A stretch of 64,000 bases of DNA from the IMG/VR virus record IMGVR_UViG_3300002835_000169, positions 1 through 64,000 of that record. The stretch is one strand, 5' to 3'. The stretch comes from a virus. Below are positions 1 to 64,000 of this stretch, piece after piece. The notes under the pieces were generated by a model. It was not told where the DNA came from and searched no databases. It worked only from the letters and a program-made list of their open reading frames with translations. Numbering within the stretch: position 1 is the stretch's first letter; each line of letters opens with the position of its first letter. The translations under genes and the position numbers were made by a program.

Positions 1-2
1 TG

Positions 3-167
3 TATGAAGTAGTTAAGTGTGTTCAAGTAACTGCTAAAGAAGTAAGAGCAATCAAAAAAGAAATTACACTAGAAGTAATTAACTGGCAATCACAACAACA
101 AGATGAACAAGACCGACTACTACAAGAGTCCGAGGGGACAAAAGAAGATAAGGAGAACGAAGAATGA
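3..167 (+). CDS. Hypothetical protein, C-terminal fragment (cut by window edge)
   Basis: An open frame enters from the left edge and stops with TGA at 165-167, giving about 54 residues of a hydrophilic C-terminus rich in Gln, Glu and Lys. The stop overlaps the ATG of the next gene (ATGA), so the two are translationally coupled in one plus-strand operon. I do not recognise the family. Confidence 0.7.
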   Translation, partial: YEVVKCVQVTAKEVRAIKKEITLEVINWQSQQQDEQDRLLQESEGTKEDKENEE

Positions 168-871
168 CAACACTATCTACACACCGCACAGGCGGTTCAA
201 GAGGCGCAAATGGATACGGAGAGTACCAAGTGCGATACGCAAGTGATAGACAACAACAATTCATAAAGACATTACTAGAAACAAAAGCACATTCTTTTGT
301 AGATGTAGATGTCACAACACTCAATGTTCAAGGTGCTGGAGAACTAATCACTAAGTTACTTGCGCTACCTAACAAAGCAGGAGTCATTAACTCTGCTAGT
401 GAAAAGCAACTTTCTTTTGCGAACTCACTAATCAAAAAGAAAGAGGGCGGTACTGAAACTCTCAATCACTATCTACACAATCGCAAAGTATCTTCTTTAG
501 AAGAACTAGACCGCAAAGATGTGTCTGAGATTATCAACGCACTAAAGTTTGCTAAAGAAGTTACACCGCCAATGAAGATTACAGAGGTTGGTGCTTACAT
601 ACTTGACGGAGTTGTTTATTCAATCCGACAGAACTCTGAAACAAAGCGTTGGAGTGTTTGGACTTACTCTGATGTTGCTAAGAGGTATGTACGCAACGAT
701 AAGGAGTTTGGTGTTCTCTACAAGTTAGATACAACAGACCGCTTAACACTAGAACTTGCTATTAAGTATTCGGCACAAGTTGGTATCTGTGTTCATTGTG
801 GCAAGACATTAACAGTATTGAAATCTGTTGCTGGTGGTATCGGACCGATTTGTGCCAAGAAGTATCACTAA
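164..871 (+). CDS. Unknown early protein with C-terminal DUF6011-like zinc motif
   Basis: A 235-residue protein. The last 25 residues carry CVHCGKTL, then a Ser-Val-Ala-Gly-Gly-Ile-Gly-Pro-Ile-Cys stretch, the pattern of the short DUF6011 zinc-binding tail (CxxC, then GIGPxC) seen in actinobacterial and phage proteins. The rest is helical and unrecognised. It overlaps the gene before by four bases (ATGA). Zinc binding is inferred from the motif; the biological role is unknown. Confidence 0.75.
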   Translation: MTTLSTHRTGGSRGANGYGEYQVRYASDRQQQFIKTLLETKAHSFVDVDVTTLNVQGAGELITKLLALPNKAGVINSASEKQLSFANSLIKKKEGGTETLNHYLHNRKVSSLEELDRKDVSEIINALKFAKEVTPPMKITEVGAYILDGVVYSIRQNSETKRWSVWTYSDVAKRYVRNDKEFGVLYKLDTTDRLTLELAIKYSAQVGICVHCGKTLTVLKSVAGGIGPICAKKYH

Positions 872-885
872 GAAAGGAATGGGAA

Positions 886-1197
886 ATGAAAGTATCTGAA
901 TTAAAAGAACTACTAAAGAAGTATGAACCTGATACACAGTTAGTTGTTGCGCTATGGGATAAAGAATGTTTCAAGGCGTTAGATACGGAAGAACGATTAC
1001 TAACTGATAACGAGTGGGACTATGTTGCCAAAAACTTTAGTGTTCAAGCACACGACCAAATGTTAGGCGCAAGTATTCGTGGTGTATTAGAAAACAAAAT
1101 GAACTCAACAAATGAAGCAACAGAATTATTTATTGCTGACTTTATGGAAACTTATTTAGCAGGTACAACGGAAGAACAACTATGGGATACGGAATAG
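886..1197 (+). CDS. Hypothetical small acidic early protein, paralog of the next gene
   Basis: About 103 residues. The ATG at 886 is preferred over earlier in-frame starts because AGAAAGGAATGGGA lies just upstream and it sits directly after the previous stop. The N-terminus (VSELKELLKKY...DTQLVVALWDKE) resembles that of the following protein, so the two look like diverged duplicates. It ends in the acidic tail EEQLWDTE. Function unknown. Confidence 0.75.
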   Translation: MKVSELKELLKKYEPDTQLVVALWDKECFKALDTEERLLTDNEWDYVAKNFSVQAHDQMLGASIRGVLENKMNSTNEATELFIADFMETYLAGTTEEQLWDTE

Positions 1198-1202
1198 GAA
1201 CA

Positions 1203-1529
1203 ATGAGAACAGTAAAAGAAATTATCCACATTCTCTCTGCGCTTAACCAAGACGATAAGATTTGGGCAATTTGGGTTGATAAGAATGAGTTAATAGACAT
1301 CATTCAAGATACCGACTACACAGATAGTGACGGCAACCCTATTGAACTAAATAAAGAACTTATTAACAATGAGTTTCTTGATGATGTTATGTCTAGCGTT
1401 GATAGTGCTGACTATGTATGGGATAGGTTCAATGATGAACTAAGAGATGAAACAAGAACCAAGTACGAACACATAATCAACAAAGTTGTTGAAGCAAAAG
1501 AAGATACAGACCTATGGGATAAGGAATAA
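1203..1529 (+). CDS. Hypothetical small acidic early protein, paralog of the previous gene
   Basis: About 108 residues from ATG 1203, preceded by GGAATAGGAAC. Helical N-terminus, then IWAIWVDKNEL, aligning with ALWDKECF in the gene before. The protein is strongly acidic and ends DTDLWDKE, the same Leu-Trp-acid tail. The role is unknown; such small acidic early proteins often bind host proteins, but nothing here shows a target. Confidence 0.75.
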   Translation: MRTVKEIIHILSALNQDDKIWAIWVDKNELIDIIQDTDYTDSDGNPIELNKELINNEFLDDVMSSVDSADYVWDRFNDELRDETRTKYEHIINKVVEAKEDTDLWDKE

Positions 1530-1533
1530 ATAA

Positions 1534-1971
1534 ATGACAACACAACTAGAGATACAAAAAGAAACAAGTATAAATGTAAGTGGCAATCTTTCTTTTTATT
1601 GTTATGTGACACTAAAAGATAGTGAGCAGATAATCATTGACATTGAAGAAACAGAATGGAGAAACGGAAGTTACCAATCAACAGGTGTGATAAAGAAGTT
1701 TAGATTAGAGAAAATCTGTTATCAAAACTATGCTCGCCCCGAACACGATTGGGTCAATCTTTATTCAATAGAGGTTCGTGGCTTTAGGAAAGATAAAGGT
1801 TTGCGATACAGAACAGACACCTTTCACAACCTAAGTCAATTAGTAATTGACCAAATCCCTGACCACTATCACAACTACGCAAGGGAAGCGTTTGCTGAAC
1901 AAGTAGTGAAACTACAAGAACGACTAACAACAATGACTAACAAAGGAGTATGCGTTGAACCTAGAAACTAA
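1534..1971 (+). CDS. Hypothetical early protein
   Basis: A 145-residue protein starting four bases after the previous stop. Alternating beta-like and charged segments, no recognised domain, no signal peptide or membrane helix. Its end overlaps the start of the next gene by 17 bases, typical of a compact phage operon. Function unknown. Confidence 0.7.
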   Translation: MTTQLEIQKETSINVSGNLSFYCYVTLKDSEQIIIDIEETEWRNGSYQSTGVIKKFRLEKICYQNYARPEHDWVNLYSIEVRGFRKDKGLRYRTDTFHNLSQLVIDQIPDHYHNYAREAFAEQVVKLQERLTTMTNKGVCVEPRN

Positions 1972-2611
1972 TTCCGCAGGGACAAAATCTAAGCGACTAA
2001 CTAAAGGAATGAAACAAGAGAAAGAACAAATCTTGGTTGGTACTAGAGTGCCTAAATCAGATTTAACTTTGCCAAAAGAAGTTTCAGACATTCTTATTGG
2101 CTTGCCACTAGATGAACGCAGAGCGTATGTGTTTGAGTTACGCAAAGCAGGTTGGACACTTCAATCTTTGGCAACACCACTACACATAACAAGAGAGTCC
2201 GTTCGTCTTTACGGACTAAAAGAACCTACTGGTGAATTATTAGCAAAGGTGAAGCACTTACCTATTGTTACACCGCCTGTAATAGAACTCTTTGTTGAAA
2301 GAGTAAAGCGTGTAAAGCCTGACCCACAGGTGATAGCGCAACTAAAAGAACTTCAACCTAAAGCGTTTATGGTTAGAGGCAAAGGTAAATCTAATCGTGA
2401 AGAAGCAGAACTTTATACACGACTTATCTATGAACTAATGGAGAGTGGCGTATCGGGTTATCGCATAGCAAAAGAACTTGGGGTTACTCATAGTGCGCTG
2501 GCGTTTCGTTTAGTGCGTTACGGATACACAACAAGCAACGGAACTTCGCGTTCATACAGAAAACTAACTAACCGAAAGATAGAAGGAGAAGGAAATGCCG
2601 AACTGGTGTAG
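1955..2611 (+). CDS. Helix-turn-helix DNA-binding protein (two HTH-like segments)
   Basis: 218 residues from a TTG start with AAAGGAG six to eight bases upstream. Two stretches look like helix-turn-helix: residues about 55-85 (AGWTLQSLATPLHITRESVRLY), similar to sigma-factor region 4 or transposase HTHs, and about 165-190 (SGYRIAKELGVTHSALAFRL). A basic tail follows. It probably regulates transcription or binds phage DNA; the site is not evident. This is the only clear HTH protein in the left-hand operon. Confidence 0.65.
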   Translation: MNLETNSAGTKSKRLTKGMKQEKEQILVGTRVPKSDLTLPKEVSDILIGLPLDERRAYVFELRKAGWTLQSLATPLHITRESVRLYGLKEPTGELLAKVKHLPIVTPPVIELFVERVKRVKPDPQVIAQLKELQPKAFMVRGKGKSNREEAELYTRLIYELMESGVSGYRIAKELGVTHSALAFRLVRYGYTTSNGTSRSYRKLTNRKIEGEGNAELV

Positions 2612-3212
2612 TAACGAATTAACAATAGAAGGTAGTCCTAAAGAACTTTCTAAACTAATAAAGAAAGTTGAGATTACTAAGTCAGAAGCAACAGAAACTC
2701 ATTCTGAGTCAATCTTCTCTTGCCACAGAGTTATCCCAAGACCTATTGACCAAGAAGCAAATTGGTACGAATGGAATGTCGCTAACTGGGGAAGCAAGTG
2801 GGACTTGAATGAGGTTCGCTTTGATGGGTCAGTAGAAGACAAAGTAATTGTTTATTCTTTTGAGAGTGCTTGGTCACCTGTTGTACCTGTGGTTGAAGCA
2901 CTCGCAAAAGAGTTTAAGAAACTTTCTTTTACTTATACTTTCTATGAAACTGGTAGCGACTACTGGGGCGAACAATCGTATAAAAAAGGAGAACTTATTA
3001 GTGACGAAAGCGGTGATACAAGTAGCGCAGGTTGCGAAAGACTTGAATACTTAATGGGTAGTCACCACTACTGCGCTGAGTGTTATGACCAAGTGGAGTG
3101 CTACGGAGATAAAACACCGAACCTTTGCGAAGATTGTTTAGCAAAAGATGATGAACAAGAAGTTTCTTTATGGGAAGGAGAAACAAATGTTAAAGATGTA
3201 TCAGGTTTCTAG
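2595..3212 (+). CDS. Api92/YubB-like ferredoxin-fold protein with C-terminal zinc motif
   Basis: 205 residues beginning MPNWCSNELTIEG, the hallmark N-terminus of the Api92-like (YubB, DUF1281) ferredoxin-like family common in phages and plasmids. The family core includes the WNVANWGSKW and AWSPV segments seen here. The last third adds CAECYDQVECYGD followed by CEDC, probably a zinc ribbon, and ends with a SLWEGE tail like its neighbours. Cellular function of the family is not established. It overlaps the previous gene by 17 bases and the next by 26. Confidence 0.8.
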   Translation: MPNWCSNELTIEGSPKELSKLIKKVEITKSEATETHSESIFSCHRVIPRPIDQEANWYEWNVANWGSKWDLNEVRFDGSVEDKVIVYSFESAWSPVVPVVEALAKEFKKLSFTYTFYETGSDYWGEQSYKKGELISDESGDTSSAGCERLEYLMGSHHYCAECYDQVECYGDKTPNLCEDCLAKDDEQEVSLWEGETNVKDVSGF

Positions 3213-3408
3213 TGGTGTCTATCAAACAAAAGACGACCTGTTTCGGATAAAGAAGATAGACAACAACAAATGGAGTTGGTTCGTAAGAAGTGGCTCTGGT
3301 TGGATAGCAAAAGATAAAAGACAATACAAAACTAAAACTTGGTGCGAAAGATGTATTGAGGTTGAAAGTGGTTTTGTTTATGATGATGAAACACTATGGG
3401 AAGGGTAA
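3187..3408 (+). CDS. Hypothetical small protein
   Basis: About 73 residues from ATG 3187, with GGAAGGAGA upstream inside the previous gene. Many aromatic and Lys residues (WSWFVRSGSGW) and a CERC pair. It ends DDETLWEG, sharing the Leu-Trp-acid tail of this operon. Function unknown. Confidence 0.7.
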   Translation: MLKMYQVSSGVYQTKDDLFRIKKIDNNKWSWFVRSGSGWIAKDKRQYKTKTWCERCIEVESGFVYDDETLWEG

Positions 3409-3415
3409 AAGAAGA

Positions 3416-3604
3416 ATGGCAATTAAGTCGTACAAAGTAGAACTAACTACCGCGATTGCGGTAACGATAGACAATGACGAACACACCGCTAACAACTTGT
3501 GGGAAGTTATTGTGGGTAAAGCAAAGACACAGATGATAGACCAAGACCTCAACGATAAAACTTATGTGTTGAAGGTTGTATCCGAAGTTACAGAAAGGGA
3601 ATAA
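3416..3604 (+). CDS. Hypothetical small protein
   Basis: 62 residues from ATG 3416, eight bases after the previous stop with AAAGAAG upstream. Beta-strand-like pattern (SYKVELTTAIAVTIDNDE) then a helix. No recognised motif. Function unknown. Confidence 0.65.
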   Translation: MAIKSYKVELTTAIAVTIDNDEHTANNLWEVIVGKAKTQMIDQDLNDKTYVLKVVSEVTERE

Positions 3605-3607
3605 AAA

Positions 3608-3760
3608 ATGGTACTAGACACAGGAACAATGATAGGAATGATTATCGCTCTCGTTGGCTCTCTCTCAGTAATGGGATTGTTTTGGAAAGAGAACATTCAG
3701 TTACAAAAGAAGGTTCGTATCCTTCAAGTAGCACTAAGAGATGAAAGGAGAAAGAAGTAA
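3608..3760 (+). CDS. Small single-pass membrane protein
   Basis: 50 residues. Residues about 7-26 (TMIGMIIALVGSLSVMGLFW) form one hydrophobic transmembrane helix, followed by a basic amphipathic helix (QKKVRILQVALRDERRKK), giving a likely N-out/C-in topology. The TAA overlaps the ATG of the next gene. It could be a membrane-associated early protein or a spanin/holin accessory; there is no direct evidence for either. Confidence 0.65.
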   Translation: MVLDTGTMIGMIIALVGSLSVMGLFWKENIQLQKKVRILQVALRDERRKK

Positions 3761-3924
3761 TGGGAACACTATTCGTTCGTAAGATTACAGAAGCAGATGA
3801 ACTATGGGTCTGCGATAACTGTAACCAACAAGGTGTCCGAGCAAATGGCAAAGACATTATGGGTGCTAAAGAAGTTGTGATGTGGTTCTGTTACAACTGC
3901 GTAAGAAAAGTAACTGGGGTATGA
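3760..3924 (+). CDS. Small zinc-ribbon protein
   Basis: 54 residues with two CxxC pairs, CDNC and CYNC, about 25 residues apart, the spacing of a rubredoxin-like zinc ribbon. The start overlaps the previous stop (TAATG) and its stop overlaps the next start (ATGA). Likely nucleic-acid or protein binding; no specific function can be assigned. Confidence 0.65.
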   Translation: MGTLFVRKITEADELWVCDNCNQQGVRANGKDIMGAKEVVMWFCYNCVRKVTGV

Positions 3925-4112
3925 AGTGCCAAGAGAAAACTGCTTACCCAACTAAATACAAAGCAGAAAAGGCTATGTCTTTGATTTGGAAAAATCATTG
4001 GCTAAATAACAATAGAAAGAAACCTTGTGCTACTTACAAATGCGAAATCTGCGGTAAGTGGCACTTAACAAGCCAAGCCCGAAGGGACAAAACAAATAGC
4101 ACAAAGAACTAA
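3921..4112 (+). CDS. Small basic zinc-finger protein
   Basis: 63 residues from ATG 3921. Very basic, with CATYKCEICGKWHLTS, a CxxC followed by a His, typical of small phage zinc proteins that recognise RNA or DNA (for example KCxxCGxWHl modules). Last clear member of the early operon before the HNH-type gene. Function unknown. Confidence 0.65.
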   Translation: MKCQEKTAYPTKYKAEKAMSLIWKNHWLNNNRKKPCATYKCEICGKWHLTSQARRDKTNSTKN

Positions 4113-4689
4113 GACCTGTATTGGTTGTTACGAGGCACTACCACTAGCAAGGTTTAACAAGTTTCCGCAAGGTTCATACGGCAGACGAGCAAGGTGTAAG
4201 TCGTGCCAAGCAATTCAACGCAAAGGTTCTGCTGATAGAACGGCAAAACGATTAGCGTTGGAGTCACAAGGCAAAAGACAATGTAGCAAGTGCGGTAAGA
4301 AGAAAGCCTTATCTTCTTTCCAACTTGCTAAAAGACAAAACCGCCAAGCAACACGAAGCGGAGTATGTAAGCCTTGTGTAAGTGAAAGACAAAAGAACAA
4401 TCATTTAACTAAGAACCAAGAGATAAGGTTGTTCGTCTATAACTACAAGAAGAAACACCCTTGTAAAGTATGCGGTGAAACTGATGTAGAGATGTTGGAG
4501 TTTGACCACATACACTCAAAGAAGTTTGACATTAGCAACGGAATAGCCAAAGGTGTAAGTATGAACTTGCTAAAGAAGGAACTTGCTAAGTGTGTAGTGT
4601 TATGTTCCAATCACCACCGCAAGAAAACACACGCTGAACGCAACACTTGGATACACAGGCTCGCAAAAGAAGATACAAAAAGAAAATAA
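4096..4689 (+). CDS. HNH-type endonuclease-like protein with two upstream zinc ribbons (start uncertain)
   Basis: The clear part is an HNH/endonuclease-VII-like core: CKVCGE, then EFDHIHS, then VVLCSNHHRKKTH near the C-terminus. Upstream in the same frame are two Cys-pair modules, CSKCG...CKPC and, further up, CIGC...CKSC (about 4114-4209). The first canonical start, TTG 4258, would remove the first module and has no ribosome site. The frame is open back to 4069, so I propose a non-AUG start, ATA 4096 behind GAAGGGAC, or ATT 4120. Such HNH proteins often act as homing or packaging-linked nucleases; the substrate is not shown here. Confidence 0.6.
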   Translation: MAQRTKTCIGCYEALPLARFNKFPQGSYGRRARCKSCQAIQRKGSADRTAKRLALESQGKRQCSKCGKKKALSSFQLAKRQNRQATRSGVCKPCVSERQKNNHLTKNQEIRLFVYNYKKKHPCKVCGETDVEMLEFDHIHSKKFDISNGIAKGVSMNLLKKELAKCVVLCSNHHRKKTHAERNTWIHRLAKEDTKRK

Positions 4690-4692
4690 ACT

Positions 4693-4737
4693 AAAGGGGG
4701 ATAGATTGCCAACTGGCAACCTATCCCCCTTTTTTTG
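4693..4737 (+). terminator. Rho-independent terminator after the early operon
   Basis: AAAGGGGGATAG pairs with CTATCCCCCTTT, enclosing a second stem TTGCCA-AC-TGGCAA, followed by a run of seven T. It lies four bases after the HNH-type gene and ends the early plus-strand operon. Confidence 0.9.
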
Positions 4738-4755
4738 CGCCATAAGTTACTCGCT

Positions 4756-4769
4756 GGTAGGGTGTCCTT
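4756..4769 (+). promoter_or_regulatory. Candidate -10 element or ribosome site of the integrase gene
   Basis: TAGGGT at 4758-4763 matches the actinobacterial -10 pattern TANNNT and lies six bases before the ATG, the spacing of a leaderless transcript. The overlapping GGTAGGG could instead be a Shine-Dalgarno. Only about 32 bases separate the upstream terminator from the start codon. Confidence 0.35.
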
Positions 4770-6137
4770 ATGGCTTACGCAATCAAACGCAAAGGGCGAT
4801 TTACCGCCTATTACCGCCAAGACGGAAAAGTCAAATCCGTAGGCACTTACTCATCTAGGGCTAAAGCACTTAACGCTGGATTACTTGCCGAAGAAGGCGA
4901 GTTTAATCTAATGCCCGAAAACCAAAAGACATTCAACACTTACTTAGAGCAATTAGCACTTTCACCCGACATCAGAGTAATCACCCGTAAGAACTACATC
5001 ACCCTGCTAAAGAAGTATGCCCAACCTTCTTTAGGTTCTAAGCGCATCTCCGCAATTACCAAGAAAGACATTAAGGCATTGTTGGATAACCTCGCAAGCA
5101 AAGGGGTTAGCCCAAGCACACTCTCACACCTAAAGACTTCTTTAGGTTCTTTATTCAGGCTCGCCGTTGATGATGACGCAATAGCCACAAACCCAACCCA
5201 CCGCATAAGACTAAGCACGCCCAAGCCTGACCCCACCTACACCCTAGAGCCTAAAGACTTTCAGGCTATCTTAAAGAACTTACCCACAGACGGAAGCGTT
5301 CTTTTAGCCCAGTTTCTCATAGCCTCTGGCTGCCGTTATGGGGAAGCCACAGAACTCAGAGTCAAAGACTTTAACTTCCAATCCAAAGAAGTCTATGTCA
5401 GGCGCACAGTTTCAGATGTTGGCTACGCATACCAGCCCGCAGGGACAAAGTCCGAGGGGACAAGATTTCTTGTTGTTCCAGCAACAAAAAACGGCAACAA
5501 ACGAACTGTTGTTCTGAGCTCAGCTCTAGTAGCAGAGATAAAGAAGTTTGTAAAGGCAAAAGCCTTAGCAAAAGAAGACCTGCTCTTCTCAAAGCACCTG
5601 GTTGAGAAGAGGAGTAAAATAGAAAGCCCTACCACAAGCGTAGTAGGGAAGCCTTACACCATTGGAAGCAGGACATTCCAACACGCAACAGCGTATTCGT
5701 ACAATGTGGGCGGTTGTAGGTGTCAGGTATGTAAGGAAGCGGTCAGGGAGTACCGCAATCACTATAGAAAGGACAAGGGAAAGGGCAAGGTAGAAAGCCT
5801 TAGCAAAAGCGAAAGCCATAGCAAAAGCCATAGCAAAAGCGAAAGCCTTAGCAAAAGCCATAGCAAAAGCCTTAGCAAAAGCGACGGACACCTACCTCGT
5901 GACAAGTGGCGAGCCATTTGGAACGAAGCCATCAACAAGTCAGGGATTGGTTGGTATCCAACCACTCACGACCTACGGCACGCTAACGCTACCCAGTTGT
6001 TAAAGAACGGGGTAGATGTGCACGAGGTCAAAGAGCGGTTAGGTCACCAGTCAATCGTAACTACGGAGAGATACCTGCATCGTATCCGCCACCAGCAGTC
6101 AAACGCAGCCGAGGTTGTGAATGACTATTTGGAGTGA
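4770..6137 (+). CDS. int: Tyrosine integrase with Cys motif and Ser-Lys-Ser repeat insertion
   Basis: 455 residues. Order: N-terminal arm-binding domain (about 1-50), SAM-like core-binding domain (about 55-150), catalytic domain. Catalytic residues seen are Arg189 (GCRYGEATEL), His400 and Arg403 (HDLRH), His426 (LGHQS) and nucleophile Tyr435 (TTERYLH). Between the first Arg and the HxxR box is an insertion with GCRCQVC (315-321), recalling integrases of actinobacterial phages, followed by a 30-residue repeat of Ser-Lys-Ser units (342-371). It catalyses site-specific insertion or excision, so the phage is likely temperate. No attP core was recognised nearby. The stop overlaps the next gene. 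Confidence 0.93.
   Translation: MAYAIKRKGRFTAYYRQDGKVKSVGTYSSRAKALNAGLLAEEGEFNLMPENQKTFNTYLEQLALSPDIRVITRKNYITLLKKYAQPSLGSKRISAITKKDIKALLDNLASKGVSPSTLSHLKTSLGSLFRLAVDDDAIATNPTHRIRLSTPKPDPTYTLEPKDFQAILKNLPTDGSVLLAQFLIASGCRYGEATELRVKDFNFQSKEVYVRRTVSDVGYAYQPAGTKSEGTRFLVVPATKNGNKRTVVLSSALVAEIKKFVKAKALAKEDLLFSKHLVEKRSKIESPTTSVVGKPYTIGSRTFQHATAYSYNVGGCRCQVCKEAVREYRNHYRKDKGKGKVESLSKSESHSKSHSKSESLSKSHSKSLSKSDGHLPRDKWRAIWNEAINKSGIGWYPTTHDLRHANATQLLKNGVDVHEVKERLGHQSIVTTERYLHRIRHQQSNAAEVVNDYLE
5793..5882 (+). repeat. Short tandem repeat inside the integrase (AGCAAAAGC units)
   Basis: About ten imperfect copies of a 6-12 base unit around AGCAAAAGC with CATT/CCTTA/GAA variants, encoding alternating Ser-Lys-Ser with His, Leu or Glu. 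In frame, so the protein stays intact. Copies of the same unit recur at 6676-6709 outside any gene. Confidence 0.85.
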
Positions 6138-6664
6138 TTATGAAACTAACAACAAAAGGAAAGATTGTGTTTGGGTCGTTGTTTACAGCGATGTTTTTGG
6201 CTTTAGGAATGGTGGTTTTACCACCAGCCCTTAGTCCAGAAAAAGCCGAAGCACAAGCAGTAGAGCAAGAAACGCAAGAAGATGTACTTTCCAAGTATGT
6301 CAATGCAGATGATTTAACTGACCCTCAGTTAGTTGAGTTACTGCAAGCCGTAGGCTTCAAAGGTCAAGACCTTAAAGAAGCGTGGGCTATTGCGATGAAA
6401 GAATCACACGGTAGCCCTCTATCTCACAACGGTAATCGTAAGACAGGAGACAACTCCTACGGTCTATTCCAAATCAATATGATTGGTTCATTGGGAGATG
6501 CAAGAAGGGATAAGTTCAATTTGGCTTCAAATGCTGAACTGTTCAACCCTGTGGTAAATGCCCAAATCGCTTATTTTATGAGCGGTGGAGGTAAAGACTG
6601 GAGCGCGTGGAAAGGAACAGAGACTGACGTTGTAAAGCGTTGGTTAAAGAAGTTCCCTTCTTAA
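6134..6664 (+). CDS. Membrane-anchored or secreted lysozyme / lytic transglycosylase
   Basis: 176 residues (GTG 6134, or ATG 6140). Residues about 11-30 form a hydrophobic signal or anchor segment after a basic start, ending near Ala-Glu-Ala. The rest is an SLT/lysozyme-like fold: Glu90 in AMKESHG is the likely catalytic acid, followed by NSYGLFQIN and a C-terminal KDWSAWKG typical of transglycosylase domains in actinobacteria. It would cleave peptidoglycan glycan strands from outside the membrane. It overlaps the integrase stop and is co-transcribed with it; it could be an endolysin or a lysogeny-expressed wall enzyme. Confidence 0.8.
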   Translation: MIMKLTTKGKIVFGSLFTAMFLALGMVVLPPALSPEKAEAQAVEQETQEDVLSKYVNADDLTDPQLVELLQAVGFKGQDLKEAWAIAMKESHGSPLSHNGNRKTGDNSYGLFQINMIGSLGDARRDKFNLASNAELFNPVVNAQIAYFMSGGGKDWSAWKGTETDVVKRWLKKFPS

Positions 6665-6675
6665 GCATAAGTCGT

Positions 6676-6709
6676 AGCCAAAGCAAAAAGCAAAAGCCAT
6701 AGCAAAAGC
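6676..6709 (+). repeat. Intergenic copy of the integrase SKS repeat
   Basis: AGCCAAAGCAAAAAGC followed by AAAAGCCATAGCAAAAGC repeats the unit found at 5793-5882, here in noncoding DNA directly after the lysozyme stop and before a terminator. See the repeat entry in the integrase. Confidence 0.75.
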
Positions 6710-6725
6710 AGGCGCATAATGGAAG

Positions 6726-6755
6726 CCCCCTCAGAAATGAGGGGGTTTTCTTTTT
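6726..6755 (+). terminator. Rho-independent terminator after int-lysozyme
   Basis: CCCCCTCA-GAAA-TGAGGGGG followed by TTTTCTTTTT: an 8-bp GC-rich stem with a GAAA tetraloop and a T tract. Confidence 0.93.
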
Positions 6756-6759
6756 GTGT

Positions 6760-6765
6760 TACACT
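6760..6765 (+). promoter_or_regulatory. Candidate -10 element for the 52-residue gene
   Basis: TACACT fits TANNNT and lies just after the terminator T tract; transcription would start near 6772, leaving a short leader that holds the AAGGAAAGGGGG ribosome site before ATG 6789. No clear -35 is visible. Confidence 0.3.
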
Positions 6766-6788
6766 CAGAGAAGGAAAGGGGGTAGTAA

Positions 6789-6947
6789 ATGGCAAAGCAT
6801 CACGACAAGGTTGCAGCAGCATTAGCAACCAGAATTGCAAATATGCCTAAAGGCGAAGGTTATAAGAAGCCTGGAAGTATGAATCCAAGAAAGACTGGAT
6901 TTATGAGCATTAAGGCTAATGAAGCCAAACGGATTTTAAGTAAGTAA
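6789..6947 (+). CDS. Hypothetical small basic protein, monocistronic
   Basis: 52 residues from ATG 6789, with a strong GAAAGGGGG ribosome site. Basic (pattern AKHHDKVAAALATRI, then YKKPGSMNPRKTG). It is flanked on both sides by terminators, so it forms its own transcription unit. The tidy isolation suggests independent, possibly constitutive, expression. No family recognised. Confidence 0.7.
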   Translation: MAKHHDKVAAALATRIANMPKGEGYKKPGSMNPRKTGFMSIKANEAKRILSK

Positions 6948-6951
6948 GAAT

Positions 6952-6980
6952 AAGCCCTGAGAAATCAGGGCTTTTTCTTT
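6952..6980 (+). terminator. Rho-independent terminator
   Basis: AAGCCCTGA-GAAA-TCAGGGCTT followed by TTTCTTT: a 9-bp stem with GAAA loop and T tract, five bases after the 52-residue gene. Confidence 0.92.
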
Positions 6981-6985
6981 ATCCT
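6980..6985 (+). promoter_or_regulatory. Candidate leaderless promoter -10
   Basis: TATCCT (TANNNT) ends exactly seven bases before ATG 6993. No Shine-Dalgarno exists in the 12 bases between the terminator and this ATG, so a leaderless mRNA starting at the ATG is the simplest reading. Confidence 0.45.
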
Positions 6986-6992
6986 TGTACTT

Positions 6993-7382
6993 ATGTCACT
7001 TCCATTAGCCACTTCATACCACGCAGGAGACCGTTCTTTTGAACGAGATGTAGACTATCGCCTTGCTTCAAATGTAGTAAAGAGTGGTCGTCAAACAACA
7101 CAAGAAAATGGAAATATCCTTCACGAAGACCGTGACCCAGACAATATTGACCACGTAATTAAAGTGATTACCACTCCTCACCCAAAGAAGATTATTACAG
7201 TCATTAGAGATAAGACTCGCCCTTTTGCAGAAGAGAAAGCAAGAGCAAAAGCAGACAAAGCTGCAAAAGGAGAAGCAAAAGCAAAAGAAGATACAACCGC
7301 TGCTCGTAAAGCAGCACAGAAAGCAAGGAAACAAGCACGTTCTGCAGCGGCTAGTAACAAACAGCCTAAAGGCAAGAAGTAA
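6993..7382 (+). CDS. Hypothetical protein with Ala/Lys-rich C-terminal tail
   Basis: 129 residues. Residues 1-70 are mixed and contain a possible small domain (DVDYRLASNVVKSGR, HVIKVITTPHPKKIITVI). Residues 71-129 are almost all Lys, Ala, Arg and Glu, a helical basic tail suited to binding nucleic acid. The N-terminal part resembles small actinobacterial phage proteins of unknown role. No ribosome site; probably translated from a leaderless transcript. Confidence 0.7.
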   Translation: MSLPLATSYHAGDRSFERDVDYRLASNVVKSGRQTTQENGNILHEDRDPDNIDHVIKVITTPHPKKIITVIRDKTRPFAEEKARAKADKAAKGEAKAKEDTTAARKAAQKARKQARSAAASNKQPKGKK

Positions 7383-7388
7383 AAGAAG

Positions 7389-7418
7389 AAGCCCCCCAAA
7401 TAACTGGGGGGCTTTTCT
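7389..7418. terminator. Bidirectional terminator between convergent operons
   Basis: AAGCCCCCCA-AATAAC-TGGGGGGCTT with TTTTC downstream on the plus strand and TTCTTCTTTT on the minus strand. It serves the plus-strand gene ending at 7382 and the minus-strand array ending at 7418. Confidence 0.9.
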
Positions 7419-7507
7419 TAGTCTCTACACGAGTAACAAATACCGTCAGAAGATTCTTTTGGTAGTTCTTCAAACTCTTCAAAACATTGTAAGCACTTTG
7501 TTTTCAT
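7418..7507 (-). CDS. Mini zinc-ribbon protein (29 residues)
   Basis: ATG at 7507-7505 overlaps the RNR stop (ATGA) and the frame runs 29 codons to TAA. It holds two CxxC pairs, KCLQCF and CYSCRD, separated by 16 acidic residues, a minimal zinc knuckle. It is the last gene of the long minus-strand array, directly coupled to RNR. Function unknown; it might act with the RNR as a small redox or zinc protein. Confidence 0.6.
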   Translation of the reverse strand: MKTKCLQCFEEFEELPKESSDGICYSCRD

Positions 7508-9621
7508 TTACTGTCCTTGATTAATTTGACCTCACAAGCGTCTGTTGTACAGTAAGCCTCTCCGATAGCATCGGCTGCCATACCTGCGTAGACACCTGAT
7601 AAGTCAATTGGCATTAGATTCATACGACCTTCTTCATACTCTTCAGATGTAATCTGTGTGTAAGGCATCTGAGGATAGACCATATTACCCATTGGTAAGA
7701 AACTAATCGTCTTTAGCTGACCATCGTGCATATGCAAAATAGAAGCAATAGAGTCTGCTTCCTTCTCAGGGTCAAATGTGACGGTTACAGAAACAGAGTT
7801 ATCTGACCAGTAACGCTGTACAACTACAGCAAGTGCAACCTTCTCGTGAACTGAAACTTCTTTTTCGGCTCTCTTTGCGTCCGTTTCAATTGGGAAGAAG
7901 ACAACGCTTGTTGTTTCTGGAGATTCAGAGGCTGGTTCAACTCTGTAGTTAGCCATCTTAAATAGCGGAAGCATTGGGTCAGAGTTTGCAAAGCGGATTG
8001 CTCTGTTAAAGAACTTACCGCCTGATGCCCAGTGAACCCCAGGAGACTCACCAGCAAGGATAGACACAGTTCCTGATGGCTTTACCGTAGTCATCTTGAT
8101 TGACTGACGGATTCCAAGCCACTCGGAGTAAGACTCGTCATACTTCTTTACGACTTCGTAGCCAGTGTTTAGCCAGTCACGCAATACAGTCCAACCGTTG
8201 TTATCTGCAAAGTTAGCAATACCAGAGATTGATGTTCCGATACGGCGGTTGCGTTGCATAATTGCGTTCGTCTCTTCCCAGTGAGTTGGAAGAAGAGTTA
8301 CGGTCTTGGCGTAAAGGTACGCAAACTTCAATGTTCTTTTGAAGTCCTCTAAATCAGTGTGACGATTTAAGTAAGTCTCAACAAGTGTGCAACACTCATA
8401 AGATTCAAGAGACTGTTCAGCACAAGGGTTGTAGCCAGCAATTCGCCAGTCCTTGTTGTTAGGTGGGTCAATGAGACGACCGTACTTGCGTGATACATCC
8501 ATCCACACAACTCCAGGCTCACCGTTACGGACAATGCCGTCAATAATCTTAGAGAAGTCTGAACCAACCTTTGCTTCTACAGAGTTGTTAGACATCCAAG
8601 CCCAACCTGGGTTAGCAGGGTCGTACGAGTTGCGTTCAGGAAAGACCTCTGGGTTCTTAAGGTTTAAGAAGGTATCATCATCAATCTGACCAATGAGAAG
8701 CTCAGCACTACGGCGCACATTGCCTGAGACAACGCACACACCAATCATATTTCCAATGTCAGCAATATCTGTCTTAGATAACTTCCCACCAGCACGACCA
8801 GTAAACATCTTGCTGATGTGGGTGTGCAGTCTTAAGAGAGGTTCGTGTCCTGCGGCTGTTCCACCAAAGGTTTTGATTGGTGCACCTGCTGGGCGGATTT
8901 CTTCGTAATCAAATACTGGAGTCTTCGTATCTGGCTTGAGGTAGGAATTGATGAGGGCGGCTGTAGATTCAACCCATCCTTCTCTGGTGTCAGGGATTTT
9001 ATACTCGTAAGTTTCTTTTGGTTCATAGATTGTGAAGTCCTTATCTGCTCCCTTATCATCAAAGCCAACGCCCACTCCGAGCATTGAGGCTTCCATAAGG
9101 AAAGCGAATGGTTTGGCTGGGTCGGTCTTTACCATTGACCCAGTAGATACAAACGCACAGTTCTGCAAAGCAGCAGAGTTGCGTTGCTCATTAACGAGTG
9201 GGGTACCCATTACCCATAGTCCACGTCCAGGTGGAGTCCACTTCAGGTTGAAGAGACGGTCAAATGCTTCTTTAGCCGAGGCTGCTGCCTTAGCGTCTGA
9301 CCAAGGAAGACGCTGACGCTTAGCGTGGTCTTTCTGCAGTGAGTACATACCGTTGATGACACGCTCACATACATCTACCCAAGTCTCCTTAGTACCATCT
9401 GCCTTTAGGCGTGAATAGGTACGAAGAAAAGTGATTTCTCCAACCGAGTTTCCAGCGGCATCCCTATACCCAAAAGGAGCCTTCTTGTCCTTGTACGAAG
9501 CGACGAAGTCAGTTGTTAGTTCAAAAGAAAACAGACCCAATTCCTTACCACCATTTCTATGTTTGTGTAAATACCCCTCAACAGGGAGACCTATTGTGCC
9601 GTGGCGAAACCTACCACGCAC
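7504..9621 (-). CDS. nrdJ: Ribonucleotide reductase, class II (adenosylcobalamin-dependent)
   Basis: About 705 residues as given from GTG 9621, or about 678 from TTG 9540. It reduces ribonucleotides to deoxyribonucleotides to feed phage DNA synthesis. Visible family features: early ITFLRTYSR, a first cysteine in LQNCAFVST, GNVRRSAELLIG, and the active-site loop NPCAEQ...YECCTLVE with Cys and Glu of the radical site; the C-terminus has a CTTDACE pair that may recycle thiols. The single-chain layout without a glycyl-radical motif or a partner small subunit fits B12-dependent NrdJ. The first 27 codons lie in a hairpin-rich stretch and do not look like RNR, so the true start may be TTG 9540. Confidence 0.88.
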   Translation of the reverse strand: MRGRFRHGTIGLPVEGYLHKHRNGGKELGLFSFELTTDFVASYKDKKAPFGYRDAAGNSVGEITFLRTYSRLKADGTKETWVDVCERVINGMYSLQKDHAKRQRLPWSDAKAAASAKEAFDRLFNLKWTPPGRGLWVMGTPLVNEQRNSAALQNCAFVSTGSMVKTDPAKPFAFLMEASMLGVGVGFDDKGADKDFTIYEPKETYEYKIPDTREGWVESTAALINSYLKPDTKTPVFDYEEIRPAGAPIKTFGGTAAGHEPLLRLHTHISKMFTGRAGGKLSKTDIADIGNMIGVCVVSGNVRRSAELLIGQIDDDTFLNLKNPEVFPERNSYDPANPGWAWMSNNSVEAKVGSDFSKIIDGIVRNGEPGVVWMDVSRKYGRLIDPPNNKDWRIAGYNPCAEQSLESYECCTLVETYLNRHTDLEDFKRTLKFAYLYAKTVTLLPTHWEETNAIMQRNRRIGTSISGIANFADNNGWTVLRDWLNTGYEVVKKYDESYSEWLGIRQSIKMTTVKPSGTVSILAGESPGVHWASGGKFFNRAIRFANSDPMLPLFKMANYRVEPASESPETTSVVFFPIETDAKRAEKEVSVHEKVALAVVVQRYWSDNSVSVTVTFDPEKEADSIASILHMHDGQLKTISFLPMGNMVYPQMPYTQITSEEYEEGRMNLMPIDLSGVYAGMAADAIGEAYCTTDACEVKLIKDSK

Positions 9622-9702
9622 TTGCTAACTTTGTTTACTTCAAAATCTATCTGCGCAGGGTGAACCGTAGTTCAAGTTACAGTAGGTACTGTTATCAGAT
9701 AG
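9541..9702 (-). promoter_or_regulatory. Structured leader region upstream of RNR
   Basis: Between the stop of the upstream gene and the RNR core are a perfect inverted repeat ACAGTA-GG-TACTGT (9679-9692), a stem of GTGC/GTGG with CCACGGCAC (9596-9621) that buries the putative GTG start, and a smaller CCCT/AGGG hairpin (9575-9586). This may be an operator plus a regulatory leader. I do not see a full cobalamin riboswitch. Confidence 0.35.
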
Positions 9703-11211
9703 TTAATCTTCTATTGAAGACTGGATAATCTTAGTGACTGTATCTTCTTTTAAGGTCTGAGGTAACTCTCTCAGAGCTTGAGCTTTGTCTCCAAAGATGG
9801 CAGAGAGAACTCCACCAGCACCTTGACGCTGTGCTGTAATCTGAATGAACTCTTTGTCTGAGGCCATGTCGTTAACTTCTTTAACCATTTTAATTAAGCG
9901 GTCAACTTCTTGAGACACGTTTGGGTCTGCGTATCCACCATTCATTTCTTCAGCAAAACGCATAAAAGCGACTCTTTGACCCTGCATTTCAATCATTGAG
10001 GTCATCAAAGCCTTGAGTTGGTCTTTGGTCTTGACTTCAATCGGCAGGTTAAAAGCACAGGTGTTTTGTGGTTTAAAGGCTGGACAGTTAGCAGCCACAA
10101 AGCAAGTGTCACATTGCCTTAAAGATGTTTGCTGGGTCTGTACTACTGGGATGTCCATAAGAACATCTTTACCGTCTTCATCTGTTTCAACCACGGTCTT
10201 CATTTTGTACCCAAAAACAGGTAGGTTCTGAACCTCTGAAGGGTCTCTTTGGACTACTTCTGGGCGTTCAAGTTTCCGCATCTCAGAAGCACTGTTATCA
10301 GAAAGTACCCCCCCTAGTTCCATCAAACCACTCATAAGTGGGGTGTCGCTGTTATCAGATACTTCCTTGTTTTTGCCACCATCAATGATGTGCAAATCAG
10401 GGGTTTTCTTGTCCATTGATGCCTCTAACTGTAGGTATGACCAGACCGCAACTCTAGTCGCTTCAAGGGTGTTATCTTGGCTAAACCCTAAATAGTCTAG
10501 CCCTGCCTTCTCTACAATGCGTTTGTAGCGAGGGCGTGCCTGGTCTTTCATACGCTTTGGGTAACGCTTAATTTGAGCGCCATCCCAGACGATTGTTTCA
10601 CCTCTGCGCATTGGACTAAGCCACGACAATGTGCTGGCAGTGCTAAATGGTACCTGTCGGATGTTGTCTGGCTTGGCACAGGCAAGGGCGTGATACTGAG
10701 TTCCAAACTGCCTCTGGTAGCCCCGTGTGAGGGCGGCTAGGCTGGTTACAGCCTCAATCTCATCATTGGGTATGACTACGTTCTGGTAGGTCTGAGACAT
10801 TAGTTTAAGGGAAGGAAGCCCATACTCTTCGTGCCAGACTACCCAAAACTTAGGGTCGTGTTCGTAGAAGTGTCGCTGTGCTTCTACCCATTCTTTACCC
10901 AAAACAATGGAGTCAAACTCCATAAAAGCTGATGCTCTCTCAGAGTTATCCACAAGGAACTCTTGGTAATCAGCGGCTAAAGAAGTTAATTCTTCTTTTG
11001 AGAGCCCTGCTTTGTCAGCTTGAGCTGCACCAGACTCAATGAACACCTGGGTGTCAGCGTCAAAATGCTCGCTAATCAACCATCTTTTGGTAGTAGGCAA
11101 CCCTCTTTTGCGAAGAGTCCAAAAGTTGAGTCCCATTGACTCAACCTTTGAGCCGAAAAGAAGATTGCGATTGGAGCCTACTTCAGCCCCGCTAAAGATG
11201 ATACGCATCAA
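9703..11211 (-). CDS. TGT/DpdA-like barrel protein with C-terminal four-Cys cluster
   Basis: 502 residues, largely unrecognised. Residues 56-105 (VFIESGAA...FMEFDSIVLG) and 186-198 (PFSTASTLSWL) recall the tRNA-guanine transglycosylase-like proteins of phages, where the equivalents read DSGAF and SVDSTSW and carry the catalytic acids. Here the first Asp is Glu59 and the second site is Thr-Ala, so base-exchange activity may be lost or altered. Cys367, 370, 376 and 385 form CX2CX5CX8C, a possible zinc or Fe-S site. It overlaps the HAD-like gene by four bases. The family assignment is from pattern memory and tentative. Confidence 0.45.
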   Translation of the reverse strand: MMRIIFSGAEVGSNRNLLFGSKVESMGLNFWTLRKRGLPTTKRWLISEHFDADTQVFIESGAAQADKAGLSKEELTSLAADYQEFLVDNSERASAFMEFDSIVLGKEWVEAQRHFYEHDPKFWVVWHEEYGLPSLKLMSQTYQNVVIPNDEIEAVTSLAALTRGYQRQFGTQYHALACAKPDNIRQVPFSTASTLSWLSPMRRGETIVWDGAQIKRYPKRMKDQARPRYKRIVEKAGLDYLGFSQDNTLEATRVAVWSYLQLEASMDKKTPDLHIIDGGKNKEVSDNSDTPLMSGLMELGGVLSDNSASEMRKLERPEVVQRDPSEVQNLPVFGYKMKTVVETDEDGKDVLMDIPVVQTQQTSLRQCDTCFVAANCPAFKPQNTCAFNLPIEVKTKDQLKALMTSMIEMQGQRVAFMRFAEEMNGGYADPNVSQEVDRLIKMVKEVNDMASDKEFIQITAQRQGAGGVLSAIFGDKAQALRELPQTLKEDTVTKIIQSSIED

Positions 11212-11702
11212 TCAGACCAGAGTTCAGCCACTGTATCTTTTGGTCTTTGAGCTTGTTCTGAACGTGCGATGTTGACTTTGTTAATAGCCTCTTCAATATC
11301 TGACCAGCGTCGTACCTTCTTTGGAGCATCTGGTCGGTTCTCAACGGCTGCAAAATTAGGGTGGCTAAAGAGGATTGCTGGAACTCGTTGTTCTTCAAAC
11401 ACCCAAGCACACATAGTTGGGTCAGCATCTACATACATCTCAATCGGAGCTCTGGAACGAGAGATAACGAACTGTCTCTTCTTTAGGTCCTCACCTGCCA
11501 GCTCAAAAGAAGAGTCAATCAAGTCGTCGTAGTTAATGATTCCGTGCGACTGTAACCATTGCTTAGCATCTGCTTCTTTGCGAGAAGTCATAATGGCAAC
11601 ACGGTTGTTGATGTTTAGGGCGTAGTAAAGCGCCACTCCTGCACGGATTGGTTCCCCAGAGTCCGAACTTAGTACGCCGTCTAGTGATACGAGTATGTTA
11701 AT
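11208..11702 (-). CDS. HAD-like phosphatase fold protein without canonical start codon
   Basis: The segment from GTG 11636 lacks HAD motif I, but the frame continues upstream to 11702 and encodes NILVSLDGVL followed by a helix and RVAIMTSR (motif II), the usual HAD order. So the coding region reaches back to an ATT (11702) or ATA start behind AAAGGGAT. In motif I the usual DxD reads Ser-Leu-Asp, replacing the nucleophilic Asp. The frame is the same as the preceding nucleotidyltransferase, separated only by TAG-ACC. About 164 residues. Likely nucleotide- or 5-prime-end-related phosphatase fold; activity doubtful. Confidence 0.6.
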   Translation of the reverse strand: MNILVSLDGVLSSDSGEPIRAGVALYYALNINNRVAIMTSRKEADAKQWLQSHGIINYDDLIDSSFELAGEDLKKRQFVISRSRAPIEMYVDADPTMCAWVFEEQRVPAILFSHPNFAAVENRPDAPKKVRRWSDIEEAINKVNIARSEQAQRPKDTVAELWSD

Positions 11703-11705
11703 GGT

Positions 11706-12638
11706 CTATCCCTTTGCTCGGTAGGTTGCCGCTCTTCTAATTAGGGTCTGAGTATCGGGCAGTTCAACGCCGTAGGTATCGTCTGCTTGTTGCGCTTTGT
11801 ATGCTGACCAGTACTCAGACATCTTTCGTAGGGCAGGTACGGTTCCGTACTTCTTACCAGCCTGCCATCTATAGTTGTAAAAATCTGCATAACCTTCACC
11901 CTCTGGACGGAAAGCAAACTTCCGTGCTCCGTGGATGTCTTCATACATTGCAGAGCCCTGTATTAGGGCTGCGTGTAGTTGTGCCTCTGCATTACGGCGT
12001 GCTGGGTCGTTCTGGGCTCCCTGCACATCAGTCAGAGCCTTGGTATAGCGTGTGACAATCTCTGTTGCCTTTACTAGGTCACGCTTTGCAAACTCGTCCC
12101 ATACACGGTTCTCTGGCGCAGAGGTTTGCTCAGGGTGTACTGTCCACTCGTTGTGGGTTAAGTCGTAGGCTGCGTAAGGGTTGATAGTGCGAATGTCAGT
12201 AGCACCTGGGTTTACGTAAAAAGTAACCTCGTACCCATTCCAATTCTGTGTCTCTGGCTGTAAGTGATTGCGGAAGTCTTCATTCAACATACGGCTAATC
12301 TCTACATCACCAAGACCCTTAAACTCTGGGTGTGCTCTGCGGAATTGGATGTAGTTCACTCCAATAAGAACATCTAAATCTCCAGGTTGACGTGCTGCTG
12401 ACCACTGGTATGAGACACCAGAGCCTGCAATCCATACGTGTGCCCATAGGTTTGGGTTACGGTACTTCTCGTTTAGAAACCCAAATAGAAGTTGCAGGAT
12501 TCCATTACGAACCCATCCCTTTAAAGTCTTTTCTGAGAATAACTTAGGGTCTAACTCTGTTTCGGGGGCGGAAAAATAGGAGGTAGCAGTTCCCTGAATG
12601 TGTACAGGGTTTGAGTTACTTCCTAAGTTCTTAAACAT
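11706..12638 (-). CDS. Nucleotidyltransferase-fold protein
   Basis: 310 residues. Around residues 70-95 GSGVSYQW...PGDLDVLIGV gives the GS-x-DxD signature of the DNA polymerase beta-type nucleotidyltransferase superfamily, and EVTFYVNPG about 65 residues on could supply the third acid. Such phage proteins may adenylylate or end-modify a target; the substrate is not visible. It precedes the HAD-like gene in the same frame, separated by one TAG. Confidence 0.65.
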   Translation of the reverse strand: MFKNLGSNSNPVHIQGTATSYFSAPETELDPKLFSEKTLKGWVRNGILQLLFGFLNEKYRNPNLWAHVWIAGSGVSYQWSAARQPGDLDVLIGVNYIQFRRAHPEFKGLGDVEISRMLNEDFRNHLQPETQNWNGYEVTFYVNPGATDIRTINPYAAYDLTHNEWTVHPEQTSAPENRVWDEFAKRDLVKATEIVTRYTKALTDVQGAQNDPARRNAEAQLHAALIQGSAMYEDIHGARKFAFRPEGEGYADFYNYRWQAGKKYGTVPALRKMSEYWSAYKAQQADDTYGVELPDTQTLIRRAATYRAKG

Positions 12639-12657
12639 AGCCTTAGTTTAGAGCGTA

Positions 12658-12945
12658 TTAAGCTTTTGTTGGGTCTATCCCACGTTCAGATAATGCTTCA
12701 GCAATCTTTGCACGCTGCTGCTCACCAGGAGACACAGGCTGTAAAGCATCAACTACGGCTTTAGCAACACGTTCAGCCAGTAGGAAGTCATCTATCTCTG
12801 ATACTAACTGCTTGCTAGTCTGATAGATGTCGTAGGTACTAGCAATACGCATCACGTTCTCAGTAACAGGAATTGTTTCTAGCGTTCCATCTGCCTTAAT
12901 TACGACGGAATATGCTGCTTGAATCTGGGGTGTCTCTTCAGTCAT
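12658..12945 (-). CDS. Hypothetical small protein
   Basis: 95 residues, mainly helical and acidic, no motif recognised. Its start overlaps the stop of the upstream gene (ATTAG junction at 12943-12947). Function unknown. Confidence 0.65.
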   Translation of the reverse strand: MTEETPQIQAAYSVVIKADGTLETIPVTENVMRIASTYDIYQTSKQLVSEIDDFLLAERVAKAVVDALQPVSPGEQQRAKIAEALSERGIDPTKA

Positions 12946-13493
12946 TAGTTTAGTCCTAACAGTTTTTGTTTGCGTTGGTTTACTGCGATAGATACTGGGC
13001 AGAAATTACAGAGGTAGGTCTTTGGACCTGCTTCATCCTGGTAGCGACCCATACCCTCTGCTTTACGTTCTTTTGCAGTATTAGGGATGAGTAATTTTTC
13101 TTTAATTTGCCAATCGCTGCAGCCGTCTTTTGGCTTGTTATGTTGTTGGTAGCATTTCATTGCGTCTTCAAGGAACATAGAGCGGGAGTCGTAGAAAGTA
13201 TCATCAACTTCGGCTAAACCTTTAGAGCCTCCGCCTTTAATCTGACGAACAATTTCTTTTTTAGACTCTGTCTTTGCCCAAGCACGTAATGGGAGAACAA
13301 ACAACTTACCTTTATGTGGCTCACCTGATGGGAATACGTGTGCTTCACAGGCGATTGCTAACAGGTGGTCTTGTTCTGGGTCACCATCGTATGGGGGAAG
13401 TTCGTCTAAAGATTGACAGACAAGACAGTACAACAACCGAAACATCGGTTCATTGTCCATCTTCTTTTCGCCAAGAATAGGTACGTTACTCAT
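12945..13493 (-). CDS. Hypothetical cysteine-containing protein
   Basis: 182 residues. It has CLVC near residue 25, CEAH near residue 50, a single CSDW and a C-terminal CNFCPVS, so four or more Cys/His that may bind metal. AAGGAGCACA sits before the ATG. I do not recognise the family; similar cysteine-spaced proteins occur in actinobacterial phages without assigned role. Confidence 0.65.
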   Translation of the reverse strand: MSNVPILGEKKMDNEPMFRLLYCLVCQSLDELPPYDGDPEQDHLLAIACEAHVFPSGEPHKGKLFVLPLRAWAKTESKKEIVRQIKGGGSKGLAEVDDTFYDSRSMFLEDAMKCYQQHNKPKDGCSDWQIKEKLLIPNTAKERKAEGMGRYQDEAGPKTYLCNFCPVSIAVNQRKQKLLGLN

Positions 13494-13528
13494 TGTGCTC
13501 CTTGTATTAGTCCGAATATCCTAACAGA

Positions 13529-13741
13529 TTATTTATTTTTACCTTTATATTTTTGATATTGGTCGTTTGGTCCCTTTGGTGGAACTTGACCTCCAGAAGC
13601 CTTCTTTACTGGTTTAGCGTGGTAAGTCTCAAGAGAAGCACGGTTCTTTGCTTTTCCTCCAACACGTCGGTCGTTAAACAAGTTATGGGGTTGTCTACGC
13701 TCAAACTCACCAGGGTCTGGTGCTCCAACTGCCGTTCTCAT
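13529..13741 (-). CDS. Hypothetical small basic protein
   Basis: 70 residues, basic, Gly/Pro/Lys-rich C-terminal half (SGGQVPPKGPNDQYQKYKGK), probably disordered. Starts directly after the stop of the next upstream gene. One of about a dozen consecutive small basic proteins; possibly virion-internal, but no direct evidence. Confidence 0.6.
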   Translation of the reverse strand: MRTAVGAPDPGEFERRQPHNLFNDRRVGGKAKNRASLETYHAKPVKKASGGQVPPKGPNDQYQKYKGKNK

Positions 13742-14125
13742 TTACTTGTTCCAGAGCTCGTGGTCTGTTGCTTCTTGCTTTGCTTTACGCTTGGCTGCAC
13801 GCTCTTCCATCTTTGTTTCACGAGCACTCTTTACGCCAATTGCACGGCGAGTAACCGCTTGCTTTTGTGCAGTAGTTGAACTGTGGTAAACATCTGGGTA
13901 GTGCCATCCACCTTCGTGGTGTACAGCCAAAGGCGTGTTAGAACGTGGGTCGTTAACTGTGTAGTCAATGTTCTTTAGGCCCTTTAGAGATTCTGAAAAC
14001 TGAGTGCCAGATAACCAGCCGTGTGAACGTGGTGCTCCTGGGTGACCTTCAAAGTTATTTCCTTTAAAAGGTTCACGAGCTGCAATAAGCGGTCCCGCGT
14101 TACGGTTAGAAGTTCTTTTAGCCAT
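13742..14125 (-). CDS. Hypothetical basic protein
   Basis: 127 residues. N-terminus basic (MAKRTSNRNAGPL), middle has SHGWLSGTQFSESLKGL and HEGGWHYPDVYHSS, C-terminus a charged helix (KMEERAAKRKAKQEA) ending LWNK. No recognised domain. Part of the small-protein array. Confidence 0.6.
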   Translation of the reverse strand: MAKRTSNRNAGPLIAAREPFKGNNFEGHPGAPRSHGWLSGTQFSESLKGLKNIDYTVNDPRSNTPLAVHHEGGWHYPDVYHSSTTAQKQAVTRRAIGVKSARETKMEERAAKRKAKQEATDHELWNK

Positions 14126-14127
14126 GA

Positions 14128-14334
14128 TTACTTACCTGGGTTTACCTTGTTTGGGAACTCAGATGTGATGAAACCATAACCATAAAAAGGATGCAGTGAT
14201 TGACGGTTGTCTAGCGTTGCTTCGTCACCGTTACCAGGAATTACCTCTGTATCTGGACGAGCTTTGCGATACTTGCCGTCTGTTGCGCCTGCATCTAGTG
14301 AGGCGTTCATTGAGCGTGATGAGTTAACTGTCAT
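14128..14334 (-). CDS. Hypothetical small protein
   Basis: 68 residues from ATG 14334 with AAAGGAACTC upstream; longer in-frame starts lack a ribosome site and would overlap the neighbour by 134 or more bases. Contains LHPFYGYGFITSEFPNK. Function unknown. Confidence 0.55.
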   Translation of the reverse strand: MTVNSSRSMNASLDAGATDGKYRKARPDTEVIPGNGDEATLDNRQSLHPFYGYGFITSEFPNKVNPGK

Positions 14335-14344
14335 GTGAGTTCCT

Positions 14345-14536
14345 TTACCAATCCAATTCTCTTGCTGCTTGGCTCTCTGCCTGTGAAGAATGCTTAGGAC
14401 GGTTCCAGTTACTATCTTGTGCCCGAAACGCGCCAGTCTCGTGGAGTGCTCTACCTTTGTTTTGCTTCCATTCCTCAACTAATTTAGCGCCTGTTTTAGC
14501 AGCTTTTCTAGCCTTACGACGGTCGTTCCACTCCAT
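14345..14536 (-). CDS. Hypothetical small basic protein
   Basis: 63 residues, highly basic helix (NDRRKARKAAKTGAKLVEEW) then a polar tail. Start overlaps the stop of the upstream gene at 14536. Probably nucleic-acid binding by charge; function unknown. Confidence 0.55.
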   Translation of the reverse strand: MEWNDRRKARKAAKTGAKLVEEWKQNKGRALHETGAFRAQDSNWNRPKHSSQAESQAARELDW

Positions 14537-14835
14537 TAGATTTTACCTTTCGCTTTAAGCTTATCCATTTTAGCTTTAGACTTTGCAGCAGATTTCTTTT
14601 CGTACGCGTCAGCCCATTCCGATTTAGCTTTAAGTTTTGCTTCTTTTTTAGAACCAGGCTCAACCATCTTTGGCTTTCCTCGTCCTTTCAAAGTTGCGAC
14701 ACCAAAAAATTTAGTTGCAGGCTTTGAAATGTTTTCTACTGGAACTTTCTTAATTGGTTCTTTCTTTGGCATTGCTTTAATTGAGCCAGCTTTTGCCGCT
14801 GCTGCAACTGCAGGATTTTTAATACTCTTCGCCAT
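14536..14835 (-). CDS. Hypothetical lysine-rich protein
   Basis: 99 residues, nearly all Lys, Ala, Glu and Ser, with no hydrophobic core except FFGVATLKGRG. It overlaps the upstream gene by one base. Probably disordered and nucleic-acid binding, recalling histone-like tails. No specific function can be assigned. Confidence 0.6.
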   Translation of the reverse strand: MAKSIKNPAVAAAAKAGSIKAMPKKEPIKKVPVENISKPATKFFGVATLKGRGKPKMVEPGSKKEAKLKAKSEWADAYEKKSAAKSKAKMDKLKAKGKI

Positions 14836-15806
14836 TATCTTCTTCCTTGTCTCTGGGCTCGCTGGGTTTCCATCTTTTTACCCTCAGATAGTCTATCGGC
14901 AATACCAGACTTAATTATGGTTATAACGCTAGAAGAATTATCCTTTGGGTGCATTACGTGGTTATGCATAACCCCTAATGCGTGGTGGATAGTGGCGTCC
15001 ATACCTAAAATCGTAGGGTGAATAGCGTTAAATGCCTGTGCGTGACTGTGGTGCTCAGTGGTGCCTTTAGTTGCTGCCATATCGTCTAAATGTTTAAGAG
15101 CTTGGTTTACTGCTGGAGCAATGACTTTGTGAGGAACTGCTAATCCCTTTAACTTACGGCTTGCTTGGTTACCCGCAGGTGCAGTTACATCAATATGGAC
15201 AGGTTCACGTTGTGGTCCTGCTCCTGGAGCAAGGGTAGGACGAGTGCGCTCAGGTTTTGGAGCTACTGGCTCTACTTCTGTTCTTGTAAACTCTTCTGGA
15301 CGTCGCTGACGTGCACGACCAGTATCTGCGTCTCGCACAACTGTCTTTGAGCGTGTTTTCTTTTTTCTTTTTGGACCTGGGTCAACAATAGTGATGCCGC
15401 GAGCAAGTTCGCCGCGCTTAGGGGCTCTAATACCTTTTTGCGCTAATTTTTTTCCAGTACTGATAACAGGTCCTGGAAGTTGAATTTTAGGAGCAGCAGA
15501 GGGACCCTGGTCTTCTTGCCCTACAGTTGGTCGGGCTTCAACGTCTGCTACTTTTGCACGGCCAGTTTTTGTGTCACGAGTAAGTTTCTTTTTAAACTTT
15601 ACTCCTGGGTTAGCGTCAACACTTACCGCTGTACGTTCTGTTGTGCCCTTTACACCAGTTGCGCCGACACGTGCAATGCGCTTTGACTCAGATTCGCGGG
15701 CAGCAGCTAACGATGCTTCAGTTTCTTTAGCAATTTCGGCTTCACGCTCAGGTGTCATACCTACTTTATCTGAAGGTTTTGCTGCTGCTTTTTTCTTTTT
15801 AGCCAT
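14835..15806 (-). CDS. Hypothetical repeat-bearing protein with His-rich helical C-terminus
   Basis: 323 residues. Residues about 1-210 are low complexity, with a repeated basic motif (RDTKTGRAKVADVEARP at about 78 and RDADTGRARQRRPEEF at about 155). Residues about 215-310 look folded and helical and contain many His (EHHSHAQAF, HHALGVMHNHVMHP). The long disordered arm plus small domain suggests a virion-internal or scaffold-like protein, but no homolog is recognised. Confidence 0.6.
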   Translation of the reverse strand: MAKKKKAAAKPSDKVGMTPEREAEIAKETEASLAAARESESKRIARVGATGVKGTTERTAVSVDANPGVKFKKKLTRDTKTGRAKVADVEARPTVGQEDQGPSAAPKIQLPGPVISTGKKLAQKGIRAPKRGELARGITIVDPGPKRKKKTRSKTVVRDADTGRARQRRPEEFTRTEVEPVAPKPERTRPTLAPGAGPQREPVHIDVTAPAGNQASRKLKGLAVPHKVIAPAVNQALKHLDDMAATKGTTEHHSHAQAFNAIHPTILGMDATIHHALGVMHNHVMHPKDNSSSVITIIKSGIADRLSEGKKMETQRAQRQGRR

Positions 15807-15808
15807 GA

Positions 15809-16009
15809 TTAAACCATCTTCCGCTTTATACGGTCAGACATCTTTTGAGAGTAACAAGATGCACACATGCCTTTGCTGTGTAAAACCTGTACTGGATTCA
15901 TAATAATTCCGCAGGTTGAGCATGGGTGTGAACCCTTGTAACGGGTTGCATTCTCAGCAATTTGACGTGCCTGAATCTCCACCATAAATGAGCCATCGCC
16001 ATCGTCCAT
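15809..16009 (-). CDS. Small zinc-ribbon protein
   Basis: 66 residues with HPCSTCG and CASCYS about 18 residues apart, a zinc ribbon, then a basic tail. Starts one codon before the neighbouring stop. Function unknown. Confidence 0.65.
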   Translation of the reverse strand: MDDGDGSFMVEIQARQIAENATRYKGSHPCSTCGIIMNPVQVLHSKGMCASCYSQKMSDRIKRKMV

Positions 16010-16011
16010 GA

Positions 16012-16593
16012 TTAGCCCCTCTTCTTTCGCGTATTTTTCGTTCCAAAACGTTTTGCTGCGTCCATACCTGTGTCGTAATCAGATGTTACTGGAGTGCTAT
16101 CTGGTTTATATGCTGTACCTGTGTTTGCTTCTTTTGCCACACTTCTGTCAGCGCCAAGGAATGCAACACTTGGTCGTCCTTGACGACGAGTACTCCAACC
16201 TTTTGGTTTGTAATCTTCGTTCCATTGGACGTGGGATAAAGGTCGCATTCCACCTTTTGCATACATCTCTGGGAGTTTAGGGTCAAAAGCTGAGGCATGA
16301 GTTGCTCCACCAATTAGCACAGCGTGCTCTGCTGCGTGACGGGCTACATCTTTGTACGGAGCATCTGGGTGCTTAAATACTGAGTTCAATTCACCGCTTG
16401 GATGAACTGCAAAACCAGCCAACCCATCAGGAGTACTAAACATCCGCATACCTTTATAGTCACTAACTTTGTGCACGTCTACTGCAGCACCCATTGGGCT
16501 TGCTTTCTTTGCACGCTGAATAAAGGCTTTAAAGTGCCCAGCTTCTTTTGGTGAATACTCTACGAAATGTGGAAAGTTATCTTCTTTAGACAT
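16012..16593 (-). CDS. Acetyltransferase-like (GNAT/polyvalent-protein-type) domain protein
   Basis: 193 residues. Residues about 50-130 read DGLAGFAVHPSGELNSVFKH, then HAVLIGGATHASAFDP.LPEMYAKGGM.PLSHVQW, a pattern I associate with small GNAT-like domains found in phage structural and polyvalent proteins (beta strands, then a helix with FD..L...Y.K.GM). A basic disordered tail follows. If right it would be a modifying or pseudo-enzyme carried with the small-protein array; the assignment is tentative. Confidence 0.45.
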   Translation of the reverse strand: MSKEDNFPHFVEYSPKEAGHFKAFIQRAKKASPMGAAVDVHKVSDYKGMRMFSTPDGLAGFAVHPSGELNSVFKHPDAPYKDVARHAAEHAVLIGGATHASAFDPKLPEMYAKGGMRPLSHVQWNEDYKPKGWSTRRQGRPSVAFLGADRSVAKEANTGTAYKPDSTPVTSDYDTGMDAAKRFGTKNTRKKRG

Positions 16594-16955
16594 TAGATGC
16601 CACCCAACTCATTACGAGATGCAGCTTGGAATCCTGCTGGTCCACCTGAGAACCAAGAAACACGTGGCTCTGAATAGACGCGGTCTATAGTTACGACATC
16701 GTCAATCCCTGGTTGTCCACGGAATCCGTAACCAAAACGGTCAGGGAATAAACGAATCTGTGGAAGTGGTGGACGAACCATTGCTTGAATATCTTTACCA
16801 GGAACGTTCATAATCATCAGTGCTTGAGTTGTTAACCGCTCCATATTGGATGTAAAAGGTCCGTTGTACTGCCAGCGCTTTGCTACCTGGTCAGGCTGAA
16901 TTGGTGCACGCCATGGCTTTGTGTAGTCGTAATTACCATCAAATTTTTGCGTCAT
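16593..16955 (-). CDS. Hypothetical protein
   Basis: 120 residues from ATG 16955, whose codon overlaps the previous stop (TAATG); a GTG three codons earlier is possible. It contains aromatic Pro-rich segments (YTKPWRAPIQ, RLFPDRFGYGFRGQPG). No domain recognised. Its tight coupling with the next upstream gene suggests related function. Confidence 0.6.
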   Translation of the reverse strand: MTQKFDGNYDYTKPWRAPIQPDQVAKRWQYNGPFTSNMERLTTQALMIMNVPGKDIQAMVRPPLPQIRLFPDRFGYGFRGQPGIDDVVTIDRVYSEPRVSWFSGGPAGFQAASRNELGGI

Positions 16956-17488
16956 TATCGCCACGCTGGTTTCAAGTATGCAAGCATTGCTTGACGACGC
17001 TCATTGATTTCTGCAGGTGATGTAGCAACAGTATTTGCTTTACCGTCGTTAACAAGGTGAGGCGCTGGAAGTAACGCTACTTGTGGTGTACTGCGTAATG
17101 ATTGATAAACATTTACGCCGTTTACATTTACGTAATTAGCTTTCATCTGACGTTCAATACCAGACATAGGATTGATTCCATCAGGCCAGAAGTACATAGA
17201 TGGCTCAATGCGCTCACCTTTGTGCACACCACGTTGATAGGCTTTTTGGTTGACGCGAGACTTGATACTATCCAGCAAACGGTCATCACGACGTGAGCGG
17301 ATAGTGCCAAGGTATCCATCAGGATACTCGGCAGATGGAACACGCCCCACACCAATGCGTGACGCATCCATAGGGTCACGGGCTACAGAAGTTCCTGAAC
17401 CACCCTGATTGTTATAACCATAAACACCACCAGCACCTAGTGATTGCCAGTTTTGAGAAGGAGAAAAGTTGTTTGTACCGCCTGGCAT
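16955..17488 (-). CDS. Hypothetical protein
   Basis: 177 residues. The first 50 are Gly/Asn/Ser-rich and likely flexible; the rest holds RSRRDDRLLDSIKSRVNQKAY and MYFWPDGINPMSG. GAGGTGATTAA precedes the ATG. No recognised domain. With the next gene it forms a coupled pair in the small-protein array. Confidence 0.6.
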   Translation of the reverse strand: MPGGTNNFSPSQNWQSLGAGGVYGYNNQGGSGTSVARDPMDASRIGVGRVPSAEYPDGYLGTIRSRRDDRLLDSIKSRVNQKAYQRGVHKGERIEPSMYFWPDGINPMSGIERQMKANYVNVNGVNVYQSLRSTPQVALLPAPHLVNDGKANTVATSPAEINERRQAMLAYLKPAWR

Positions 17489-17508
17489 TTAATCACCTCA
17501 ATCGTCTT

Positions 17509-17533
17509 AAAAAATAATGTGCCCTCCATGGGC
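17509..17533 (-). terminator. Weak terminator-like hairpin
   Basis: On the minus strand GCCC-ATGGA-GGGC is followed by ACATTATTTTTT. The 4-bp stem is short, so at best partial termination between two small-protein genes. Confidence 0.3.
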
Positions 17534-17546
17534 TTGTTCTTACGAA

Positions 17547-17804
17547 CTAACCTTTTAAGAAGTTTGCTCCAGCGTCTGACTTTGGAAGCGGTGCTGAACC
17601 TGCATCATCAAAGTTCAACGTGCTACCAGATGTCTGACGAGACAACGATGCCCCTCTTTTTGGACGCCAAGCAGTTTGTTGACCAACACTTGTGTTGGTT
17701 GACTTGCTTAGTGACAGAGGAGCTTCAGTCTCTTCGTGGTATTGCGCTGCTCTACCAGTTTGACTTGTAGAACCGAACTCTGCAGAAGAAATAATGTCTG
17801 GCAT
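17547..17804 (-). CDS. Hypothetical low-complexity protein
   Basis: 85 residues rich in Ser, Thr, Gln, Ala, with no hydrophobic core. Probably disordered. Part of the array; no function can be assigned. Confidence 0.5.
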   Translation of the reverse strand: MPDIISSAEFGSTSQTGRAAQYHEETEAPLSLSKSTNTSVGQQTAWRPKRGASLSRQTSGSTLNFDDAGSAPLPKSDAGANFLKG

Positions 17805-17805
17805 A

Positions 17806-18267
17806 TTAGTATGAAGCGCTGTTTCCGTCGTTAAAGTTTGGTGCTTGACGACCAGCTACTGAACGAACAGCTCTGCCACTTGACATTGTTGCTGATGCTG
17901 CTGGGTCGTGTCCTGCAGGAAACTTCACTGAGATGCGGTGACGAGCACCTGAACGCTCTGACTGCGCTGCATTACCTGCAGAAACATTTGAGCGGTTTGC
18001 TTTTCCACCAGATGTTGGGTCTCCAGCTTGTGTGTTCTTCTTTGGCATTTGCTTACCAACGGTTGGAGTTCCGCTTACATTGTTAAACTTTGCAGCGTCC
18101 ATGCCCATATAACGACGTGGTGAAGCTGCGTGTTCTGCAGAAGCTAAAATTTCTTCTGTTGTTGGAATGTTTTTGCTCATATTCTTACCTGCTGATTCTA
18201 AGTGGTGGTTGGAAGGTGCGCCCATGCGACGTCGCATTGCGTGACCCATGTCTGTCCAATTTGCCAT
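17806..18267 (-). CDS. Hypothetical low-complexity protein
   Basis: 153 residues, AAGGAGTAATC before ATG. Mainly polar with a short structured start (TDMGHAMRRRMGAP) and RHRISVKFPAGHD. Resembles its downstream neighbour in composition. Function unknown. Confidence 0.5.
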   Translation of the reverse strand: MANWTDMGHAMRRRMGAPSNHHLESAGKNMSKNIPTTEEILASAEHAASPRRYMGMDAAKFNNVSGTPTVGKQMPKKNTQAGDPTSGGKANRSNVSAGNAAQSERSGARHRISVKFPAGHDPAASATMSSGRAVRSVAGRQAPNFNDGNSASY

Positions 18268-18303
18268 GATTACTCCTTGCTTTGGTATAAGGATACGACG
18301 GTT

Positions 18304-18594
18304 TTAGCTTGCTGTAATGTGAAAGACGATTGCAGAAATTTCGCCGTCTCGTGACTCAATAGTTGTAAACCCTGGCTTATCCGTTAAATCCATACCACGA
18401 GGGGCTACATACCCACGAGCAATGGCAATTGCTTTAACTGCTTGGTTTACTGCTCCTGCACCAACAGCACGGAGTTTTACCTCACGCTTGTCGTAAATTG
18501 CATGGGCAATGGCTGAGGCTACGCTTTGCGGATTGGAGCTTGCGCTTACTCGCAAAAACGGCTCTTCTTGTGATGCTTCTGGTGTGTTACTCAA
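18304..18594 (-). CDS. SpoVS-like (Alba-related) protein
   Basis: 96 residues from TTG 18594 behind AAAGGAC. The core LRVSASSNPQSVASAIA, then LRAVGAGAVNQAVKAIAIAR, then GYVAPRGMDL matches the stage V sporulation protein S family almost throughout. SpoVS is a small Alba-like fold protein controlling sporulation and division genes in Gram-positive bacteria, with proposed nucleic-acid binding. Here it stands at the boundary of the replication block and could alter host transcription or bind phage DNA. Confidence 0.88.
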   Translation of the reverse strand: MSNTPEASQEEPFLRVSASSNPQSVASAIAHAIYDKREVKLRAVGAGAVNQAVKAIAIARGYVAPRGMDLTDKPGFTTIESRDGEISAIVFHITAS

Positions 18595-18647
18595 TTGTTA
18601 GTCCTTTGGTTCGGTTTCGTGTGCCACTCCCGAACTAAAGGATAGGT

Positions 18648-19235
18648 CTAAAACCGCGCTTGGTCTCGGTATTTAGGGTCTGACATTTGCTCAGCTACTG
18701 CCTTTTCAACTTCGTTAATTGAAAATTTTCCTACAAGGCGTGCTAAAGCGTAGGAATCGGCAGCATTGTCATCGTTGAACTCAACGCCCCATCGCTTGTA
18801 TATCTGTAACAGCATCTCTTGCTTCTTGGCGTTCCCTTTACCTGATGCATACTTCTTCAATGTCATTGGGGGAACTTTAAGGGGGAATCTACGTGGGTCA
18901 TCTTCACCGTACATATCGTAGATAGCTAACCGTACCGTTGCTGAAAGTTCTCCAAGAACTAACGCTGCTTGGCTTGCAAGAACTGTCCCTTCCATTGCTA
19001 AATCTACAACATCTAAATCATGTTCTTCTAGGTACATTAAATGGTCTGTTAACCATTGACGAATATCTACAAGACGTTCAATTCCAAAGTAAGGAGATTT
19101 GTACACCCAAGTGATGTGTTTCTTCGGGTCATCTAATGAGAGCGCAGTTAGCGCAAATCCTGTAAGGGATTGGTCAATGCCGATTGTTACATTACCTGCA
19201 GTGTTTAATCCGCCGTCTATTACCTTAGTTGTCAT
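18648..19235 (-). CDS. RuvC-like Holliday junction resolvase
   Basis: 195 residues. RNase H-like fold with the expected acids: Asp in NVTIGIDQSLTGFAL (about 20), Glu in VDLAMEGTVLAS (about 87) and Asp in NDDNAADSYALARL (about 160). It would cut branched DNA before packaging. It overlaps the dNMP kinase gene by 11 bases. Phage versions of this fold are common next to nucleotide and recombination genes, as here. Confidence 0.85.
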   Translation of the reverse strand: MTTKVIDGGLNTAGNVTIGIDQSLTGFALTALSLDDPKKHITWVYKSPYFGIERLVDIRQWLTDHLMYLEEHDLDVVDLAMEGTVLASQAALVLGELSATVRLAIYDMYGEDDPRRFPLKVPPMTLKKYASGKGNAKKQEMLLQIYKRWGVEFNDDNAADSYALARLVGKFSINEVEKAVAEQMSDPKYRDQARF

Positions 19236-19764
19236 GAGGGTAGGAGTCCATTCTTGTGTGAACTAGTGACTCTAGTTCCTCAAGCGTTCCCCCGTTGTGT
19301 AAAATCTTATCTACTTTATACCCATCTAAATCGGATTCAGAAACGTGGGCATTAATTGCCGCAACTCCTGGACGTTTAACTCTCCAAAGTTGCCCATTAC
19401 GTTGCTTAATACATTCAGCTTCGTTTACAAATCTAACATCAGAAATAACAATATTGTCTTTAGAGTTTAGGTCTTTCAAGGCTTGATGAATCCAAAAATC
19501 ATCTCCAAAAGTTTTACGAGCACCTACACCTAAACTTTGAAGCAAATGCCTTATTTCAGGAAACAGAATCTTTGCTTGGTCCCAACCATAGGCACTAACA
19601 ACGCCTTCAACTCTAAACCCGTCTCTAATAAAAGGATTTGTTTCAATTAACAACTCTCTAATCTTGTCTGCAAATGCAACACGGGTATACCCATAATTTT
19701 GAACAAGACTATTTGCAACACTGTCCTTACCTGATTGTGCGTAACCTGTTAGGCCGATAATCAT
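19225..19764 (-). CDS. Deoxynucleoside monophosphate kinase
   Basis: 179 residues with P-loop GLTGYAQSGKDS at the N-terminus, then YTRVAFADKIRELL, the substrate-binding pattern of phage dNMP kinases (T4 gp1-like), and DVRFVNEAECI and WRVKRPGV further on. It phosphorylates dNMPs from degraded host DNA to dNDPs, complementing the RNR. Overlaps its neighbours by four and 11 bases. Confidence 0.85.
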   Translation of the reverse strand: MIIGLTGYAQSGKDSVANSLVQNYGYTRVAFADKIRELLIETNPFIRDGFRVEGVVSAYGWDQAKILFPEIRHLLQSLGVGARKTFGDDFWIHQALKDLNSKDNIVISDVRFVNEAECIKQRNGQLWRVKRPGVAAINAHVSESDLDGYKVDKILHNGGTLEELESLVHTRMDSYPHDN

Positions 19765-20249
19765 GCGGAGAACTTATCCTTTCGTGTTGAACGGAAATCA
19801 TTTGTACGACGAGTAATCTCACGAGAAACCAACGCCACATCTCTTTCAAAGTTGTTGGCTACAACCTCTACCATCTTGCGGTATGCGTAAGCGTGAGTAA
19901 GTTGGTCTTCTAAATCCATAATCTTTGGGTCAGCAGCAACTTGAGCTTTGATGAGAGTTACTCTCTCACCTTTAACTTTTGAATTGTCTTTAGCTAAAAA
20001 CAATTGAGCCTCTAAAGAGTCTTTCTTTTTATTTAGAACATGCTCATCTACTTGACAGGCAGCTAATTGACCCGCAACAAAATTAGACCAAGCAGTTAAC
20101 TGAGTAAAGAGGGCACTAAGTTCGTCACTATCTAAGACAGAGATGTCTCGTGGCATTTTTGGTTGCTCTGATTGGTCAGGCCACATATTAATGTTTTGTT
20201 CTGTCATACGCTTTACTGCTAAAGACGACATTGGACCTAAATTAAGCAC
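19761..20249 (-). CDS. Hypothetical coiled-coil protein in recombination block
   Basis: 162 residues, largely helical and charged (LDSDELSALFTQLTAW, KKDSLEAQLFLAKDN). A Lys/Arg-rich C-terminus (RRTNDFRSTRKDKF). It sits between the Cas4-like nuclease and the dNMP kinase with overlaps on both sides; possibly a nuclease partner. Family not recognised. Confidence 0.55.
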   Translation of the reverse strand: MLNLGPMSSLAVKRMTEQNINMWPDQSEQPKMPRDISVLDSDELSALFTQLTAWSNFVAGQLAACQVDEHVLNKKKDSLEAQLFLAKDNSKVKGERVTLIKAQVAADPKIMDLEDQLTHAYAYRKMVEVVANNFERDVALVSREITRRTNDFRSTRKDKFSA

Positions 20250-21099
20250 CCCACTCCTCCAAATCCACTAAAGAGTTACAAGACTTGCAACCATCAGAAC
20301 TAACGTTGCACTCAGGCATCTTCTTTGCTTTTACAGCAGCAATTACCTTTGATGCGCTAAAGAAAATACGTTCAACAATCTCATAGTCTGCTTTAACAGT
20401 GAACTCTTTAGTTGCTTGGTCTGCCTTATTCTCGTACAAGAAAACAATCTCTTTTGGCGCTTCATCACCATACATACGGTGCGCTAATTCTAAATACATC
20501 TGACCTTGCAGTAAGTGGCTGCGGAATGGACGGCGAATGTTGTTGAATGCTTTGGTCATATCTCCGCCAGCATCTGCAAGGATATCGGGGGCTTCAAAGC
20601 GTAGGGTTCCTGCGCCAATAGACTTGATTTCAATTAAGCAATCATCTCCGATGTCTTTAATCCAACCATCTGTATGACCTGCAATCCGTAGGTTGTCATC
20701 TACAAGGGTGACTTCTCGGTACTCCATAACATCTTTACGCCCACAATCTTTGCAGGCTGGAGAAATACCTATGGTCATTACCTGGCAAGCTAAACACTCA
20801 AACTTTCCATAAAGAACATTCATTGCCTGAAAACGAGACTGCCATTTAGCGTGAATGTAGTGTCCTTCGTCAAATATGTTTTGCAATCTAAGATTTGGTT
20901 TGGTTCTATTCGCTTCTCCACCCGTTAGTAAATGGTACGAATAACGGTGACACCAGTCAGGTTTGATTATTTCTGACGGGTGGAGTACGTCTTGGCGGCG
21001 GTCGTCTAACGGACGGCGCATAAGGTACCGTTCAACATCACCCAATAAGCGTGTTGTCGTCTTCTTTGCATCTAAGAACTTCTTTAGTTCTGTAGCCAT
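20242..21099 (-). CDS. Cas4/RecB-like PD-(D/E)XK exonuclease with Cys cluster
   Basis: 285 residues. The nuclease core is IAGHTDGW (Asp), then CLIEIKSIG (Glu and Lys) with QGQMYLELAHRMYG as the QhxxY motif. Cysteines at the N-terminal DWCHRYSYH and three at the C-terminus (CNVSSDGCKSC) fit the one-plus-three pattern of Fe-S nucleases such as Cas4 and AddB; a separate CLAC...CKDC pair forms an inserted zinc ribbon. It probably resects DNA ends for recombination. Confidence 0.82.
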   Translation of the reverse strand: MATELKKFLDAKKTTTRLLGDVERYLMRRPLDDRRQDVLHPSEIIKPDWCHRYSYHLLTGGEANRTKPNLRLQNIFDEGHYIHAKWQSRFQAMNVLYGKFECLACQVMTIGISPACKDCGRKDVMEYREVTLVDDNLRIAGHTDGWIKDIGDDCLIEIKSIGAGTLRFEAPDILADAGGDMTKAFNNIRRPFRSHLLQGQMYLELAHRMYGDEAPKEIVFLYENKADQATKEFTVKADYEIVERIFFSASKVIAAVKAKKMPECNVSSDGCKSCNSLVDLEEWGA

Positions 21100-21100
21100 G

Positions 21101-21433
21101 TTAGTCCTTACTGAAAATAAACTCCTTAAGAGTCATTTTCTTAGCGAATGATTTTTTCCACTTACGTATTAAAGCATTTCTTTCTCTGTGGCTCAATCCT
21201 CCCCAGATTCCGTGTGGTTCGTCACGAGTGACTGCATCCCACAAACAATCTTTTAGTACAGGGCACGGATTCTTACCATTTTCACCAAGGCAATAAACCT
21301 TGGCTTTATCGGCAATTAATTTATATCGGTCCTTATCTCTTGGAGGATAGAAAATATCTTCTTCCTCTTGGCTTTTAGGTGCGGCTCCAAAGCAACGTGC
21401 TTTAGACCACCACGGTGATTCATTTTCGTACAT
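21101..21433 (-). CDS. WhiB-like Fe-S transcription regulator
   Basis: 110 residues. The family features are four Cys (14, 48, 57, 63), the GIWGG turn (GIWGGLSHRER) and a basic C-terminal helix. WhiB proteins are restricted to actinobacteria and their phages, bind a 4Fe-4S cluster and act with the primary sigma factor. The usual CX2CX5C is here CX8CX5C because of an extra GENGKN loop. The gene sits within the replication block rather than an early regulatory operon. It probably redirects host transcription. Confidence 0.85.
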   Translation of the reverse strand: MYENESPWWSKARCFGAAPKSQEEEDIFYPPRDKDRYKLIADKAKVYCLGENGKNPCPVLKDCLWDAVTRDEPHGIWGGLSHRERNALIRKWKKSFAKKMTLKEFIFSKD

Positions 21434-21436
21434 ATA

Positions 21437-21754
21437 TTAAGCATCCTTTAGACGGTCCCTCATCTCTAGAAAGTCGTCTTCAAGAAGAATTACGTAATTC
21501 TCCCCATCTAAATGGACGCCCAATACTGGCATACGTCCATCAAGGATGGCCTCTGTCGTTATTTTCTTCAACACCTCTGCCTTTACAGAAAAAGATTTCT
21601 TCCCTGTAAACTTATGCTCAATCAAGAGGTCGCTTGACCGAACATCTCCCTTATGGGACCAAAAGGCTCCAGATGCAGCCATAGTTTTACCGCCAATTTT
21701 CTTAGCTAGTCTTTTTTCGTGCTTCTGGGATTGCTTTTGGCCTTCAGTCTTCAT
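21437..21754 (-). CDS. PD-(D/E)XK nuclease, Holliday-resolvase-like
   Basis: 105 residues from ATG 21754 within the end of the RecA gene (longer in-frame starts would be an alternate frame of recA). KHEKRLAKKIGGK, then GDVRSSDLLIEHKFT, gives the Glu-Asp-ExK arrangement of archaeal Holliday-junction-resolvase-like nucleases. In this position next to RecA it likely resolves or trims recombination intermediates. Confidence 0.65.
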   Translation of the reverse strand: MKTEGQKQSQKHEKRLAKKIGGKTMAASGAFWSHKGDVRSSDLLIEHKFTGKKSFSVKAEVLKKITTEAILDGRMPVLGVHLDGENYVILLEDDFLEMRDRLKDA

Positions 21755-22790
21755 CAATTGCCAATGGTGCTGCATCTGATGAGAGTACTGCAGTTTGTAT
21801 TGCTTCTTTAAGGTCAACTTCTTCACGGATACTTGCAATGACAGACTCAATGCCCTGCCACTTACGCTCACCGTGATAGAACCAACCACCTTTGCGTTCA
21901 ATAACGCCCATGATTACACCAAGAGAGGCGATTTCTTTAGCAAAATCAAACTCCCCAGGTTCACAGGCGCCACCTGGCGCAAAGTAGAAATCAAAGTATG
22001 CAACACGCTGTGGTGGTGCAGTCTTGTTCTTTAATGTGCGAACAACAATCTGTTGTCCAACTCTAACCTTGTTTGTGCCTGAACCAATTTCAATCCATTC
22101 CTTACGGCGTACTTCACAGCGGGTAAAGAACGCATAGTTCTTTCCTTCTCCGCCAGGGGTTGTGCGAGGGTCACCGTGCATTACACCGATTTTCATTCGG
22201 TACTGGTTGATAATCAACCCAAGAACAGGACGCTCATCCTCAGTTAGAGAACGTTTCATTGCTGTGCCAACTACACGGAAAAACTTATTTGTAAGAAGTG
22301 CTCCACGACCAACGGTTGCCTCGCTCATATCTTTTTCCATCTCTGGCATTGGGGAGAGGGCTGGTAATGAATCAATAACAATTGCGTCTACAGATTTGGA
22401 CTCAGCAAACTCAATGACTGCTTGGTATGCCTCCTCCATAACAGACGTTTCAATAACAATAACGCGAGACGTATCTACGCCACACATTTCGGCGTACTCT
22501 GGCACCCATTGTTCGGCAGCTACCCACACAGTTGTGTAGTCAGCGTTTAATGCTTGATTCGCTGCAATAGTTTTAAGAGCGAGAGCTGTCTTGCCGTGCG
22601 ACGGTTCCCCAATGAGTTCATTCCATTGGTTACCAGGGAAACCCCCACCCAATACAAAGTCAAGGGTAGTAGAGCCACTAGTGATACGAGGAATAATGTC
22701 GCTCCGAATATCGGACGCCATAACGACAACATCGCCTTTAAACTTCTTGTTAAGTTGTGCAATAAGTTTGCGTGCATCAGCATTTATCAA
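21744..22790 (-). CDS. RecA-like recombinase
   Basis: About 348 residues starting at TTG 22790, whose codon overlaps the previous stop (TTGA) with GGGAG five bases upstream. Walker A GEPSHGKTALAL, Walker B AIVIDSLPAL, and GLIINQYRMKIGVMHGDP as the L2-type loop define a RecA/UvsX ATPase. It binds ssDNA and exchanges strands during recombination-dependent replication. The neighbours are polymerase and resolvases, as expected. Confidence 0.85.
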   Translation of the reverse strand: MINADARKLIAQLNKKFKGDVVVMASDIRSDIIPRITSGSTTLDFVLGGGFPGNQWNELIGEPSHGKTALALKTIAANQALNADYTTVWVAAEQWVPEYAEMCGVDTSRVIVIETSVMEEAYQAVIEFAESKSVDAIVIDSLPALSPMPEMEKDMSEATVGRGALLTNKFFRVVGTAMKRSLTEDERPVLGLIINQYRMKIGVMHGDPRTTPGGEGKNYAFFTRCEVRRKEWIEIGSGTNKVRVGQQIVVRTLKNKTAPPQRVAYFDFYFAPGGACEPGEFDFAKEIASLGVIMGVIERKGGWFYHGERKWQGIESVIASIREEVDLKEAIQTAVLSSDAAPLAIDED

Positions 22791-23161
22791 TTTACTCTCC
22801 CAATAATCCCTTGTGGATTCCAATTACTTTGAACGTCATTTCCTTGCGCAGACTTTGCACTGCCTTCTACTGTGGCTCCAGTCAATGAACCGTAACGACT
22901 TCCTGCTTGTGTTATTGGGTACCCACAGTCATAACATCTGGCTGCAGCGTTCTGGACTGCCATGTAGTTGTTACCGCCGCACTCAGGGCAGGAATCAGTT
23001 TGACTTGCACTTTGTGCTTTAGAAAGTGGTTGCGTGTATGCAGGCTGTGGCATTGCAGCCAATGGCTGCTGTGAAGGTGGCATTGGCACATCTGCGGGAC
23101 GTGCAGCAGGTTGCGCAGGTTGCGCTCCAAGTTGTTTAGCCCACCAGTCTGCAGTACTCAT
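22787..23161 (-). CDS. Zinc-ribbon linker-rich protein
   Basis: 124 residues from ATG 23161, overlapping the polymerase stop (ATGA). N-terminal DWWAKQLGAQ, then a Pro/Gln/Ala-rich linker, then CPECGGNNYMA...CYDCGYP, a zinc ribbon. It sits between polymerase and RecA and could be a replisome accessory that recruits them. No established family. Confidence 0.6.
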   Translation of the reverse strand: MSTADWWAKQLGAQPAQPAARPADVPMPPSQQPLAAMPQPAYTQPLSKAQSASQTDSCPECGGNNYMAVQNAAARCYDCGYPITQAGSRYGSLTGATVEGSAKSAQGNDVQSNWNPQGIIGRVN

Positions 23162-25158
23162 TTTGCTTCTCCCCACTTGTCTACAATTTTTACATCAGCA
23201 ATAAGAGGAACAGTCATCTCTGGTAGGTGGATACCTTCCATAGATAACCGAATTGCTTCGGCTGTCTCTTCTGCTAAATCTTCACGTGCAACTGTAACGA
23301 GTTCATCGTGTACCGTCAACACCACATTAACATCTGGCTCATCTATAAAACAAGAATGTGCTCTAACAATGGCGAGTTTCATCAAATCTGCTGCAGAACC
23401 TTGGATAACGGTGTTAAATGCTTGTCGGTCTGCTCTGCTCCGAAGTCCTTTATCTGTGGACTTTAGGTCAGGGATGTAACGACGGCGACCAAAAACAGTC
23501 TCTACAAAAGGAGTTGGAGATTGTTGGCTAGCTAATCGCGTGACCTTTGCTTTGTATTTAGCAATCGCATTAAACCTGTCGGTAAAGTCATTCAAAAGTT
23601 TTCTTGCTGCGTCCACAGTTAATCCAAGAGACGAAGCAATTTTGTCAGGCCCCACACCGTAGGTCATAGCTAAAACCAGTACTTTACCTGCTTTACGGTC
23701 AAGGCCAACGGTGTCGCCAATAGTTGTGTAGATGTCTTTACCATTTAAATAGTTGTCCATCATAATTGGGTCGTTAGAAAATGAAGCAACAATTCGTGGC
23801 TCAATCTGAGAGTAATCAGCGACTACTAACTTGTAACCATCAGGTGCTACAAAGAGATTACGAATCAATTTTCCATACTGACCACTGCTTGGAATGTTCT
23901 GTAAGTTTGGGTCACTACTGGAAAAACGCCCTGTCTCTGCTCCGTGCGACTTAAAGCTTGTGTGTACTTTTCCGTTAATTAAAAGAGATTTCTTTTCAAT
24001 AATGCGTGACTTACCTGCATTAGTACGGACAATGTCTCCGCCTAGATAAGGCATTACATATGTAGTCATAAGTTTGTTTAAGTCTTGATACTCAAGAATG
24101 GCATCAACAAGCTCATCTTTAGAGCGATAAAACTCTAACGCTTCTGATGAAACAGAGTACTGGTTAATAGTCAAAGGTAACCTTGCGGCTAACATATCTT
24201 GACCCTTAGTAGTCAAAGCAATCTTAACCTTGAGATTAGGTTTAATACCACGACCACCTTCTTCTTTAGGTGAAAATAACAGTTTCTGTTTTTCTTGCAC
24301 AGAGTTCATAGGAAATGGCTTACCTGCAAGTCGGTATGCACGAGCAACTGCAGCATCAATGTCTATCTCAAGGCGTTTTTTTAAATTAGTTAACTCTTCC
24401 ACATCAACAGTTGCTCCAGCTAACTCCATGTCACAAAGTGCGCCAACAATATCCATCTCTAAACCCCACACACGAGCAAGACTTCCAGTTAACTTAGGCG
24501 CCAACTCTTTGTACAACTTCCAAGTAACCTCAGAGTCAAACCCTGAGTAATGTGCTACCTCTGAAAAGGAGTGGACCTCAACCATTGCTCCAATACCTTT
24601 TTCAACTTTAATCTTCAGATACTTTTCAGCACAGTCTTTTAGGCCAAGCTTTCCACGATTACGGTTGTCAATAACAAAAGCAGCCATCAAAGTGTCAAAG
24701 AAAGGCTTCTTGGGTACTACGCCTCTGTAATACTTAGCAATTGATTTGAGGTCAAACTTAATGTTATGACCAACCTTTAACTGGTCACTAAAAAACAATG
24801 GCTTTAATGCTTTAAACACATCGCCTGGCAACAACTGCTCTGGTGGCGCATCAAACACTGGAGTCCACTTGGCTTGGTTCTTTGAGTAGTCAGTTTCTTT
24901 TAGCTCTTTACCTGCAGCAAGTTTCTTTTGACCACTTAACAATAGTTCTTTATCCCACTTTAAAAAGTCACCATTAGGATGACCCATAGGAATTACATCT
25001 GTACGACCCTCAGTAGCTAATGACAGCCACAACACATCATTTACAACAGGTTGGATTCTATTTTCTCCAACTGTTTCTACGTCAAATGCAAAACCATCTA
25101 CCTTGGAGTAAAACTCAACAAGTTCTTCAAGTTGTTTCTTAGTTGTAATTATGTTCAT
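23158..25158 (-). CDS. polA: Family A DNA polymerase with 3-5 exonuclease domain
   Basis: 666 residues. An N-terminal DEDD exonuclease (FAFDVETVG as Exo I, VGHNIKFDLKS as Exo II, and SGFDSEVTWKLY as Exo III) is followed by the polymerase fold: motif A VADYSQIEPRIVASFS, motif B region KVLVLAMTYGVG, and motif C VLTVHDELV. No 5-3 nuclease domain is present, so it is the Klenow-like type typical of phages. It copies the phage genome with the loader, helicase and primase nearby. GAGGGG lies before the ATG. Confidence 0.93.
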   Translation of the reverse strand: MNIITTKKQLEELVEFYSKVDGFAFDVETVGENRIQPVVNDVLWLSLATEGRTDVIPMGHPNGDFLKWDKELLLSGQKKLAAGKELKETDYSKNQAKWTPVFDAPPEQLLPGDVFKALKPLFFSDQLKVGHNIKFDLKSIAKYYRGVVPKKPFFDTLMAAFVIDNRNRGKLGLKDCAEKYLKIKVEKGIGAMVEVHSFSEVAHYSGFDSEVTWKLYKELAPKLTGSLARVWGLEMDIVGALCDMELAGATVDVEELTNLKKRLEIDIDAAVARAYRLAGKPFPMNSVQEKQKLLFSPKEEGGRGIKPNLKVKIALTTKGQDMLAARLPLTINQYSVSSEALEFYRSKDELVDAILEYQDLNKLMTTYVMPYLGGDIVRTNAGKSRIIEKKSLLINGKVHTSFKSHGAETGRFSSSDPNLQNIPSSGQYGKLIRNLFVAPDGYKLVVADYSQIEPRIVASFSNDPIMMDNYLNGKDIYTTIGDTVGLDRKAGKVLVLAMTYGVGPDKIASSLGLTVDAARKLLNDFTDRFNAIAKYKAKVTRLASQQSPTPFVETVFGRRRYIPDLKSTDKGLRSRADRQAFNTVIQGSAADLMKLAIVRAHSCFIDEPDVNVVLTVHDELVTVAREDLAEETAEAIRLSMEGIHLPEMTVPLIADVKIVDKWGEAK

Positions 25159-25180
25159 TTAATACCCCTCAAGTTAGTGT

Positions 25181-25219
25181 GTAGTAGGGGCCTGGAAACG
25201 GAAGACAGGCCCCTACTAC
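25181..25219 (-). promoter_or_regulatory. Strong intercistronic hairpin between ssb-like and polymerase genes
   Basis: GTAGTAGGGGCCTG pairs perfectly with CAGGCCCCTACTAC across an 11-base loop. On the minus strand no T tract follows, so it is not a standard terminator; it may set message stability or expression ratio between the abundant SSB-like protein and polymerase. Confidence 0.7.
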
Positions 25220-25229
25220 TGTGGAAGTT

Positions 25230-25880
25230 TTACGCTATTGAACGTGCGATTTCAAGAAGTTCAGAGCGAGGGGTCTCTCGGACTACTTCGTCTGCCGTAA
25301 ATGACTCAGCAGATGCAATCTGTTCATTAACGTTTTCAAGGTCTAACTTCCACTCCTCGGCAAGGTCACGTCCACGTACATAGTTGAGGGTGTACTGTGT
25401 CGTTGGACCTGTTCCCATGCGAGAAATTTCCCAGAACTCACGGTCAAGTGGTCCCTTACGCTCATCGTCATGAGCCTTCTTAATCTGACGAGCCAATGAT
25501 GGTGGAGCAGTTAGAACCTGCACACCTGTAGTCTCGCCAACAAGAACGAGAATGTTAAAAGCAAATTTGCCACGAGGCTTATCACCAAGGATGTCGCAAA
25601 GTGGGCATGTGTCTCCGATACATACAAAGGACTTCTTGCCCTTTGGACGTTCAATCCAGTGCTGCTCGTAAGTAGCAAACGGACGGTCTTGGAGGAACTT
25701 GATGAGCTGTGGCTCATCTGAGAAACGGAAATCAGTTGGGAACTCTGAGTTGTCTGTCTTTAACAGAGCATCTACTGCATCCCAACCTTCTTGTACGGTT
25801 GTTCCAACCTTTGGCTGGATTGTTTCGCTGTCTTCAGCGAGGTATGTGTCAGCATCAACTGACGGTTTTGCAATCGGCAT
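25230..25880 (-). CDS. Single-stranded DNA-binding protein-like
   Basis: 216 residues. It resembles the OB-fold ssDNA-binding proteins of actinobacterial phages: HWIERPKGKKSFVCIGDTCPLCDILGD (a zinc-like CxxC pair) then FNILVLVGET and a helical, acidic C-terminus. SSBs of this kind coat the lagging strand and bind partners through the acidic tail. The position next to the polymerase, and the hairpin separating them, fits a highly expressed replication protein. Fold assignment by pattern. Confidence 0.65.
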   Translation of the reverse strand: MPIAKPSVDADTYLAEDSETIQPKVGTTVQEGWDAVDALLKTDNSEFPTDFRFSDEPQLIKFLQDRPFATYEQHWIERPKGKKSFVCIGDTCPLCDILGDKPRGKFAFNILVLVGETTGVQVLTAPPSLARQIKKAHDDERKGPLDREFWEISRMGTGPTTQYTLNYVRGRDLAEEWKLDLENVNEQIASAESFTADEVVRETPRSELLEIARSIA

Positions 25881-25902
25881 TTGGTTCCTTTGGTAATGAG
25901 GC

Positions 25903-26379
25903 CTAACGGCTCTCGGTGGATGTGATGTCCTTCCAGCGGCTAATTAGTGCCTCTGTAAGGTCTTCGTGCTGGCCCCACTCTACGCGAGCAGTGCCTATCA
26001 AGCCTCTCTTGGCGAACTCGTCAACAGTGGCTTCAATCAGCGCTCTAGTGTATACCCGATTGCCTCCAGTTTTCTTGCCACCAAGTGTCTTGGCACGAAG
26101 TCTGTATGGCGCTCTTGGTATGTAACCTTTGCGCTCCCATAAACGGATAGTCACAATCTGTTTTTCCAACGCTAGTGCTAATGCACCGATTGTAAATACT
26201 TCTGTGTCTTCTCCGCCTAATCGCTTAATGATTGGGTTTGCATCCCAACCGTTTGTTTCTCCCGCCTTACGACGAGAAACCTTTGGGTCTGCCTCACGGC
26301 GTTTCTTCTTTGAGCCAGGTATGTATTCTAAATCGGCAAATGCCTTTTCAATTTCATCCTGCCCTCTTAATCCAGCCAT
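25903..26379 (-). CDS. MerR-type helix-turn-helix DNA-binding protein
   Basis: 158 residues. Basic disordered N-terminus, then FTIGALALALEKQIVTIRLWERKGYIP, which fits the MerR-family HTH and wing start, and a helical end (AKRGLIG). Probably a site-specific DNA-binding regulator or replication accessory; it lies in the replication array directly behind the SSB-like gene. Confidence 0.65.
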   Translation of the reverse strand: MAGLRGQDEIEKAFADLEYIPGSKKKRREADPKVSRRKAGETNGWDANPIIKRLGGEDTEVFTIGALALALEKQIVTIRLWERKGYIPRAPYRLRAKTLGGKKTGGNRVYTRALIEATVDEFAKRGLIGTARVEWGQHEDLTEALISRWKDITSTESR

Positions 26380-26380
26380 G

Positions 26381-26818
26381 TTACTTCTTTAGCACCAATG
26401 CCCAAGTAATTGACTGTGGATACATCTCGTCTACTTCTTCTTCCGTAAGAACGTCTTCGTATAGAGCGGCCATTAATGCGTCTTCATCTACAACACGAAT
26501 TGTCTTATACAAAACATCTTCAAGCTCGTGTTCAGTAATGATTTCTTCTGCTCGCGCTTCGTCAATCTTGCGAGATACACGGCGTTGTTTAACTACTGCG
26601 GAGTAACCCTCTACTTCTTCTGGAAGTTCAATAACAACATTGCCTTTGTCATCTTCTTCGCCAATTTCATCAAGGTTCTCAAACAACAATGCACGGAGTG
26701 CTTTCTGTTCCTTCTCAAGAAAATCTAACTGTGACTTTAAAAAAGCGTACTTCTTAGTGCGAGCAATTAAATCATTCTCGTCTGAGAAACGCGGTTCATC
26801 ATTTTTTACTCTTGCCAT
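26381..26818 (-). CDS. Hypothetical charged protein
   Basis: 145 residues, highly charged, with a helical coiled-coil-like start (LIARTKKYAFLKSQLDFLEKE) and a beta-like centre (GNVVIELPEEVEGYSAVVKQR). Occurs directly behind the SNF2-like helicase, overlapping it by one base. Unrecognised; a helicase partner is possible. Confidence 0.6.
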   Translation of the reverse strand: MARVKNDEPRFSDENDLIARTKKYAFLKSQLDFLEKEQKALRALLFENLDEIGEEDDKGNVVIELPEEVEGYSAVVKQRRVSRKIDEARAEEIITEHELEDVLYKTIRVVDEDALMAALYEDVLTEEEVDEMYPQSITWALVLKK

Positions 26819-28446
26819 TATTCCCCCTTTAAGAAACTCAAGAGACTTCCTACTGTTAAGTCTACGCCACCTTTTACGTTGATGCCTGTTCCATCCATAA
26901 CAGCGTCTGCTACAGCGTTTTTTTGCATTAACATTTGGTGTTGTCTTTCCTCAATGGAGTTTAGCACGAGGAAGTCTTGTATGACAACATGGGACCAAGT
27001 ACTGGAGGCGCGTCGGATGCGAGAGTTGCGTTGGACTGCGGTGCCAGAAGACCAGGGCAAGTCAAAGTTAACTAGCAAGTTTGCTTGAGGCAGGTCTACA
27101 CCATAGCCTCCTGCATCGGAAGAAACAAGTACCCTAACTTCTTTAGAGGTTTGAAAAGAAGTTTTAGACTCTTCTTTTTCTTTTGCATTTAGCAGTCCTG
27201 AGTAGAGAGTGCTAACTATCTTTTTTGCAGTAAGTGCTTCTTGGATAAGGGGGAGCATACCCAGGTAGCAAGTAAAGATGACCACCTTGTGGTCTTCATT
27301 TGCCTCTATGTGTTCTACTACATAGTTTATTACAGCGTCTAGCTTCGGAGATTTCGTCGCCTTTGCAAGAGCTCCAGAAGCTTCAAGACCAGCCACGTAA
27401 ACACTGCCGCCTTTAGACCCTTCAAGGTTGACTTTTTCACCATCAATCTCCTGCCATCCATTATGAAACTTAGTTGAACTTTCAACTAAAAGCTGTGGGG
27501 AATCACATAACATCCTTAAAGAAGTTATCTTAGACATTATGGAACCACGTAGCTTATCAGCTGGTCCTCCTGCTTTGTGGCCTTGTCCGTAGTGGGCGTC
27601 TAAAGAAAAAGAACCCCCTAGTAACTCTTGTGCGTCCATAAGCTCTTGTATCAAGTCTGAAGAAATCTTGGCATAAAGTTCTGCGCCAGCTTTGTCTAGG
27701 GGGATTAGGTAAGGCTCTAAATGGATTGTCTCTGGTAGGTGTGGAGCAACATCTGGGTCTTTCTGGGTTTTGCGTACCGCAACCTGCTTCATTTTTTCGT
27801 GGAAGATAGGTAGGTTGCGGTAACGTTGAACTCCACCAAAATGATTTCTTACAATAAAAGTTTGGTCAAATAAATCAAAGCGCCCTAAAACTGTTGGGTC
27901 AACAAACTGCATAATGCTATAGAGTTCTTCTGGGCGTCCGTTCTCAATAGGTGTACCTGTTAAGGCAAAACGAATTGGGACTTTACGTGCAAGTTCTTTT
28001 ACTCGTTTTGACCGTTGAGAACGGAACCCTTTAATTGCAGTTGCCTCGTCGCAAACTACTGCGCCCCACTCATAGTCTTTGATAATATCCCAATCAGCCA
28101 CGATAGTTTCATAGTTAGCAATTATGTACCCAGTGTGGTCTTCCCACGTCATATCTCTTTCCCAACGAATGAAACGAGTACCTTTGGAACCGTCAATTAC
28201 GGAAGAGTAATCATCTGAAAACTTATTAATTTCTTTTTGCCACTGGTACTTCAAGCTAGATAAAGCAATAACAAGTGTTGGCTTTGTTAACTCACCGTCT
28301 TCTTTTAGTTTCTCTAGTGCAGCAATAGTCATACAGGTTTTTCCTAAACCCATTTCATAGGCAACAAGCATCTTTTGACGAGACGCCATTTTCTTAACGT
28401 CTTCTACTTGATATGGTTTTAGCTCACCTTTGAACATCTGGGTCAT
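26818..28446 (-). CDS. SNF2-family DNA helicase/ATPase
   Basis: About 542 residues from ATG 28446, which overlaps the zinc gene upstream (ATG 28437 is possible). Motif I is AYEMGLGKTCMTIAAL, motif Ia PTLVIALSSL, II VVCDEATAIKG, III FALTGTPIENG, V-VI VLVSSDAGGYGVDL and RNSRIRRASSTWSHV. The layout is SF2/SNF2. It could translocate on DNA or remodel proteins during recombination. In phages such helicases are typical of the replication-recombination module, where this one lies. Confidence 0.88.
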   Translation of the reverse strand: MTQMFKGELKPYQVEDVKKMASRQKMLVAYEMGLGKTCMTIAALEKLKEDGELTKPTLVIALSSLKYQWQKEINKFSDDYSSVIDGSKGTRFIRWERDMTWEDHTGYIIANYETIVADWDIIKDYEWGAVVCDEATAIKGFRSQRSKRVKELARKVPIRFALTGTPIENGRPEELYSIMQFVDPTVLGRFDLFDQTFIVRNHFGGVQRYRNLPIFHEKMKQVAVRKTQKDPDVAPHLPETIHLEPYLIPLDKAGAELYAKISSDLIQELMDAQELLGGSFSLDAHYGQGHKAGGPADKLRGSIMSKITSLRMLCDSPQLLVESSTKFHNGWQEIDGEKVNLEGSKGGSVYVAGLEASGALAKATKSPKLDAVINYVVEHIEANEDHKVVIFTCYLGMLPLIQEALTAKKIVSTLYSGLLNAKEKEESKTSFQTSKEVRVLVSSDAGGYGVDLPQANLLVNFDLPWSSGTAVQRNSRIRRASSTWSHVVIQDFLVLNSIEERQHQMLMQKNAVADAVMDGTGINVKGGVDLTVGSLLSFLKGE

Positions 28447-28609
28447 CCACAGGAGTAGGAGCTGTAAGCAAAGTTCCACAGTCACTGCACTCAGCGTCAG
28501 TAAACCACAATGCAATATCGTAATCCTCAAACATTGCTTTAATTTTTAACACTAGACACCCACAGTTAGGACAGGCGTGCGTTGGTACTCCACGAGCATC
28601 TAACGCCAT
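28424..28609 (-). CDS. Small zinc-ribbon protein
   Basis: 61 residues with ACPNCGC and CSDCGTL about 28 residues apart, a zinc ribbon, between primase and helicase with overlaps on both sides. Probably a nucleic-acid-binding accessory of the replication block. Function not known. Confidence 0.65.
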   Translation of the reverse strand: MALDARGVPTHACPNCGCLVLKIKAMFEDYDIALWFTDAECSDCGTLLTAPTPVDDPDVQR

Positions 28610-29538
28610 ACGTAGGCTGCTTTGCCATAAATCATGTCACGAGCTGTATCAAGCCCTTGCCTTATCTCTGCTTCAGTCATATCTCCTGGGTCCTTTACAT
28701 CAATACCTGTGTAGTTGAAGTAGGCCAATTCAATACCATACTTGCGAGCAAAACCACGCATAAGTTCATTTGCGTGTATTCCAGCATCATCCTTATCAAA
28801 GGCTGCAATAACGCGGTCTGCTCTACGCATAATTTTTGCTTGCTCTTCACTGATGATTGCACCATAGGTAGATATTGCTCCTGCAACCCCTGCGGAAGCA
28901 AGCCTTGCAACGTCTAGCGGAGACTCAACAACAACTAGTGTCTCCGTAGACATAACCTCTACACCAAAGACGGTTCTTGATTTTTTAACACCTTGCGGCT
29001 GGTTACGGAAGAAACGACCACGTGCACCTTTTTCTTGCCATCCCCATAAAGAGTAATCGTTAGGCTCACGTATTGGGACAATCCAGGCTTCGTTAGCAGC
29101 ATCCCATAGGACGCCGTGATGTCTTGCTGCTTCTGCACTGATATACCTCTTTCGTAGTTCTTTCTCTGGTGGCTCTGTGTACACCGCAAGACGAGCCTCT
29201 GACATCGCTATAGGTTCTTCAGTGGTGACATACTGTGGCAATTCACGGATACGCTTTAACAGTACATCCACATCAAGCTCTGCACTAGAAGTTACATAAT
29301 CTTTTGCATCAAAATAATCAATGCCTTTGATATCTGCAACCAACGTATACACGTTGCCTTTGTAACCACAGGAGAAGCAGATGTGTGCTCCAGTTACGGA
29401 GTTAATCCACCACGACGGATTGTGGTCTTCTTTTCCAGTGCGAGCTTTGTGCATTGGACATAGCCCTTGTACCTCTTCACCTCTCTGAGAAACAAGGGGT
29501 ATATCTAATGAAAGTAAAACTTTTTCTACATCAACCAT
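28600..29538 (-). CDS. DNA primase (CHC2 zinc finger plus Toprim)
   Basis: 312 residues from ATG 29538 with GGGATAAC upstream; it overlaps the helicase gene. The zinc domain reads LCPMHKA...ICFSCGYKG, as in DnaG/T7 primases. The Toprim domain holds VVVESPLDVARL (Glu) and VIAAFDKDDAGIHAN (DxD). It makes RNA primers for lagging-strand synthesis. Together with the adjacent DnaB-like helicase it forms the primosome; in many phages the two functions are fused, here they are separate genes. Confidence 0.88.
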   Translation of the reverse strand: MVDVEKVLLSLDIPLVSQRGEEVQGLCPMHKARTGKEDHNPSWWINSVTGAHICFSCGYKGNVYTLVADIKGIDYFDAKDYVTSSAELDVDVLLKRIRELPQYVTTEEPIAMSEARLAVYTEPPEKELRKRYISAEAARHHGVLWDAANEAWIVPIREPNDYSLWGWQEKGARGRFFRNQPQGVKKSRTVFGVEVMSTETLVVVESPLDVARLASAGVAGAISTYGAIISEEQAKIMRRADRVIAAFDKDDAGIHANELMRGFARKYGIELAYFNYTGIDVKDPGDMTEAEIRQGLDTARDMIYGKAAYVWR

Positions 29539-30784
29539 TGTTATCCCAGTTAGAACAGAACTCACAACTCATCATTGCTGACTCATCGTGGAAGCATCCT
29601 GTCTCCCACTTCCAAGTTAGTGAGGTCTCTTTAGGAGGGCAGTTACGAGAAGCAACAACCTTTAATAGACGAATGGAATCATCTTCTTCTACTGGCTCTA
29701 AACCTAGAATTACATCTGAGTCTTGGAAGAAAGAAGATGAGTAACCGATGGAGTCTGCGGTAACTTTTCCAGCACGCATCTTCCACAGCAAAGTCTGGGT
29801 GGTAATAACAATTGGCTTGTCAATCTTTTGCGCTAAACGCTTGAGGGCACGGGTAATGTTTGTAATTGCTTGTGGTGTGTTCATCTCACCAGTCAAATCA
29901 TCAAGCATCAAATACACACCGTCTACAAAAACAATGTCTGGCTTTAACTGCTCAATCTTTGCTGACAAAGCAGAGACAGTAATACCGTTTACTGCATCTA
30001 CTAAATGAAAAGGATGTTCGGTTTCCATAGCATTCAACATATCAATGTATCTGGACTCTTCTTTCGGCAATAGCTTTCCGCGACGTAATCGTCCGTGGTC
30101 AATGTGAGAACGCATCGCGTCGTGGCGCTGTTGTTGCTCGTGATTGTTCATCTCAAATGATTGGAACATAGGTGTCTTACCAAGTTTGTGAATATTTATA
30201 GCAACTTGTAATGCCACTTGAGACTTACCTGTCTTAGGTGGAGCAATGATGGTAACTAACTGACCACCCTGTAGCCCTGCGGTTGCTTCGTCAATATCTT
30301 TAAACCCTGTAGGTATACCTAAGAACTCTTGATTCTGAATTGCTTGATATTCCTTGTAACGCTCTTCTGTGTTCTTTGTTAAATCAATCTCGTGAGTACC
30401 AAGTACTCCTTGCTCATTAACTTTGGAAACAGTTTGTTCCATCGCAAGGATTGCAGCGTTGTGGTTGTTATCCTGCAACTGCTCAACCGCGTTTTCCAAC
30501 CCCTGTCGTGTGAGCATACGACGGCGGAAGTCCACCATTGTGTCCAACAAGTAATCCATACTGTCTTCAACATTGAGAACTTTGTAGTTTGGATAATGGT
30601 CAAGAACAGTTGTTGCCGTAGGAACTTCACTGTATTCACTGTAATGTTTACGGACAAACGTCCAAACTTTTCGGTTGTCGTCGTCTAAGAACCAAACATC
30701 CGTTATTCCACGTTGAAGTACAGGAGTAATCTCACGGTCTTTGATTACCTTGCTAACTAACCTATGTTCGTTATCTGCTGCCAA
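29531..30784 (-). CDS. Replicative DNA helicase, DnaB-like
   Basis: 417 residues from TTG 30784, directly behind the TAA of the gene before. Residues about 165-185 have IIAPPKTGKSQVALQVA (Walker A) and PDIVFVDGVYLM (Walker B) of RecA-type hexameric helicases, with FQSFEMNNHE as the motif typical of DnaB. An N-terminal helical domain precedes. It unwinds the replication fork with the loader encoded at 31.6-32.4 kb and the primase downstream. Confidence 0.9.
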   Translation of the reverse strand: MAADNEHRLVSKVIKDREITPVLQRGITDVWFLDDDNRKVWTFVRKHYSEYSEVPTATTVLDHYPNYKVLNVEDSMDYLLDTMVDFRRRMLTRQGLENAVEQLQDNNHNAAILAMEQTVSKVNEQGVLGTHEIDLTKNTEERYKEYQAIQNQEFLGIPTGFKDIDEATAGLQGGQLVTIIAPPKTGKSQVALQVAINIHKLGKTPMFQSFEMNNHEQQQRHDAMRSHIDHGRLRRGKLLPKEESRYIDMLNAMETEHPFHLVDAVNGITVSALSAKIEQLKPDIVFVDGVYLMLDDLTGEMNTPQAITNITRALKRLAQKIDKPIVITTQTLLWKMRAGKVTADSIGYSSSFFQDSDVILGLEPVEEDDSIRLLKVVASRNCPPKETSLTWKWETGCFHDESAMMSCEFCSNWDNNG

Positions 30785-30901
30785 TTACTTCCACCGCTCC
30801 CCGCATGTTTGACATTGTAAATACGAATTTCCATGCACCCAAATACGTGCAATGTCATTTGAACGACACATTTTACAATTTGTGTTTGCAATACTGAACA
30901 T
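30785..30901 (-). CDS. Mini zinc-ribbon protein (38 residues)
   Basis: ATG at 30901 behind AGGGAGGGCGC; 38 codons to TAA, immediately followed by the TTG start of the helicase. It holds NCKMCRS and CQTCGERW, two CxxC pairs 18 residues apart with an aromatic-basic patch. A likely nucleic-acid-binding knuckle in the replication operon. The small size makes it easy to miss. Confidence 0.65.
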   Translation of the reverse strand: MFSIANTNCKMCRSNDIARIWVHGNSYLQCQTCGERWK

Positions 30902-30919
30902 AGCGCCCTCCCTCAAGGA

Positions 30920-31336
30920 CTAGATGTTGTCTAACTGTACTCCTGCCGAGCCATACATAGCGACTCGGCTTGGAACATCTATTACAGCCTTAAGATTAGC
31001 ACGATATGGCAGAGCACCTACCAACTCGTGTGGGTCCTCGTAAAGTTGCCAATAGTTAAAGGGATTAACAACCCTGCGCTCAAGTTTCTCAAAGGCTTTA
31101 TCAAGGAGCTCTTCTGTCCAGCCTTCGCTCTCAAAGCCAGCTAGCTCTAAAGAAAATGCATAGTTGTTTGACAGGTGCCACAGCTTGTTAGCTGCAAGTA
31201 AATCAATATCTCCTACCGCAAAAGAAGTCTTCTTCACCAAAAGACGTTTAGAGACTTCTTCTTTTAGTTTGAGAGCTACGTCTGTTACACAGACTACCTG
31301 CGGAGAGGAGACGTTGGAAATGTCTCCGTTTTTCAT
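30920..31336 (-). CDS. Hypothetical replication-region protein
   Basis: 138 residues, alpha-beta mixed, no recognised motif (YAFSLELAGFESEGW, VVNPFNYWQLYEDP). Overlaps the SWIM-type gene by four bases. Unknown; the position suggests a replication or recombination role. Confidence 0.6.
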   Translation of the reverse strand: MKNGDISNVSSPQVVCVTDVALKLKEEVSKRLLVKKTSFAVGDIDLLAANKLWHLSNNYAFSLELAGFESEGWTEELLDKAFEKLERRVVNPFNYWQLYEDPHELVGALPYRANLKAVIDVPSRVAMYGSAGVQLDNI

Positions 31337-31623
31337 ATAACTTCTATCGTCGCGTAGTTAACTACGAACTCACGGAACTTCTTAGGGTCTTCGCTAGCCT
31401 CGTATGCCCACTCTTCTGGCACTGAGTTAGGGACATTGATTGAGTAATGACCTGTGCTTTTAATCTTATTGTTTACAAAGGAGGTGTGTTTGCAAGTGCT
31501 CTTCTTAGTCCACACTGGGCAGTTGCAACGGGTTTGCTTGGACTTAGTCTCTAACTCAACCTCAAATACGCCCACGCCTTGGGCAGAGATGAACTGCTGA
31601 ACAGTCATCCACTCTGCTTTCAT
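31333..31623 (-). CDS. SWIM-type zinc-finger protein
   Basis: 96 residues from ATG 31623 with AAAGGACC upstream (ATG 31638 also possible). RCNCPVW..KSTCKHTSFV gives the CxCx(n)CxH SWIM motif, a small zinc finger that binds DNA or mediates protein contacts, for example in recombination-associated Shu-type complexes. The remaining sequence is helical. Here it is between loader and an unknown gene. Confidence 0.75.
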   Translation of the reverse strand: MKAEWMTVQQFISAQGVGVFEVELETKSKQTRCNCPVWTKKSTCKHTSFVNNKIKSTGHYSINVPNSVPEEWAYEASEDPKKFREFVVNYATIEVI

Positions 31624-31634
31624 GCTTGGTCCTT

Positions 31635-32357
31635 TCATTGGGCACCTCTTAGGTCTGAACCTAGTATAGGCACTCTTATAAACGCTTCGTTAGCAAAACT
31701 CGCCATTGCTTCGCTGTACTGCGATTCCCAATTTTCTAAACGAACATTGGTAGTAACAATTGTAGGTAATCCCTTGTCGTAGCGCAGTCTTAGAATCTCA
31801 TCAAATGATGTGTCGTCATACTTAGACCCGTATTCTTTACCTAAATCATCAAGTATTAATACTCTGACGTTTAACCAGTCAAAACGGCAACGACCGTGAA
31901 ACCCATCTAACTCATAGCTCATCTCTCTTTTATCTTCGCCATCCATATCAAAAGTTGACTTCTTACGAGATAAGAACTCTGGATAAGTCATATAGTAAAC
32001 AGGGCGAAACTTTAACCCGTACTCAGTTGAGTTTAACCCCAATAGTTTGCTTGCTAAAGCATCGTCGTCTGGAAGGTTACGGACAATCTCCATCGCTGCA
32101 ACAACAGCGTGAGTTGTTTTACCAAGACCAGGACCGCCGTCAAAGACAAGACCTACGCCGTTTACACCGATGTTCCCAATACTTTTAATGACCTGACCTG
32201 AAGTCACATCATCAACCCACGAAGATACCTCTCCTGGGAATGACCCTACTTTCTCAGTAATGTCACTTGGTTCTAGCCCTATAAATCTGCGTGGAATGTT
32301 TGAAGTCCGCAGTAGCCAGTGCTTTTTTAATGGAGACAAAGTGTTGATGTCATACAT
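31635..32357 (-). CDS. DnaC/IstB-like helicase loader ATPase
   Basis: 240 residues. AAA+ ATPase with Walker A GGPGLGKTTHAVVAAM, Walker B VRVLILDDLGKEY, and a sensor region GLPTIVTTNV (sensor I), typical of DnaC/IstB loaders that place DnaB on DNA. An N-terminal helicase-binding stretch precedes. It stands upstream of SWIM and DnaB-like genes, completing the primosome. Confidence 0.85.
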   Translation of the reverse strand: MYDINTLSPLKKHWLLRTSNIPRRFIGLEPSDITEKVGSFPGEVSSWVDDVTSGQVIKSIGNIGVNGVGLVFDGGPGLGKTTHAVVAAMEIVRNLPDDDALASKLLGLNSTEYGLKFRPVYYMTYPEFLSRKKSTFDMDGEDKREMSYELDGFHGRCRFDWLNVRVLILDDLGKEYGSKYDDTSFDEILRLRYDKGLPTIVTTNVRLENWESQYSEAMASFANEAFIRVPILGSDLRGAQ

Positions 32358-32505
32358 CTGTGTTACCCCCCAATTCTTTTTCTAACTTTATTCGGCCAGC
32401 ATCCGTTATGGCAAACCGAGGATTTAAGTCTTCATCGTAGTCAACTGAAACAAGCCCTAATGCAAATAAATTCATTAGGGCTTGCTCTAGTTCGTCTTCT
32501 TCCAA
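32350..32505 (-). CDS. Small winged-helix-like protein
   Basis: 51 residues from TTG 32505, immediately after the TAA of the gene before; the end overlaps the loader start. Sequence pattern ELEQALMNLFALGLV, then PRFAITDAGRIKLEKE, fits the last helix and wing of a winged-helix fold. Too short for firm assignment; a DNA-binding accessory for the loader is plausible. Confidence 0.5.
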   Translation of the reverse strand: MEEDELEQALMNLFALGLVSVDYDEDLNPRFAITDAGRIKLEKELGGNTDV

Positions 32506-32649
32506 TTACTTGTCTTCGTTTTCCTTAAGCCAAGCAGCAAAAGCAATTTGCGTTTCTGCTTCTGGAACTGAGTGTTCTTCAAGGTATTCCAAGAAGTCTG
32601 CGTCCTTTGTAAGGTCAGCAAGTGGTTCTGAATAAGCTAGTGGATTCAT
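32506..32649 (-). CDS. Hypothetical small acidic protein
   Basis: 47 residues, ATG 32649 overlapping the previous stop (TAATG). Acidic helical sequence (DADFLEYLEEHSVPEAE). Unknown; coupled to its neighbours on both sides. Confidence 0.55.
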   Translation of the reverse strand: MNPLAYSEPLADLTKDADFLEYLEEHSVPEAETQIAFAAWLKENEDK

Positions 32650-32957
32650 TATGCTTTAAACTCCAGTACTCCAACGAAAGCCGTTGGCTTGTCAGTTGTT
32701 TTATCAACTTTAGTTGCTTCTAACTTTACGCTTTTGCGAGGTGTCATTGCTAACACCTGTGATTTAATCCAACGCTTACCTGCTGATGCATTTTTCCAAG
32801 CTGCTTCTGCACTTACAGCCTCTGCTGGTTGCATTGAGTTGGGATTGTCATCATCAATCATTGGAGTAAGAAGGCTGACGTTAGCCAACCATGCGCCACC
32901 TTGTTCGGTGTTTAGTGTAAGTGTTGCTGTAAACTTTTTAGTAATCTTTTTTGCCAC
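32649..32957 (-). CDS. Hypothetical protein
   Basis: 102 residues, beta-like start (KKFTATLTLNTEQGGAWLANVSLL) then a helix and KRWIKSQVLAMTPRKSVKL. Possibly a small OB- or single-domain DNA-binding protein, not identified. AAGGAGAACTA before ATG. Confidence 0.55.
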   Translation of the reverse strand: MAKKITKKFTATLTLNTEQGGAWLANVSLLTPMIDDDNPNSMQPAEAVSAEAAWKNASAGKRWIKSQVLAMTPRKSVKLEATKVDKTTDKPTAFVGVLEFKA

Positions 32958-32959
32958 GT

Positions 32960-33925
32960 TTAGTTCTCCTTGCCTTTCAATCGTTTTTCATGTCGCTCTA
33001 GTTGTGCACGTCCACTCAAAGAGTTCTGGAACACACGACCGTCACTGGAGCTGAGAGTACCAGATGCTGGGGTGGTCTCAACTTTAGCAGTAACTTTGTT
33101 TAGTCCAAGGTTCTCTCTTGCTTGGTTCATCTTCGTGCCGAAGGAGGCAAGGTACTTCTTGTAAAGGTGAGGAGCCTCATCCCCAATATCTTTAAAGTTA
33201 CGCTCATCCTGCAGGAACAGCCTAAGCAGTTCAAGCTCTATGAGCGGGGTTGTTCCGTACTGCGTTCTGAACTTTCTGAGCGCACCAGATAGTTGTTTGA
33301 CGGAAACAGTTCCTGGAAGTAGCGGGTATTTGCGGCCCACTTGGTAACTAAACTCTGCAGCAACATCCATCGCTGTCCACTCGTGCTCTGGTCGCTTACC
33401 TCTGGTCTTAGGGTCGCTCTTTCGTATCTTCGGCTGCGGGGCGTCTTTTGGTTCAACGAGTCCAAAACCTGCAAGAGAGTCTCCATCATCTTCCCATCTT
33501 CTCATAGGAACCCTTATCTCCTTTGTGAAACCTACGGTTTCAGATTCTTTTAATTTATAACTAGATTGGCTATTAGGTACTAATAGCTTATTAGCTATAC
33601 TGCTATGTGACTTATAGTCATGTGAGGTGCGGTAATTTTCTACCAACTCCTGCTTTTCTTCTTGGTAATTTTTTACCATAATTTTCTTCCGTCCCTGGTA
33701 ACCGTTAGCACGCTTAGTCTGGGAAGTCTCAATAAGCCCCGATGCCTCTAGGCCTTGCAAGGCGCTACGGATGGTCTTGTCGCTTGATTTGCCAGTCTCT
33801 ACACAGAGCTGGGCTACTGTGGTCTCTACGAGCCCGCCAGGGCCTGCAGAACGGCACAATATGGCGAAGAGACGGAACTGGAAATCCGTTATCTTGGCTG
33901 AATAGGCTTCTGACGGGATGTACAC
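32960..33925 (-). CDS. Winged-helix replication-initiator-like protein
   Basis: 321 residues. Residues 10-85 fit a winged helix of the replication-initiator/DnaD-like type: KITDFQFRLFAILCRSAG, VAQLCVETGKSSDKTIRSALQGLEASGLIETSQ. A linker then a second helical part (PLIELELLRLFLQDE, LYKKYLASFGTKMNQ). The position at the head of the replication array fits an origin-binding or loading role. Inferred by pattern. Confidence 0.6.
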   Translation of the reverse strand: MYIPSEAYSAKITDFQFRLFAILCRSAGPGGLVETTVAQLCVETGKSSDKTIRSALQGLEASGLIETSQTKRANGYQGRKKIMVKNYQEEKQELVENYRTSHDYKSHSSIANKLLVPNSQSSYKLKESETVGFTKEIRVPMRRWEDDGDSLAGFGLVEPKDAPQPKIRKSDPKTRGKRPEHEWTAMDVAAEFSYQVGRKYPLLPGTVSVKQLSGALRKFRTQYGTTPLIELELLRLFLQDERNFKDIGDEAPHLYKKYLASFGTKMNQARENLGLNKVTAKVETTPASGTLSSSDGRVFQNSLSGRAQLERHEKRLKGKEN

Positions 33926-33934
33926 AGGCTTTGC

Positions 33935-34528
33935 CTACTCCTCATCATCAAAGGGTGAAATGTCTTTTTTGTCTATCTGCTCATTTAGGTGCTGCACAAC
34001 TGCTTGACCTAACGATTCCATAACTGTGCTGGCTATGAAGGCTGCCATCATATCTACAAAAACTCCTAGAGCCTTGTGCATACCATCGTGGAGGTCATCT
34101 GGGTCCATACCTAAGAACGGGTTCTCGTCCATTTCAATCGGGTCCATCCCATCAGTTATATCCCAAGTGTCTAAAGCCAAATCTTCAACCGTATGGATGA
34201 TGAGGTGGTCAGTGAGGCTATCTGTCCAAACAATCCCTACTGCATCCCCAATAGATAGCTGTCGTAACAGGTCGTTCACTGGGTCTTCACAAACTACAAA
34301 AGAGTCAACTTGTTTAATGATGTGGCCTACATCTGTAGCATCGCTTAGGAAAGCAGTTACTTTAACCTGGTTCTCTAAACACTTTCGTATAATGCTTTGA
34401 GAAAAGTCATCATAGTCTGTCTTTACTGGAAAAAGTACTTCGGGCGATTGTTCAGAGTACTTCGTGAGAAGTTGGTCAATGCCAAGTGCGACGTCCAAAT
34501 CATCGTCTGAAAAGATAGCTATTTTCAT
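33935..34528 (-). CDS. Hypothetical acidic protein
   Basis: 197 residues, acidic (DDDLDVALGI, MDPDDLHDGM). The N-terminal 100 residues look like a small alpha-beta domain (MKIAIFSDDDLDV, VKVTAFLSDATDVGHI), the end is helical with DDEE tail. Neither catalytic motif nor family is recognised. Confidence 0.55.
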   Translation of the reverse strand: MKIAIFSDDDLDVALGIDQLLTKYSEQSPEVLFPVKTDYDDFSQSIIRKCLENQVKVTAFLSDATDVGHIIKQVDSFVVCEDPVNDLLRQLSIGDAVGIVWTDSLTDHLIIHTVEDLALDTWDITDGMDPIEMDENPFLGMDPDDLHDGMHKALGVFVDMMAAFIASTVMESLGQAVVQHLNEQIDKKDISPFDDEE

Positions 34529-34535
34529 TATGCTC

Positions 34536-34811
34536 CTAGAGAGGTGGTAGTCGTCTTGGTGATTGAATTGTTATCGGTTTATTAATGTACTTATTGATGA
34601 GTAAAGCTATAAAAGACACTGCTGGAACAGAGACAGCAAACTTTAAGTTAACTTCATAAAAGCACAGTAGCGCACCAAAGCTTAATGGCAATGAAAGAAA
34701 TGCATATAGTTTCTCTTTGCTTATTAACCGCCCTAAGCCAAGAGATATAAGTTCAATAGTGAAAGTTACTGCTAACCCCGATAGGAGTACTGCTATAAGT
34801 AGGTTGACCAT
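34536..34811 (-). CDS. Small membrane protein, possible holin
   Basis: 91 residues with three hydrophobic segments: about 3-26 (LLIAVLLSGLAVTFTIELI), 37-54 (YAFLSLPLSFGALLCFY) and 57-72 (LKFAVSVPAVSFIALLI), then a basic tail. That topology and size fit a class I holin, and it stands at the end of the tail gene block. No sequence homology is claimed; no endolysin is adjacent, the nearest lysozyme being at 6134. Confidence 0.5.
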   Translation of the reverse strand: MVNLLIAVLLSGLAVTFTIELISLGLGRLISKEKLYAFLSLPLSFGALLCFYEVNLKFAVSVPAVSFIALLINKYINKPITIQSPRRLPPL

Positions 34812-34820
34812 AGGCGCATA

Positions 34821-37037
34821 CTACACCGCTGTTAGGTTTGTATACTCCAAGCCTTCGTAGGTTCTAATTCTCCAAAATAGGTTTTGAGGAATCCAATCCT
34901 TAAGGGTGTAACCAAGGCGAGGCAACTTAAGTGGCTTGCTATTGTATACTGAAGAGTAAGAGTCACCAACAGCACCCTGCCAGACGGCACCAAATGGGTT
35001 ACCGCTAATTGAAGATAGACTTCCATCAAAGTAGTCAGTTGCTTTAGGAGACTTCTCTGCTTGAATTGAGTCTAAGAAGACAGTGTTTGCACCCGTTCCA
35101 GAGAAAACCATCTCTAAAGTAGAGATACCTGTATTGCTTCCTACGAGGACTGTGTAGGAATCACGCACCCAACTTGTAGACAAACCAACTGTGTAAGGAG
35201 GAGGGGCATTTACTGTTACCACTGCCCCTAAGTCATCTTTAGCAACAATAGAAAGAGTTAAATTAGCTGTTGCTTTTTTGTAGAACGAGAAGGTATAAAA
35301 CTGACCTTCTTCAACAGGAAAAGAATTAGAAGTAAACGACCATGCACCACTTGTATTTACTAACTTAGCGCTGTGTTCACCAGAGTAAGAGCCTGTTGGT
35401 TCATCAGTGTCTTTAGTTACAGTTAGATTAGCCCCAACTTTTGTCCAACTGTTTGTTACGTTTGTTTCAAAAGTTGGATTATTAATAAAGTTTGTTTTGT
35501 TTGGATTTAAAAAGATATCAAGTGCACGAGCTTCGTCGTATGCAATAGTTTGCCCACTTTGAACACAGACCATATCTACAAAGTAAGTTCCAGCAGCAGA
35601 CCACGCTAGCTCTATACCTGCATATACAGAATCTGTTCCAGAGTTAGTAACTAAAGCTGTTGTAGTGGTTGTACCTGTCACAGCAGCCGTTACTGTAAAA
35701 GTATTAGTTGTAGGTACTGTTGCTATTGTAGCTCCCGTTAAGTTAAACGCCGTATCTGGAGCAATAAATCCAGCAATTGTGACTACTTCTCCAGCAATAA
35801 GATTGTGCGGTTCTGATGTTGTGTAAGTTATTGTTCCAGAAGCTCCTGTAGCAAAGTCCACAGACACAGACACGTTCTTAGTGGCTCTAGCGCTTACAGA
35901 TGCTTGCGCGTAAGTGTTTGTTGCGTTAGTTGCTGAGCCAGAAACAGTGCTTCCTATTTGAGTTCCGTTACCATCATAGTATGTAATCTTTGGGGTTATA
36001 GTTCCAGCACTTGCAGGTGACTTTACTTGCGCAGATAAAGAGTAATAAGTTGCAGTAGATACAGGTATGCCTTTACGTACAGGGTCTACATCTCCTAGCT
36101 TCATTGACCCAGCACCTGTAGCAACAATTTTGCACGAGTAGGTTAAATCAATGTTGTTTGAGTTAGTTGGTGGGGTTTGTTCTGTGCTTGAGGATATCGT
36201 GGCACCTGTTGCAACCCAATTACCTGTTGATTTGTAGAAAGTTGAGTCTTGAGGAGTTAGCATTAAGTTTTTAGACATCGTCAAAGTTGGTGCGTAACCC
36301 GTTAGGGACTCAACATAAGTTCCTAGCCCATTTAGAGTTCCTTTATTGTTATACATATATACAGACTCACGAATTAACTGTTTTTGATTTTTTACTGGTA
36401 AACCAGGTTCGTTTAAAAGCCCAAAGTTAGCTACTTCTAATGGAAGCATTGAAGCAACAGTTGCTACACGTGTGTGGTCAGGAAGTAGCAGGTCTAAATA
36501 GGTTATTGCTTCATCTAAATCAAAACCGTACGCGTCAAGAAACGTAGCTAAAGCTGAGGTATAATCAATAGGAGAAAGAGGGCTCTGCTCTTTACTAGTG
36601 AAAACTCTAGGCAAAAGTTCTAAGAGTTTTTCTGCGGTTTTATGGTCTGTAGGAACTATACCTTCAATAGAGCCAGCGTCTACCCAGGATTTTCCAGGGT
36701 CTGTAAACAAAAACAGTTTATAGTAAAGAGGTTTTCCAGGAACAAGGGCTGGAGTTGACGCTAAGTCTTCTACTCCACCTCCGTCGTTAAACATGGTTTT
36801 AGTAAGCGTTGTTGTACTAGCCTCATAAACAATGATTCCGTCTTCCGCTGTTTCTGGGTAGCTACTTTGGTTACGTACCAGTCTTACTGCGGAGTATGTT
36901 CCTGTTGGAGTTTGCCAGTACACGTAAGACTCGTGAAAGTCCGTGACAAGTAACGTCATCGGCTCAACAGAATACGCAAGTAGAGGGCTAATGCCGTACT
37001 TAGATATTCCATAGATTGCATTACCGTAATTAGCCAT
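34821..37037 (-). CDS. Tail protein I-like baseplate/tail fibre protein with carbohydrate-binding-like modules
   Basis: 738 residues. Residues about 130-240 (SALATFLDAYGFDLDEAI..DLLLPDHTRV..MLPLEVANFGL..KQLIRESVYMYNNKGT) match the P2 gpI-type tail protein motif, which joins tail fibres to the baseplate. Later parts include a beta domain (about 395-470, ITYTTSEPHNLIAGEVVTIAG) that also occurs in the J protein, and two lectin/CBM-like jelly-roll segments (NFINNPTFETNVTNSW). It stands at the end of the tail block and probably carries receptor-binding or fibre-attachment function. Confidence 0.72.
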   Translation of the reverse strand: MANYGNAIYGISKYGISPLLAYSVEPMTLLVTDFHESYVYWQTPTGTYSAVRLVRNQSSYPETAEDGIIVYEASTTTLTKTMFNDGGGVEDLASTPALVPGKPLYYKLFLFTDPGKSWVDAGSIEGIVPTDHKTAEKLLELLPRVFTSKEQSPLSPIDYTSALATFLDAYGFDLDEAITYLDLLLPDHTRVATVASMLPLEVANFGLLNEPGLPVKNQKQLIRESVYMYNNKGTLNGLGTYVESLTGYAPTLTMSKNLMLTPQDSTFYKSTGNWVATGATISSSTEQTPPTNSNNIDLTYSCKIVATGAGSMKLGDVDPVRKGIPVSTATYYSLSAQVKSPASAGTITPKITYYDGNGTQIGSTVSGSATNATNTYAQASVSARATKNVSVSVDFATGASGTITYTTSEPHNLIAGEVVTIAGFIAPDTAFNLTGATIATVPTTNTFTVTAAVTGTTTTTALVTNSGTDSVYAGIELAWSAAGTYFVDMVCVQSGQTIAYDEARALDIFLNPNKTNFINNPTFETNVTNSWTKVGANLTVTKDTDEPTGSYSGEHSAKLVNTSGAWSFTSNSFPVEEGQFYTFSFYKKATANLTLSIVAKDDLGAVVTVNAPPPYTVGLSTSWVRDSYTVLVGSNTGISTLEMVFSGTGANTVFLDSIQAEKSPKATDYFDGSLSSISGNPFGAVWQGAVGDSYSSVYNSKPLKLPRLGYTLKDWIPQNLFWRIRTYEGLEYTNLTAV

Positions 37038-37045
37038 TTAAAATC

Positions 37046-37729
37046 CTATCGGATATCGCCAAGGACAAACCAGCTATTGGTTCCTACTTTAATGCATGTT
37101 GCAGAAGCATACTGAACACGAGTAAATGGTGCAGCAGGCGCTGTTCCAGCTGAAACTACTGTTGTTGTGCCAGGTGTTGCTGCAGAGATAGTTGTTGTTC
37201 CTGCCCCAAATTGAGCAACGTGAATTTTAGTCCCAACTGGGAATGGGACGGTTGCGTCTGTTGGGATTGAAAACACGTTTGCTGTAGCAACAGTCATAGT
37301 CACAAGTTTGTCTGCATCTGCAAGAACAGCTGTGTAAGAAGCAGTTCTATTATTTATGCTCATATAAATCTTTGGGTCGTTTAATACTGGAGAAGCACCA
37401 AAAGAGACTAAGGAAGAACTAGTGATTGTACTTTTTAAAGTTGTTCCTGCCAATGTTTCTGCGGTTATAGCTGCTACTTGGGCACGGGTATTTGCAATGC
37501 CAATTTCAATATTGTTAAGGCGGTCTTTAACGGTTGACCAAACTGTTGTTGTAGTGTCAAAGCCAGATGTTCCCCAACCAGAACTTGTTAACGGAAAAGT
37601 GCCTAGCGTTGTTTCAATAGCTGTTACTTCACCTTGTAAGTCGTTAATATGGGAGGCAATAACTGTGTCTGTGAAGTCAACTTTAGAGCTAAAGTCATTC
37701 TTAATATTTCCTGGATAATAGACTGCCAT
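37046..37729 (-). CDS. Hypothetical tail/baseplate-associated protein
   Basis: 227 residues, Ser/Thr/Ala-rich and beta-like (TAETLAGTTLKSTITSS, TTISAATPGTTTVVSAG), with a coiled-coil-like start (ASHINDLQGEVTAIETTLG). It resembles short tail fibres or fibre-chaperone-linked proteins. Located between the fibre protein and the spike gene. No definite family. Confidence 0.55.
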   Translation of the reverse strand: MAVYYPGNIKNDFSSKVDFTDTVIASHINDLQGEVTAIETTLGTFPLTSSGWGTSGFDTTTTVWSTVKDRLNNIEIGIANTRAQVAAITAETLAGTTLKSTITSSSLVSFGASPVLNDPKIYMSINNRTASYTAVLADADKLVTMTVATANVFSIPTDATVPFPVGTKIHVAQFGAGTTTISAATPGTTTVVSAGTAPAAPFTRVQYASATCIKVGTNSWFVLGDIR

Positions 37730-37785
37730 TTGTTACCTTTCCATCGTAATGTTGTATTTTCTCTGGTTTACAGGTTAATTACTGG

Positions 37786-38265
37786 TTAAACTGAGTGTTC
37801 ATGACCAATGTCTGCTTTATTAGGCATTTGTCCTTCTAGAGCTAGAATTCGTTGTTCATGGTTTAGAAGAGTTTTCGCCATTGCTAGCAAAGTTTTTGTA
37901 AGCTCTATTACTTGAGTTCCGTCTGGCTCAGACTCCACTATTAAATAAGGTGTTAATCCAGAAAGGGATACAGTATTTAGTAAAGGCTTTACTAAGTATG
38001 GTTTGCTTGCTTCTTGATGCTTTCCAAAAGACCCAATCCAAACAGGGTACTCGGAATCCCCAGAAACGTAAGAAACCCAAACACCTTGACCTATTTTAGG
38101 AGGAGACGTGTGTACACCGTGTGGCTCAACAGGCCAAATCCAGTCAGTAACTTCAGACCCAGTAGCTTGAGGCACTAAGACTTGAAGTCGTCGTTGATTT
38201 AGAGGGTCTCTATTGTTTTGTACAACTCCCCTAAAAAATCCAGTAAGACTGTTTTTGTCAGCCAT
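37786..38265 (-). CDS. Baseplate spike/hub OB-fold protein (gp5/gpV-like)
   Basis: 159 residues from ATG 38265, overlapping the J stop. TGFFRGVVQNNRDPLNQRRLQVLVP is the classic OB-fold start of contractile spike proteins (T4 gp5 N-domain, P2 gpV), followed by PKIGQGVWVSYVSGDSEYPVWIG. The C-terminal helix ends in DIGHEHSV and lacks a long beta-helix. It forms the central spike or its adaptor at the tip of the tail tube. Confidence 0.8.
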   Translation of the reverse strand: MADKNSLTGFFRGVVQNNRDPLNQRRLQVLVPQATGSEVTDWIWPVEPHGVHTSPPKIGQGVWVSYVSGDSEYPVWIGSFGKHQEASKPYLVKPLLNTVSLSGLTPYLIVESEPDGTQVIELTKTLLAMAKTLLNHEQRILALEGQMPNKADIGHEHSV

Positions 38266-40276
38266 TGTATGCCGCAATGTTCATATTACTTTCTTTAAAT
38301 CTAAAGATTTCATTTGCAAAACCAGTTAGAGGAGCAAGTCCAGTAACAATGCCTGTTCCAGAAGCAGTTCCAGTAGTAGCGTTGGCAACAACGATTCGGT
38401 AATCATCTACAGCTACGATGGAAGCGTTAGAAACATTAAACCCAGCTGCAGACAACCCTGAAATACTTACAGTTCCGCCTGCTTTCATTGCATGGCGCTG
38501 GGTTACAGTGTAGGTAACGTATCCTGAAGCAACAGTGTCTAAGTTGTATCCGACCTTAACGTTAGTTGCATTTCCAGTAATAGTTGACCCATTTTTGTAT
38601 AGAGAAATTAATTTTGCTGTTTTAACTCCCTCTGTTTGATTTAAAATGTACTCAATGTCTTGAGGATAAATGGTGTCTTGAAAGTTCATTCCCGTGTAGC
38701 CATAAACAATCAGAAGTGCTTTTTTTATATTTATGTCTGCCTCTGCTTGTGTGTACTGAGGTACCTTTACATATTGAACTGTGATAACTAAGTCAGAGTA
38801 GGTAGGGGGCTGAATTGTTACTGAGCTTCCAATTAAAAGTTTATCTGACAAATACTCCGTAGCAGCAGTTGCCAACTCTGTGTATTCAGTAGAGACTGCT
38901 CCAGTTTCTGTAAGACCTGGTTGTATGTCAGTGTCGTTTAAGTTTCTGCTTGGAGCAATGTATACAGTGACTGATGTCCATGTTGACCCGTAAGCTTTTG
39001 CTTTCCCAATACCTGTTACAGTTACTGCTAAATCTTCATAATCTTGCAGGGTAATAGCACGGTTAGAAGAGCGCAAAGAAAGAGGAGCAGAAGCTCTGAT
39101 TTCGTCATTGCTTTCTGGGTCTGAACCACCTGTTGCTGCAGTTCCATTTATAACCGTTATAGCAGAAGCCAAAGCGCTTGTTTGAGATGAAGTTAAAGAG
39201 GGTATGTATACAATTGTGTCAATTGTGTTAGCAGAAACGTTACCGATATTTCCTCCACCAACAACATACATTGCACGAATTACAGAGCTGTTTACTGGAA
39301 TTGCGCCTGAAACTCCGTCTCCAAAGAAAATAGAGACAACGTTATTTTCATCGGATTTGACTGTGTACACCAAATCGTTTGGGCCATAATCTAATAAGTG
39401 TTGTACTTGAGTCCACTTAGCATAAATGGTTCCGTATTGAACGTAGACAGAGATAGACCCTTCTACCACAGGTGTGTTTGGTAACTCAAAAGTCATGTTA
39501 GGTGTTTGGTCAGAGACCCCAATTTGCTGTCCGTAAGTAAAGTCTGCAGCTGAATCAATGACGTTTATGTAACGTCCTTCTTCGGCGTATACGACGTCTG
39601 TATCAGAAGAAAACACTACAGAGTCGCTAGTAGTAGTAAAGTACACTGGAGTAACCACGTCTGCTGTAACAACATCGGTACTTACAACTGTTCCTGCAGG
39701 GATTGTGATTGCTGGGTATGTCATGGTTGAAGCACCTGTACCAGAAGCAGTTCCACTAACTCCCGATACAGCCACGGTAAACTGGGTTGATGAAGCAGAG
39801 GTAATCGTTGCGGCTGTTACGTTAAACGAAGTTGTGCTAAACCCAGTTACCGTAACAAGTCCGTTTACAACAAAAGGATTGCTTCCTATATAGGTTATGG
39901 TAGTGCCATTTCCAGTTGCTGTTAAGGTACCTGACACAGCAGAAGTGTTGTTATTAAAAAAAGTCAATTCAACCGTAGCACTACGATGGCCAGCTGGAAT
40001 ATACCCGTAAGTTTGAGCAATATTTAGCAAGCTGTTACGTTGAGTAGCTGTTGCAAGAGAGAACTCATTAGCTGTTCTATCAATGTAGTAAGAGATTAAG
40101 TCTCCCATATATGCAAACGCTTCTACCAGAGCTACACCAAAATCTGCTGGGTCTGAAGCTGTCCACTCTGGTATACGTTCTTGAATTCTAGCAATAAGTT
40201 GCTCACGAATTGAGTAGTAATCTCTTCCCGTATAGTCAACGGAAATTGGGATAGTAGATACTTGTGTGATACTCAT
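38258..40276 (-). CDS. Baseplate J-like wedge protein
   Basis: 672 residues. N-terminal DYTGRDYYSIREQLIARI, then GVALVEAFAYMGDLISYYIDR, is the start of the baseplate J (gpJ/gp6-like) family, with AASDPESNDEIRASAP-type region (SDPESNDEIR) and VTVTGIGKAKAY. Two copies of the same small beta domain (about 115-180 and 590-650, TYIGSNPFVVNGLVTVTG and TQRHAMKAGGTVSISG) are inserted; a third sits in the fibre protein. It links wedges around the hub. Confidence 0.85.
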   Translation of the reverse strand: MSITQVSTIPISVDYTGRDYYSIREQLIARIQERIPEWTASDPADFGVALVEAFAYMGDLISYYIDRTANEFSLATATQRNSLLNIAQTYGYIPAGHRSATVELTFFNNNTSAVSGTLTATGNGTTITYIGSNPFVVNGLVTVTGFSTTSFNVTAATITSASSTQFTVAVSGVSGTASGTGASTMTYPAITIPAGTVVSTDVVTADVVTPVYFTTTSDSVVFSSDTDVVYAEEGRYINVIDSAADFTYGQQIGVSDQTPNMTFELPNTPVVEGSISVYVQYGTIYAKWTQVQHLLDYGPNDLVYTVKSDENNVVSIFFGDGVSGAIPVNSSVIRAMYVVGGGNIGNVSANTIDTIVYIPSLTSSQTSALASAITVINGTAATGGSDPESNDEIRASAPLSLRSSNRAITLQDYEDLAVTVTGIGKAKAYGSTWTSVTVYIAPSRNLNDTDIQPGLTETGAVSTEYTELATAATEYLSDKLLIGSSVTIQPPTYSDLVITVQYVKVPQYTQAEADINIKKALLIVYGYTGMNFQDTIYPQDIEYILNQTEGVKTAKLISLYKNGSTITGNATNVKVGYNLDTVASGYVTYTVTQRHAMKAGGTVSISGLSAAGFNVSNASIVAVDDYRIVVANATTGTASGTGIVTGLAPLTGFANEIFRFKESNMNIAAYNG

Positions 40277-40677
40277 AGTTTCTCCTCATACGGTGGAAAG
40301 ATTCCTTTAATGTCAATAAATCCTATTGAAGTTTTTTGAACTTCCTCGTTAGGTAAGCTGTATGTAACAGTTACATTGAAAGTACCTGGCGCAGTTCCTG
40401 GTTCAGACTCTACGTCTATTAATGTTAGTAAGTTTAATCGTTTTGCAAATGCACTGGTGACTTCATCTTGTACTTCCAGTGCAGCATTTTCTTCACCATC
40501 AAAAAGTGCAAAAGGAATTAAAGTACCAAATGTAGGTCTCATAACTCTTTCACGAACTGAAGTGCCAATTACAGAACGAACTTTATCAGCCCAAATTTTA
40601 GTTTGCTGGGTTGTAGTTCCTACCATTCCAAATGTGTCAATTGAAAAAGGAAGGGATATTGTTTTTTCATAAGCCAT
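40273..40677 (-). CDS. Baseplate wedge protein, gp25-like
   Basis: 134 residues from ATG 40677, overlapping the previous stop (TAATG). The pattern VRSVIGTSVRERVMRPTFGT, then PFALFDGEENA, is that of the gp25/gpW-type wedge component found with J in all contractile tails. It overlaps J by four bases. Anchors baseplate wedges to the tail tube end. Confidence 0.85.
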   Translation of the reverse strand: MAYEKTISLPFSIDTFGMVGTTTQQTKIWADKVRSVIGTSVRERVMRPTFGTLIPFALFDGEENAALEVQDEVTSAFAKRLNLLTLIDVESEPGTAPGTFNVTVTYSLPNEEVQKTSIGFIDIKGIFPPYEEKL

Positions 40678-41915
40678 TATACTGTTACCCACCTTCTTGG
40701 AACAACATTATATCCAGTCACAGCTTGATTAGTCATAGGTGCTGAGTTACTTAGTTTATACCTGGTAGGTCTATTTGCACCTGTTGTAAGGGCGTCATTT
40801 AGGTCTACTGTAGGAGCACCTGGAATAATAGAGCTAGTGTTATCTCCAGTACCGTCAGTTACACACTCAAATTCTATGGTGTATTTACCATCTGTAACTA
40901 TAGTGTGTACCGCTTTTGATGTTACCCAAAAACCATTGCTTCCTGTTGCACTGCCCTCTATTTGAATGGTTCTCCAAGGAGCAATTCTAGGGTCTCCTTG
41001 ACCAAAACCATACCCAGGGATAGATAACTTAGCAAGTTTTGCTTTTGCGTCAGATAGACTTTGTGCACTTAATTTGTCTATTACTACAATGGTTGTATCA
41101 ACGTCACTGAATAGAGGGTCTCTATTCTTTACTCTCATGTTTTTTCCAACAGAGGTTGGTGAAGAGGTAGCTCTGTACACTTTCCCTGTTAATGGGTCAA
41201 CTCCTCCTACAATTTTTGTAGATTTTGAATTACCACAAAAGTTCCCAAAATCACCTTGTGTGCTTTCAAAGTGGTCTAGTGTCTGTGACATAGGTTGAGA
41301 TGTAGAGGGGATATCTCGTTCTAAAAATGCCATTACAGGTATTGTAGTTAACGACCTTTGTAGCATTACATCTACAGGATGAAAATGAAGCTCTACTCCT
41401 ACAACTTGACATGCGTAACCAATTGAGCGAGCTAATTCTTGCACTTTTTGCCATTGAGACTGTCCAGAAAAGGATATTTGAGGAAAACGAATATCTGATT
41501 TTGTAACTACTGGTTTTAAGTTGTTGAACGTAGCGATGTCTGTTACTACTTCACTTGCAGTTGCGTTTTTCCAAATTTTTTGACGGGTTTCCTTTAAGGG
41601 ATAAGAAGCTGCTAAACAAGTAATCTTTAACGGTTTTTCAATGCTAGTAGAGGTTGGGTACTCTAAATCAGATACATACCCAATAAAAGTACCTGAAGTA
41701 AGGTCATTAGACCAAGTAACAGTTACAGCTACACCTGTAGATAAAGCTTTTACGTAGTAAACATTGAGAGAGGTGTAATGCATCTCTAATACATCGTGAC
41801 TACCTATTTTTTGAGTTAAGGTGAGTGAGTATGGAAGCTGAGTAAACCCAGGAAAATCTGGGAATGAAACAGTGAACGAGCTTCCATATCTATTTTGACG
41901 CTGTGGGTCACGCAT
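40677..41915 (-). CDS. Baseplate hub protein, gpD-like
   Basis: About 412 residues from ATG 41915 within the LysM gene end. Pattern fits the late-control D/hub family (SLTLTQKIGSHDVLEMHY, GTFIGYVSDLEYPTS, KPLKITCLAASYPLKETR, then QWQKVQELARSIGYACQVV), the first ring under the tape measure. It joins tail tube to the spike. C-terminal tail is polar. Confidence 0.75.
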   Translation of the reverse strand: MRDPQRQNRYGSSFTVSFPDFPGFTQLPYSLTLTQKIGSHDVLEMHYTSLNVYYVKALSTGVAVTVTWSNDLTSGTFIGYVSDLEYPTSTSIEKPLKITCLAASYPLKETRQKIWKNATASEVVTDIATFNNLKPVVTKSDIRFPQISFSGQSQWQKVQELARSIGYACQVVGVELHFHPVDVMLQRSLTTIPVMAFLERDIPSTSQPMSQTLDHFESTQGDFGNFCGNSKSTKIVGGVDPLTGKVYRATSSPTSVGKNMRVKNRDPLFSDVDTTIVVIDKLSAQSLSDAKAKLAKLSIPGYGFGQGDPRIAPWRTIQIEGSATGSNGFWVTSKAVHTIVTDGKYTIEFECVTDGTGDNTSSIIPGAPTVDLNDALTTGANRPTRYKLSNSAPMTNQAVTGYNVVPRRWVTV

Positions 41916-42183
41916 TAGGTATCCGCAATAAAGTTCCAGGAGCAATTTCATTCGGGTTAATAATCTCAGGATTTATATCTAAAATCTCATACCACAAACC
42001 AGGATTATTTAAAAACTTTTGAGCTAATGTGTCTAGACGGTCTTTTTCTACATACTCGTACATAAAAAAATTTCGTCTGTAACTTGGGAAGTTTCTAAAG
42101 CAAGTTAAGTTGTATTGGGATTTTCTAGAGTCCCAAGCTTTAAACACTGTAGAGTCAGCGTATCTACTGTCTAAATATATCAT
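41908..42183 (-). CDS. LysM baseplate protein (gp53-like)
   Basis: 91 residues. EKDRLDTLAQKFLNNPGLWYEILDINPEIINPNEIAPGTLLRIP is a LysM fold as in tail gp53/gpX and XkdP-type proteins that contact peptidoglycan or the baseplate interior (only key residues listed: Asp-Arg-Leu-Asp-Thr-Leu, Trp-Tyr-Glu-Ile, Gly-Thr-Leu-Leu-Arg-Ile-Pro). It overlaps both neighbours. Confidence 0.75.
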   Translation of the reverse strand: MIYLDSRYADSTVFKAWDSRKSQYNLTCFRNFPSYRRNFFMYEYVEKDRLDTLAQKFLNNPGLWYEILDINPEIINPNEIAPGTLLRIPNA

Positions 42184-43556
42184 GATGTGGCGGTACTCCC
42201 TGGACTCTCTGGGTTATAAACTGACCTGTCAAACTCACCGTTTTGGTCAAGACCAGTTGCTGTGTCGTAGTATCTTGTACATACAATGTTTACGGTAGTA
42301 AGTATAGGAACCATTCGCTCATTAAACATCATGTGTTTTAAGTCTAAGCTACTTACACGTACCAAGTATCTTAATCCAGCACCTAAATGCAATTCCATAG
42401 GAATTGGTTGTAACCAACCTTTATCAGCAGTAATACCGTTCAATCCAGATTGATAATCTGCATAAAAGCCATTCATTGCTCTGAATAAGTATTCTATGTC
42501 ATACATTGTGCCTTTTTTGTAAATCATTTTAGTTTCAGTTATGTCTGGGTCTGTAGGCCACCCACCATCCAGTAGTTGTGCGTAAGAGCCGTCTGGGTAA
42601 ATTATTCCCATGTCTTCAATTCGGTTTAGTATTAGGGTAAAAGCAATCGTTCCTTTCATAAGGCCCGCTGCAACTCCCGTCATACCATTAGCACCACTTG
42701 CTGCGTATTGAGGAGAAAAGGCGTCCACAATACCCCAAGCCATTGACACGTCAGTTGGGTTGTACAAGAACCTGAAACCATATGGAGTGTCGTTAAACTT
42801 TATGCCTGCTTTTTTAGCTGCATCTTTTTCAGCTTGAGTAGTGATTGCATTTTCTGCAAACATTTTGCTCATTTGAATGGTGCCTCTAGAAGGGACAATT
42901 CCTTGCCATTCCTGTGCGCCACCGACGTAGTCTTTAGTTGTTAATCCTTTAAATGCTTGTCTTCCATTTGTGTAAGTTGGGCCGCCAAGTGAGCTGGGGT
43001 CTAAAACCGACCTGGATTGCACACCAAAAGGATTGTGCATAGCACTTTTCATCATAGGTATATTGTATTTATACTTTACTCCGTCATAGCTTGAGGGTGG
43101 AGCAGGAACAGGGGGTTTTTCATCCTTTGGCTTTACTGGAAAAATGTATTTAGGTTTAAAGACATAACCCGCTTTTCTAGAAGCTAAAAGTTCTTTAATT
43201 CTAGCATTGATGTCATCTAATTCTTTTTTCTTTTTTTTAGCTAACTCTTCGTATGAGTTTGAGTTTTTTTGTAGTGCAAGAATATTTTTAGCTACTTGAA
43301 CGCTGTAAGGAGGTGTATTGGCTGCATAAATAGCTTCTAAAGCTTTTTTAATAGCAGCTTTACCGTCTGCATAAGATTTTAGTAGGAGATTAGCTCTGTC
43401 TCTCTTTTTTTGTAGCTCTTTAACCTCTTTTGTAATTAATGCTTGTCTTTTTTTCTCTGCAGCAGCTGCTTCTGCTTTTTTTATGGCATCTTTAGCGCGT
43501 GCTGCAGCAGCAGCATCTCGTTGAGCGTCAGTAGGTGTTGGAGATGTGTATGCCAT
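42180..43556 (-). CDS. Tail/baseplate protein with coiled-coil start
   Basis: 458 residues. Residues 1-130 are an Ala/Lys-rich coiled coil (KEVKELQKKRDRANLLLKSY). The rest is beta-rich (YGFRFLYNPTDVSMAWGI, LGAGLRYLVRVSSLDLKH). The location between LysM and tape measure fits a hub or baseplate-proximal protein such as gp48/54-like, but I cannot match a family. Confidence 0.6.
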   Translation of the reverse strand: MAYTSPTPTDAQRDAAAAARAKDAIKKAEAAAAEKKRQALITKEVKELQKKRDRANLLLKSYADGKAAIKKALEAIYAANTPPYSVQVAKNILALQKNSNSYEELAKKKKKELDDINARIKELLASRKAGYVFKPKYIFPVKPKDEKPPVPAPPSSYDGVKYKYNIPMMKSAMHNPFGVQSRSVLDPSSLGGPTYTNGRQAFKGLTTKDYVGGAQEWQGIVPSRGTIQMSKMFAENAITTQAEKDAAKKAGIKFNDTPYGFRFLYNPTDVSMAWGIVDAFSPQYAASGANGMTGVAAGLMKGTIAFTLILNRIEDMGIIYPDGSYAQLLDGGWPTDPDITETKMIYKKGTMYDIEYLFRAMNGFYADYQSGLNGITADKGWLQPIPMELHLGAGLRYLVRVSSLDLKHMMFNERMVPILTTVNIVCTRYYDTATGLDQNGEFDRSVYNPESPGSTATS

Positions 43557-46462
43557 TAGTTGCTTCCTATCTTCTCAAGTTTATTGTCTTTTTCAAGATA
43601 CTTTTTCAAAGTTTTTGCAAAAGCTTCTGCTTCATGCTGATTAGCCTGCTGTATCTGTAAGGTAACGTAGATGTTATTTGTGTCACCCTGTGAAGTTCCT
43701 TTACCTCTTGCGGTGGGAAGGGACATCTCATACGGCTTTGCATTAATAACATTTGTGTTAAACCCATCTGTTGGACCACCTTGCATTGCGCCAATTCCAA
43801 GGCTTGCTCGTGTAGAAGCAGCTTTATCACTTTGGTCTTTTGGTCGCTCAAAATCTGTCATAAAGACTCTTGCAGCATCCATAATTGAGACATTAGGGTC
43901 TTTTAACTTTTTCATCATTGAACCGTACGTTTTCATTTCTTTTAACAAAAACATTTTTTGAAGTTCAATATCTAGGTAACTCATGCCTTTAGAGACAGCA
44001 AATTTCTTTAGCGCATCTCCACGGCCCTTATGCCATTGAGCAATTCCAAAAGAAGTTCCGCCATCTCCAACCGCTCCAGTACGCAGACCAGATTCTTGGA
44101 TTAAGTTACCGACCACGCCAGTGGCTCCATTGTGGCTTAGGCCTTGAGCCATAAGCCAAGCGTGTATCTCTTTAGCATTTGCTCTAACACCTTCCCCAAC
44201 AGCAGCAGCCGTAGGTGATGCAGACGCAGTAGGAGACCCACCCGCTGCGCTAGAAGCTGTGTTTTTCTTTCCATCGCCGCCTGGAGTAGCTGGGTAGTAA
44301 CCGTTAGGGTCAGTAGGTACTTTTCCTTTGCGTAATTCAAAGTGTAAGTGAGGACCGCGAACGTTGCCTGTGGAACCAGATTTACCAATTAAATCTCCAA
44401 CTTTAATTTCTTGACCAGAACGAACTGACTTTAAGTTTAAGTGACCGTAAATAGATGAGTATCCATCTCCATGGTCTACTTCTACTGCAATACCTAAATC
44501 TCTACTTAAGTTTCTAGTTACTACTTTTCCAGGAAAACGAGCATAGACAGGCGTACCAGTTGGCATAGGGGTGTCTTGACCTGTGTGATAGTTCAGAGCT
44601 CCAACCATGGTTAATGACGAGTCTTTTGCGCCAAACCCAGCTCCCATTTGTTTAGAGAGAGAAGTTGAACCCATTGAAGCAGCTAAAGCACCATAAGCCA
44701 TAGGTTGAGAGCCAGAATTAAATGTAAATGCGTTTACTTGGGAACCCGCTGAAGAAGAGAACCCAGTTGTTGGTCCACCCATTATAAATCCTGCACCTGC
44801 AGCTAACGCTGTAATCGCTGCAGAACTGACATTGCCAATACCAGGTATAGCATTTATCAGCGCTGTTGCACCGAACGCAGTTGCTCCCCATTTGGCTGCA
44901 TTTCCAGCACGACTTCTTAAGCTACCTTTTTCTGAATCTCCTTTTATTTTGTCACCAGCATAGCCTCCCGCCATCGCAACAACTCCTGCAACAGTTGCAC
45001 CTTTAGCAACTTTAGCTAACGTAGCTAATCTAGCTGCTCTAGCTGTTGCTGCTGCAGTTGCAGCAGATGCAGCAGTAGCTGCTGTAGTAGCAGTAGCAGC
45101 AGTTCCTGTAGCGGCAGCTGCTGTAGTGGCTGCTGTAGTAGCGGTAGCAGCAGTAGCCGCTGAAGTAGTTGCGGCTGCACCACCAGCTTTTGCAGCAGTA
45201 AGGGCAGCCTTAGCTGCAGATGCTGCCTTCCATGCTCCAAGTCCTGTGAGTACGCTTGTAACCGTACCCGTTAAGCCACTGCCTGATTTTGTTCCATTGA
45301 AGGTTTGCAGTGCGCCCTTCATTTGCAAGATTAATTCAGGTGTCTGTTCTAAAGCTTTATTTAGTTTCTCTAAAGCCCCTGCTGCAGTTTCCGCTCCTTT
45401 TAACAGGCCTTTTTCGGAATCTTGAGTAAGACTTTCTTCTGAGTCATTAATCCTGTAGAAAGGATTAAGAGGATTATCAGATGTTTTCATATCTTTTAAT
45501 TCGCCACTTTTTCCTGAAGCGATTTGTCCCATTGAAGCTTTTATTAAAGTTGCTGTTTCACCTGTAATACCCATAGTAGATAGTTGGTAATCAAGGTTCA
45601 TACCCATAGAGTCTCTTGCAAATTGTTCTGCACCAATTTTAGTTACATCTTTTCCAGCATAAAAGACGTTTTTCATAAGGTCTTTTGCTATAGCGCCAGG
45701 TGTGCGCAAGTTACCTTTTGTGTCGTACTGGTTAATACCGTACTGGTAGAGCTGAGCTCCCATACTTCCTGTAGACAACGCTCCAATTGCAGATGAAGCA
45801 GCTGCGTTGTCCATATTCAATGCTTTTGCTGCTGCGCTGGTTTGTTCCAAGCCCATCTTCATGTTTGAACTACCAGGCATAAAGCTGTAGTTAGTAAATG
45901 TACCAAAAGCTTCGGCAGTACCCATAGGGCCTGTGATGCCGCCCTTCATGGCTGCCATTGTGCTTAATTGGTTTTGAGTTCTATTACTTCCACCAAACAT
46001 AGCTGAAGAACCGTAAAAAGAACCAGCTCGTTGTGCTACTGCTCCAACGTCTGGAAGCATACTTGAGAACCCACCAACAATAGCCGTTGCTATCTGAGCT
46101 CCTGCAGCCATCTTACCGAATGAGGCTTGTCGTATACCGACGTCTAGGTACGCACTGTTTATTCTTTCGGAAGTGCTTTCGTAGTTTGCTTGCTGCGCAT
46201 TTGACGCAGGCTTAGCTGCTGCCATCGGTGTTTGGTTTGAAAACTTTGGCGCACCATTTATAGCTGTTTTTCCAAATACAGGCGTTCCTTGCCCATTACC
46301 AAACTGACCGCTTTTGGAAAGAACCGCATTGACGTCCCCAAATGCTGATGGTCCAAGTCCTTTAATCTTTTTTAAGACGTCATAGACACCAGAGAGCTCT
46401 TTTTTAAGGGAGGTGACAGAGGAGGTAAGCGTTTTCACATTACCCATAAAGTTAAATGCCAC
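43556..46462 (-). CDS. Tape measure protein with M23 endopeptidase and tail lysozyme domains
   Basis: 968 residues from GTG 46462. The central region is Ala/Thr-rich helical low complexity (about 415-480), typical of tape measures. Residues about 620-710 form an M23 peptidase: HTGQDTPM (His, Asp), YGHLNLK and HLHFELRKG with the metal-binding His. Residues about 755-860 are a tail lysozyme (VGNLIQESGLRTGAVGDGG, FGIAQWHKGRGDA). The protein sets tail length and, upon injection, opens the cell wall. Two different lytic domains in one protein suit a thick or unusual cell wall. Confidence 0.9.
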   Translation of the reverse strand: MAFNFMGNVKTLTSSVTSLKKELSGVYDVLKKIKGLGPSAFGDVNAVLSKSGQFGNGQGTPVFGKTAINGAPKFSNQTPMAAAKPASNAQQANYESTSERINSAYLDVGIRQASFGKMAAGAQIATAIVGGFSSMLPDVGAVAQRAGSFYGSSAMFGGSNRTQNQLSTMAAMKGGITGPMGTAEAFGTFTNYSFMPGSSNMKMGLEQTSAAAKALNMDNAAASSAIGALSTGSMGAQLYQYGINQYDTKGNLRTPGAIAKDLMKNVFYAGKDVTKIGAEQFARDSMGMNLDYQLSTMGITGETATLIKASMGQIASGKSGELKDMKTSDNPLNPFYRINDSEESLTQDSEKGLLKGAETAAGALEKLNKALEQTPELILQMKGALQTFNGTKSGSGLTGTVTSVLTGLGAWKAASAAKAALTAAKAGGAAATTSAATAATATTAATTAAAATGTAATATTAATAASAATAAATARAARLATLAKVAKGATVAGVVAMAGGYAGDKIKGDSEKGSLRSRAGNAAKWGATAFGATALINAIPGIGNVSSAAITALAAGAGFIMGGPTTGFSSSAGSQVNAFTFNSGSQPMAYGALAASMGSTSLSKQMGAGFGAKDSSLTMVGALNYHTGQDTPMPTGTPVYARFPGKVVTRNLSRDLGIAVEVDHGDGYSSIYGHLNLKSVRSGQEIKVGDLIGKSGSTGNVRGPHLHFELRKGKVPTDPNGYYPATPGGDGKKNTASSAAGGSPTASASPTAAAVGEGVRANAKEIHAWLMAQGLSHNGATGVVGNLIQESGLRTGAVGDGGTSFGIAQWHKGRGDALKKFAVSKGMSYLDIELQKMFLLKEMKTYGSMMKKLKDPNVSIMDAARVFMTDFERPKDQSDKAASTRASLGIGAMQGGPTDGFNTNVINAKPYEMSLPTARGKGTSQGDTNNIYVTLQIQQANQHEAEAFAKTLKKYLEKDNKLEKIGSN

Positions 46463-46649
46463 TACTTGTCCTTTCTGCCTTTGCCTTGGCTAGTTCTAGC
46501 CAATTTTTTCTCTCTCTTACTGACATATCTTTTATATCAGATAGTGTCCATCCTTCATGATTTGCACTTATTGCTGCCCACTGTGAGAACAGTTCTAAGT
46601 ACGAGGTATAACTACAAGCGAAACAAGGTTCCCAAATTAATGGATACCG
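46452..46649 (-). CDS. Tail assembly chaperone C-terminal part in +1 frame (frameshift product)
   Basis: A 65-codon open frame with no start codon except a late ATG. It lies in +1 relative to the upstream gene, directly after its end, and its stop overlaps the tape measure start by 11 bases. The sequence (LELFSQWAAISANHEGWT, DIKDMSVRERKNWLELAKAKA) is the type seen in chaperone GT parts. TTT-C at 46623-46620, nine bases before the upstream TAG, lets Phe-tRNA slip from TTT to TTC, giving a fusion of about 324 residues. Confidence 0.65.
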   Translation of the reverse strand, partial: RYPLIWEPCFACSYTSYLELFSQWAAISANHEGWTLSDIKDMSVRERKNWLELAKAKAERTSSGI

Positions 46650-47427
46650 TTACCTCGCCTTCACACTCAGGGCACGTAACTTGTAGGTCAGTAAACTGAG
46701 GTCCAGGTACTCGCTTATTAATCTCTTTAACGATGTTCTTTCTGTCTACCATTCCAAGGTTTTGCACTTGTAATGGGCTATAGACAGGGTTGTCGTTAAT
46801 CTTTAGTACGCAGTGTTCAAGCAAAACGGTTGTTTGTTCTGCCTCTGTTTTTTCAGCGTTTTTAATTAAAGCCTTTTGTGTAGCACCATCAGGTAGAGAG
46901 ATTGTAAAAACATCTTTCTTTCCTTTTACAGTAAAAACACGGTCATTAATTGGGTCTGTTAAAATTTTAACTTTTACATCTTCGTTCAAATCTACAGTAA
47001 CAATCTTGTAGTCTTCGCACTTATCGCAGTAAGAAGGTATTTCAATATCTACTCCAAAAGTTGCTTTGATAATTCCAAGTAGAAGAGCATCTAAGTCTCC
47101 TGCTAGCAATTGGTCTAAAACAGCTTCTTCGGCTTTGATACTTCCAACAGAAACCGTTCCACGTTGAATTATTGCTGATAGAGCTTTTCCTACAGTTGTT
47201 GCTTTAGCAATTGCCTCTTCATCGCGTCCGTTTAGCTCTCGCACCTCTGCGGTACGGAGGAGCTCCCCAGCGGATGTTATGTATCCGCCAGGAAGTTCCA
47301 CCGTAGTATCCACAGGAGATTTAATTTGCGGATTGAAACTGTCTTCAATCTGCTCATTCATGACTTGGTTTATGAGATTGTTAGCCATTGCGGGATTAGC
47401 CGCTGCATTGATTGTTTTCGTTGTCAT
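46612..47427 (-). CDS. Tail assembly chaperone, short form (0-frame), zinc-pair protein
   Basis: 271 residues. Mid region ELNGRDEEAIAKATTVGKALSAII fits tail-assembly/hub proteins of contractile phages, and YCDKCEDYKIV with CPECEGEVTV form two CxxC pairs. It stops with TAG at 46614-46612. By position (between tail tube and tape measure) it is the short chaperone; the longer frameshift partner is listed separately. The family similarity is weak. Confidence 0.6.
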   Translation of the reverse strand: MTTKTINAAANPAMANNLINQVMNEQIEDSFNPQIKSPVDTTVELPGGYITSAGELLRTAEVRELNGRDEEAIAKATTVGKALSAIIQRGTVSVGSIKAEEAVLDQLLAGDLDALLLGIIKATFGVDIEIPSYCDKCEDYKIVTVDLNEDVKVKILTDPINDRVFTVKGKKDVFTISLPDGATQKALIKNAEKTEAEQTTVLLEHCVLKINDNPVYSPLQVQNLGMVDRKNIVKEINKRVPGPQFTDLQVTCPECEGEVTVSINLGTLFRL

Positions 47428-47453
47428 TTTATTCCTTTGTTAGATTGTTGTAA

Positions 47454-48140
47454 TTAATTGACGAGCTGTACTCTTCCGCCACCGCCACCGACAAGCTGGG
47501 AAGTAGCTGGTGTTCCAGCCAAACCAAAATCAGTTGGTGCACTGCTTTCAAGGTCAGTTGCAAAGTTAACGTCAAAACCTTCGTGTACGAGTGTCATCTG
47601 TTCTACGAACAGAGCGTTATCTCCTGCATTTAGGTCTGAGTAAGCAACTGAGGTAGGCCAGCAGTTATACACCTTAAAGCGCATAGCTACGTGGTCTGTT
47701 GGTAGGGTGGTATCGCCACTTCCTTCGGTTCCAACGCCTGGGATTGGGTGAGACAGAACTGCGATTTCTAGGTCGCAACGGAAGTTTTCTTTAACTCCAC
47801 GTGAACCTGCACCACCTTGAACTGTGGCAAACAGCTCTCGCATCCAATTCCAGTTTTTGGCAGTTCCAAGAATCATTCCACGCTGTAGAGTGATAGGAGC
47901 AAAGGTTGTTTGCCCTGGAATTTGGTGAACAGTAGTGTTGTAACCGCCTTCACGGTAAGGAATAGAGTCTGTTGTTACAGCCATTCCCGATACAGATGTA
48001 AAACCCATAACAGCAGTGGTTTCAGCTAACGCTTTAGTTGCGGCGCTTGCGCCAGTCTGTTGTTTAAACGTAACCAAAAACCTAAAGTTACGTAATGGGT
48101 CTGTCAATAGGCTTGAGCGATTGTTAGTTATGGTAGCCAT
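47454..48140 (-). CDS. Tail tube protein (gp19-like)
   Basis: 228 residues. FRFLVTFKQQTG, GFTSVSGMAVTTDSIPYREGG, ITLQRGMILGTAKNWNWMRELF and the central CDLEIAVLS..PIPGVG fit the T4-type/conserved phage tail tube (gp19) family. It polymerises inside the sheath. The position directly behind the sheath gene is canonical. Confidence 0.88.
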   Translation of the reverse strand: MATITNNRSSLLTDPLRNFRFLVTFKQQTGASAATKALAETTAVMGFTSVSGMAVTTDSIPYREGGYNTTVHQIPGQTTFAPITLQRGMILGTAKNWNWMRELFATVQGGAGSRGVKENFRCDLEIAVLSHPIPGVGTEGSGDTTLPTDHVAMRFKVYNCWPTSVAYSDLNAGDNALFVEQMTLVHEGFDVNFATDLESSAPTDFGLAGTPATSQLVGGGGGRVQLVN

Positions 48141-48158
48141 AATTTATTATCTCCTTGG

Positions 48159-49715
48159 TTAGTTCAGCGTCTTTTGGCTGAGGTCAATGACGATGAACTC
48201 TGCAGGGTACTGCAGTGCAACGCCAACTTCAATGTGGACTTCACCTTGAGCGATTAGGTTTGCAGGGTTGTTTTCTGCGTCGCACTTGATGAAGTAAGCT
48301 TGTGCAGGTCCTCCACGAAGACCTCCTTGATTGCGGTACTCATTAAGGAATGAATCAATGACACCGTTGATTTGTGACCATAGGCGCTCATCATTGTTTT
48401 CAAAGATTGCAAACTCAGTTAGAGCCTTTAGACGTGCTTTGATGTAAATCAAAGAACGACGCATATTTACATAACGGTTTGCAGTTCCATCTTGTAGCAG
48501 AGTGCGAGCACCCATAACTACAATTCCTGCGCCAGGAATCTGACGCAGAGGATTAATTGGTGCAACTGAGCCTGTTCCTGTTGCTGGCAAGCCAACGTTC
48601 ATTCGGTCTAGCTCAGCTGTTGTGAATACGCGCTCAAGAGCAACCATTCCAGCAACTGGGCTTCGTAGACCAGCAGGTGCTTTAAACACGCCGATGCTTG
48701 CATCTGTTGCTAGGTATCTTCCTACAACTGCTCCTGAAGGACCTACCAAACGAAGTGCGCCGTTTCCACGACCAACTGGGTCTGCGATGTAAGCGTGTGG
48801 GTAGTACATAGCAGTTGAGCTCTTGCCACTGAGTGCTTGAGCTACAGCGATTGCAGCATCCACAGTTAGGCCAGCAGCTGTTTCTGCAACGTAAAAGCCG
48901 TTGTTAGCTTCAGCCCATGCTGATGCTGCGGCTGTAACTGTTGCGGTAGAGGTTGGAACTACATCGTAGATGTTTGGTGTAAAGATAACTAGAGGACGAT
49001 TTACGAAGTTGAACTCGTTCCAAACGGCAGTTGATGTTGCAGCATAAGAGGTGTAGTCAGATGCAACCACTGTTGCACCATCTCCACCATTTACTGGTGA
49101 GCCGCCAACTGTAAGTGGGTAGATACCTGAAGCAGGTACACCAGCAGCATTGTTGGCAATAGTGATGTACGCAGAAGTATTGTTAATTACATTGTTTGCG
49201 TAATCTGAGCTGGTTGAAAATGATGGGTCAAAAATAACGTTCTCATAACGCTCAAGAAGAATATCGTTAGCAGTGTTTGAAGCAGTTCCTGACACAGTCT
49301 CTCTAGTAAGAGTTAGCGTGTAAGTACCAGCAACAGTTCCAGCTTCAACTTGTATACGAAGGTTAGTTCCGTCTGAGCCACGGTTCCTAGCTGTAGCAGT
49401 AAAAACAGCTACTGAACCAGCAGTAGATACTGTCACTGCAGCGCTAGATGCGTTTGATGAGAGAATACGCTTTACGTATAACTCACGACCACCATTGGCG
49501 AAGAATTGAGCAACTCCAAAAGTAGATGGGTATGCGTTGTTGTATCCTCCAAAATACTTGGTAAATTCATACCAAGAATTAACAAGAGTTACAATTTCTG
49601 GACCTTGAGCAAATGGTGCAGCAATTGCACCTGCAGCGTTAGCTTCAGCTCCAGTTCCAATTGGTGCGGGTAGTAGGCGCTCACTAATGTAAACACCTGG
49701 ACGGCTATAAGCCAT
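48159..49715 (-). CDS. Tail sheath protein
   Basis: 518 residues. MAYSRPGVYISERLLPAPIG start, then EIVTLVNSWYEFTKYFGG and GVAQFFANGGRELYVKRI are the N-terminal hallmarks of contractile sheath proteins; the C-terminal part VNMRRSLIYIKARLKALTEFAIFE and ALQYPAEFIVIDLSQ matches the family end. It contracts to drive the tube. The presence fixes the phage as myovirus-like. Confidence 0.93.
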   Translation of the reverse strand: MAYSRPGVYISERLLPAPIGTGAEANAAGAIAAPFAQGPEIVTLVNSWYEFTKYFGGYNNAYPSTFGVAQFFANGGRELYVKRILSSNASSAAVTVSTAGSVAVFTATARNRGSDGTNLRIQVEAGTVAGTYTLTLTRETVSGTASNTANDILLERYENVIFDPSFSTSSDYANNVINNTSAYITIANNAAGVPASGIYPLTVGGSPVNGGDGATVVASDYTSYAATSTAVWNEFNFVNRPLVIFTPNIYDVVPTSTATVTAAASAWAEANNGFYVAETAAGLTVDAAIAVAQALSGKSSTAMYYPHAYIADPVGRGNGALRLVGPSGAVVGRYLATDASIGVFKAPAGLRSPVAGMVALERVFTTAELDRMNVGLPATGTGSVAPINPLRQIPGAGIVVMGARTLLQDGTANRYVNMRRSLIYIKARLKALTEFAIFENNDERLWSQINGVIDSFLNEYRNQGGLRGGPAQAYFIKCDAENNPANLIAQGEVHIEVGVALQYPAEFIVIDLSQKTLN

Positions 49716-49753
49716 TGTTTTCTCCTAACTAGTTGGGTAGGGGTTCCGTGTTA

Positions 49754-50419
49754 TTACGAATTAGTCCATGGATAAGCGGCATCAAACGGAGATGTAGTTT
49801 GTCCTTGAACAAACTCTCCAGTTGTGCCAGTGCCGATAACCTGCAACGTTTTATACACTTTTGTATAGGTTTGTGAGGCAATCTCGGATGAGACTCTCAC
49901 TGTAAAAGCGTTCATAAATAAACGCTTTCCTTGCTCTGTAACGTCTCGCTTTGAGACATCCAGAAGGTCTAGACGACGGACTGTTCCATCATCTGGCTCC
50001 AATACAGCAAACCGCATTGGAATTTTATTTGTGAGCATTTGCGCCAAGATTTGACGGTCGTGTCGCGGTTGACGAGAGTAGGTAGTCACTTGGTAATCAA
50101 TATTTACAGGAATAGGGTAGTGAATGTACCAATCGTTCTCGTCCGCATCGTACGTTCCAGTTCCTGACGGAGAACTCGTTGGGTTTGGCAAGTAGTCTGG
50201 TTTTACTAGTCCACGATGAGCACGTGCAGGGTCTTCTGCGATGTCAATCATGTCAATTGTGACATAAGGATATGATTGCTCACGGATTTCTTGGTCAGGT
50301 TGCCCAAAATAAACTTTTACACTGCGGGAGGTATTGTCATTAGTTGACTTTTGGTCAACTACGGTCATACCCAAAAGAAGATTACGCAAAGCTTCGTCTT
50401 CTGAAAGAAGAAAGGTCAT
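49754..50419 (-). CDS. Tail terminator/completion-like protein
   Basis: 221 residues. QSYPYVTIDMIDIAEDPAR and YPIPVNIDYQVTTYSR suggest a tail completion or gpU-type protein, which caps the tail tube before head joining. It lies just ahead of the sheath gene as usual. Assignment by position and general pattern only. Confidence 0.55.
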   Translation of the reverse strand: MTFLLSEDEALRNLLLGMTVVDQKSTNDNTSRSVKVYFGQPDQEIREQSYPYVTIDMIDIAEDPARAHRGLVKPDYLPNPTSSPSGTGTYDADENDWYIHYPIPVNIDYQVTTYSRQPRHDRQILAQMLTNKIPMRFAVLEPDDGTVRRLDLLDVSKRDVTEQGKRLFMNAFTVRVSSEIASQTYTKVYKTLQVIGTGTTGEFVQGQTTSPFDAAYPWTNS

Positions 50420-50733
50420 AGTTCGCCTCCCATGTGCTTTAGCATTCTACCTACAAGGAACTCTTCAGCTTCAGAGGTGTTGTTAGAAAAACGTCGCATA
50501 GCTGCGGTAGGACGGCTATTTTGGGTGCCGTATTCCAAGTCATTAATCTGCTTGGTGTGCTTTTTATTAGCGGAAATTTTAAATTCACCTTCGTGGTAAT
50601 GGACCTTCATACCCTTAACGATATGGTCAGGCCAGCCAGCTGCGGTAGCTTCATTACGGAGGTGTGAGGAGAGATACTTAGCAGTTTCGTGACTGCTCTT
50701 ATCTAGCGATGTATGAGCGTGGGTGTCAGCCAT
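50416..50733 (-). CDS. HK97-gp10-like neck protein
   Basis: 105 residues. LEYGTQNSRPTAAMRRFSNNT is the characteristic YGT..RP.A.MR.F motif of HK97 gp10-like/minor neck proteins. It overlaps the terminator-like gene by four bases and is first in the tail block after a 140-base gap. Confidence 0.7.
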   Translation of the reverse strand: MADTHAHTSLDKSSHETAKYLSSHLRNEATAAGWPDHIVKGMKVHYHEGEFKISANKKHTKQINDLEYGTQNSRPTAAMRRFSNNTSEAEEFLVGRMLKHMGGEL

Positions 50734-50839
50734 TGTGTACCTTTTTTTTGGTAAGGCAAAGCAACATGGATAAACCCCTTATACAACGCAAGCAGTTGGG
50801 ACTGCACAGGCCCGCAGCGGGTTACTGATAAACCTATGA

Positions 50840-50866
50840 TAAAGAAGAAAGGCCCCTTTCGGGGCC
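50840..50866 (-). terminator. Rho-independent terminator
   Basis: On the minus strand GGCCCC-GAAA-GGGGCC is followed by TTTCTTCTTT. It closes the small-protein block (51.9-50.9 kb) before the tail genes. The 107 bases from here to 50733 hold no gene; a tail-block promoter is expected there but I find only weak candidates (TATAAG near 50800). Confidence 0.9.
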
Positions 50867-50873
50867 TAACTAC

Positions 50874-51050
50874 TTACTTCTTTTTAATCTTTTTAACTAG
50901 GGCCTTATCCATCTTTGTATCGTCTTCTTGAGACTTAGGTTTACGATGTTTCTTGTCCATTTTTTCAAACTTGGCTTTTTCCTCTTTACTAAGACCTTTA
51001 GTGGTCTTAGCGTCCTGCTTTTTGTCAGAGGCTTTTGTGTACTTTGACAT
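50874..51050 (-). CDS. Small lysine-rich protein
   Basis: 58 residues, strongly basic and helical (KGLSKEEKAKFEKMDKKHRK). The ATG overlaps the previous stop region; ends seven bases before the terminator hairpin. Probably nucleic-acid binding or virion-internal; unknown. Confidence 0.6.
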   Translation of the reverse strand: MSKYTKASDKKQDAKTTKGLSKEEKAKFEKMDKKHRKPKSQEDDTKMDKALVKKIKKK

Positions 51051-51178
51051 TACTTCCCCTTTGGCTTTGGTTTGGACTTTTTGCTGCTATCTTTTTTAGC
51101 AAACTTCTTGTTTGCTGCAGCAAGGGTCTTCATGCCGTGCTTATCTTTTGGCTTAGCGCAGCCACAGGTGGCGCACAT
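51050..51178 (-). CDS. Small cysteine-cluster protein (MCATCGC)
   Basis: 42 residues: MCATCGCAKPKDKHG then a lysine-rich tail. Start overlaps the previous gene stop (TAATG). The MCxxCGC head is shared by the next gene and, with a frame break, by 51711-51767. Probably binds a metal by Cys2, 5 and 7. Function unknown. Confidence 0.65.
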   Translation of the reverse strand: MCATCGCAKPKDKHGMKTLAAANKKFAKKDSSKKSKPKPKGK

Positions 51179-51363
51179 TACTTCTTCTTCTTCTTGCGAA
51201 GGGCAGCGAAGTCAGAGCCTTCTAGCTTGCCGTCTTTGTCTGCATCAAGCTTCTTCTGCTTTGGTGACATCCCTTTAGAAGCCGCTTTCTTAGCAGTCTT
51301 CTTTGGGCCTTTGCCAAAACCTGGCTCGCCCTTTTTCTTACCACATCCACATGCTGCACACAT
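51178..51363 (-). CDS. Small cysteine-cluster protein with EF-hand-like loop
   Basis: 61 residues: MCAACGCGKKK head, basic middle, then DADKDGKLEGSD, which fits a calcium-binding EF-hand loop (Asp at 1,3,5, Gly 6, Asp 12), ending in a lysine tail. It is a paralog of its neighbour. Unknown role; maybe a virion-internal protein that binds metal. Confidence 0.65.
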   Translation of the reverse strand: MCAACGCGKKKGEPGFGKGPKKTAKKAASKGMSPKQKKLDADKDGKLEGSDFAALRKKKKK

Positions 51364-51501
51364 TTACTTGCTCACTTTCTTTTTAGGTTTAGCGATTTTT
51401 TTCTTACCAGAACCTTCAGGAACACAGTTTGGCACTTTCTTACCGTTCTTCATCTTCATGCCTACTTGAACATAGCCATCCCAACAAGGTCCTTTAGCCA
51501 T
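51364..51501 (-). CDS. Small basic protein with CWDGYVQVGMK motif
   Basis: 45 residues. GPCWDGYVQVGMKMKNGKKV then PNCVPEG is a motif I know from short phage proteins and the ends of capsid-related phage proteins; lysine tail follows. Adjacent to the cysteine-cluster genes, stop and next start directly joined (TAAATG). Confidence 0.6.
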   Translation of the reverse strand: MAKGPCWDGYVQVGMKMKNGKKVPNCVPEGSGKKKIAKPKKKVSK

Positions 51502-51767
51502 TTGTCTTATGCCAATCTTTAGTTGCTTTAACGCCTTGCTTAATTGTTTTAGCGCCAGCCTTCTTTGTCAGGTTAATCTTGTCGTAAGTGCCTTTGTCAC
51601 GGTTGGTATGGTCAACAATGACCTCACCTTTTTTGTTCTTAGAAATCTTATGCGTTTCCCGTGCAGGCTTGCCTGGGACCTTGATAGCCAAAGTTACTGG
51701 CTTTTCAACCTTAGCTTGGGTCTTTTTTGCCGCAGCCACAGTTGCCACATTTACATTCTGGTCTCAT
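51494..51767 (-). CDS. Cysteine-cluster/basic protein split by a +1 frame break
   Basis: ATG at 51767 overlaps the stop of the acidic gene (ATGA) and reads MRPECKCGNCGCGKK, then hits TAA after DPS. One base forward the frame continues to 51494 as TQAKVEKPV...KDWHKTNG with no good start (only GTG 51748). Skipping one A of the A6 run (51728-51723) joins both into about 90 residues, matching the MCxxCGC+basic layout of its neighbours. Either programmed +1 slippage or a one-base error in the sequence. Confidence 0.55.
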
Positions 51768-51889
51768 TCGTCTTCCTCTTCTTCGTCGTCTTCAAAGTCA
51801 AAGTCCTCATCAAACAGGTCTTCATCTAGCTCAGGCTCAAAATCTTCAAAGTCAACATCCTCAATGATGTCATCTTCAAACTCTGACAT
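51764..51889 (-). CDS. Small highly acidic protein
   Basis: 41 residues, mostly Asp, Glu and Phe (SEFEDDIIEDVDFEDFEPE...), ending EEEEDE. It overlaps its upstream neighbour (TAATG) and its downstream one (ATGA). It could be a DNA mimic, or a charge partner of the basic proteins that follow; neither is shown. Confidence 0.6.
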   Translation of the reverse strand: MSEFEDDIIEDVDFEDFEPELDEDLFDEDFDFEDDEEEEDE

Positions 51890-52140
51890 TATGCTGGTCC
51901 AATCGTTGTAATCGTTCCTGAAGAGCCTCTGTACTTCAGAGCTCCAGCTTCTACATACAAAATTCCTCCACCTGTCATATTGGCAGTAGGTGCAGTCGTA
52001 TTAGTAAGGTTTACTTTTCCAGTAAAGGTTGGAGATGCAATAGGTGCTTTTAAAATAGTTTGCGCATCTAAATAATCAAGTGCAGTATTTAGTTTTACAT
52101 CCCAGTTAAGCTCTCCATCAACAGGTTTATTTAACGGCAT
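51889..52140 (-). CDS. Hypothetical virion protein with tail-fibre-like motif
   Basis: 83 residues. [18 protein letters not shown] resembles the ASPTFTGTV repeats of tail fibre and decoration proteins, followed by a small beta end ([16 protein letters not shown]). Probably an exposed virion component or neck fibre. Unconfirmed. Confidence 0.55.
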
Positions 52141-52145
52141 AATTA

Positions 52146-52751
52146 TTACCTTCCATATCCATAGCTACCATAAAGTCCAACACCATAACCGAGTACACCA
52201 TTTCCAGAACCAACGCTTGGTGAGGCGTAGCTTTGGAACTGTGGGTCATTGACAAGCTCTTCGGCGTTAACCTGGTTGCAGTCAATGGTGACTACAGAAT
52301 AGCGCTCTTTATACCGTCCACGTGGCATAACCCGTGTAGGAACAAATACTTTTTGTTGGAATGCAATTCTATCTTTAATGTGGGTCGTTGGGTTTGTAAT
52401 CATATCTGGAAGAAGTATGTTTACATCAGAAACCGACACAACAAGGCGCAGAGTATCTGTGACGTAGAAGCCTCGTTCGTTCATAACGTTTGTAGAGCGC
52501 ATCTGTTGAGCCATAATTACAGGCAGTTCAAATGGGTTCTTCCAACGACGTCCTTCTCCAGGAGTGGTACTTGAGACATCGTAGATGTCATCAACAACTA
52601 GGTTTGGATTTGCATCTAAGTAGTCTTGGTCCCATACCCACCAGGATACGGTGGTACCAACAGGGTCACGAAGGTCATCAACCATGCCCTCATCCATTGA
52701 CTTACTTTCAAAGTCAATTTTAAAACGCCCCTGTACTTTGTTACCACGCAT
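52146..52751 (-). CDS. Neck/connector-like structural protein
   Basis: 201 residues. Order and pattern ([59 protein letters not shown]) resemble minor neck or head-tail joining proteins of myoviruses. C-terminus is Gly/Tyr-rich. The assignment rests mainly on position. Confidence 0.5.
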
Positions 52752-52787
52752 ACGAGGATTATCTCTTAAAGAAGAGTAGAAAGTGGG

Positions 52788-52988
52788 CTAAGCTTCTGGG
52801 GTCTCAAAAGGGTAATGAGTGCCAGGAACAACGCTCTCTGGTTCGTTTGTTACATCTATAGTCAATGGCTCACTTAACAAGATTGCAGCTAAGCGCTCAT
52901 CTGTGTGAAGGATGTCTTGAATAACTCCGTCAATAACAAAAGCAACTTTTTTTGGGGGAAGTGGACGGTTTGGGTCAAATGGTTCCAT
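52788..52988 (-). CDS. Hypothetical small protein
   Basis: 66 residues. PPKKVAFVIDGVIQDILHTDERLAAILLSEP suggests a small alpha-beta domain also found near phage neck genes. Start overlaps the previous stop. Function unknown. Confidence 0.6.
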   Translation of the reverse strand: MEPFDPNRPLPPKKVAFVIDGVIQDILHTDERLAAILLSEPLTIDVTNEPESVVPGTHYPFETPEA

Positions 52989-53248
52989 TACTTTGTTTCC
53001 TCTTCTGATTGGTCTTCTGTGTAGCTAATCTCTACAGCGGCCCACTTGTCTAGTGGACAAAATGCATTTGGAAGTTTTACTTTTGACTGCATAAAGCAGC
53101 CACATTCTTTACACTGACCTGTTAGTTTTATTAACTTAGGGCAAGCAGAACAGATTTCGTACCGTTCTTCTGCAACAGTTGTTTGAACTCTTCCAAGGTT
53201 TTTATTGAATAAATCCCAAGGACGTGCATTACGTGGTTTGTTGCTCAT
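52988..53248 (-). CDS. Small zinc protein with CxxC pairs
   Basis: 86 residues. YEICSACPKL, CKECGCFMQ and FCPLDKW give Cys spacing of a two-part zinc finger, similar to small phage proteins near T4-like late genes. Acidic end. Possibly a late transcription or assembly factor; not proven. Confidence 0.65.
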   Translation of the reverse strand: MSNKPRNARPWDLFNKNLGRVQTTVAEERYEICSACPKLIKLTGQCKECGCFMQSKVKLPNAFCPLDKWAAVEISYTEDQSEEETK

Positions 53249-53258
53249 TGTGCTCCTA

Positions 53259-56135
53259 TTATGATACCGAGAAGTTGTCTACCCCTGCTCCAAGGGCTAG
53301 TGTGCTAGTGCCTAAAAATACACCGTAATTTCCAACAGGAGTACCTGTACCTGTTGTGGTGTAAATCTGAGTACCGCTTGAGTTGTAAGCATATACTGTC
53401 CAAGAACCAGCCGCACTTACTACCGCTGTAATCTTTGTAGGGGTAGACCCAAGTAGCCCACCTGTTGTTCCACCAGTAATAATTCTGTCACCAGTAGCGG
53501 TAGCTGTTGGTGTAACTGGTTGTCCTCCTCCAAGAGTAGTTCTGTCGGAGGTATTTCCAAGGCAACCGCATGTTGGGTAAGAGTTTACAGCCGCACCAGT
53601 TGAATCGTAGGATGCCGAACCATAAGTACAGTTTGGGTATGTTCCGTTGTTTGTGCTAGAGGTTGCAGTCGCTTGACCTTGATATGTAGCACTAATTGCA
53701 GTAGTTCCGTAATTACAGTTTGGGTATGTGCCAGAGGCTGGGGTTACCTTAGAGCTTACAGTTGCGTTTGTGTAGGAATAAACAGGCATTGTGCCTTCGG
53801 CGTAGCAAGAAGCGTAGGACCCAGAACCAGTTGTTGGGTTTGGTCCATTCACAGTACCGCTACCGCACAAGTAGCATGTGCTGGAAGTTGGCGTAAGCTG
53901 ATAGCCACCTTGTAAACAATCTCTTAAACAAATAGAGCCGCTTCCTTCAGGAAGGCATTCTCCAATGTAAAAACATGGGTTGGAATAGCTTTGAACATCT
54001 ATTGATGTACAGCTTCGTGCAGATGGAGTTGCGCTGTAAGTAGTAGCACCGCCAACGTATGAGTAAATACCATTACCAGTAGTTCCAGCATAAACCTGAC
54101 ACTGAGTATTGTTGTAGAGAGTTCCACTACTACAGCTGTAACAGCTTCCGTTGTACTCTGTAGTTCCAGAAGGACAAACGGCTGAACCTTGAGCACAACT
54201 AAGGCAATTAGGAAAGGAAAAAGTTCCAGAACTACAGGTGTAACACTGCCCGTTAAATTGGTTTTGACCACCTGGGCAAGAATAAAATGTCGTTCCAGTA
54301 CAATAATAGTTTCTATAACTACAGTCAGTACAGTAGTTGTTACCTGTTGAATACGTGTAGGTGTACTGTTGGTAATACGAACTATAGTAAGACCCGCTAC
54401 CCGTTACCCACCACGCAACTCCGTAACCGTTACTTACATCGGCTGTTACCGTTGCAGTTCCATTACCAAACGATACAGAGGCAACACCAGACGAAGATGA
54501 AACGCCACGACTTCCGTTGGTAGACCAGGAACCAGAGTGAGAGGTCCAAGGACTACCAGAAGAGGTTGTTCCTAAAGTAGAACCAGAACGGTTAAAGTTG
54601 TCTGTAATAGAAGGCAGTGGAAGAACACTGTTTGAGGTTATTCCTCCTCCTACACCAGCTCCGTTTCTTGCTTTTAGAGTAAATGTGTATGACTGAGTTG
54701 CCGCAAATGTTCCTGAAACGCTTACAACGCCACCTGCAGCGCTAGGTGTTCCAGAGTAAGTCAAAGCAATCGCAGGGCTAGAGACAATATCTCCAGTACT
54801 TGTCCCACTTCCTTGCCACGCAGTAAGTGCGGACCCGTTTTGTACAATGGCTCCGTACGTTAGGTTTACAGATGTAGTGGTTGCAACAGCAGCGCTTAAA
54901 CTTGCTGGAGTACCAGGAGTTGCTGGTGCAAACGGCGTAATAGATTGAGAGGAAGCAGTTGCAGTGCCCATAGGGTTAGTAACGCTAAAGGACACAGTGT
55001 ATTGAGTTCCCTGCACATAACTAGCTGTGTAAGTTAAAGCGCCTGACGTGTTTCCTACAGGACTTGTCCCTGCGGTAGTTGGTGAGATTCCAGAGACTTC
55101 TGAAACATATGAAGTAACAGCTTGTCCACCAGTGCTATAGGAGTACGTTCCAGTAATGTTGGTGTTGCCAGTACTAGACAGGGTAAATGTAGGAGTGCTT
55201 GGGATAGTTGCAGCAACCCGTGAGTTACTTGATGCAGATGCTGGAGAATCTCCATTTGCATTTACTGCTTTAAGGATTACAGAGTAAGAAGTTCCCGCTA
55301 CAAATGCTGGAGTTCCAGAGGTGCTTTGCGTAGTTAAAGTCATTGGGCTTGTATTGCTTGGCGCTGTTATGTAAGTAGTTCCACCATCTGTTGAGTACTT
55401 GTACGAGGTTATTGCTGAGCCACCTGTGCTTGTTGGTGCTGTAAAGGTCAAAGTAAACTGTGGGTTAGAACCAAAAGCAATACCAGTAACATTTGAAAGA
55501 GTTCCGATAGTAGGAGCAGATTCAGGAATAGAAGACGGAGTAATGAAGGTACTTGCAGAAGAAGCTAAGCTTGTTCCATTATCGTTAGTTGCGGTAACTG
55601 TGTAGTTTCTAGAGATACCCACAGTTTCAGATATAGTAATTGGAGAAGTTGCTCCAGAAACAACTGTAGTGCTAGAAGAGGTTGCTGTAAAAGTTGTGAT
55701 TGATTTTCCACCAGTTGCGCCAGCGGTAAAGACAACCCCAATGTTTGCAGAACCAGTGTATGGCTGACCACTAGCAAGAGTGGGAGTTCCGATAGTTGGA
55801 GCCTGTGGAACGGTAGTTGCAGTAATACTATCTGATGCAGCAGAGGCAAGACCTGTTCCTACAAAGTTTGTTGCTGTTGCTGTAAAAGTATAAGCGGTAT
55901 TAGATTGCAACCCAGTTACAGTTAAAGGAGAAGAGGTACCAGAGGCTGTGAATCCTCCAGGGCTAGAGGTTACTGTGTAAGAGGTTGCTTCAAAGCCAAT
56001 TGGACTTGGGGTAAAGGTAACTACTGCTGCGCCATTATTGAACGCTCTATCTGTTCCTACATCTGTAGCTGTGCCAATTGTTGGAGCGTTAGGTACTTGC
56101 CTACGGCTAGAAGCCGTTACTCCAACAATTGACAT
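53259..56135 (-). CDS. Large Fn3-repeat, cysteine-rich adhesin-like virion protein
   Basis: 958 residues. About 1-510: five or so fibronectin-III-like repeats of about 95 residues (pattern AFTATATNFVGTGLASA, TYTVTATNDNGTSLAS). About 510-570: a lectin-like start (ITDNFNRSGSTLGTT..WTSHSGSW). About 598-860: a region with about two dozen Cys (CTDCSYRNYYC, CYTCSSGTF, CYSCSSGTL, CYLCGSG) rich in Tyr, Gly, Ser, much like EGF/furin-type disulfide modules, rarely seen in phage. A final beta domain. Likely a surface adhesin or receptor-binding fibre downstream of a modification cassette. Confidence 0.75.
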   Translation of the reverse strand: MSIVGVTASSRRQVPNAPTIGTATDVGTDRAFNNGAAVVTFTPSPIGFEATSYTVTSSPGGFTASGTSSPLTVTGLQSNTAYTFTATATNFVGTGLASAASDSITATTVPQAPTIGTPTLASGQPYTGSANIGVVFTAGATGGKSITTFTATSSSTTVVSGATSPITISETVGISRNYTVTATNDNGTSLASSASTFITPSSIPESAPTIGTLSNVTGIAFGSNPQFTLTFTAPTSTGGSAITSYKYSTDGGTTYITAPSNTSPMTLTTQSTSGTPAFVAGTSYSVILKAVNANGDSPASASSNSRVAATIPSTPTFTLSSTGNTNITGTYSYSTGGQAVTSYVSEVSGISPTTAGTSPVGNTSGALTYTASYVQGTQYTVSFSVTNPMGTATASSQSITPFAPATPGTPASLSAAVATTTSVNLTYGAIVQNGSALTAWQGSGTSTGDIVSSPAIALTYSGTPSAAGGVVSVSGTFAATQSYTFTLKARNGAGVGGGITSNSVLPLPSITDNFNRSGSTLGTTSSGSPWTSHSGSWSTNGSRGVSSSSGVASVSFGNGTATVTADVSNGYGVAWWVTGSGSYYSSYYQQYTYTYSTGNNYCTDCSYRNYYCTGTTFYSCPGGQNQFNGQCYTCSSGTFSFPNCLSCAQGSAVCPSGTTEYNGSCYSCSSGTLYNNTQCQVYAGTTGNGIYSYVGGATTYSATPSARSCTSIDVQSYSNPCFYIGECLPEGSGSICLRDCLQGGYQLTPTSSTCYLCGSGTVNGPNPTTGSGSYASCYAEGTMPVYSYTNATVSSKVTPASGTYPNCNYGTTAISATYQGQATATSSTNNGTYPNCTYGSASYDSTGAAVNSYPTCGCLGNTSDRTTLGGGQPVTPTATATGDRIITGGTTGGLLGSTPTKITAVVSAAGSWTVYAYNSSGTQIYTTTGTGTPVGNYGVFLGTSTLALGAGVDNFSVS

Positions 56136-56213
56136 TAGTTAATTCCTATCACAAAACAAGGAGAATACTCTGAGATATTACTCATTCCTATATTGTAGAG
56201 CGGGCTGCTTCTT

Positions 56214-56864
56214 TTAGCGGGGCAAGTCACGGATTAATTGCTTGTAGGCTATATGCTTCCCGTAATAGTTTACCTCAAAAGTATCGTCAAAAGCTGACTT
56301 AAACCCCTCTGAATGAAGGGCACCGTAAAAGTCTTTACAGGCAGTATCACTTATGGAAGCTTGTACACAAAAACGCGTTAAGGGGCAAGCCCACTTGTTT
56401 AACTTATCAGTTAAATAGTATTCATCTTTCATACTTTTTATAATTATTTCAAGATTTTTTGAGTTTTTTCCAACAACATAATTACAATTATTATAGTCAA
56501 GCGGGGGCATACCTGATTGGCTAGTTGCTAAAAGGTCATGCTCACACTGCAAGGTTTCAAGCATGTAGTCTAGAGGAACTGTACATACCGAATCCATATC
56601 TGCATACGCCCCACCATATTTATAGGTTACTAGGTATCTCCATATATCACCTTGAGTTATAGGAGCTAATTTTTCATAGTGAGTATAGAGCACGGGGTCT
56701 TCTGTCTTTACGAATTCTGCCCTATCCACATGATTAACGTACCTATACTCCCAGGTTGGATTTAAATTTATCCAAGTCTGGGTTACTTGCTTTAAATGTT
56801 CTGGCAAATCTTCATATAGGTAGTTATGTGTTTGCCAAATTATCTTAGGAACATCTTTAGGCAT
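56214..56864 (-). CDS. Glycosyltransferase, GT32-like
   Basis: 216 residues. MPKDVPKIIWQTHNYLYEDLP, then WRYLVTYKYGGAYADMDSVC with the DxD, is the GT32 (OCH1/capsular, DXD-type) pattern. It transfers a sugar from a nucleotide sugar to a protein or glycan. In this position it stands next to the adhesin and the oxygenases. The stop precedes a 78-base gap before the adhesin. Target unknown. Confidence 0.85.
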   Translation of the reverse strand: MPKDVPKIIWQTHNYLYEDLPEHLKQVTQTWINLNPTWEYRYVNHVDRAEFVKTEDPVLYTHYEKLAPITQGDIWRYLVTYKYGGAYADMDSVCTVPLDYMLETLQCEHDLLATSQSGMPPLDYNNCNYVVGKNSKNLEIIIKSMKDEYYLTDKLNKWACPLTRFCVQASISDTACKDFYGALHSEGFKSAFDDTFEVNYYGKHIAYKQLIRDLPR

Positions 56865-56870
56865 ACAAGG

Positions 56871-57536
56871 CTAGTACTTACTACTGTTAATATGGCAAAT
56901 TTCAATCTCATTTATATTAACGTGACTTGGTAGCGACCCTACCCAGTAAATAGCTTCTGCTAAATCCTCTGCAGTTAAGGCTTGGTCTCGTTTTTGCTCT
57001 TGGGTATCAATAGTTGCTGGACAAATTTCTGTAATTTTAATGCCAAATTGTGGGAACTCAAGTCTCATTGTGTCAATTAAACCGCGTTCACCCCTCTTGG
57101 CATTTGTGTAATTTCCTCCACCGCGATACGGCACCTTACCTCCAAAAGAGGTGATAAATACAATTGTTGGGGAATCTGACTTTTCCATACACGGCACAAA
57201 TAATTGAGAAAGGTACATAGGCCCAGATACGTTTATATCGTAGGCTCGTCTAAAGTTATCCATAGTCTCATTAATAATGTTAGTTGGGCTAGAACCACCA
57301 CCAGCATTATTAACTAGAAGGTCTAAAGTAATATCCTTATACTTTTCAAAGAAGCCCTCTATTGCTTTAGAGTCTGTTACATCTAGGCTGTATACTTCAA
57401 CGTTGTCAGATACAAGCTCAGATACTTTAGACAGGTTTCTTGAAACAGCAATAACCTTGTACCCATTTTCAGATAGACGCTTGACTGTTGCTAGGCCTAC
57501 GCCCTTACTTGCTCCAGTAACAATTGCTGTTTTCAA
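56871..57536 (-). CDS. Short-chain dehydrogenase/reductase
   Basis: 221 residues from TTG 57536 directly after the previous TAA. TGASKGVGLATVKRL (cofactor-binding), NNAGGGSS, a Ser in FITSFGG, and YTNAKRGE (YxxxK) give the classical SDR set. NAD(P)-dependent oxidation or reduction of a small substrate, possibly a sugar or lipid. Unusual in phage tail neighbourhoods; part of the oxygenase cassette. Confidence 0.88.
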   Translation of the reverse strand: MKTAIVTGASKGVGLATVKRLSENGYKVIAVSRNLSKVSELVSDNVEVYSLDVTDSKAIEGFFEKYKDITLDLLVNNAGGGSSPTNIINETMDNFRRAYDINVSGPMYLSQLFVPCMEKSDSPTIVFITSFGGKVPYRGGGNYTNAKRGERGLIDTMRLEFPQFGIKITEICPATIDTQEQKRDQALTAEDLAEAIYWVGSLPSHVNINEIEICHINSSKY

Positions 57537-58292
57537 TTACATACCCTGGTTCTTATTAAGCTCCATATTGTTATGAATCCAGTGACCAGGAATCATGTAT
57601 TTAAAACCAGACTTTACAACGTGTGCGGTATGAAAGTATGGGGGAAAGGCTGGGAATATGACAACGCTATTTTCTTTTGGCTTTAGTCCAAAATCAATTG
57701 CTTTATTTGCAACAGATACGTCGTAGTCCAAGTCTACGGCTGGAGCTGACCCCTTAGAAAAACCATCAGCGCTAGTCCATCCTCCATCATAATCTTTTAA
57801 CTGAAAAGAGATTTCGCCGCCTTCACAGTCGTCGTTTAAGTACATTACTAATGAATATCTTAAGGTCTTATCGCCATCTAGCTGGTCAAAATGTGCGCCC
57901 ATGCCCATTCCAGTATTGTACTTTTTTATATTAAACGTTGGAAAAAGTCTTGGCTCATCAAAGTCCCCTAAAGAAGAAGCATAGTCTTTGCAAACGTTAT
58001 ACATTGCAGTCATAACCGCGTCGTATATATACTTACTTTTTTCCGCTACTTTTCCGCTATCTGAATCGTAAATGACGCTAAGCCTATTAATTGCATTAAT
58101 ATCAAATGTTTTTGTTTCTCCATAAATAAAGTTTTTATCATTAGAAGCGGTCCAGGTGTCCCAAACGTTTACGCCTAAGTCTGTGTATTGCTCAAGAGTG
58201 TCTAACTCTTTCCAAACCTTTTTAAAGGTATCAAAGTCCTCAATAGCATCTGTATAGTAGTACGCTTTTGGGTCCAGTATTTCTCTGTTCAT
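57537..58292 (-). CDS. 2OG-Fe(II) oxygenase 1
   Basis: 251 residues. GAHFDQLDG gives HxD, and about 90 residues on FHTAHVVKSGFKYMIPG supplies the distal His with Lys instead of Arg for 2-oxoglutarate. MYLNDDCEGGEISF is the core strand of the prolyl-4-hydroxylase-like fold. It uses Fe(II), O2 and 2OG to hydroxylate an unknown target. First of the series in this cassette from the left. Confidence 0.85.
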   Translation of the reverse strand: MNREILDPKAYYYTDAIEDFDTFKKVWKELDTLEQYTDLGVNVWDTWTASNDKNFIYGETKTFDINAINRLSVIYDSDSGKVAEKSKYIYDAVMTAMYNVCKDYASSLGDFDEPRLFPTFNIKKYNTGMGMGAHFDQLDGDKTLRYSLVMYLNDDCEGGEISFQLKDYDGGWTSADGFSKGSAPAVDLDYDVSVANKAIDFGLKPKENSVVIFPAFPPYFHTAHVVKSGFKYMIPGHWIHNNMELNKNQGM

Positions 58293-58303
58293 CTGTTTCT
58301 CCC

Positions 58304-58972
58304 TTAGTACTTATTTTTTGCGTAATGGTCTTTTTCTTTAATGAACCCAACAAGAACATATCGTATTGGTCCATCTCCTACATGCTTGACTCCGTGCTCA
58401 TACTCTTCGTTTCCTGGAAAAAATAACATAGTTCCTGGCTTAGGTTTTAACTGGATATCAAGGTTTGGAAAAAATAACTCACCATCTACGTAGTCGTCAT
58501 TGATGTATACGATGGTGGCATACTTTATAGATGGGTCTGTTTTTTGGTCAGTGTGCGCTTTTAACTCTACCCCTGCTTGCATTCGTTGAATTGTTGCAAA
58601 TCCACTTAAAATTAATTCTGGGTCAGCTTTGACCACCATAGAGTTTACAACATCGTATAAAGGCCTTTGGATTTCATGATGTAGTATGTTAAAGTTTTTA
58701 TCTTTCCAATTTTGGGTAATCTCAAACTTACCTTCAGCAACCAGATTATCTACATCATCTCTACCAAATTTTTCCAAACAAAAATACTTTAAGTTTGCGT
58801 GGTACTCTACTTCCCAGTCTTCTTGTGACGTACTGTGGATAATCTCCCAAAAAGTGTTTATTTGGTCTTGGGATAAAAAGTTCTCAACAGAGAATAGCTC
58901 TGGGGTAATATCTGTAACTACGTATCCGCTGTCTATCAACTGTTGTTTAAAAGACTCAATCATTTGCAACAT
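58304..58972 (-). CDS. 2OG-Fe(II) oxygenase 2
   Basis: 222 residues from ATG 58972 (ATG 58963 possible). HTDQKTD, VYINDDYVDGELFFP and HGVKHVGDGPIRYVLVG give HxD...H...R, the complete facial triad plus the 2OG-binding Arg. Similar in layout to the prolyl hydroxylase-like oxygenases of cyanophages. Overlaps oxygenase 3 by 17 bases. Confidence 0.87.
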   Translation of the reverse strand: MLQMIESFKQQLIDSGYVVTDITPELFSVENFLSQDQINTFWEIIHSTSQEDWEVEYHANLKYFCLEKFGRDDVDNLVAEGKFEITQNWKDKNFNILHHEIQRPLYDVVNSMVVKADPELILSGFATIQRMQAGVELKAHTDQKTDPSIKYATIVYINDDYVDGELFFPNLDIQLKPKPGTMLFFPGNEEYEHGVKHVGDGPIRYVLVGFIKEKDHYAKNKY

Positions 58973-59711
58973 CTTCTAGTTTGTACTTATTTCCTGCTGC
59001 GTCTAACTTCCAGCCTTGCTTAAGAAGCTCTTGCCACTCTGCTCGTTCAATCTCTTGTTGCGCTCTAGTAGCCTTCATCTCTTCAGCCCATGCATCTCGC
59101 ACCTCTTGTGGGTACGCTGACTCTTCTCGGTCATCCCAGAAAGAACCAATGGTGTATCTGACACCACCTGTAATAAGAGATACTTCGTGCATATTGTTAA
59201 ACCCGCCGTCAAATACAGCAAGCAGCCCAACTTCTGGTTTAATCTCTAAGTTTTGTGCTGGGAACCGTAAAAGCCCACCTTCAAAATCATCGTTTAAGTA
59301 TAGAAACCCTGCGTAGCGGCTTCTTGTAAACGCACCTGAGTTTCCCTCAGCATCTGTGTTGTCAGAGTGAATTCTTGCATATGCTCCTGGCTCCCACTTC
59401 TGTGTGTGGTACCCAATTTTACAGATTGTTTTTGGGTCAAGGTCGTGGACTGAAGCAATTGCTTCAGGCATTGCCTTTTCAATATCTGAAAATATAGTTG
59501 GAGATAGACCAGCGTCAATAACCTCTTGGTCGTTGTCTTGTGGCAAAACTGAGGAATAGGACTCGTAAAATGAAATTGGCATCCAAGAAATTGCCCCATT
59601 CTCTGCCTGAGCATCTAGGGCTTGAATCATCTTTTTGCAATCTTCTTTGCTTATGAAGTTCTCATAAACAACGATGTCTTTTGTTAGTCGTTTTTTGTTT
59701 GCTAGGTTCAT
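58956..59711 (-). CDS. 2OG-Fe(II) oxygenase 3
   Basis: 251 residues. IHSDNTDAEGNSGA, FLYLNDDFEGGLLRFP and MHEVSLITGGVRYTIG carry HxD...H...R. The N-terminal KDIVVYENFISKEDCKKMI is the family start. A C-terminal helical extension of about 50 residues (EEMKATRAQQEIERAEWQELL) is unlike the others. AACGGAGTAAAAG precedes the ATG. Confidence 0.87.
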   Translation of the reverse strand: MNLANKKRLTKDIVVYENFISKEDCKKMIQALDAQAENGAISWMPISFYESYSSVLPQDNDQEVIDAGLSPTIFSDIEKAMPEAIASVHDLDPKTICKIGYHTQKWEPGAYARIHSDNTDAEGNSGAFTRSRYAGFLYLNDDFEGGLLRFPAQNLEIKPEVGLLAVFDGGFNNMHEVSLITGGVRYTIGSFWDDREESAYPQEVRDAWAEEMKATRAQQEIERAEWQELLKQGWKLDAAGNKYKLEDVAND

Positions 59712-59727
59712 TGTACTTTTACTCCGT

Positions 59728-60501
59728 TTAGTTATTTAATAGGGATTTATCTCCAGCAATTAACTTTTCTATCTCTTGTTGAACAAGGGCATACTCTTCT
59801 TCAAATACTTCTGGGGTTCTGCCTTCTCCCATACCCGCAGGGTTTCCCGCAGCTATTAGGGCTTCTTTTAGTGTCTTTTCAATATCGTAATTTAGTACTG
59901 TGCATTGAAACCAGTTAGCTACATACCCATCTCTATCAATAAGGTACTTCTCAAAGTTACCGCCCTGCATTGCGCCGTTGCCAAAAGGTTGATTTAACCA
60001 AGGTGACAAATAGCCATCTCTGTCTGGAATGCCAAGTTCTCTTTGTTTTTCAGCAAACGCAAGCATTTGCTCAGCTATTTCTTTGTATAGCTCATGAGTT
60101 TCTTTTCTTGGTTGACCTAGTCCGTTTACAGAGTTATCGCCCTTGTAAGGGCTAAGCTCAGTAGCACTCTCATTTGGGTTTGACGACACCATCTCTGAGA
60201 ACTTAAACGTGGTTCCGTAGACTTCTTGACCATACTCTTGTGAATCTAAGCCACAGGTAATGCCTTCAGACCACTTGCCCTTAGTTACTCCTGGGCCACA
60301 ATAGTCATTAGTAGGAATTGCAATAACTTGGAAATCATCTCCACCGTACTTATCTTGAAGCCATTGGAGAACTTCCATTTGATTAGCGTTGCCGCAGCCG
60401 ACGGTTGTATTCGTCAACAAGGTTACTTTGCCTTTAAATTGACTTAAGAAGTCAGGAGAGCCCTCAGCTGAGTTAAGAGGGATGTCGTAAATTGATTTCA
60501 T
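59728..60501 (-). CDS. Glutathione-peroxidase-like protein
   Basis: 257 residues. SIYDIPLNS, then NTTVGCGNANQMEVLQWL (peroxidatic Cys at the GPx position), IPTNDYCGPG (replacing FPCNQFG) and NFEKYLIDRDGYVANWF follow the GPx scaffold. It also has a C-terminal helical extension of about 50 residues. It would reduce peroxides, for example those made by Fe(II) oxygenases, or act as a thiol-redox partner. Rare in phage genomes. Confidence 0.8.
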   Translation of the reverse strand: MKSIYDIPLNSAEGSPDFLSQFKGKVTLLTNTTVGCGNANQMEVLQWLQDKYGGDDFQVIAIPTNDYCGPGVTKGKWSEGITCGLDSQEYGQEVYGTTFKFSEMVSSNPNESATELSPYKGDNSVNGLGQPRKETHELYKEIAEQMLAFAEKQRELGIPDRDGYLSPWLNQPFGNGAMQGGNFEKYLIDRDGYVANWFQCTVLNYDIEKTLKEALIAAGNPAGMGEGRTPEVFEEEYALVQQEIEKLIAGDKSLLNN

Positions 60502-60522
60502 AGGGTTGATTGTACCTCGTCG

Positions 60523-61209
60523 TTATGGTTGTCTAGGTCCTGTATGCTTTGTTATTTCCCAAAAGAAAGGGCATGTAAAACGTAAGCCGCTTTTTACCTC
60601 AGTAACCCCATGGATGTAGTTTTTGTCACCTGGGAAGAAGTAAGCAGCGCCTTTTTTAGGCTTAAACTGCACACCCTGTAGTGGGAAATACAGCTCTCCG
60701 CCCTCATAGTCATCATTTAAATAAAACAAACTTGATAGGTCATAGTTTGGAAAGTCGTTAGGTGTTCCAGCGTCGGGGCCCTCGTGGAGCTCTTTATCAG
60801 CGTGTGGTTTTTGAAACTGCCCAGGAAGCCATTTAACAATAGTTGTCCCAGTTGGTATAACTTCTACCTGGTAGAACTCTTCAATAATTGGTCGTAGTCT
60901 TTGAAATAGCCCAGCAATTACTGGAGATATCTTTGGGTCATTTTTATCTAAAGTTGGCTGAGTTGCGACTCGGTCTTTCCAATAATCTGAGTCGTAGGTA
61001 ACGGTCCCATTCTCATTTGTATGGCTTTCCGTAACATCCCAAATTGTTAAAGACTTAGCAGCTTTTTCTAAGAACTCTATCTCTTCTTGGGTCATGAAGT
61101 TTTCTAGCTCAACAATCATGTCTTTGCTATCCCCAAACCAGCCTGATGGAGTTATAGATGGGGTTCTTTTTACTACGGTATACGAATCTTTGTTTTGTTC
61201 CATGCTCAT
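60523..61209 (-). CDS. 2OG-Fe(II) oxygenase 4
   Basis: 228 residues. PHADKELHEGPDAG (HxD), FYLNDDYEGGELYFP and IHGVTEVKSGLRFTCPF (His, Arg) give a full set. N-terminal MIVELENFMTQEEIEFLEKA is the usual start. Start overlaps the stop of the next upstream gene (ATGA). Confidence 0.87.
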   Translation of the reverse strand: MSMEQNKDSYTVVKRTPSITPSGWFGDSKDMIVELENFMTQEEIEFLEKAAKSLTIWDVTESHTNENGTVTYDSDYWKDRVATQPTLDKNDPKISPVIAGLFQRLRPIIEEFYQVEVIPTGTTIVKWLPGQFQKPHADKELHEGPDAGTPNDFPNYDLSSLFYLNDDYEGGELYFPLQGVQFKPKKGAAYFFPGDKNYIHGVTEVKSGLRFTCPFFWEITKHTGPRQP

Positions 61210-61922
61210 AGTGTATCCCTTTTCGTTTTATCTATTACCCCTAATTTTAGGGTCTTTACTTCATGAGAGCCTAGGCTTTCTTCTCTTTCGTTTACAGCGT
61301 CTCTGTACCAATCTGTCCATTTTCCAGAAGAGTTTACTTTTTGTGCAGCCTCTCCGTAAGAAATGTTTGCATTTAATCGTTTGCTACCTGGGTCTTGGTA
61401 CTCAACAACCTCAATGTTTGTTCCATTTAACTTTGACAAAGATATTGGGATAATTGTGGCAACTGGGGTTCCAGCCTTAATAACTACCCTTTTATTTGCA
61501 ATCTTTGCCTTGATAGCTAAAGGCAAAGGGTTGTCGTAAAAAGATGTGCTGATTAGGGACGACATAGTTTCAAACTCATCACTAAAATAATTTACTGGGT
61601 TAATAGTAAAGATACTGACATCTTCATCTGTCCTAAAAACCAGTCCCGTGTTTAAGCTTATAGAGGATTGACCTCTACCAGAGTAAGCCCCTTCTGGACT
61701 AAACACTTGGACACGGTCTGGTGTTTGGTCGTTTATTCCATCCCAAATAAACTCAATGTCCTGTAAGCACGATAAACTCCAGCCAATTACATTTGACTGG
61801 GTTACTGGAAAACACCTGTAAGCGTGATTCTCTGACGTTGCATCCATCCAGTCTCTTTTAATGGGCATAGGTTGGACATCAAAGAGAGCCCCGTGTGTTT
61901 TTTCAACTGAGATGTTGAACAT
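61206..61922 (-). CDS. DUF6065-like protein A
   Basis: 238 residues. HAYRCFPVTQSNVIGWSLSC and FIWDG with later FRTDEDVSIFTINPVNYF and AGTPVATIIPI recall the DUF6065-type beta proteins that occur next to 2OG oxygenases in phages and marine bacteria. Its neighbour at 62588 has the same plan, so they are likely paralogs. Possibly the substrate-binding or cupin-like partner of the oxygenases. Confidence 0.6.
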   Translation of the reverse strand: MFNISVEKTHGALFDVQPMPIKRDWMDATSENHAYRCFPVTQSNVIGWSLSCLQDIEFIWDGINDQTPDRVQVFSPEGAYSGRGQSSISLNTGLVFRTDEDVSIFTINPVNYFSDEFETMSSLISTSFYDNPLPLAIKAKIANKRVVIKAGTPVATIIPISLSKLNGTNIEVVEYQDPGSKRLNANISYGEAAQKVNSSGKWTDWYRDAVNEREESLGSHEVKTLKLGVIDKTKRDTL

Positions 61923-62578
61923 TAATCTGATTCTGCGCTATACATCTCTGGAGTATGAAACTTTTTGCTGTAGTCAAGCATTGTCACAATAGAGTATTTG
62001 ACGCCAGAAGTCACTGGCATTGCTTGATGTGGGTACATAAAATTTGATGGAAAAATAAACAGGTCCCCAGCATCTGCTTTAACCTTTAAGTTCTGTAACC
62101 TAAAGTAAAGCTCGCCACCTTCGTAATCATCGTTTGGATACCCAACTAAAGAAACTGTACAGTTGTAAGAAAATCCATGGTCATGGTGCTCCATAAAGTG
62201 TTGTCCTGGACCATACTTAATGAAGTTGAATGCTTCCCAATACTTTAAATTGTTAATGTTGTACATTCTGCAGTAGTCTTCAACCGCAGGTAACTTAACG
62301 TCATACAAATCTTGCCACAAAGCTTGAAGATTTAAGCTGACCTGACTCTTGTCATTTTCTATATCAGTCTTCTTAAATTTAAAGTCGTTGCAGTCTCTGT
62401 ACTCTGGCATAAGCTGCCTATACCCAACGTACGCTGGTTGCCAAGCATACCCAGTCATATCTCCTTCTGGCTTAAGGTTTGCTTCAATTCTACCTATAAC
62501 ATCAATGTCTTTATTGATGACGCCCTTATAGCAAAAGATGCCACTACCTAAATCAACTTTTTCTGTCCATGTTTGCAT
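61922..62578 (-). CDS. 2OG-Fe(II) oxygenase 5
   Basis: 218 residues. EHHDHGFSYNCTVSLVGY gives HxD, PNDDYEGGELYF is the central strand, and PHQAMPVTSGVKYSIVTML has distal His with Lys in place of Arg. It closely resembles oxygenase 6, so it is a second member of the Lys subtype. Overlaps DUF6065-like protein A by one base. Confidence 0.85.
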   Translation of the reverse strand: MQTWTEKVDLGSGIFCYKGVINKDIDVIGRIEANLKPEGDMTGYAWQPAYVGYRQLMPEYRDCNDFKFKKTDIENDKSQVSLNLQALWQDLYDVKLPAVEDYCRMYNINNLKYWEAFNFIKYGPGQHFMEHHDHGFSYNCTVSLVGYPNDDYEGGELYFRLQNLKVKADAGDLFIFPSNFMYPHQAMPVTSGVKYSIVTMLDYSKKFHTPEMYSAESD

Positions 62579-62587
62579 TGCATTCTC

Positions 62588-63355
62588 CTATTTGTAGTCT
62601 CGTTTTGACCAAACTTTGGTTTGGTATACGCCGCCATCAGGCTGACGGTAAAATTGCATGTTCTTTACTAATTTATCATACATTGTAGATTGGTCTGGAA
62701 TGTCTATTTTGTGTTCCCAGTTTTCTCGTTTAAACGGGAGAACCTGCATATACGGAGTTCCTTCTGGGATGGTACCTTCCCAACCTTCTGGAAGAAAGAA
62801 TGGAAAAGTTCCAAGTAAGTGAAGCTTGTCTGAGTCTACAACGCCAGTAGTGTTTAGGAACGGTAAGTCAAACCTATTCATTGGTGTCATAAACAGTGCG
62901 CTGTATCCCTCTGGAAGTTCTAGTCCCCAAGGAGAGCTCCAAGCAAAATGAGTTTGATAGTATCCTTTTGGATGCTCAAACTGTGGCATTGGGGGCCTTT
63001 GGGTACAGAAGTCTTGGTACTTAGGGTTATTGATTTTTACATCTATGATTCCTTGAGTATTTTTATAGAAAGTTAAATCGCACGGTGTTTTAAAGATGTA
63101 CCCAGTTGTAAAGGCGTCCATAATAGCTGGGCACGCTTTCCATGTAGGAATTTTTCCATAATCATCTGTTGTACCCTCTTTAGGAAATGGGCAAATTTCT
63201 TTTGGAGCTTTGTAATATTCTCCGTTTGGCATTTTTGCAAATCTGTCTGCATTTTTATACCAGGCAGGCATTTGCGTCTGTGTCGGTACTGGAACAGAGA
63301 TATGCTTTTTATCTATCCACGGCCTAAATGACCTAAATATGGCTACTAAAGCCAT
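62588..63355 (-). CDS. DUF6065-like protein B
   Basis: 255 residues. MPAWYKNADRF, ACPAIMDAFTTGYIFKTPCDL, FAWSSPWGLELPEGYSALF and PEGTPYMQVLPF match the order of segments in DUF6065-like protein A, though identity is low. It lies between two oxygenases of the Lys subtype and overlaps the sixth at 63355. No catalytic motif. Confidence 0.6.
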   Translation of the reverse strand: MALVAIFRSFRPWIDKKHISVPVPTQTQMPAWYKNADRFAKMPNGEYYKAPKEICPFPKEGTTDDYGKIPTWKACPAIMDAFTTGYIFKTPCDLTFYKNTQGIIDVKINNPKYQDFCTQRPPMPQFEHPKGYYQTHFAWSSPWGLELPEGYSALFMTPMNRFDLPFLNTTGVVDSDKLHLLGTFPFFLPEGWEGTIPEGTPYMQVLPFKRENWEHKIDIPDQSTMYDKLVKNMQFYRQPDGGVYQTKVWSKRDYK

Positions 63356-64000
63356 TACTTGTGCCCTAACTCGTTAATGTCTGTCATCACAACAACGCAA
63401 TATTTTGTACCTGAAACCATCGGCAGAGAAGCGTGCTCATAAATATAGTTTGATGGGAATACTGCAATGTCCCCTACTTTTGGCTTATAAACTAAGTTAT
63501 CAAGTCTTGGGAACTTAAGGTCTCCACCTTCATAATCATCATTAATATAAATAACCGCAGATACTGTGCAGTTGTATGCAGGACCGTGGTCTGCGTGAAT
63601 GTTGAAGTGAGTCCCTGCCCCCTCATACTTTACAAAGTTAAAAGCTTCGTAATATACGACGTTAATACCCCAATACCTAGCATAGTCGTCTATACAGTAC
63701 TTAAGCTTTTGGTATATCTCCTCATGCAAGTCTATAAGTTCAGCGTTTGACTCATCTCTTGGCCCAAGGTTCTCCTGCTTATACTTAAAATCTACACAGT
63801 CTCTTGCCCGCTTAACTGGGACAGCAGATTGTGTAACTTGCGCCTCTGACCACTTATATTTGTTGCCTGATGATAGATTGGACTCAAGAGTGTTAATGTA
63901 TCTTGCGGCATCTTCACGTGAGAAAGTGTTTTGGTAGAGGTGTAGTCCCAAACCTAAATTTTTAACACTTACTTTATCGTCTAGAGCTCTTTCAGGAACT
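63355..64000 (-). CDS. 2OG-Fe(II) oxygenase 6 (5-prime end probably beyond window)
   Basis: HADHGPAYNCTVSAVIYINDD (split here by length) gives HxD, and EHASLPMVSGTKYCVVVMTD gives the distal His and Lys. The frame stays open to the right edge: TTG 63951 is the first in-window start, but the upstream KVSVKNLGLGLHLYQ aligns with KVDLGSGIFCYKG in oxygenase 5, so the real start likely lies outside. At least 215 residues of open frame are present. Confidence 0.75.
   Translation of the reverse strand, partial: VPERALDDKVSVKNLGLGLHLYQNTFSREDAARYINTLESNLSSGNKYKWSEAQVTQSAVPVKRARDCVDFKYKQENLGPRDESNAELIDLHEEIYQKLKYCIDDYARYWGINVVYYEAFNFVKYEGAGTHFNIHADHGPAYNCTVSAVIYINDDYEGGDLKFPRLDNLVYKPKVGDIAVFPSNYIYEHASLPMVSGTKYCVVVMTDINELGHK

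What the first reader, a model, noticed from the sequence alone, without database searches (positions are those of the whole stretch)
53259..56135. EGF/furin-like disulfide-rich region in a phage structural protein
About 24 Cys lie between residues roughly 598 and 860 in repeats such as CYTCSSGTF and CYSCSSGTL. Disulfide-rich modules are rare in phages because folding occurs in the reducing cytoplasm. Resemblance to eukaryotic-like Cys-rich repeats (GCC2/GCC3) suggests binding to a surface, or zinc-like packing.
Basis: partly seen in the sequence, partly recalled or inferred. Interest (0 to 1): 0.72.

Follow-up and report, generated by a model that had tools for sequence, protein, structure and literature searches.

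The report
Cysteine-rich loop on phage fibre lectin
A bacterial virus from an uncultured sample appears to carry, at the end of a fibre-like protein, a sugar-binding-type domain with a large cysteine-packed loop; relatives show many unrelated loops at the same spot, all with an even number of cysteines, which points to a swappable, disulfide-locked host-recognition tip.

Summary
In detail: the 958-aa ORF at 53259-56135 (-) has 24 Cys, all at residues 602-858. Profile searches do not support EGF, furin or GCC2/GCC3. The better reading is a fibre-like protein: N-terminal fn3-like array, then a ConA/CBM66-type jelly roll whose hairpin carries a ~270-aa Cys-rich insertion. N-half homology is strong with the window's family left out (E 4.4e-15); the C-half is weaker (hhalign 85%). 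A relative with a short insert folds as a confident jelly roll (pLDDT 78) with the insert on a long hairpin, nearest CBM66 (Z 17.6) and a mycobacteriophage central fibre. Across 62 distinct inserts in IMG/VR phages (6-64 Cys, 20 similarity clusters) the Cys count is even in 62 of 62, pointing to disulfide pairs. A small DUF6171 six-Cys gene lies just downstream in 58 of 58 such loci with enough flank, against 2 of 34 other fn3 loci; those two have a different Cys-rich tip. Best reading: an exchangeable, disulfide-locked receptor-binding tip. Receptor, redox state and virion location are untested.

The parts
53259..56135 (-). Fibre-like protein, 958 aa: fn3-like array + jelly roll split by the Cys-rich insert
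   Evidence: intact homologs L001, L002, L005, L007
54621..56135 (-). Residues 1-505: short N-terminus and fibronectin type III-like array
   Evidence: Pfam fn3 E 7.2e-7, 29.8 bits, best stretch residues 36-101; further repeats by eye
54366..54620 (-). Residues 506-590: N-terminal half of the ConA/CBM66-type jelly roll
   Evidence: HMM built without the window's family: E 4.4e-15, 56.8 bits, residues 511-585
53541..54365 (-). Residues 591-865: Cys-rich insertion, 24 Cys (602-858), blocks of 12, 8 and 4 Cys
53262..53540 (-). Residues 866-958: C-terminal half of the jelly roll
   Evidence: 13-24 bits for 5 of 5 family members and hhalign probability 85% against the C-halves of other families; reversed control 0.15%, fn3 control 0.07%; no hit with the shorter leave-out HMM
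52988..53248 (-). DUF6171 zinc-ribbon-like 86-aa protein (6 Cys), immediately downstream; linked partner gene
   Evidence: Pfam PF19668 E 3.5e-7; present downstream in 58 of 58 Cys-insert loci against 2 of 34 others
52788..52988 (-). 66-aa protein that follows the zinc-ribbon gene in most of the loci compared
59728..60501 (-). Glutathione-peroxidase-like protein upstream; possible oxidant (speculative)
   Evidence: Pfam GSHPx E 1.9e-8; in 7 of 33 Cys-insert records and 0 of 14 others, p 0.09

Best explanation
The gene encodes a virion fibre or tip protein of a contractile-tailed phage. A short N-terminus (inferred anchor) is followed by an fn3-like array acting as a stalk (inferred) and by a C-terminal ConA/CBM66-type jelly roll. 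One long beta-hairpin of that jelly roll carries a ~270-residue Cys-rich insertion. The 24 Cys pair into about 12 disulfides (inferred from strict evenness across the family) and hold a compact, fast-changing loop away from the lectin body, where it binds a host surface structure (inferred). Loops evolve by divergence between fixed Cys, by gain or loss of Cys in even numbers, by module duplication and by wholesale exchange at the same insertion site. The small DUF6171 protein encoded just downstream probably helps this Cys-rich tip fold or assemble (inferred from linkage only).
For: Split domain: N-half E 4.4e-15 with the window's family left out; C-half hhalign 85% against controls of 0.15% and 0.07%; same halves around unrelated inserts in 62 distinct sequences; relatives without Cys insert, L194 and L195, with a short turn at that place. 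Fold: L082 model pLDDT 78.2, insert under 50, on strands 76-93 and 150-167; CBM66 4b1l Z 17.6, 147 aligned, 2.2 A; mycobacteriophage Douge gp20 Z 15.8; BFVD hits include actinophage minor tail and tail fibre proteins. Disulfides: 51 of 51 even, then 11 of 11 new; other residues about half even; blocks 12/8/4 in the window and 18/8/10 in L002 and L055. Tip role: related fn3 proteins end in Gly_rich_2 domains instead; L011 and L012, with sheath 66% and 63% identical to the window's, have Cys-poor tips. Insert diverges faster (52-81% identity) than fn3 (75-93%) and halves (75-92%) while Cys stay fixed. Partner.
Against: The window's own domain did not fold (pLDDT 30.8 with 5 sequences). The C-half gave no hit with the shorter leave-out HMM. 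Foldseek found no PDB match at E <= 0.001 (best 1.1e-2), so the fold name rests on VIA re-alignment. No PHROG for the protein, no relative among 50,697 phage records; no virion proteomics. The gene sits between oxygenase genes and head-tail/sheath genes, not beside the baseplate, so a neck or head fibre is possible. No lectin sugar site was examined. Evenness is indirect, was noticed after the fact, and 8 of the 11 confirming inserts belong to clusters already seen; an unfiltered control set of ORFs with 6 or more Cys was even in 32 of 44.
Confidence: 0.66

Rival explanations
1. The Cys-rich insert is a stack of zinc or iron-sulfur binding knuckles held by CxxC pairs, not disulfides.
For: Five CxxC motifs in the window; the neighbour gene is itself zinc-ribbon-like; one weak Pfam zinc-ribbon hit in L055 (E 0.055). 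Even counts are also compatible with four-Cys sites.
Against: 14 of 62 inserts have no CxxC despite up to 40 Cys, 24 of 62 counts are not multiples of four, and His is rare (1.4 per insert) (counts of single inserts).
Confidence: 0.12
2. The insert is a stability or cross-linking device of a neck, collar or head fibre, as disulfides are in phage Milano, and not a receptor-binding loop.
For: Gene position 2.5-4.4 kb upstream of the sheath gene in 16 records worked out by hand; disulfides stabilise Milano virions.
Against: Other structural proteins of this phage are Cys-poor, 0.36%; the insert varies wholesale in sequence and size, which suits recognition better than a structural lock; it sits on a lectin-type fold.
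Confidence: 0.2
3. The region is a true member of a eukaryote-type Cys-rich repeat family (EGF, furin, GCC2/GCC3) gained from a eukaryote.
Against: No such Pfam family up to E 10; PF07699 0 of 10 records; many unrelated inserts at the same site argue for local invention.
Confidence: 0.04

Closest known systems
CBM66 and other ConA-like lectin/LamG jelly rolls (PDB 4b1l; Pfam Laminin_G_3 PF13385)
   Same: Model of relative L082 superposes with Z 17.6 over 147 residues; insert-less relative L194 hits PF13385 at E 0.0032, below the curated cut-off
   Different: Large Cys-rich insertion in one hairpin; sequence identity only 16%; sugar-binding residues not examined; the window's own domain shown only by homology
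Mycobacteriophage Douge central fibre gp20 (PDB 8zdq/8zdp)
   Same: Jelly roll at residues 696-873 of a phage fibre, Z 15.8, 156 residues aligned
   Different: Matched to the scaffold only; the low-confidence Cys-rich insert was left out of the alignment
Agrobacterium phage Milano disulfide network (PMC10811340, PMC10491603)
   Same: Contractile phage virion with many disulfides (abstract and passages)
   Different: There Cys are spread over structural proteins (2.1%) and cross-link them; here Cys are confined to one domain of one protein
Adhesin tip annotated gp37-gp38 in Synechococcus phage S-SRM01 (QPX48018.1)
   Same: Cultured phage, adhesin tip with a Cys-rich patch (11 Cys in 362 aa) and a DUF6171-like gene directly downstream
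   Different: Gly-rich tip, no match to the jelly-roll HMMs; odd Cys count

Membership tests
ConA-like lectin / CBM66-type jelly roll | Jelly-roll beta-sandwich fold | tested here: met
   For relative L082: pLDDT 78, CBM66 Z 17.6. For the window by homology: N-half E 4.4e-15, C-half 85%; its own model failed
ConA-like lectin / CBM66-type jelly roll | Match to the Pfam profile of the superfamily | tested here: inconclusive
   PF13385 E 0.0032 for insert-less L194, under the cut-off; no hit for the window domain or the joined halves
ConA-like lectin / CBM66-type jelly roll | Carbohydrate binding | not testable with these tools
   No binding assay; ligand residues not compared
Fibronectin type III domain | Pfam fn3 match above cut-off | tested here: met
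   29.8 bits, cut-off 25
GCC2/GCC3 (PF07699) | Profile match | tested here: not met
   0 of 10 phage records up to E 10; sub-threshold hits in 11 of 14 control genomes show that the search rings
EGF / furin-like | Pfam profile match | tested here: not met
   No such family up to E 10 for four C-terminal regions and the Cys cores; HMMER filters drop most weak matches
Zinc/iron-sulfur knuckle protein | Conserved CxxC pairs in sets of four ligands | tested here: not met
   As a rule for the family: 14 of 62 inserts without CxxC, 24 of 62 counts not multiples of four; metal itself not testable
Disulfide-rich domain | Paired cysteines | tested here: inconclusive
   Even count in 62 of 62 inserts; redox state not measurable here
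DUF6171 (PF19668), neighbour gene | Profile match above cut-off | tested here: met
   30.9 bits, cut-off 27
Phage receptor-binding protein | Binds host receptor | not testable with these tools
   Position, fold and tip exchange only
Diversity-generating retroelement target | Template/variable repeat pair and reverse transcriptase | not tested
   No search for a reverse transcriptase or a template repeat was made

The most novel reading that the evidence does not exclude
Uncultured contractile phages run a dedicated cystine-loop display system: a lectin jelly roll as a fixed socket, interchangeable Cys-rich loops of 6 to 64 paired Cys as the host-specific part, a DUF6171 zinc-ribbon protein as their own folding or thiol-guarding partner, and in some phages a nearby glutathione-peroxidase-like enzyme as oxidant. 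It would be a phage-encoded route to disulfide-locked receptor-binding variation.
Probability: 0.28. Interest if true: 0.88.

Novelty: new variant of a known kind. Interest (0 to 1): 0.7.

Why it matters
Jelly-roll lectin tips on phage fibres are known. A family in which one hairpin carries unrelated, strictly even-numbered Cys-rich loops, with a linked small gene, was not found in nine literature searches of the held library, which lacks most subscription journals and preprints. If right, it gives a sequence rule (even Cys count, DUF6171 neighbour) to find host-recognition tips in uncultured phages, and makes testable how a large disulfide-rich phage domain matures after cytoplasmic synthesis.

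Tried and rejected
EGF/furin/GCC2-GCC3 membership: no profile support. PDB search by sequence with the region, the whole protein and the joined halves: only fn3 proteins (best Titin, E 4.8e-6) for the whole protein, nothing credible otherwise. Direct folding of the window domain: useless, pLDDT 30.8. Relatives in 50,697 phage records: none for the window protein, L008, L063, L082 or L080. Host lead: the sheath found no relative in GTDB genomes. Thiol oxidases: Erv/ALR 0 of 47 records, but its control rang nowhere, so absence is not shown; glutaredoxin none over cut-off; GSHPx-like over cut-off in 7 of 47 records, 7 of 33 with the Cys domain and 0 of 14 without, p 0.09, and two of the seven are the same virus.

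Against a universal DUF6171-Cys link: in cultured phages it is partial. Of the 12 regions whose neighbours I counted, the gene ending at or directly before the DUF6171-like match was Cys-rich in S-SRM01 (11 Cys) and S-LBS1 (13), and held 6 Cys in ct2os315; S-IOM18 had 9 Cys one gene away and S-CRES1 53 Cys two genes away; the other seven had no Cys-rich upstream neighbour. In S-CRES3, gp94-96 had 1, 4 and 2 Cys, and the listed part of the S-SCSM2R fibre 4 Cys in 1520 aa; S-H38 was only read as annotation, and of syn9 only one fibre gene downstream was counted.

Rows dropped: one search reduced 90 ORFs holding both halves to 51 distinct domains; one search added 11 distinct inserts; 10 ORFs with one half only were not counted (8 run off a contig end, plus L194 and L195). 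Counted over the whole domain, 47 of the 51 are even, because L099, L104, L108 and L115 have one extra Cys in the C-half. In one search, 4 of 62 loci with under 700 nt of flank were left out. The half-HMMs included the window's family, so the non-circular tests are. The three papers PMC9038755, PMC12750041 and PMC6509639 were opened as passages only and were irrelevant.

Full report
Observation. The ORF at 53259-56135 on the minus strand encodes 958 aa. All 24 Cys lie at residues 602-858; by chance this would have probability 8.5e-15. The quoted motifs are there. The other structural ORFs I counted hold 0.36% Cys.

Surroundings. The window is 64,000 of 65,060 bases of one virus record. It encodes a contractile-tail sheath, tube, tape-measure-like protein with M23 peptidase and lysozyme domains, baseplate J-like and hub-like proteins, DNA polymerase A, DnaB-like helicase, class II ribonucleotide reductase and a tyrosine integrase. 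No tRNA was found. No capsid, portal or terminase gene turned up among the ORFs I scanned, but not every ORF was scanned. The Cys-rich gene lies between a glycosyltransferase/oxygenase block and small genes leading to the sheath gene.

Architecture. Pfam finds fn3 in the N-terminal part. Residues 506-590 and 866-958 look like two halves of one domain. Close relatives L002, L005, L007 and L055 share the layout. More distant L008 and L058-L063 have the same two halves around quite different Cys-rich stretches. A search with the joined halves gave 67 loci, most matching one half only, as expected for large inserts.

Non-circular tests. An HMM of the N-half without the window's family hits the window protein at residues 511-585 with E 4.4e-15; 1000 shuffles reach at most 10.5 bits against 56.8. 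The matching C-half HMM gave no hit within the threshold used. A longer C-half profile from 55 other sequences scored all five family members at 13-24 bits in the right register, and hhalign gave 85% probability, E 6.1e-6, against 0.15% for reversed sequence and 0.07% for an fn3 stretch. So the N-half is firm and the C-half is likely.

Fold. AlphaFold2 failed on the window domain with five sequences (pLDDT 30.8). With 16 sequences and the short-insert relative L082 it gave pLDDT 78.2, pTM 0.72; the Cys-rich insert (residues 94-149) is under 50 and sits on two long strands, 76-93 and 150-167. Foldseek in PDB gave no match at E <= 0.001, but VIA alignment of its candidates put CBM66 of Bacillus subtilis first (Z 17.6, 147 residues, 2.2 A), then mycobacteriophage Douge central fibre gp20 (Z 15.8), a galactocerebrosidase lectin-type domain and GH43 C-terminal domains. 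BFVD gave 14 matches at E <= 0.001: uncultured Caudovirales proteins and tail fibre or minor tail proteins of actinophages among them. Two relatives, L194 and L195, have no Cys insert (2 Cys in the whole ORF each) and a short turn at the same place; L194 hits Laminin_G_3 weakly, E 0.0032, and carries a SASA esterase and fn3 domains.

Evenness. Fifty-one distinct domains hold inserts of 105-625 aa (a few dozen flanking residues included) with 6-52 Cys; all 51 counts are even. For the other residues about half are even. Two later scans gave 11 further distinct inserts with 14-64 Cys, 11 of 11 even. Together 62 of 62 fall into 20 similarity clusters with at least 16 within-cluster changes of count, all even. 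Taking only clusters as independent, the chance is about 1e-6. Cautions: the pattern was noticed before it was tested; 8 of the 11 new inserts join known clusters; with a looser linkage the clusters fall to 2; an unfiltered control of ORFs with 6 or more Cys was even in 32 of 44. Evenness, together with 14 inserts lacking CxxC and 24 counts not divisible by four, favours disulfides over metal sites.

How the insert changes. In the window's family the insert is 52-81% identical by segment while fn3 is 75-93% and the halves 75-92%; the Cys stay, with 5-9 synonymous codon changes per pair. The window's insert splits into blocks of 12, 8 and 4 Cys; L002 and L055 have 18, 8 and 10. L131 shares a stretch like the 8-Cys block (by eye). 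At the locus level, L011 and L012, whose sheaths are 66% and 63% identical to the window's, carry related fn3 proteins with Cys-poor tips, L101 (62%) an 8-Cys jelly roll and L008 (74%) an unrelated 22-Cys insert. Elsewhere fn3 relatives end in Gly_rich_2 domains. This is what exchange of recognition tips on a common stalk would look like.

Linked genes. The 86-aa DUF6171 gene (6 Cys) follows within 400 nt in 51 and further downstream in the other 7 of 58 Cys-insert loci with at least 700 nt of flank. Among 34 fn3 loci without the split domain only two have it, L010 and L042, and both end in a different 10-Cys tip; Fisher p 1e-22 ignoring relatedness. L011 and L012 lack it in the flank held, although closer to the window by sheath than many loci that have it. 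In cultured phages the link is partial. A GSHPx-like gene stands 4-5 kb upstream in the six records where I worked out the distance and the locus coordinates, but the statistics are weak and it belongs to a shared block.

How it probably works. Shown by sequence: split domain, conserved Cys, even counts, linked gene. Inferred: the domain is displayed on the virion by the fn3 stalk; the Cys oxidise, possibly only after release from the cell; the loop contacts a host surface molecule. Phage Milano shows that a contractile virion can carry extensive disulfides, and that reducing them weakens the particle (PMC10491603 and PMC10811340, abstract and passages only). I do not know the host.

Novelty. 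A lectin-type jelly roll on a phage fibre is known. I found no paper on Cys-rich inserts in it in nine searches, no PHROG for the window protein and no credible Pfam match for the insert or the joined halves. I call it a new variant of a known kind.

Noticed in passing
window 56871-63951 (-); L196, L197, L198: A ~7 kb block of SDR, several 2OG-Fe(II) oxygenase-like proteins and a GSHPx-like protein is mostly 88-97% identical in three phages whose sheath is only 33-43% identical to the window's, suggesting recent exchange of a whole cassette; a few genes in it are less alike (42-76%).
   Followed up: partly
window 52988-53248 (-): DUF6171 six-Cys gene is linked to Cys-rich tips: 58 of 58 loci against 2 of 34.
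   Followed up: yes
L203 1684-3228 (Synechococcus phage S-CRES1 gp85): A cultured cyanophage encodes a 514-aa protein with 53 Cys two genes upstream of a DUF6171-like gene; no match to the jelly-roll HMMs.
   Followed up: partly
L201 3820-4908 (Synechococcus phage S-SRM01): Protein annotated as gp37-gp38 adhesin tip has a Cys-rich patch (11 Cys in all) inside a Gly-rich region, with a DUF6171-like gene directly downstream.
   Followed up: partly
L010 5862-6194 and L042 1-915: A second, smaller 10-Cys tip type on fn3 proteins, without the jelly roll.
   Followed up: partly
L078 856-3153: Insert of 625 aa with 52 Cys, made largely of tandem repeats of a TTCTGGTVSCTD-like unit followed by a Cys-free YTRTSPSN repeat.
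   Followed up: no
window 34821-37037 (-): 738-aa protein with a CBM_4_9 carbohydrate-binding domain after the baseplate genes; a second candidate for host binding.
   Followed up: no
window 45051-45179 and 5793-5884: Short tandem repeats, the first inside the tape-measure-like ORF and the second inside the integrase ORF.
   Followed up: no

What the first reader, a model, noticed from the sequence alone, without database searches (positions are those of the whole stretch)
57537..64000. Six divergent 2OG-Fe(II) oxygenases in one phage cassette
Six different oxygenases lie within 6.5 kb. Three have the usual HxD-H-Arg set (58304, 58956, 60523) and three have Lys in place of the 2OG-binding Arg (57537, 61922, 63355), suggesting two functional subtypes. 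They are too diverged for recent duplication. One or two such genes are common in cyanophages; six together with GPx, SDR, GT32 and two paired unknown proteins is exceptional and looks like a dedicated hydroxylation pathway.
Basis: partly seen in the sequence, partly recalled or inferred. Interest (0 to 1): 0.88.

Follow-up and report, generated by a model that had tools for sequence, protein, structure and literature searches.

The report
Phage prolyl-hydroxylase cassette beside FFPP fibre
A family of lake bacterial viruses carries 5-8 enzymes that resemble the prolyl hydroxylases which mature collagen, next to a gene for a strange fibre-like protein made of endless Phe-Phe-Pro-Pro repeats, which suggests that the virus chemically hardens or decorates its own fibre.

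Summary
In detail: six PF13640 2OG-Fe(II) oxygenases with intact HxD...H sites lie at 57537-64062 (the sixth runs past the window); three have Arg and three Lys. Each residue set is fixed across 25-56 unique orthologues and dN/dS is 0.03-0.08. The cassette is syntenic across many virus contigs, with 5-8 oxygenases per complete copy. Just upstream, where this record breaks off, lies an FN3 protein with a pure Phe/Pro tract, (FFP/FFPP)n, ending in a Cys-rich cap. It was found in 42/42 cassette loci reaching that far. An independent scan for the tract found an oxygenase within 3 kb in 51/60 cases (0/72 at random sites). Whole records: 18/18 with the tract have oxygenases and 17 have at least 4; of 22 without it, none has more than one. 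The Lys-type model matches almost only prolyl hydroxylases. The nearest solved relative of the Lys type is bacterial prolyl 4-hydroxylase (K at H+10); that of the Arg type is prolyl 3-hydroxylase 1 (R at H+10). Most likely this is a virion-fibre prolyl-hydroxylation cassette; no activity is shown. Large 2OG sets in phages are known, so the novelty lies in the FFPP substrate link and the P3H-like plus P4H-like pairing.

The parts
63355..64000 (-). ox6: Lys-type (P4H-like) 2OG-Fe(II) oxygenase; gene starts outside the window at contig position 64062
   Evidence: PF13640 E 1.6e-10; start; H156/D158/H210/K220 invariant in 53 unique orthologues
62588..63355 (-). unk8: partner of ox6; divergent dUTPase-like (beta-clip) protein that keeps the motif-3 Asp (GVVDSD)
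   Evidence: phrog_7084 E 2e-34; aligned with DUF6065 in A1; Asp column
61922..62578 (-). ox5: Lys-type (P4H-like) oxygenase, paralogue of ox6 (40% identity)
   Evidence: PF13640 E 3.6e-12; AF2 pLDDT 93.7; Foldseek top hits prolyl hydroxylases; K194 invariant in 55 unique orthologues
61206..61922 (-). DUF6065 protein: partner of ox5; dUTPase fold with the motif-3 Asp lost
   Evidence: PF19541 E 8.9e-26; AF2 pLDDT 92.6; the 50 listed PDB fold matches are all dUTPases
60523..61209 (-). ox4: Arg-type (P3H-like) oxygenase, the most conserved member; its clade also occurs in the second group of tract phages
   Evidence: PF13640 E 1.2e-9; profile nearest prolyl 3-hydroxylase 1, E 7.6e-10; tree
59728..60501 (-). 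GPx-like thioredoxin-fold protein; replaced by a further Lys-type oxygenase in many relatives; a GPx-like gene recurs in distant tract cassettes
   Evidence: PF00255 E 1.9e-8; PDB GPx E 2.7e-10; order counts; L114, L333
58956..59711 (-). ox3: Arg-type (P3H-like) oxygenase
   Evidence: PF13640 E 2.3e-7; profile nearest prolyl 3-hydroxylase 1, E 6.9e-9
58304..58972 (-). ox2: Arg-type oxygenase
   Evidence: PF13640 E 2.5e-10; only solved relative prolyl 3-hydroxylase 1, E 8.9e-4
57537..58292 (-). ox1: Lys-type oxygenase with an inserted loop
   Evidence: PF13640 E 2.7e-8; no solved relative at E<=0.01; residues conserved
56871..57536 (-). SDR oxidoreductase, usual end of the cassette
   Evidence: PF00106 E 3.2e-40; syntenic
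56214..56864 (-). GT32-like glycosyltransferase, accessory (4 of 33 relatives)
   Evidence: PF04488 E 2.8e-13; frequency
53259..56135 (-). FN3-containing Cys-rich protein (probable fibre or structural protein) downstream of the cassette
   Evidence: PF00041 E 7.2e-7

Best explanation
The cassette is a virion-fibre prolyl-hydroxylation system. The gene upstream of it encodes a fibre-like protein: FN3 domains, then 30-140 residues made only of Phe pairs separated by one or two prolines, then a short Cys-rich tip. Lys-type enzymes (ox5, ox6, probably ox1) act like prolyl 4-hydroxylases. Arg-type enzymes (ox4, ox3, ox2) act like prolyl 3-hydroxylases or on a second proline position. Together they hydroxylate the many prolines of the tract during virion assembly, using Fe(II), O2 and 2OG. 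This would turn a very hydrophobic tract into a soluble, rigid or taggable rod, by analogy with hydroxyproline in collagen and plant cell-wall glycoproteins. The GPx-like protein may serve disulphide or peroxide chemistry; SDR, GT32, sulfotransferase-like and FkbM-like genes may decorate further in some lineages; the dUTPase-fold pair may be a scaffold or adaptor for ox5/ox6. Shown: genes, conserved sites, synteny, tract co-occurrence, fold and nearest solved families. Inferred: catalytic activity, that the tract is the substrate, regiochemistry, virion location, and the roles of all accessory proteins.
For: 42/42 cassette loci reaching upstream of ox6 carry the Phe/Pro-tract protein just upstream on the same strand. 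An independent scan for tract-coding DNA gives an oxygenase within 3 kb for 51/60 tract proteins, against 0/72 random viral sites. Whole records: 18/18 tract records have PF13640 genes and 17 have 4-11; 19/22 without the tract have none and 3 have one. Capsid-anchored relatives: 18 of 20 informative loci lack both, none has the tract alone. The link holds when the tract sits on a non-FN3 scaffold (4/5). In 84,980 prokaryote genomes the tract pattern gave 17 hits; the few that read as real tracts in phage-like MAG contigs with enough flank have oxygenases beside them (L329, L333, L341). Tract: F runs of 2 in 1186/1192, P runs of 1 or 2, mixed synonymous codons, so constraint is on the protein. 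ox5 fold: nearly all of the 50 listed PDB matches are prolyl hydroxylases, including the Chlorella-virus enzyme and the algal enzyme bound to (Ser-Pro)5. Profiles: Lys type to P4H; Arg type to P3H1; in the printed alignment P4H has Lys and P3H1 Arg at His+10. The neighbours are virion genes: capsid protein, Mtd_N fibre-like protein.
Against: No biochemistry or virion proteomics. Tract phages are not phylogenetically independent: the two main groups share an upstream fibre-like domain, so the module may have few origins and the P-values overstate the evidence. Some tract proteins have no oxygenase nearby, although three such records (L094, L097, L098) have 6-9 elsewhere. A single substrate does not obviously need 5-8 enzymes. 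Resemblance to prolyl hydroxylases does not fix the substrate: the superfamily also includes lysyl and free-amino-acid hydroxylases, and PiuC and LH3 also match. ox1 has no solved relative. DUF6065's dUTPase fold is unexplained by this model. The tract protein has not been shown to be in the virion.
Confidence: 0.66

Rival explanations
1. DNA or nucleotide hypermodification: the oxygenases oxidise a base or nucleotide (TET/JBP-like), the dUTPase-fold pair binds or hydrolyses nucleotides, and GT32/SDR decorate the hydroxyl.
For: DUF6065 has a dUTPase fold and unk8 keeps the motif-3 Asp; weak sub-threshold Tet_JBP matches; a dNMP kinase at 19225.
Against: No DNA methyltransferase or nucleotide hydroxymethylase appeared among the window proteins scanned (not every ORF was scanned). 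GT32 is absent from 29 of 33 relatives. Closest folds and profiles are peptidyl-prolyl hydroxylases. This model does not explain the tract link. DUF6065 has lost the catalytic Asp.
Confidence: 0.12
2. Auxiliary metabolism: the oxygenases act on host metabolites or change 2OG, nitrogen or iron status, as proposed for cyanophages.
For: Published view for phage 2OG genes (PMC3037559, PMC9602691, PMC13184970); weak PiuC match.
Against: Location inside the virion gene block, strict co-occurrence with the tract, and prolyl-hydroxylase-like folds; no metabolic genes co-occur in the conserved core.
Confidence: 0.1
3. The oxygenases hydroxylate another protein: other fibre or capsid proteins nearby, or a host protein such as EF-Tu. 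The tract is linked only by descent of one gene block.
For: Top fold match is P. putida P4H in complex with EF-Tu; several fibre-like proteins lie nearby; distant relatives share the upstream fibre domain.
Against: The link survives a change of tract scaffold, and capsid relatives without the tract lack the cassette.
Confidence: 0.12

Closest known systems
Viral collagen-type prolyl 4-hydroxylase of Chlorella virus PBCV-1 (PDB 5c5t)
   Same: Virus-encoded; fourth-best fold match of ox5 (E 2e-10).
   Different: A single enzyme of an algal virus (own knowledge). Here 5-8 enzymes of two subtypes sit in a phage, next to a dedicated Phe/Pro-tract gene.
Animal collagen prolyl 3-hydroxylase 1 / prolyl 4-hydroxylase system
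   Same: Two enzyme subtypes (Arg and Lys at H+10) linked to a low-complexity proline-rich protein; works-like analogy.
   Different: Sequence identity is low; the tract is FFP/FFPP with no Gly-X-Y; no PDI subunit; regiochemistry untested.
2OG-oxygenase sets of cyanophages (S-SCSM1, 24 genes)
   Same: Several tandem 2OG genes beside tail-fibre genes; one of those fibres has a Pro/Arg-rich repeat tract.
   Different: Best cultured-phage matches to ox5 are only about 25-42% identical over part of its length; DUF6065 is not found in any of 50,697 cultured phage records; no FFPP tract seen in that fibre.
Trimeric dUTPases
   Same: DUF6065 model matches them; unk8 keeps GVVDSD at the motif-3 position.
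   Different: Motif-3 Asp is lost in DUF6065; found next to ox5-type oxygenases in phages but not near 2OG genes in 18 bacterial loci.

Membership tests
PF13640 2OG-Fe(II) oxygenase superfamily | Profile match above curated cut-off | tested here: met
   All six above 27 bits
PF13640 2OG-Fe(II) oxygenase superfamily | HxD...H iron triad and basic 2OG-binding residue | tested here: met
   Invariant in 25-56 unique orthologues per gene; one alignment gap at the basic residue in ox1
Prolyl 4-hydroxylase (ox5/ox6) | P4H fold | tested here: met
   Foldseek with the ox5 model: P. putida, algal, PBCV-1 and human P4Hs and PHD2; ox6 not folded
Prolyl 4-hydroxylase (ox5/ox6) | Lys at His+10 | tested here: met
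   K194 and K220 invariant; B. anthracis P4H has K there
Prolyl 4-hydroxylase (ox5/ox6) | 4-hydroxylation of peptidyl proline | not testable with these tools
   Needs an enzyme assay
Prolyl 3-hydroxylase-like (ox4/ox3/ox2) | Closest solved family and Arg at His+10 (+11 in ox2) | tested here: met
   P3H1 E 7.6e-10, 6.9e-9, 8.9e-4; Arg aligned for the ox4 family
Prolyl 3-hydroxylase-like (ox4/ox3/ox2) | 3-hydroxylation of proline | not testable with these tools
   Needs an enzyme assay; similarity covers only the C-terminal core
Collagen-like substrate | Gly-X-Y repeat | tested here: not met
   Tract holds only Phe and Pro
dUTPase (DUF6065 protein) | dUTPase fold | tested here: met
dUTPase (DUF6065 protein) | Catalytic Asp of motif 3 | tested here: not met
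   Ser or Pro in all DUF6065-type phage rows; Asp only in unk8-type rows
TET/JBP DNA oxygenase | Match to PF12851 above cut-off | tested here: not met
   21.4 bits against a cut-off of 34.9

The most novel reading that the evidence does not exclude
Bacteriophages have their own 'collagen-like' chemistry: a genetically encoded (FFP/FFPP)n fibre that is densely hydroxylated at proline by paired 3- and 4-hydroxylases, possibly then glycosylated or sulfated, making a hydroxyproline-rich virion fibre of a kind not known in phages.
Probability: 0.5. Interest if true: 0.92.

Novelty: new variant of a known kind. Interest (0 to 1): 0.8.

Why it matters
[quoted passage not shown] also PMC3037559, PMC13184970). 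A named candidate substrate with a simple repeat sequence makes the question testable with a synthetic peptide and mass spectrometry. If right, part of this gene class is virion maturation machinery, not host-metabolism reprogramming. It would also give a new hydroxylated protein material and a new set of prolyl hydroxylases for peptide chemistry.

Tried and rejected
Cyanophage origin: rejected for this record (WhiB; DUF6065 absent from cultured phages). 'Six is unprecedented': rejected (S-SCSM1). GT32 as core member: rejected (4/33). DUF6065 as a general 2OG partner in bacteria: rejected (no 2OG in 18 Pseudomonadota loci spanning about 10-16 kb). Tract as an antisense or simple-repeat artefact: rejected for the viral loci (same strand and frame as FN3, mixed codons, strict FF/P(P) grammar); most of the 17 prokaryote-genome hits do look antisense or chance. 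Searches that gave nothing: papers on DUF6065 and, in the open-access library, on phage prolyl hydroxylation of fibres.
Full report
OBSERVATION. The window is positions 1-64000 of a 65,060-base linear virus record. On the minus strand six ORFs match PF13640 above its cut-off. An alignment confirms HxD and the distal His in all six, Arg in ox2/ox3/ox4 and Lys in ox1/ox5/ox6. Over 25-56 unique orthologues per gene the iron ligands never vary, and the Arg or Lys never varies apart from one alignment gap in ox1. Median dN/dS is 0.03-0.08 for the cassette genes tested. Neighbouring genes overlap or are at most 21 bp apart, so they are probably one transcription unit.

STRUCTURE OF THE CASSETTE. In transcription order: ox6 - unk8 - ox5 - DUF6065 - ox4 - GPx-like - ox3 - ox2 - ox1 - SDR - GT32. 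ox5 and ox6 are 40% identical, and their 3' partners DUF6065 and unk8 both hit phrog_7084, so this part is an old duplication of a two-gene unit. A scan with the DUF6065 protein found 208 viral relatives and kept 80. Among these and the tract-scan loci, 41 cassettes are complete from ox6 to SDR. They hold 5 (1), 6 (15), 7 (18) or 8 (7) oxygenases in nearly the same order. The GPx slot is often filled by a further Lys-type oxygenase. GT32 is accessory (4 of 33).

THE MISSING PARTNER. In relatives, the upstream flank holds the major capsid protein, repeat fibre-like proteins (one with an Mtd_N domain), a tract protein, two small ORFs and then ox6. The tract protein has FN3 domains, a run of only Phe and Pro, and a C-terminal cap usually with 4-10 Cys. 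Of 67 distinct tracts (30-140 residues), F runs are 2 in 1186 of 1192 cases and P runs are 2 (736) or 1 (388). Codons are mixed, so the constraint acts on the protein. The window's own record ends inside this tract at contig 64803-65060.

TESTS OF THE LINK. (1) 42/42 cassette loci reaching at least 1.9 kb upstream of ox6 have the tract protein. (2) A scan for FFPPFFPPFFP-coding DNA, blind to the cassette, gives 51/60 evaluable tract proteins with an oxygenase within 3 kb. Contigs drawn by an arbitrary 14-mer give 0/72, with no hit in 727 kb. (3) By scaffold: FN3 type 91/95, another N-terminal type 4/5, others few. (4) Capsid-anchored relatives: of 20 loci with at least 9 kb downstream, 18 have neither, 1 both, 1 oxygenase only, 0 tract only. 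(5) Whole records: 18/18 with the tract have PF13640 (17 with 4-11 copies); of 22 without, 19 have none and 3 have one (Fisher P values ignore shared ancestry). Records L094, L097 and L098, where the first tract found had no oxygenase nearby, hold 9, 6 and 7 elsewhere. (6) In 84,980 prokaryote genomes the tract pattern has 17 hits, mostly antisense-like or chance; real tracts in phage-like MAG contigs (L329, L333, L341) have oxygenases beside them.

WHAT THE ENZYMES RESEMBLE. The ox5 model (pLDDT 93.7) matches P. putida P4H, algal P4H with (Ser-Pro)5, PBCV-1 viral P4H, PHD2 and human collagen P4H; nearly all of the 50 listed hits are prolyl hydroxylases. By profile the Lys type is nearest B. 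anthracis P4H (4e-6). The Arg types ox4, ox3 and ox2 are nearest prolyl 3-hydroxylase 1 (7.6e-10, 6.9e-9, 8.9e-4). In the printed alignment P3H1 has Arg and P4H has Lys ten residues after the distal His. ox1 has no solved relative. A tree separates the main Lys and Arg clades and shows ox4-type and ox5-type enzymes in a second, distant group of tract phages, with GPx-like and DUF6065 genes. Both clades occur in 33 of 45 tract loci with oxygenases. The recurrent core is tract protein, GPx-like, ox4-type, ox5-type and DUF6065.

DUF6065 AND UNK8. The DUF6065 model (pLDDT 92.6) has a dUTPase fold. The motif-3 Asp is lost in DUF6065 but kept in unk8-type rows. In bacteria DUF6065 is not near 2OG genes. 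Its role is not explained; I suggest a scaffold, at low confidence.

MECHANISM. Most likely ox4-type and ox5-type enzymes hydroxylate tract prolines at two ring positions during virion assembly, other members extend or diversify this, and optional enzymes decorate the hydroxyls. Genetic linkage, active-site integrity and fold are shown; catalysis, substrate, regiochemistry and virion location are inferred. Rivals are DNA hypermodification (dUTPase fold, weak Tet_JBP), auxiliary metabolism, and another protein substrate.

KNOWN AND NEW. Cyanophages commonly carry 1-5 2OG genes and S-SCSM1 has 24, with function uninvestigated (PMC3037559, PMC9602691). In S-SCSM1 seven lie around tail-fibre genes, one fibre having a Pro/Arg-rich tract; in phage Sf-FS3 two follow a peptidase-S74 protein. 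Many oxygenases in one phage is therefore known. The FFPP tract, its near-obligate link to the cassette, and the P3H-like plus P4H-like pairing are, as far as the held open-access literature shows, not described. Most subscription papers were not searchable.

LIMITS. Contigs are fragments and related by descent; the two main tract-phage groups share an upstream fibre-like domain, so the number of independent origins is unknown. The E-values and structural matches do not prove substrate.

Noticed in passing
L393:5230-6318 (KJ019148.1, annotated 'ferrochelatase'); phrog_3531, phrog_2297, phrog_274: The phage protein labelled ferrochelatase matches only 2OG-oxygenase domains above cut-off (PF13640 E 2e-17), no ferrochelatase family. 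PHROGs named 'ferrochelatase' and 'DNA endonuclease' match the cassette oxygenases. Reports of phage ferrochelatases co-occurring with 2OG oxygenases may partly be a labelling artefact.
   Followed up: partly
L117:3-785, L161:2132-4324: FFPP-tract proteins whose C-terminus looks like an intein/Hint self-processing domain (weak PF14890 match in L117, sub-threshold; similar sequence in L161), suggesting tract proteins that may be cleaved.
   Followed up: partly
L114:129-2121, L114:6805-7593, L120:3164-3931: The second group of tract phages adds an Asp/Asn beta-hydroxylase (PF05118 E 3e-24) and a PF13759 oxygenase, and a protein that looks sulfotransferase-like by eye (no Pfam hit) inside the cassette.
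   Followed up: partly
window 5589-5891 (inside the integrase ORF 4770-6137): The integrase reading frame holds a Ser-Lys-His low-complexity insert (SKSHSKSESLSKSHSKS...), unusual within a recombinase.
   Followed up: no
L392:4081-5346 (S-SCSM1 ORF245): Short tail-fibre gene with a long RQPRNFRQPR-type Pro/Arg-rich repeat beside seven 2OG genes: a possible second substrate type in a cultured phage.
   Followed up: partly
window 52988-53248 and contig 64081-64329: Small four-Cys proteins (weak DUF6171 match in the L017 homologue) recur next to the tract and FN3 genes in all four relatives inspected.
   Followed up: no
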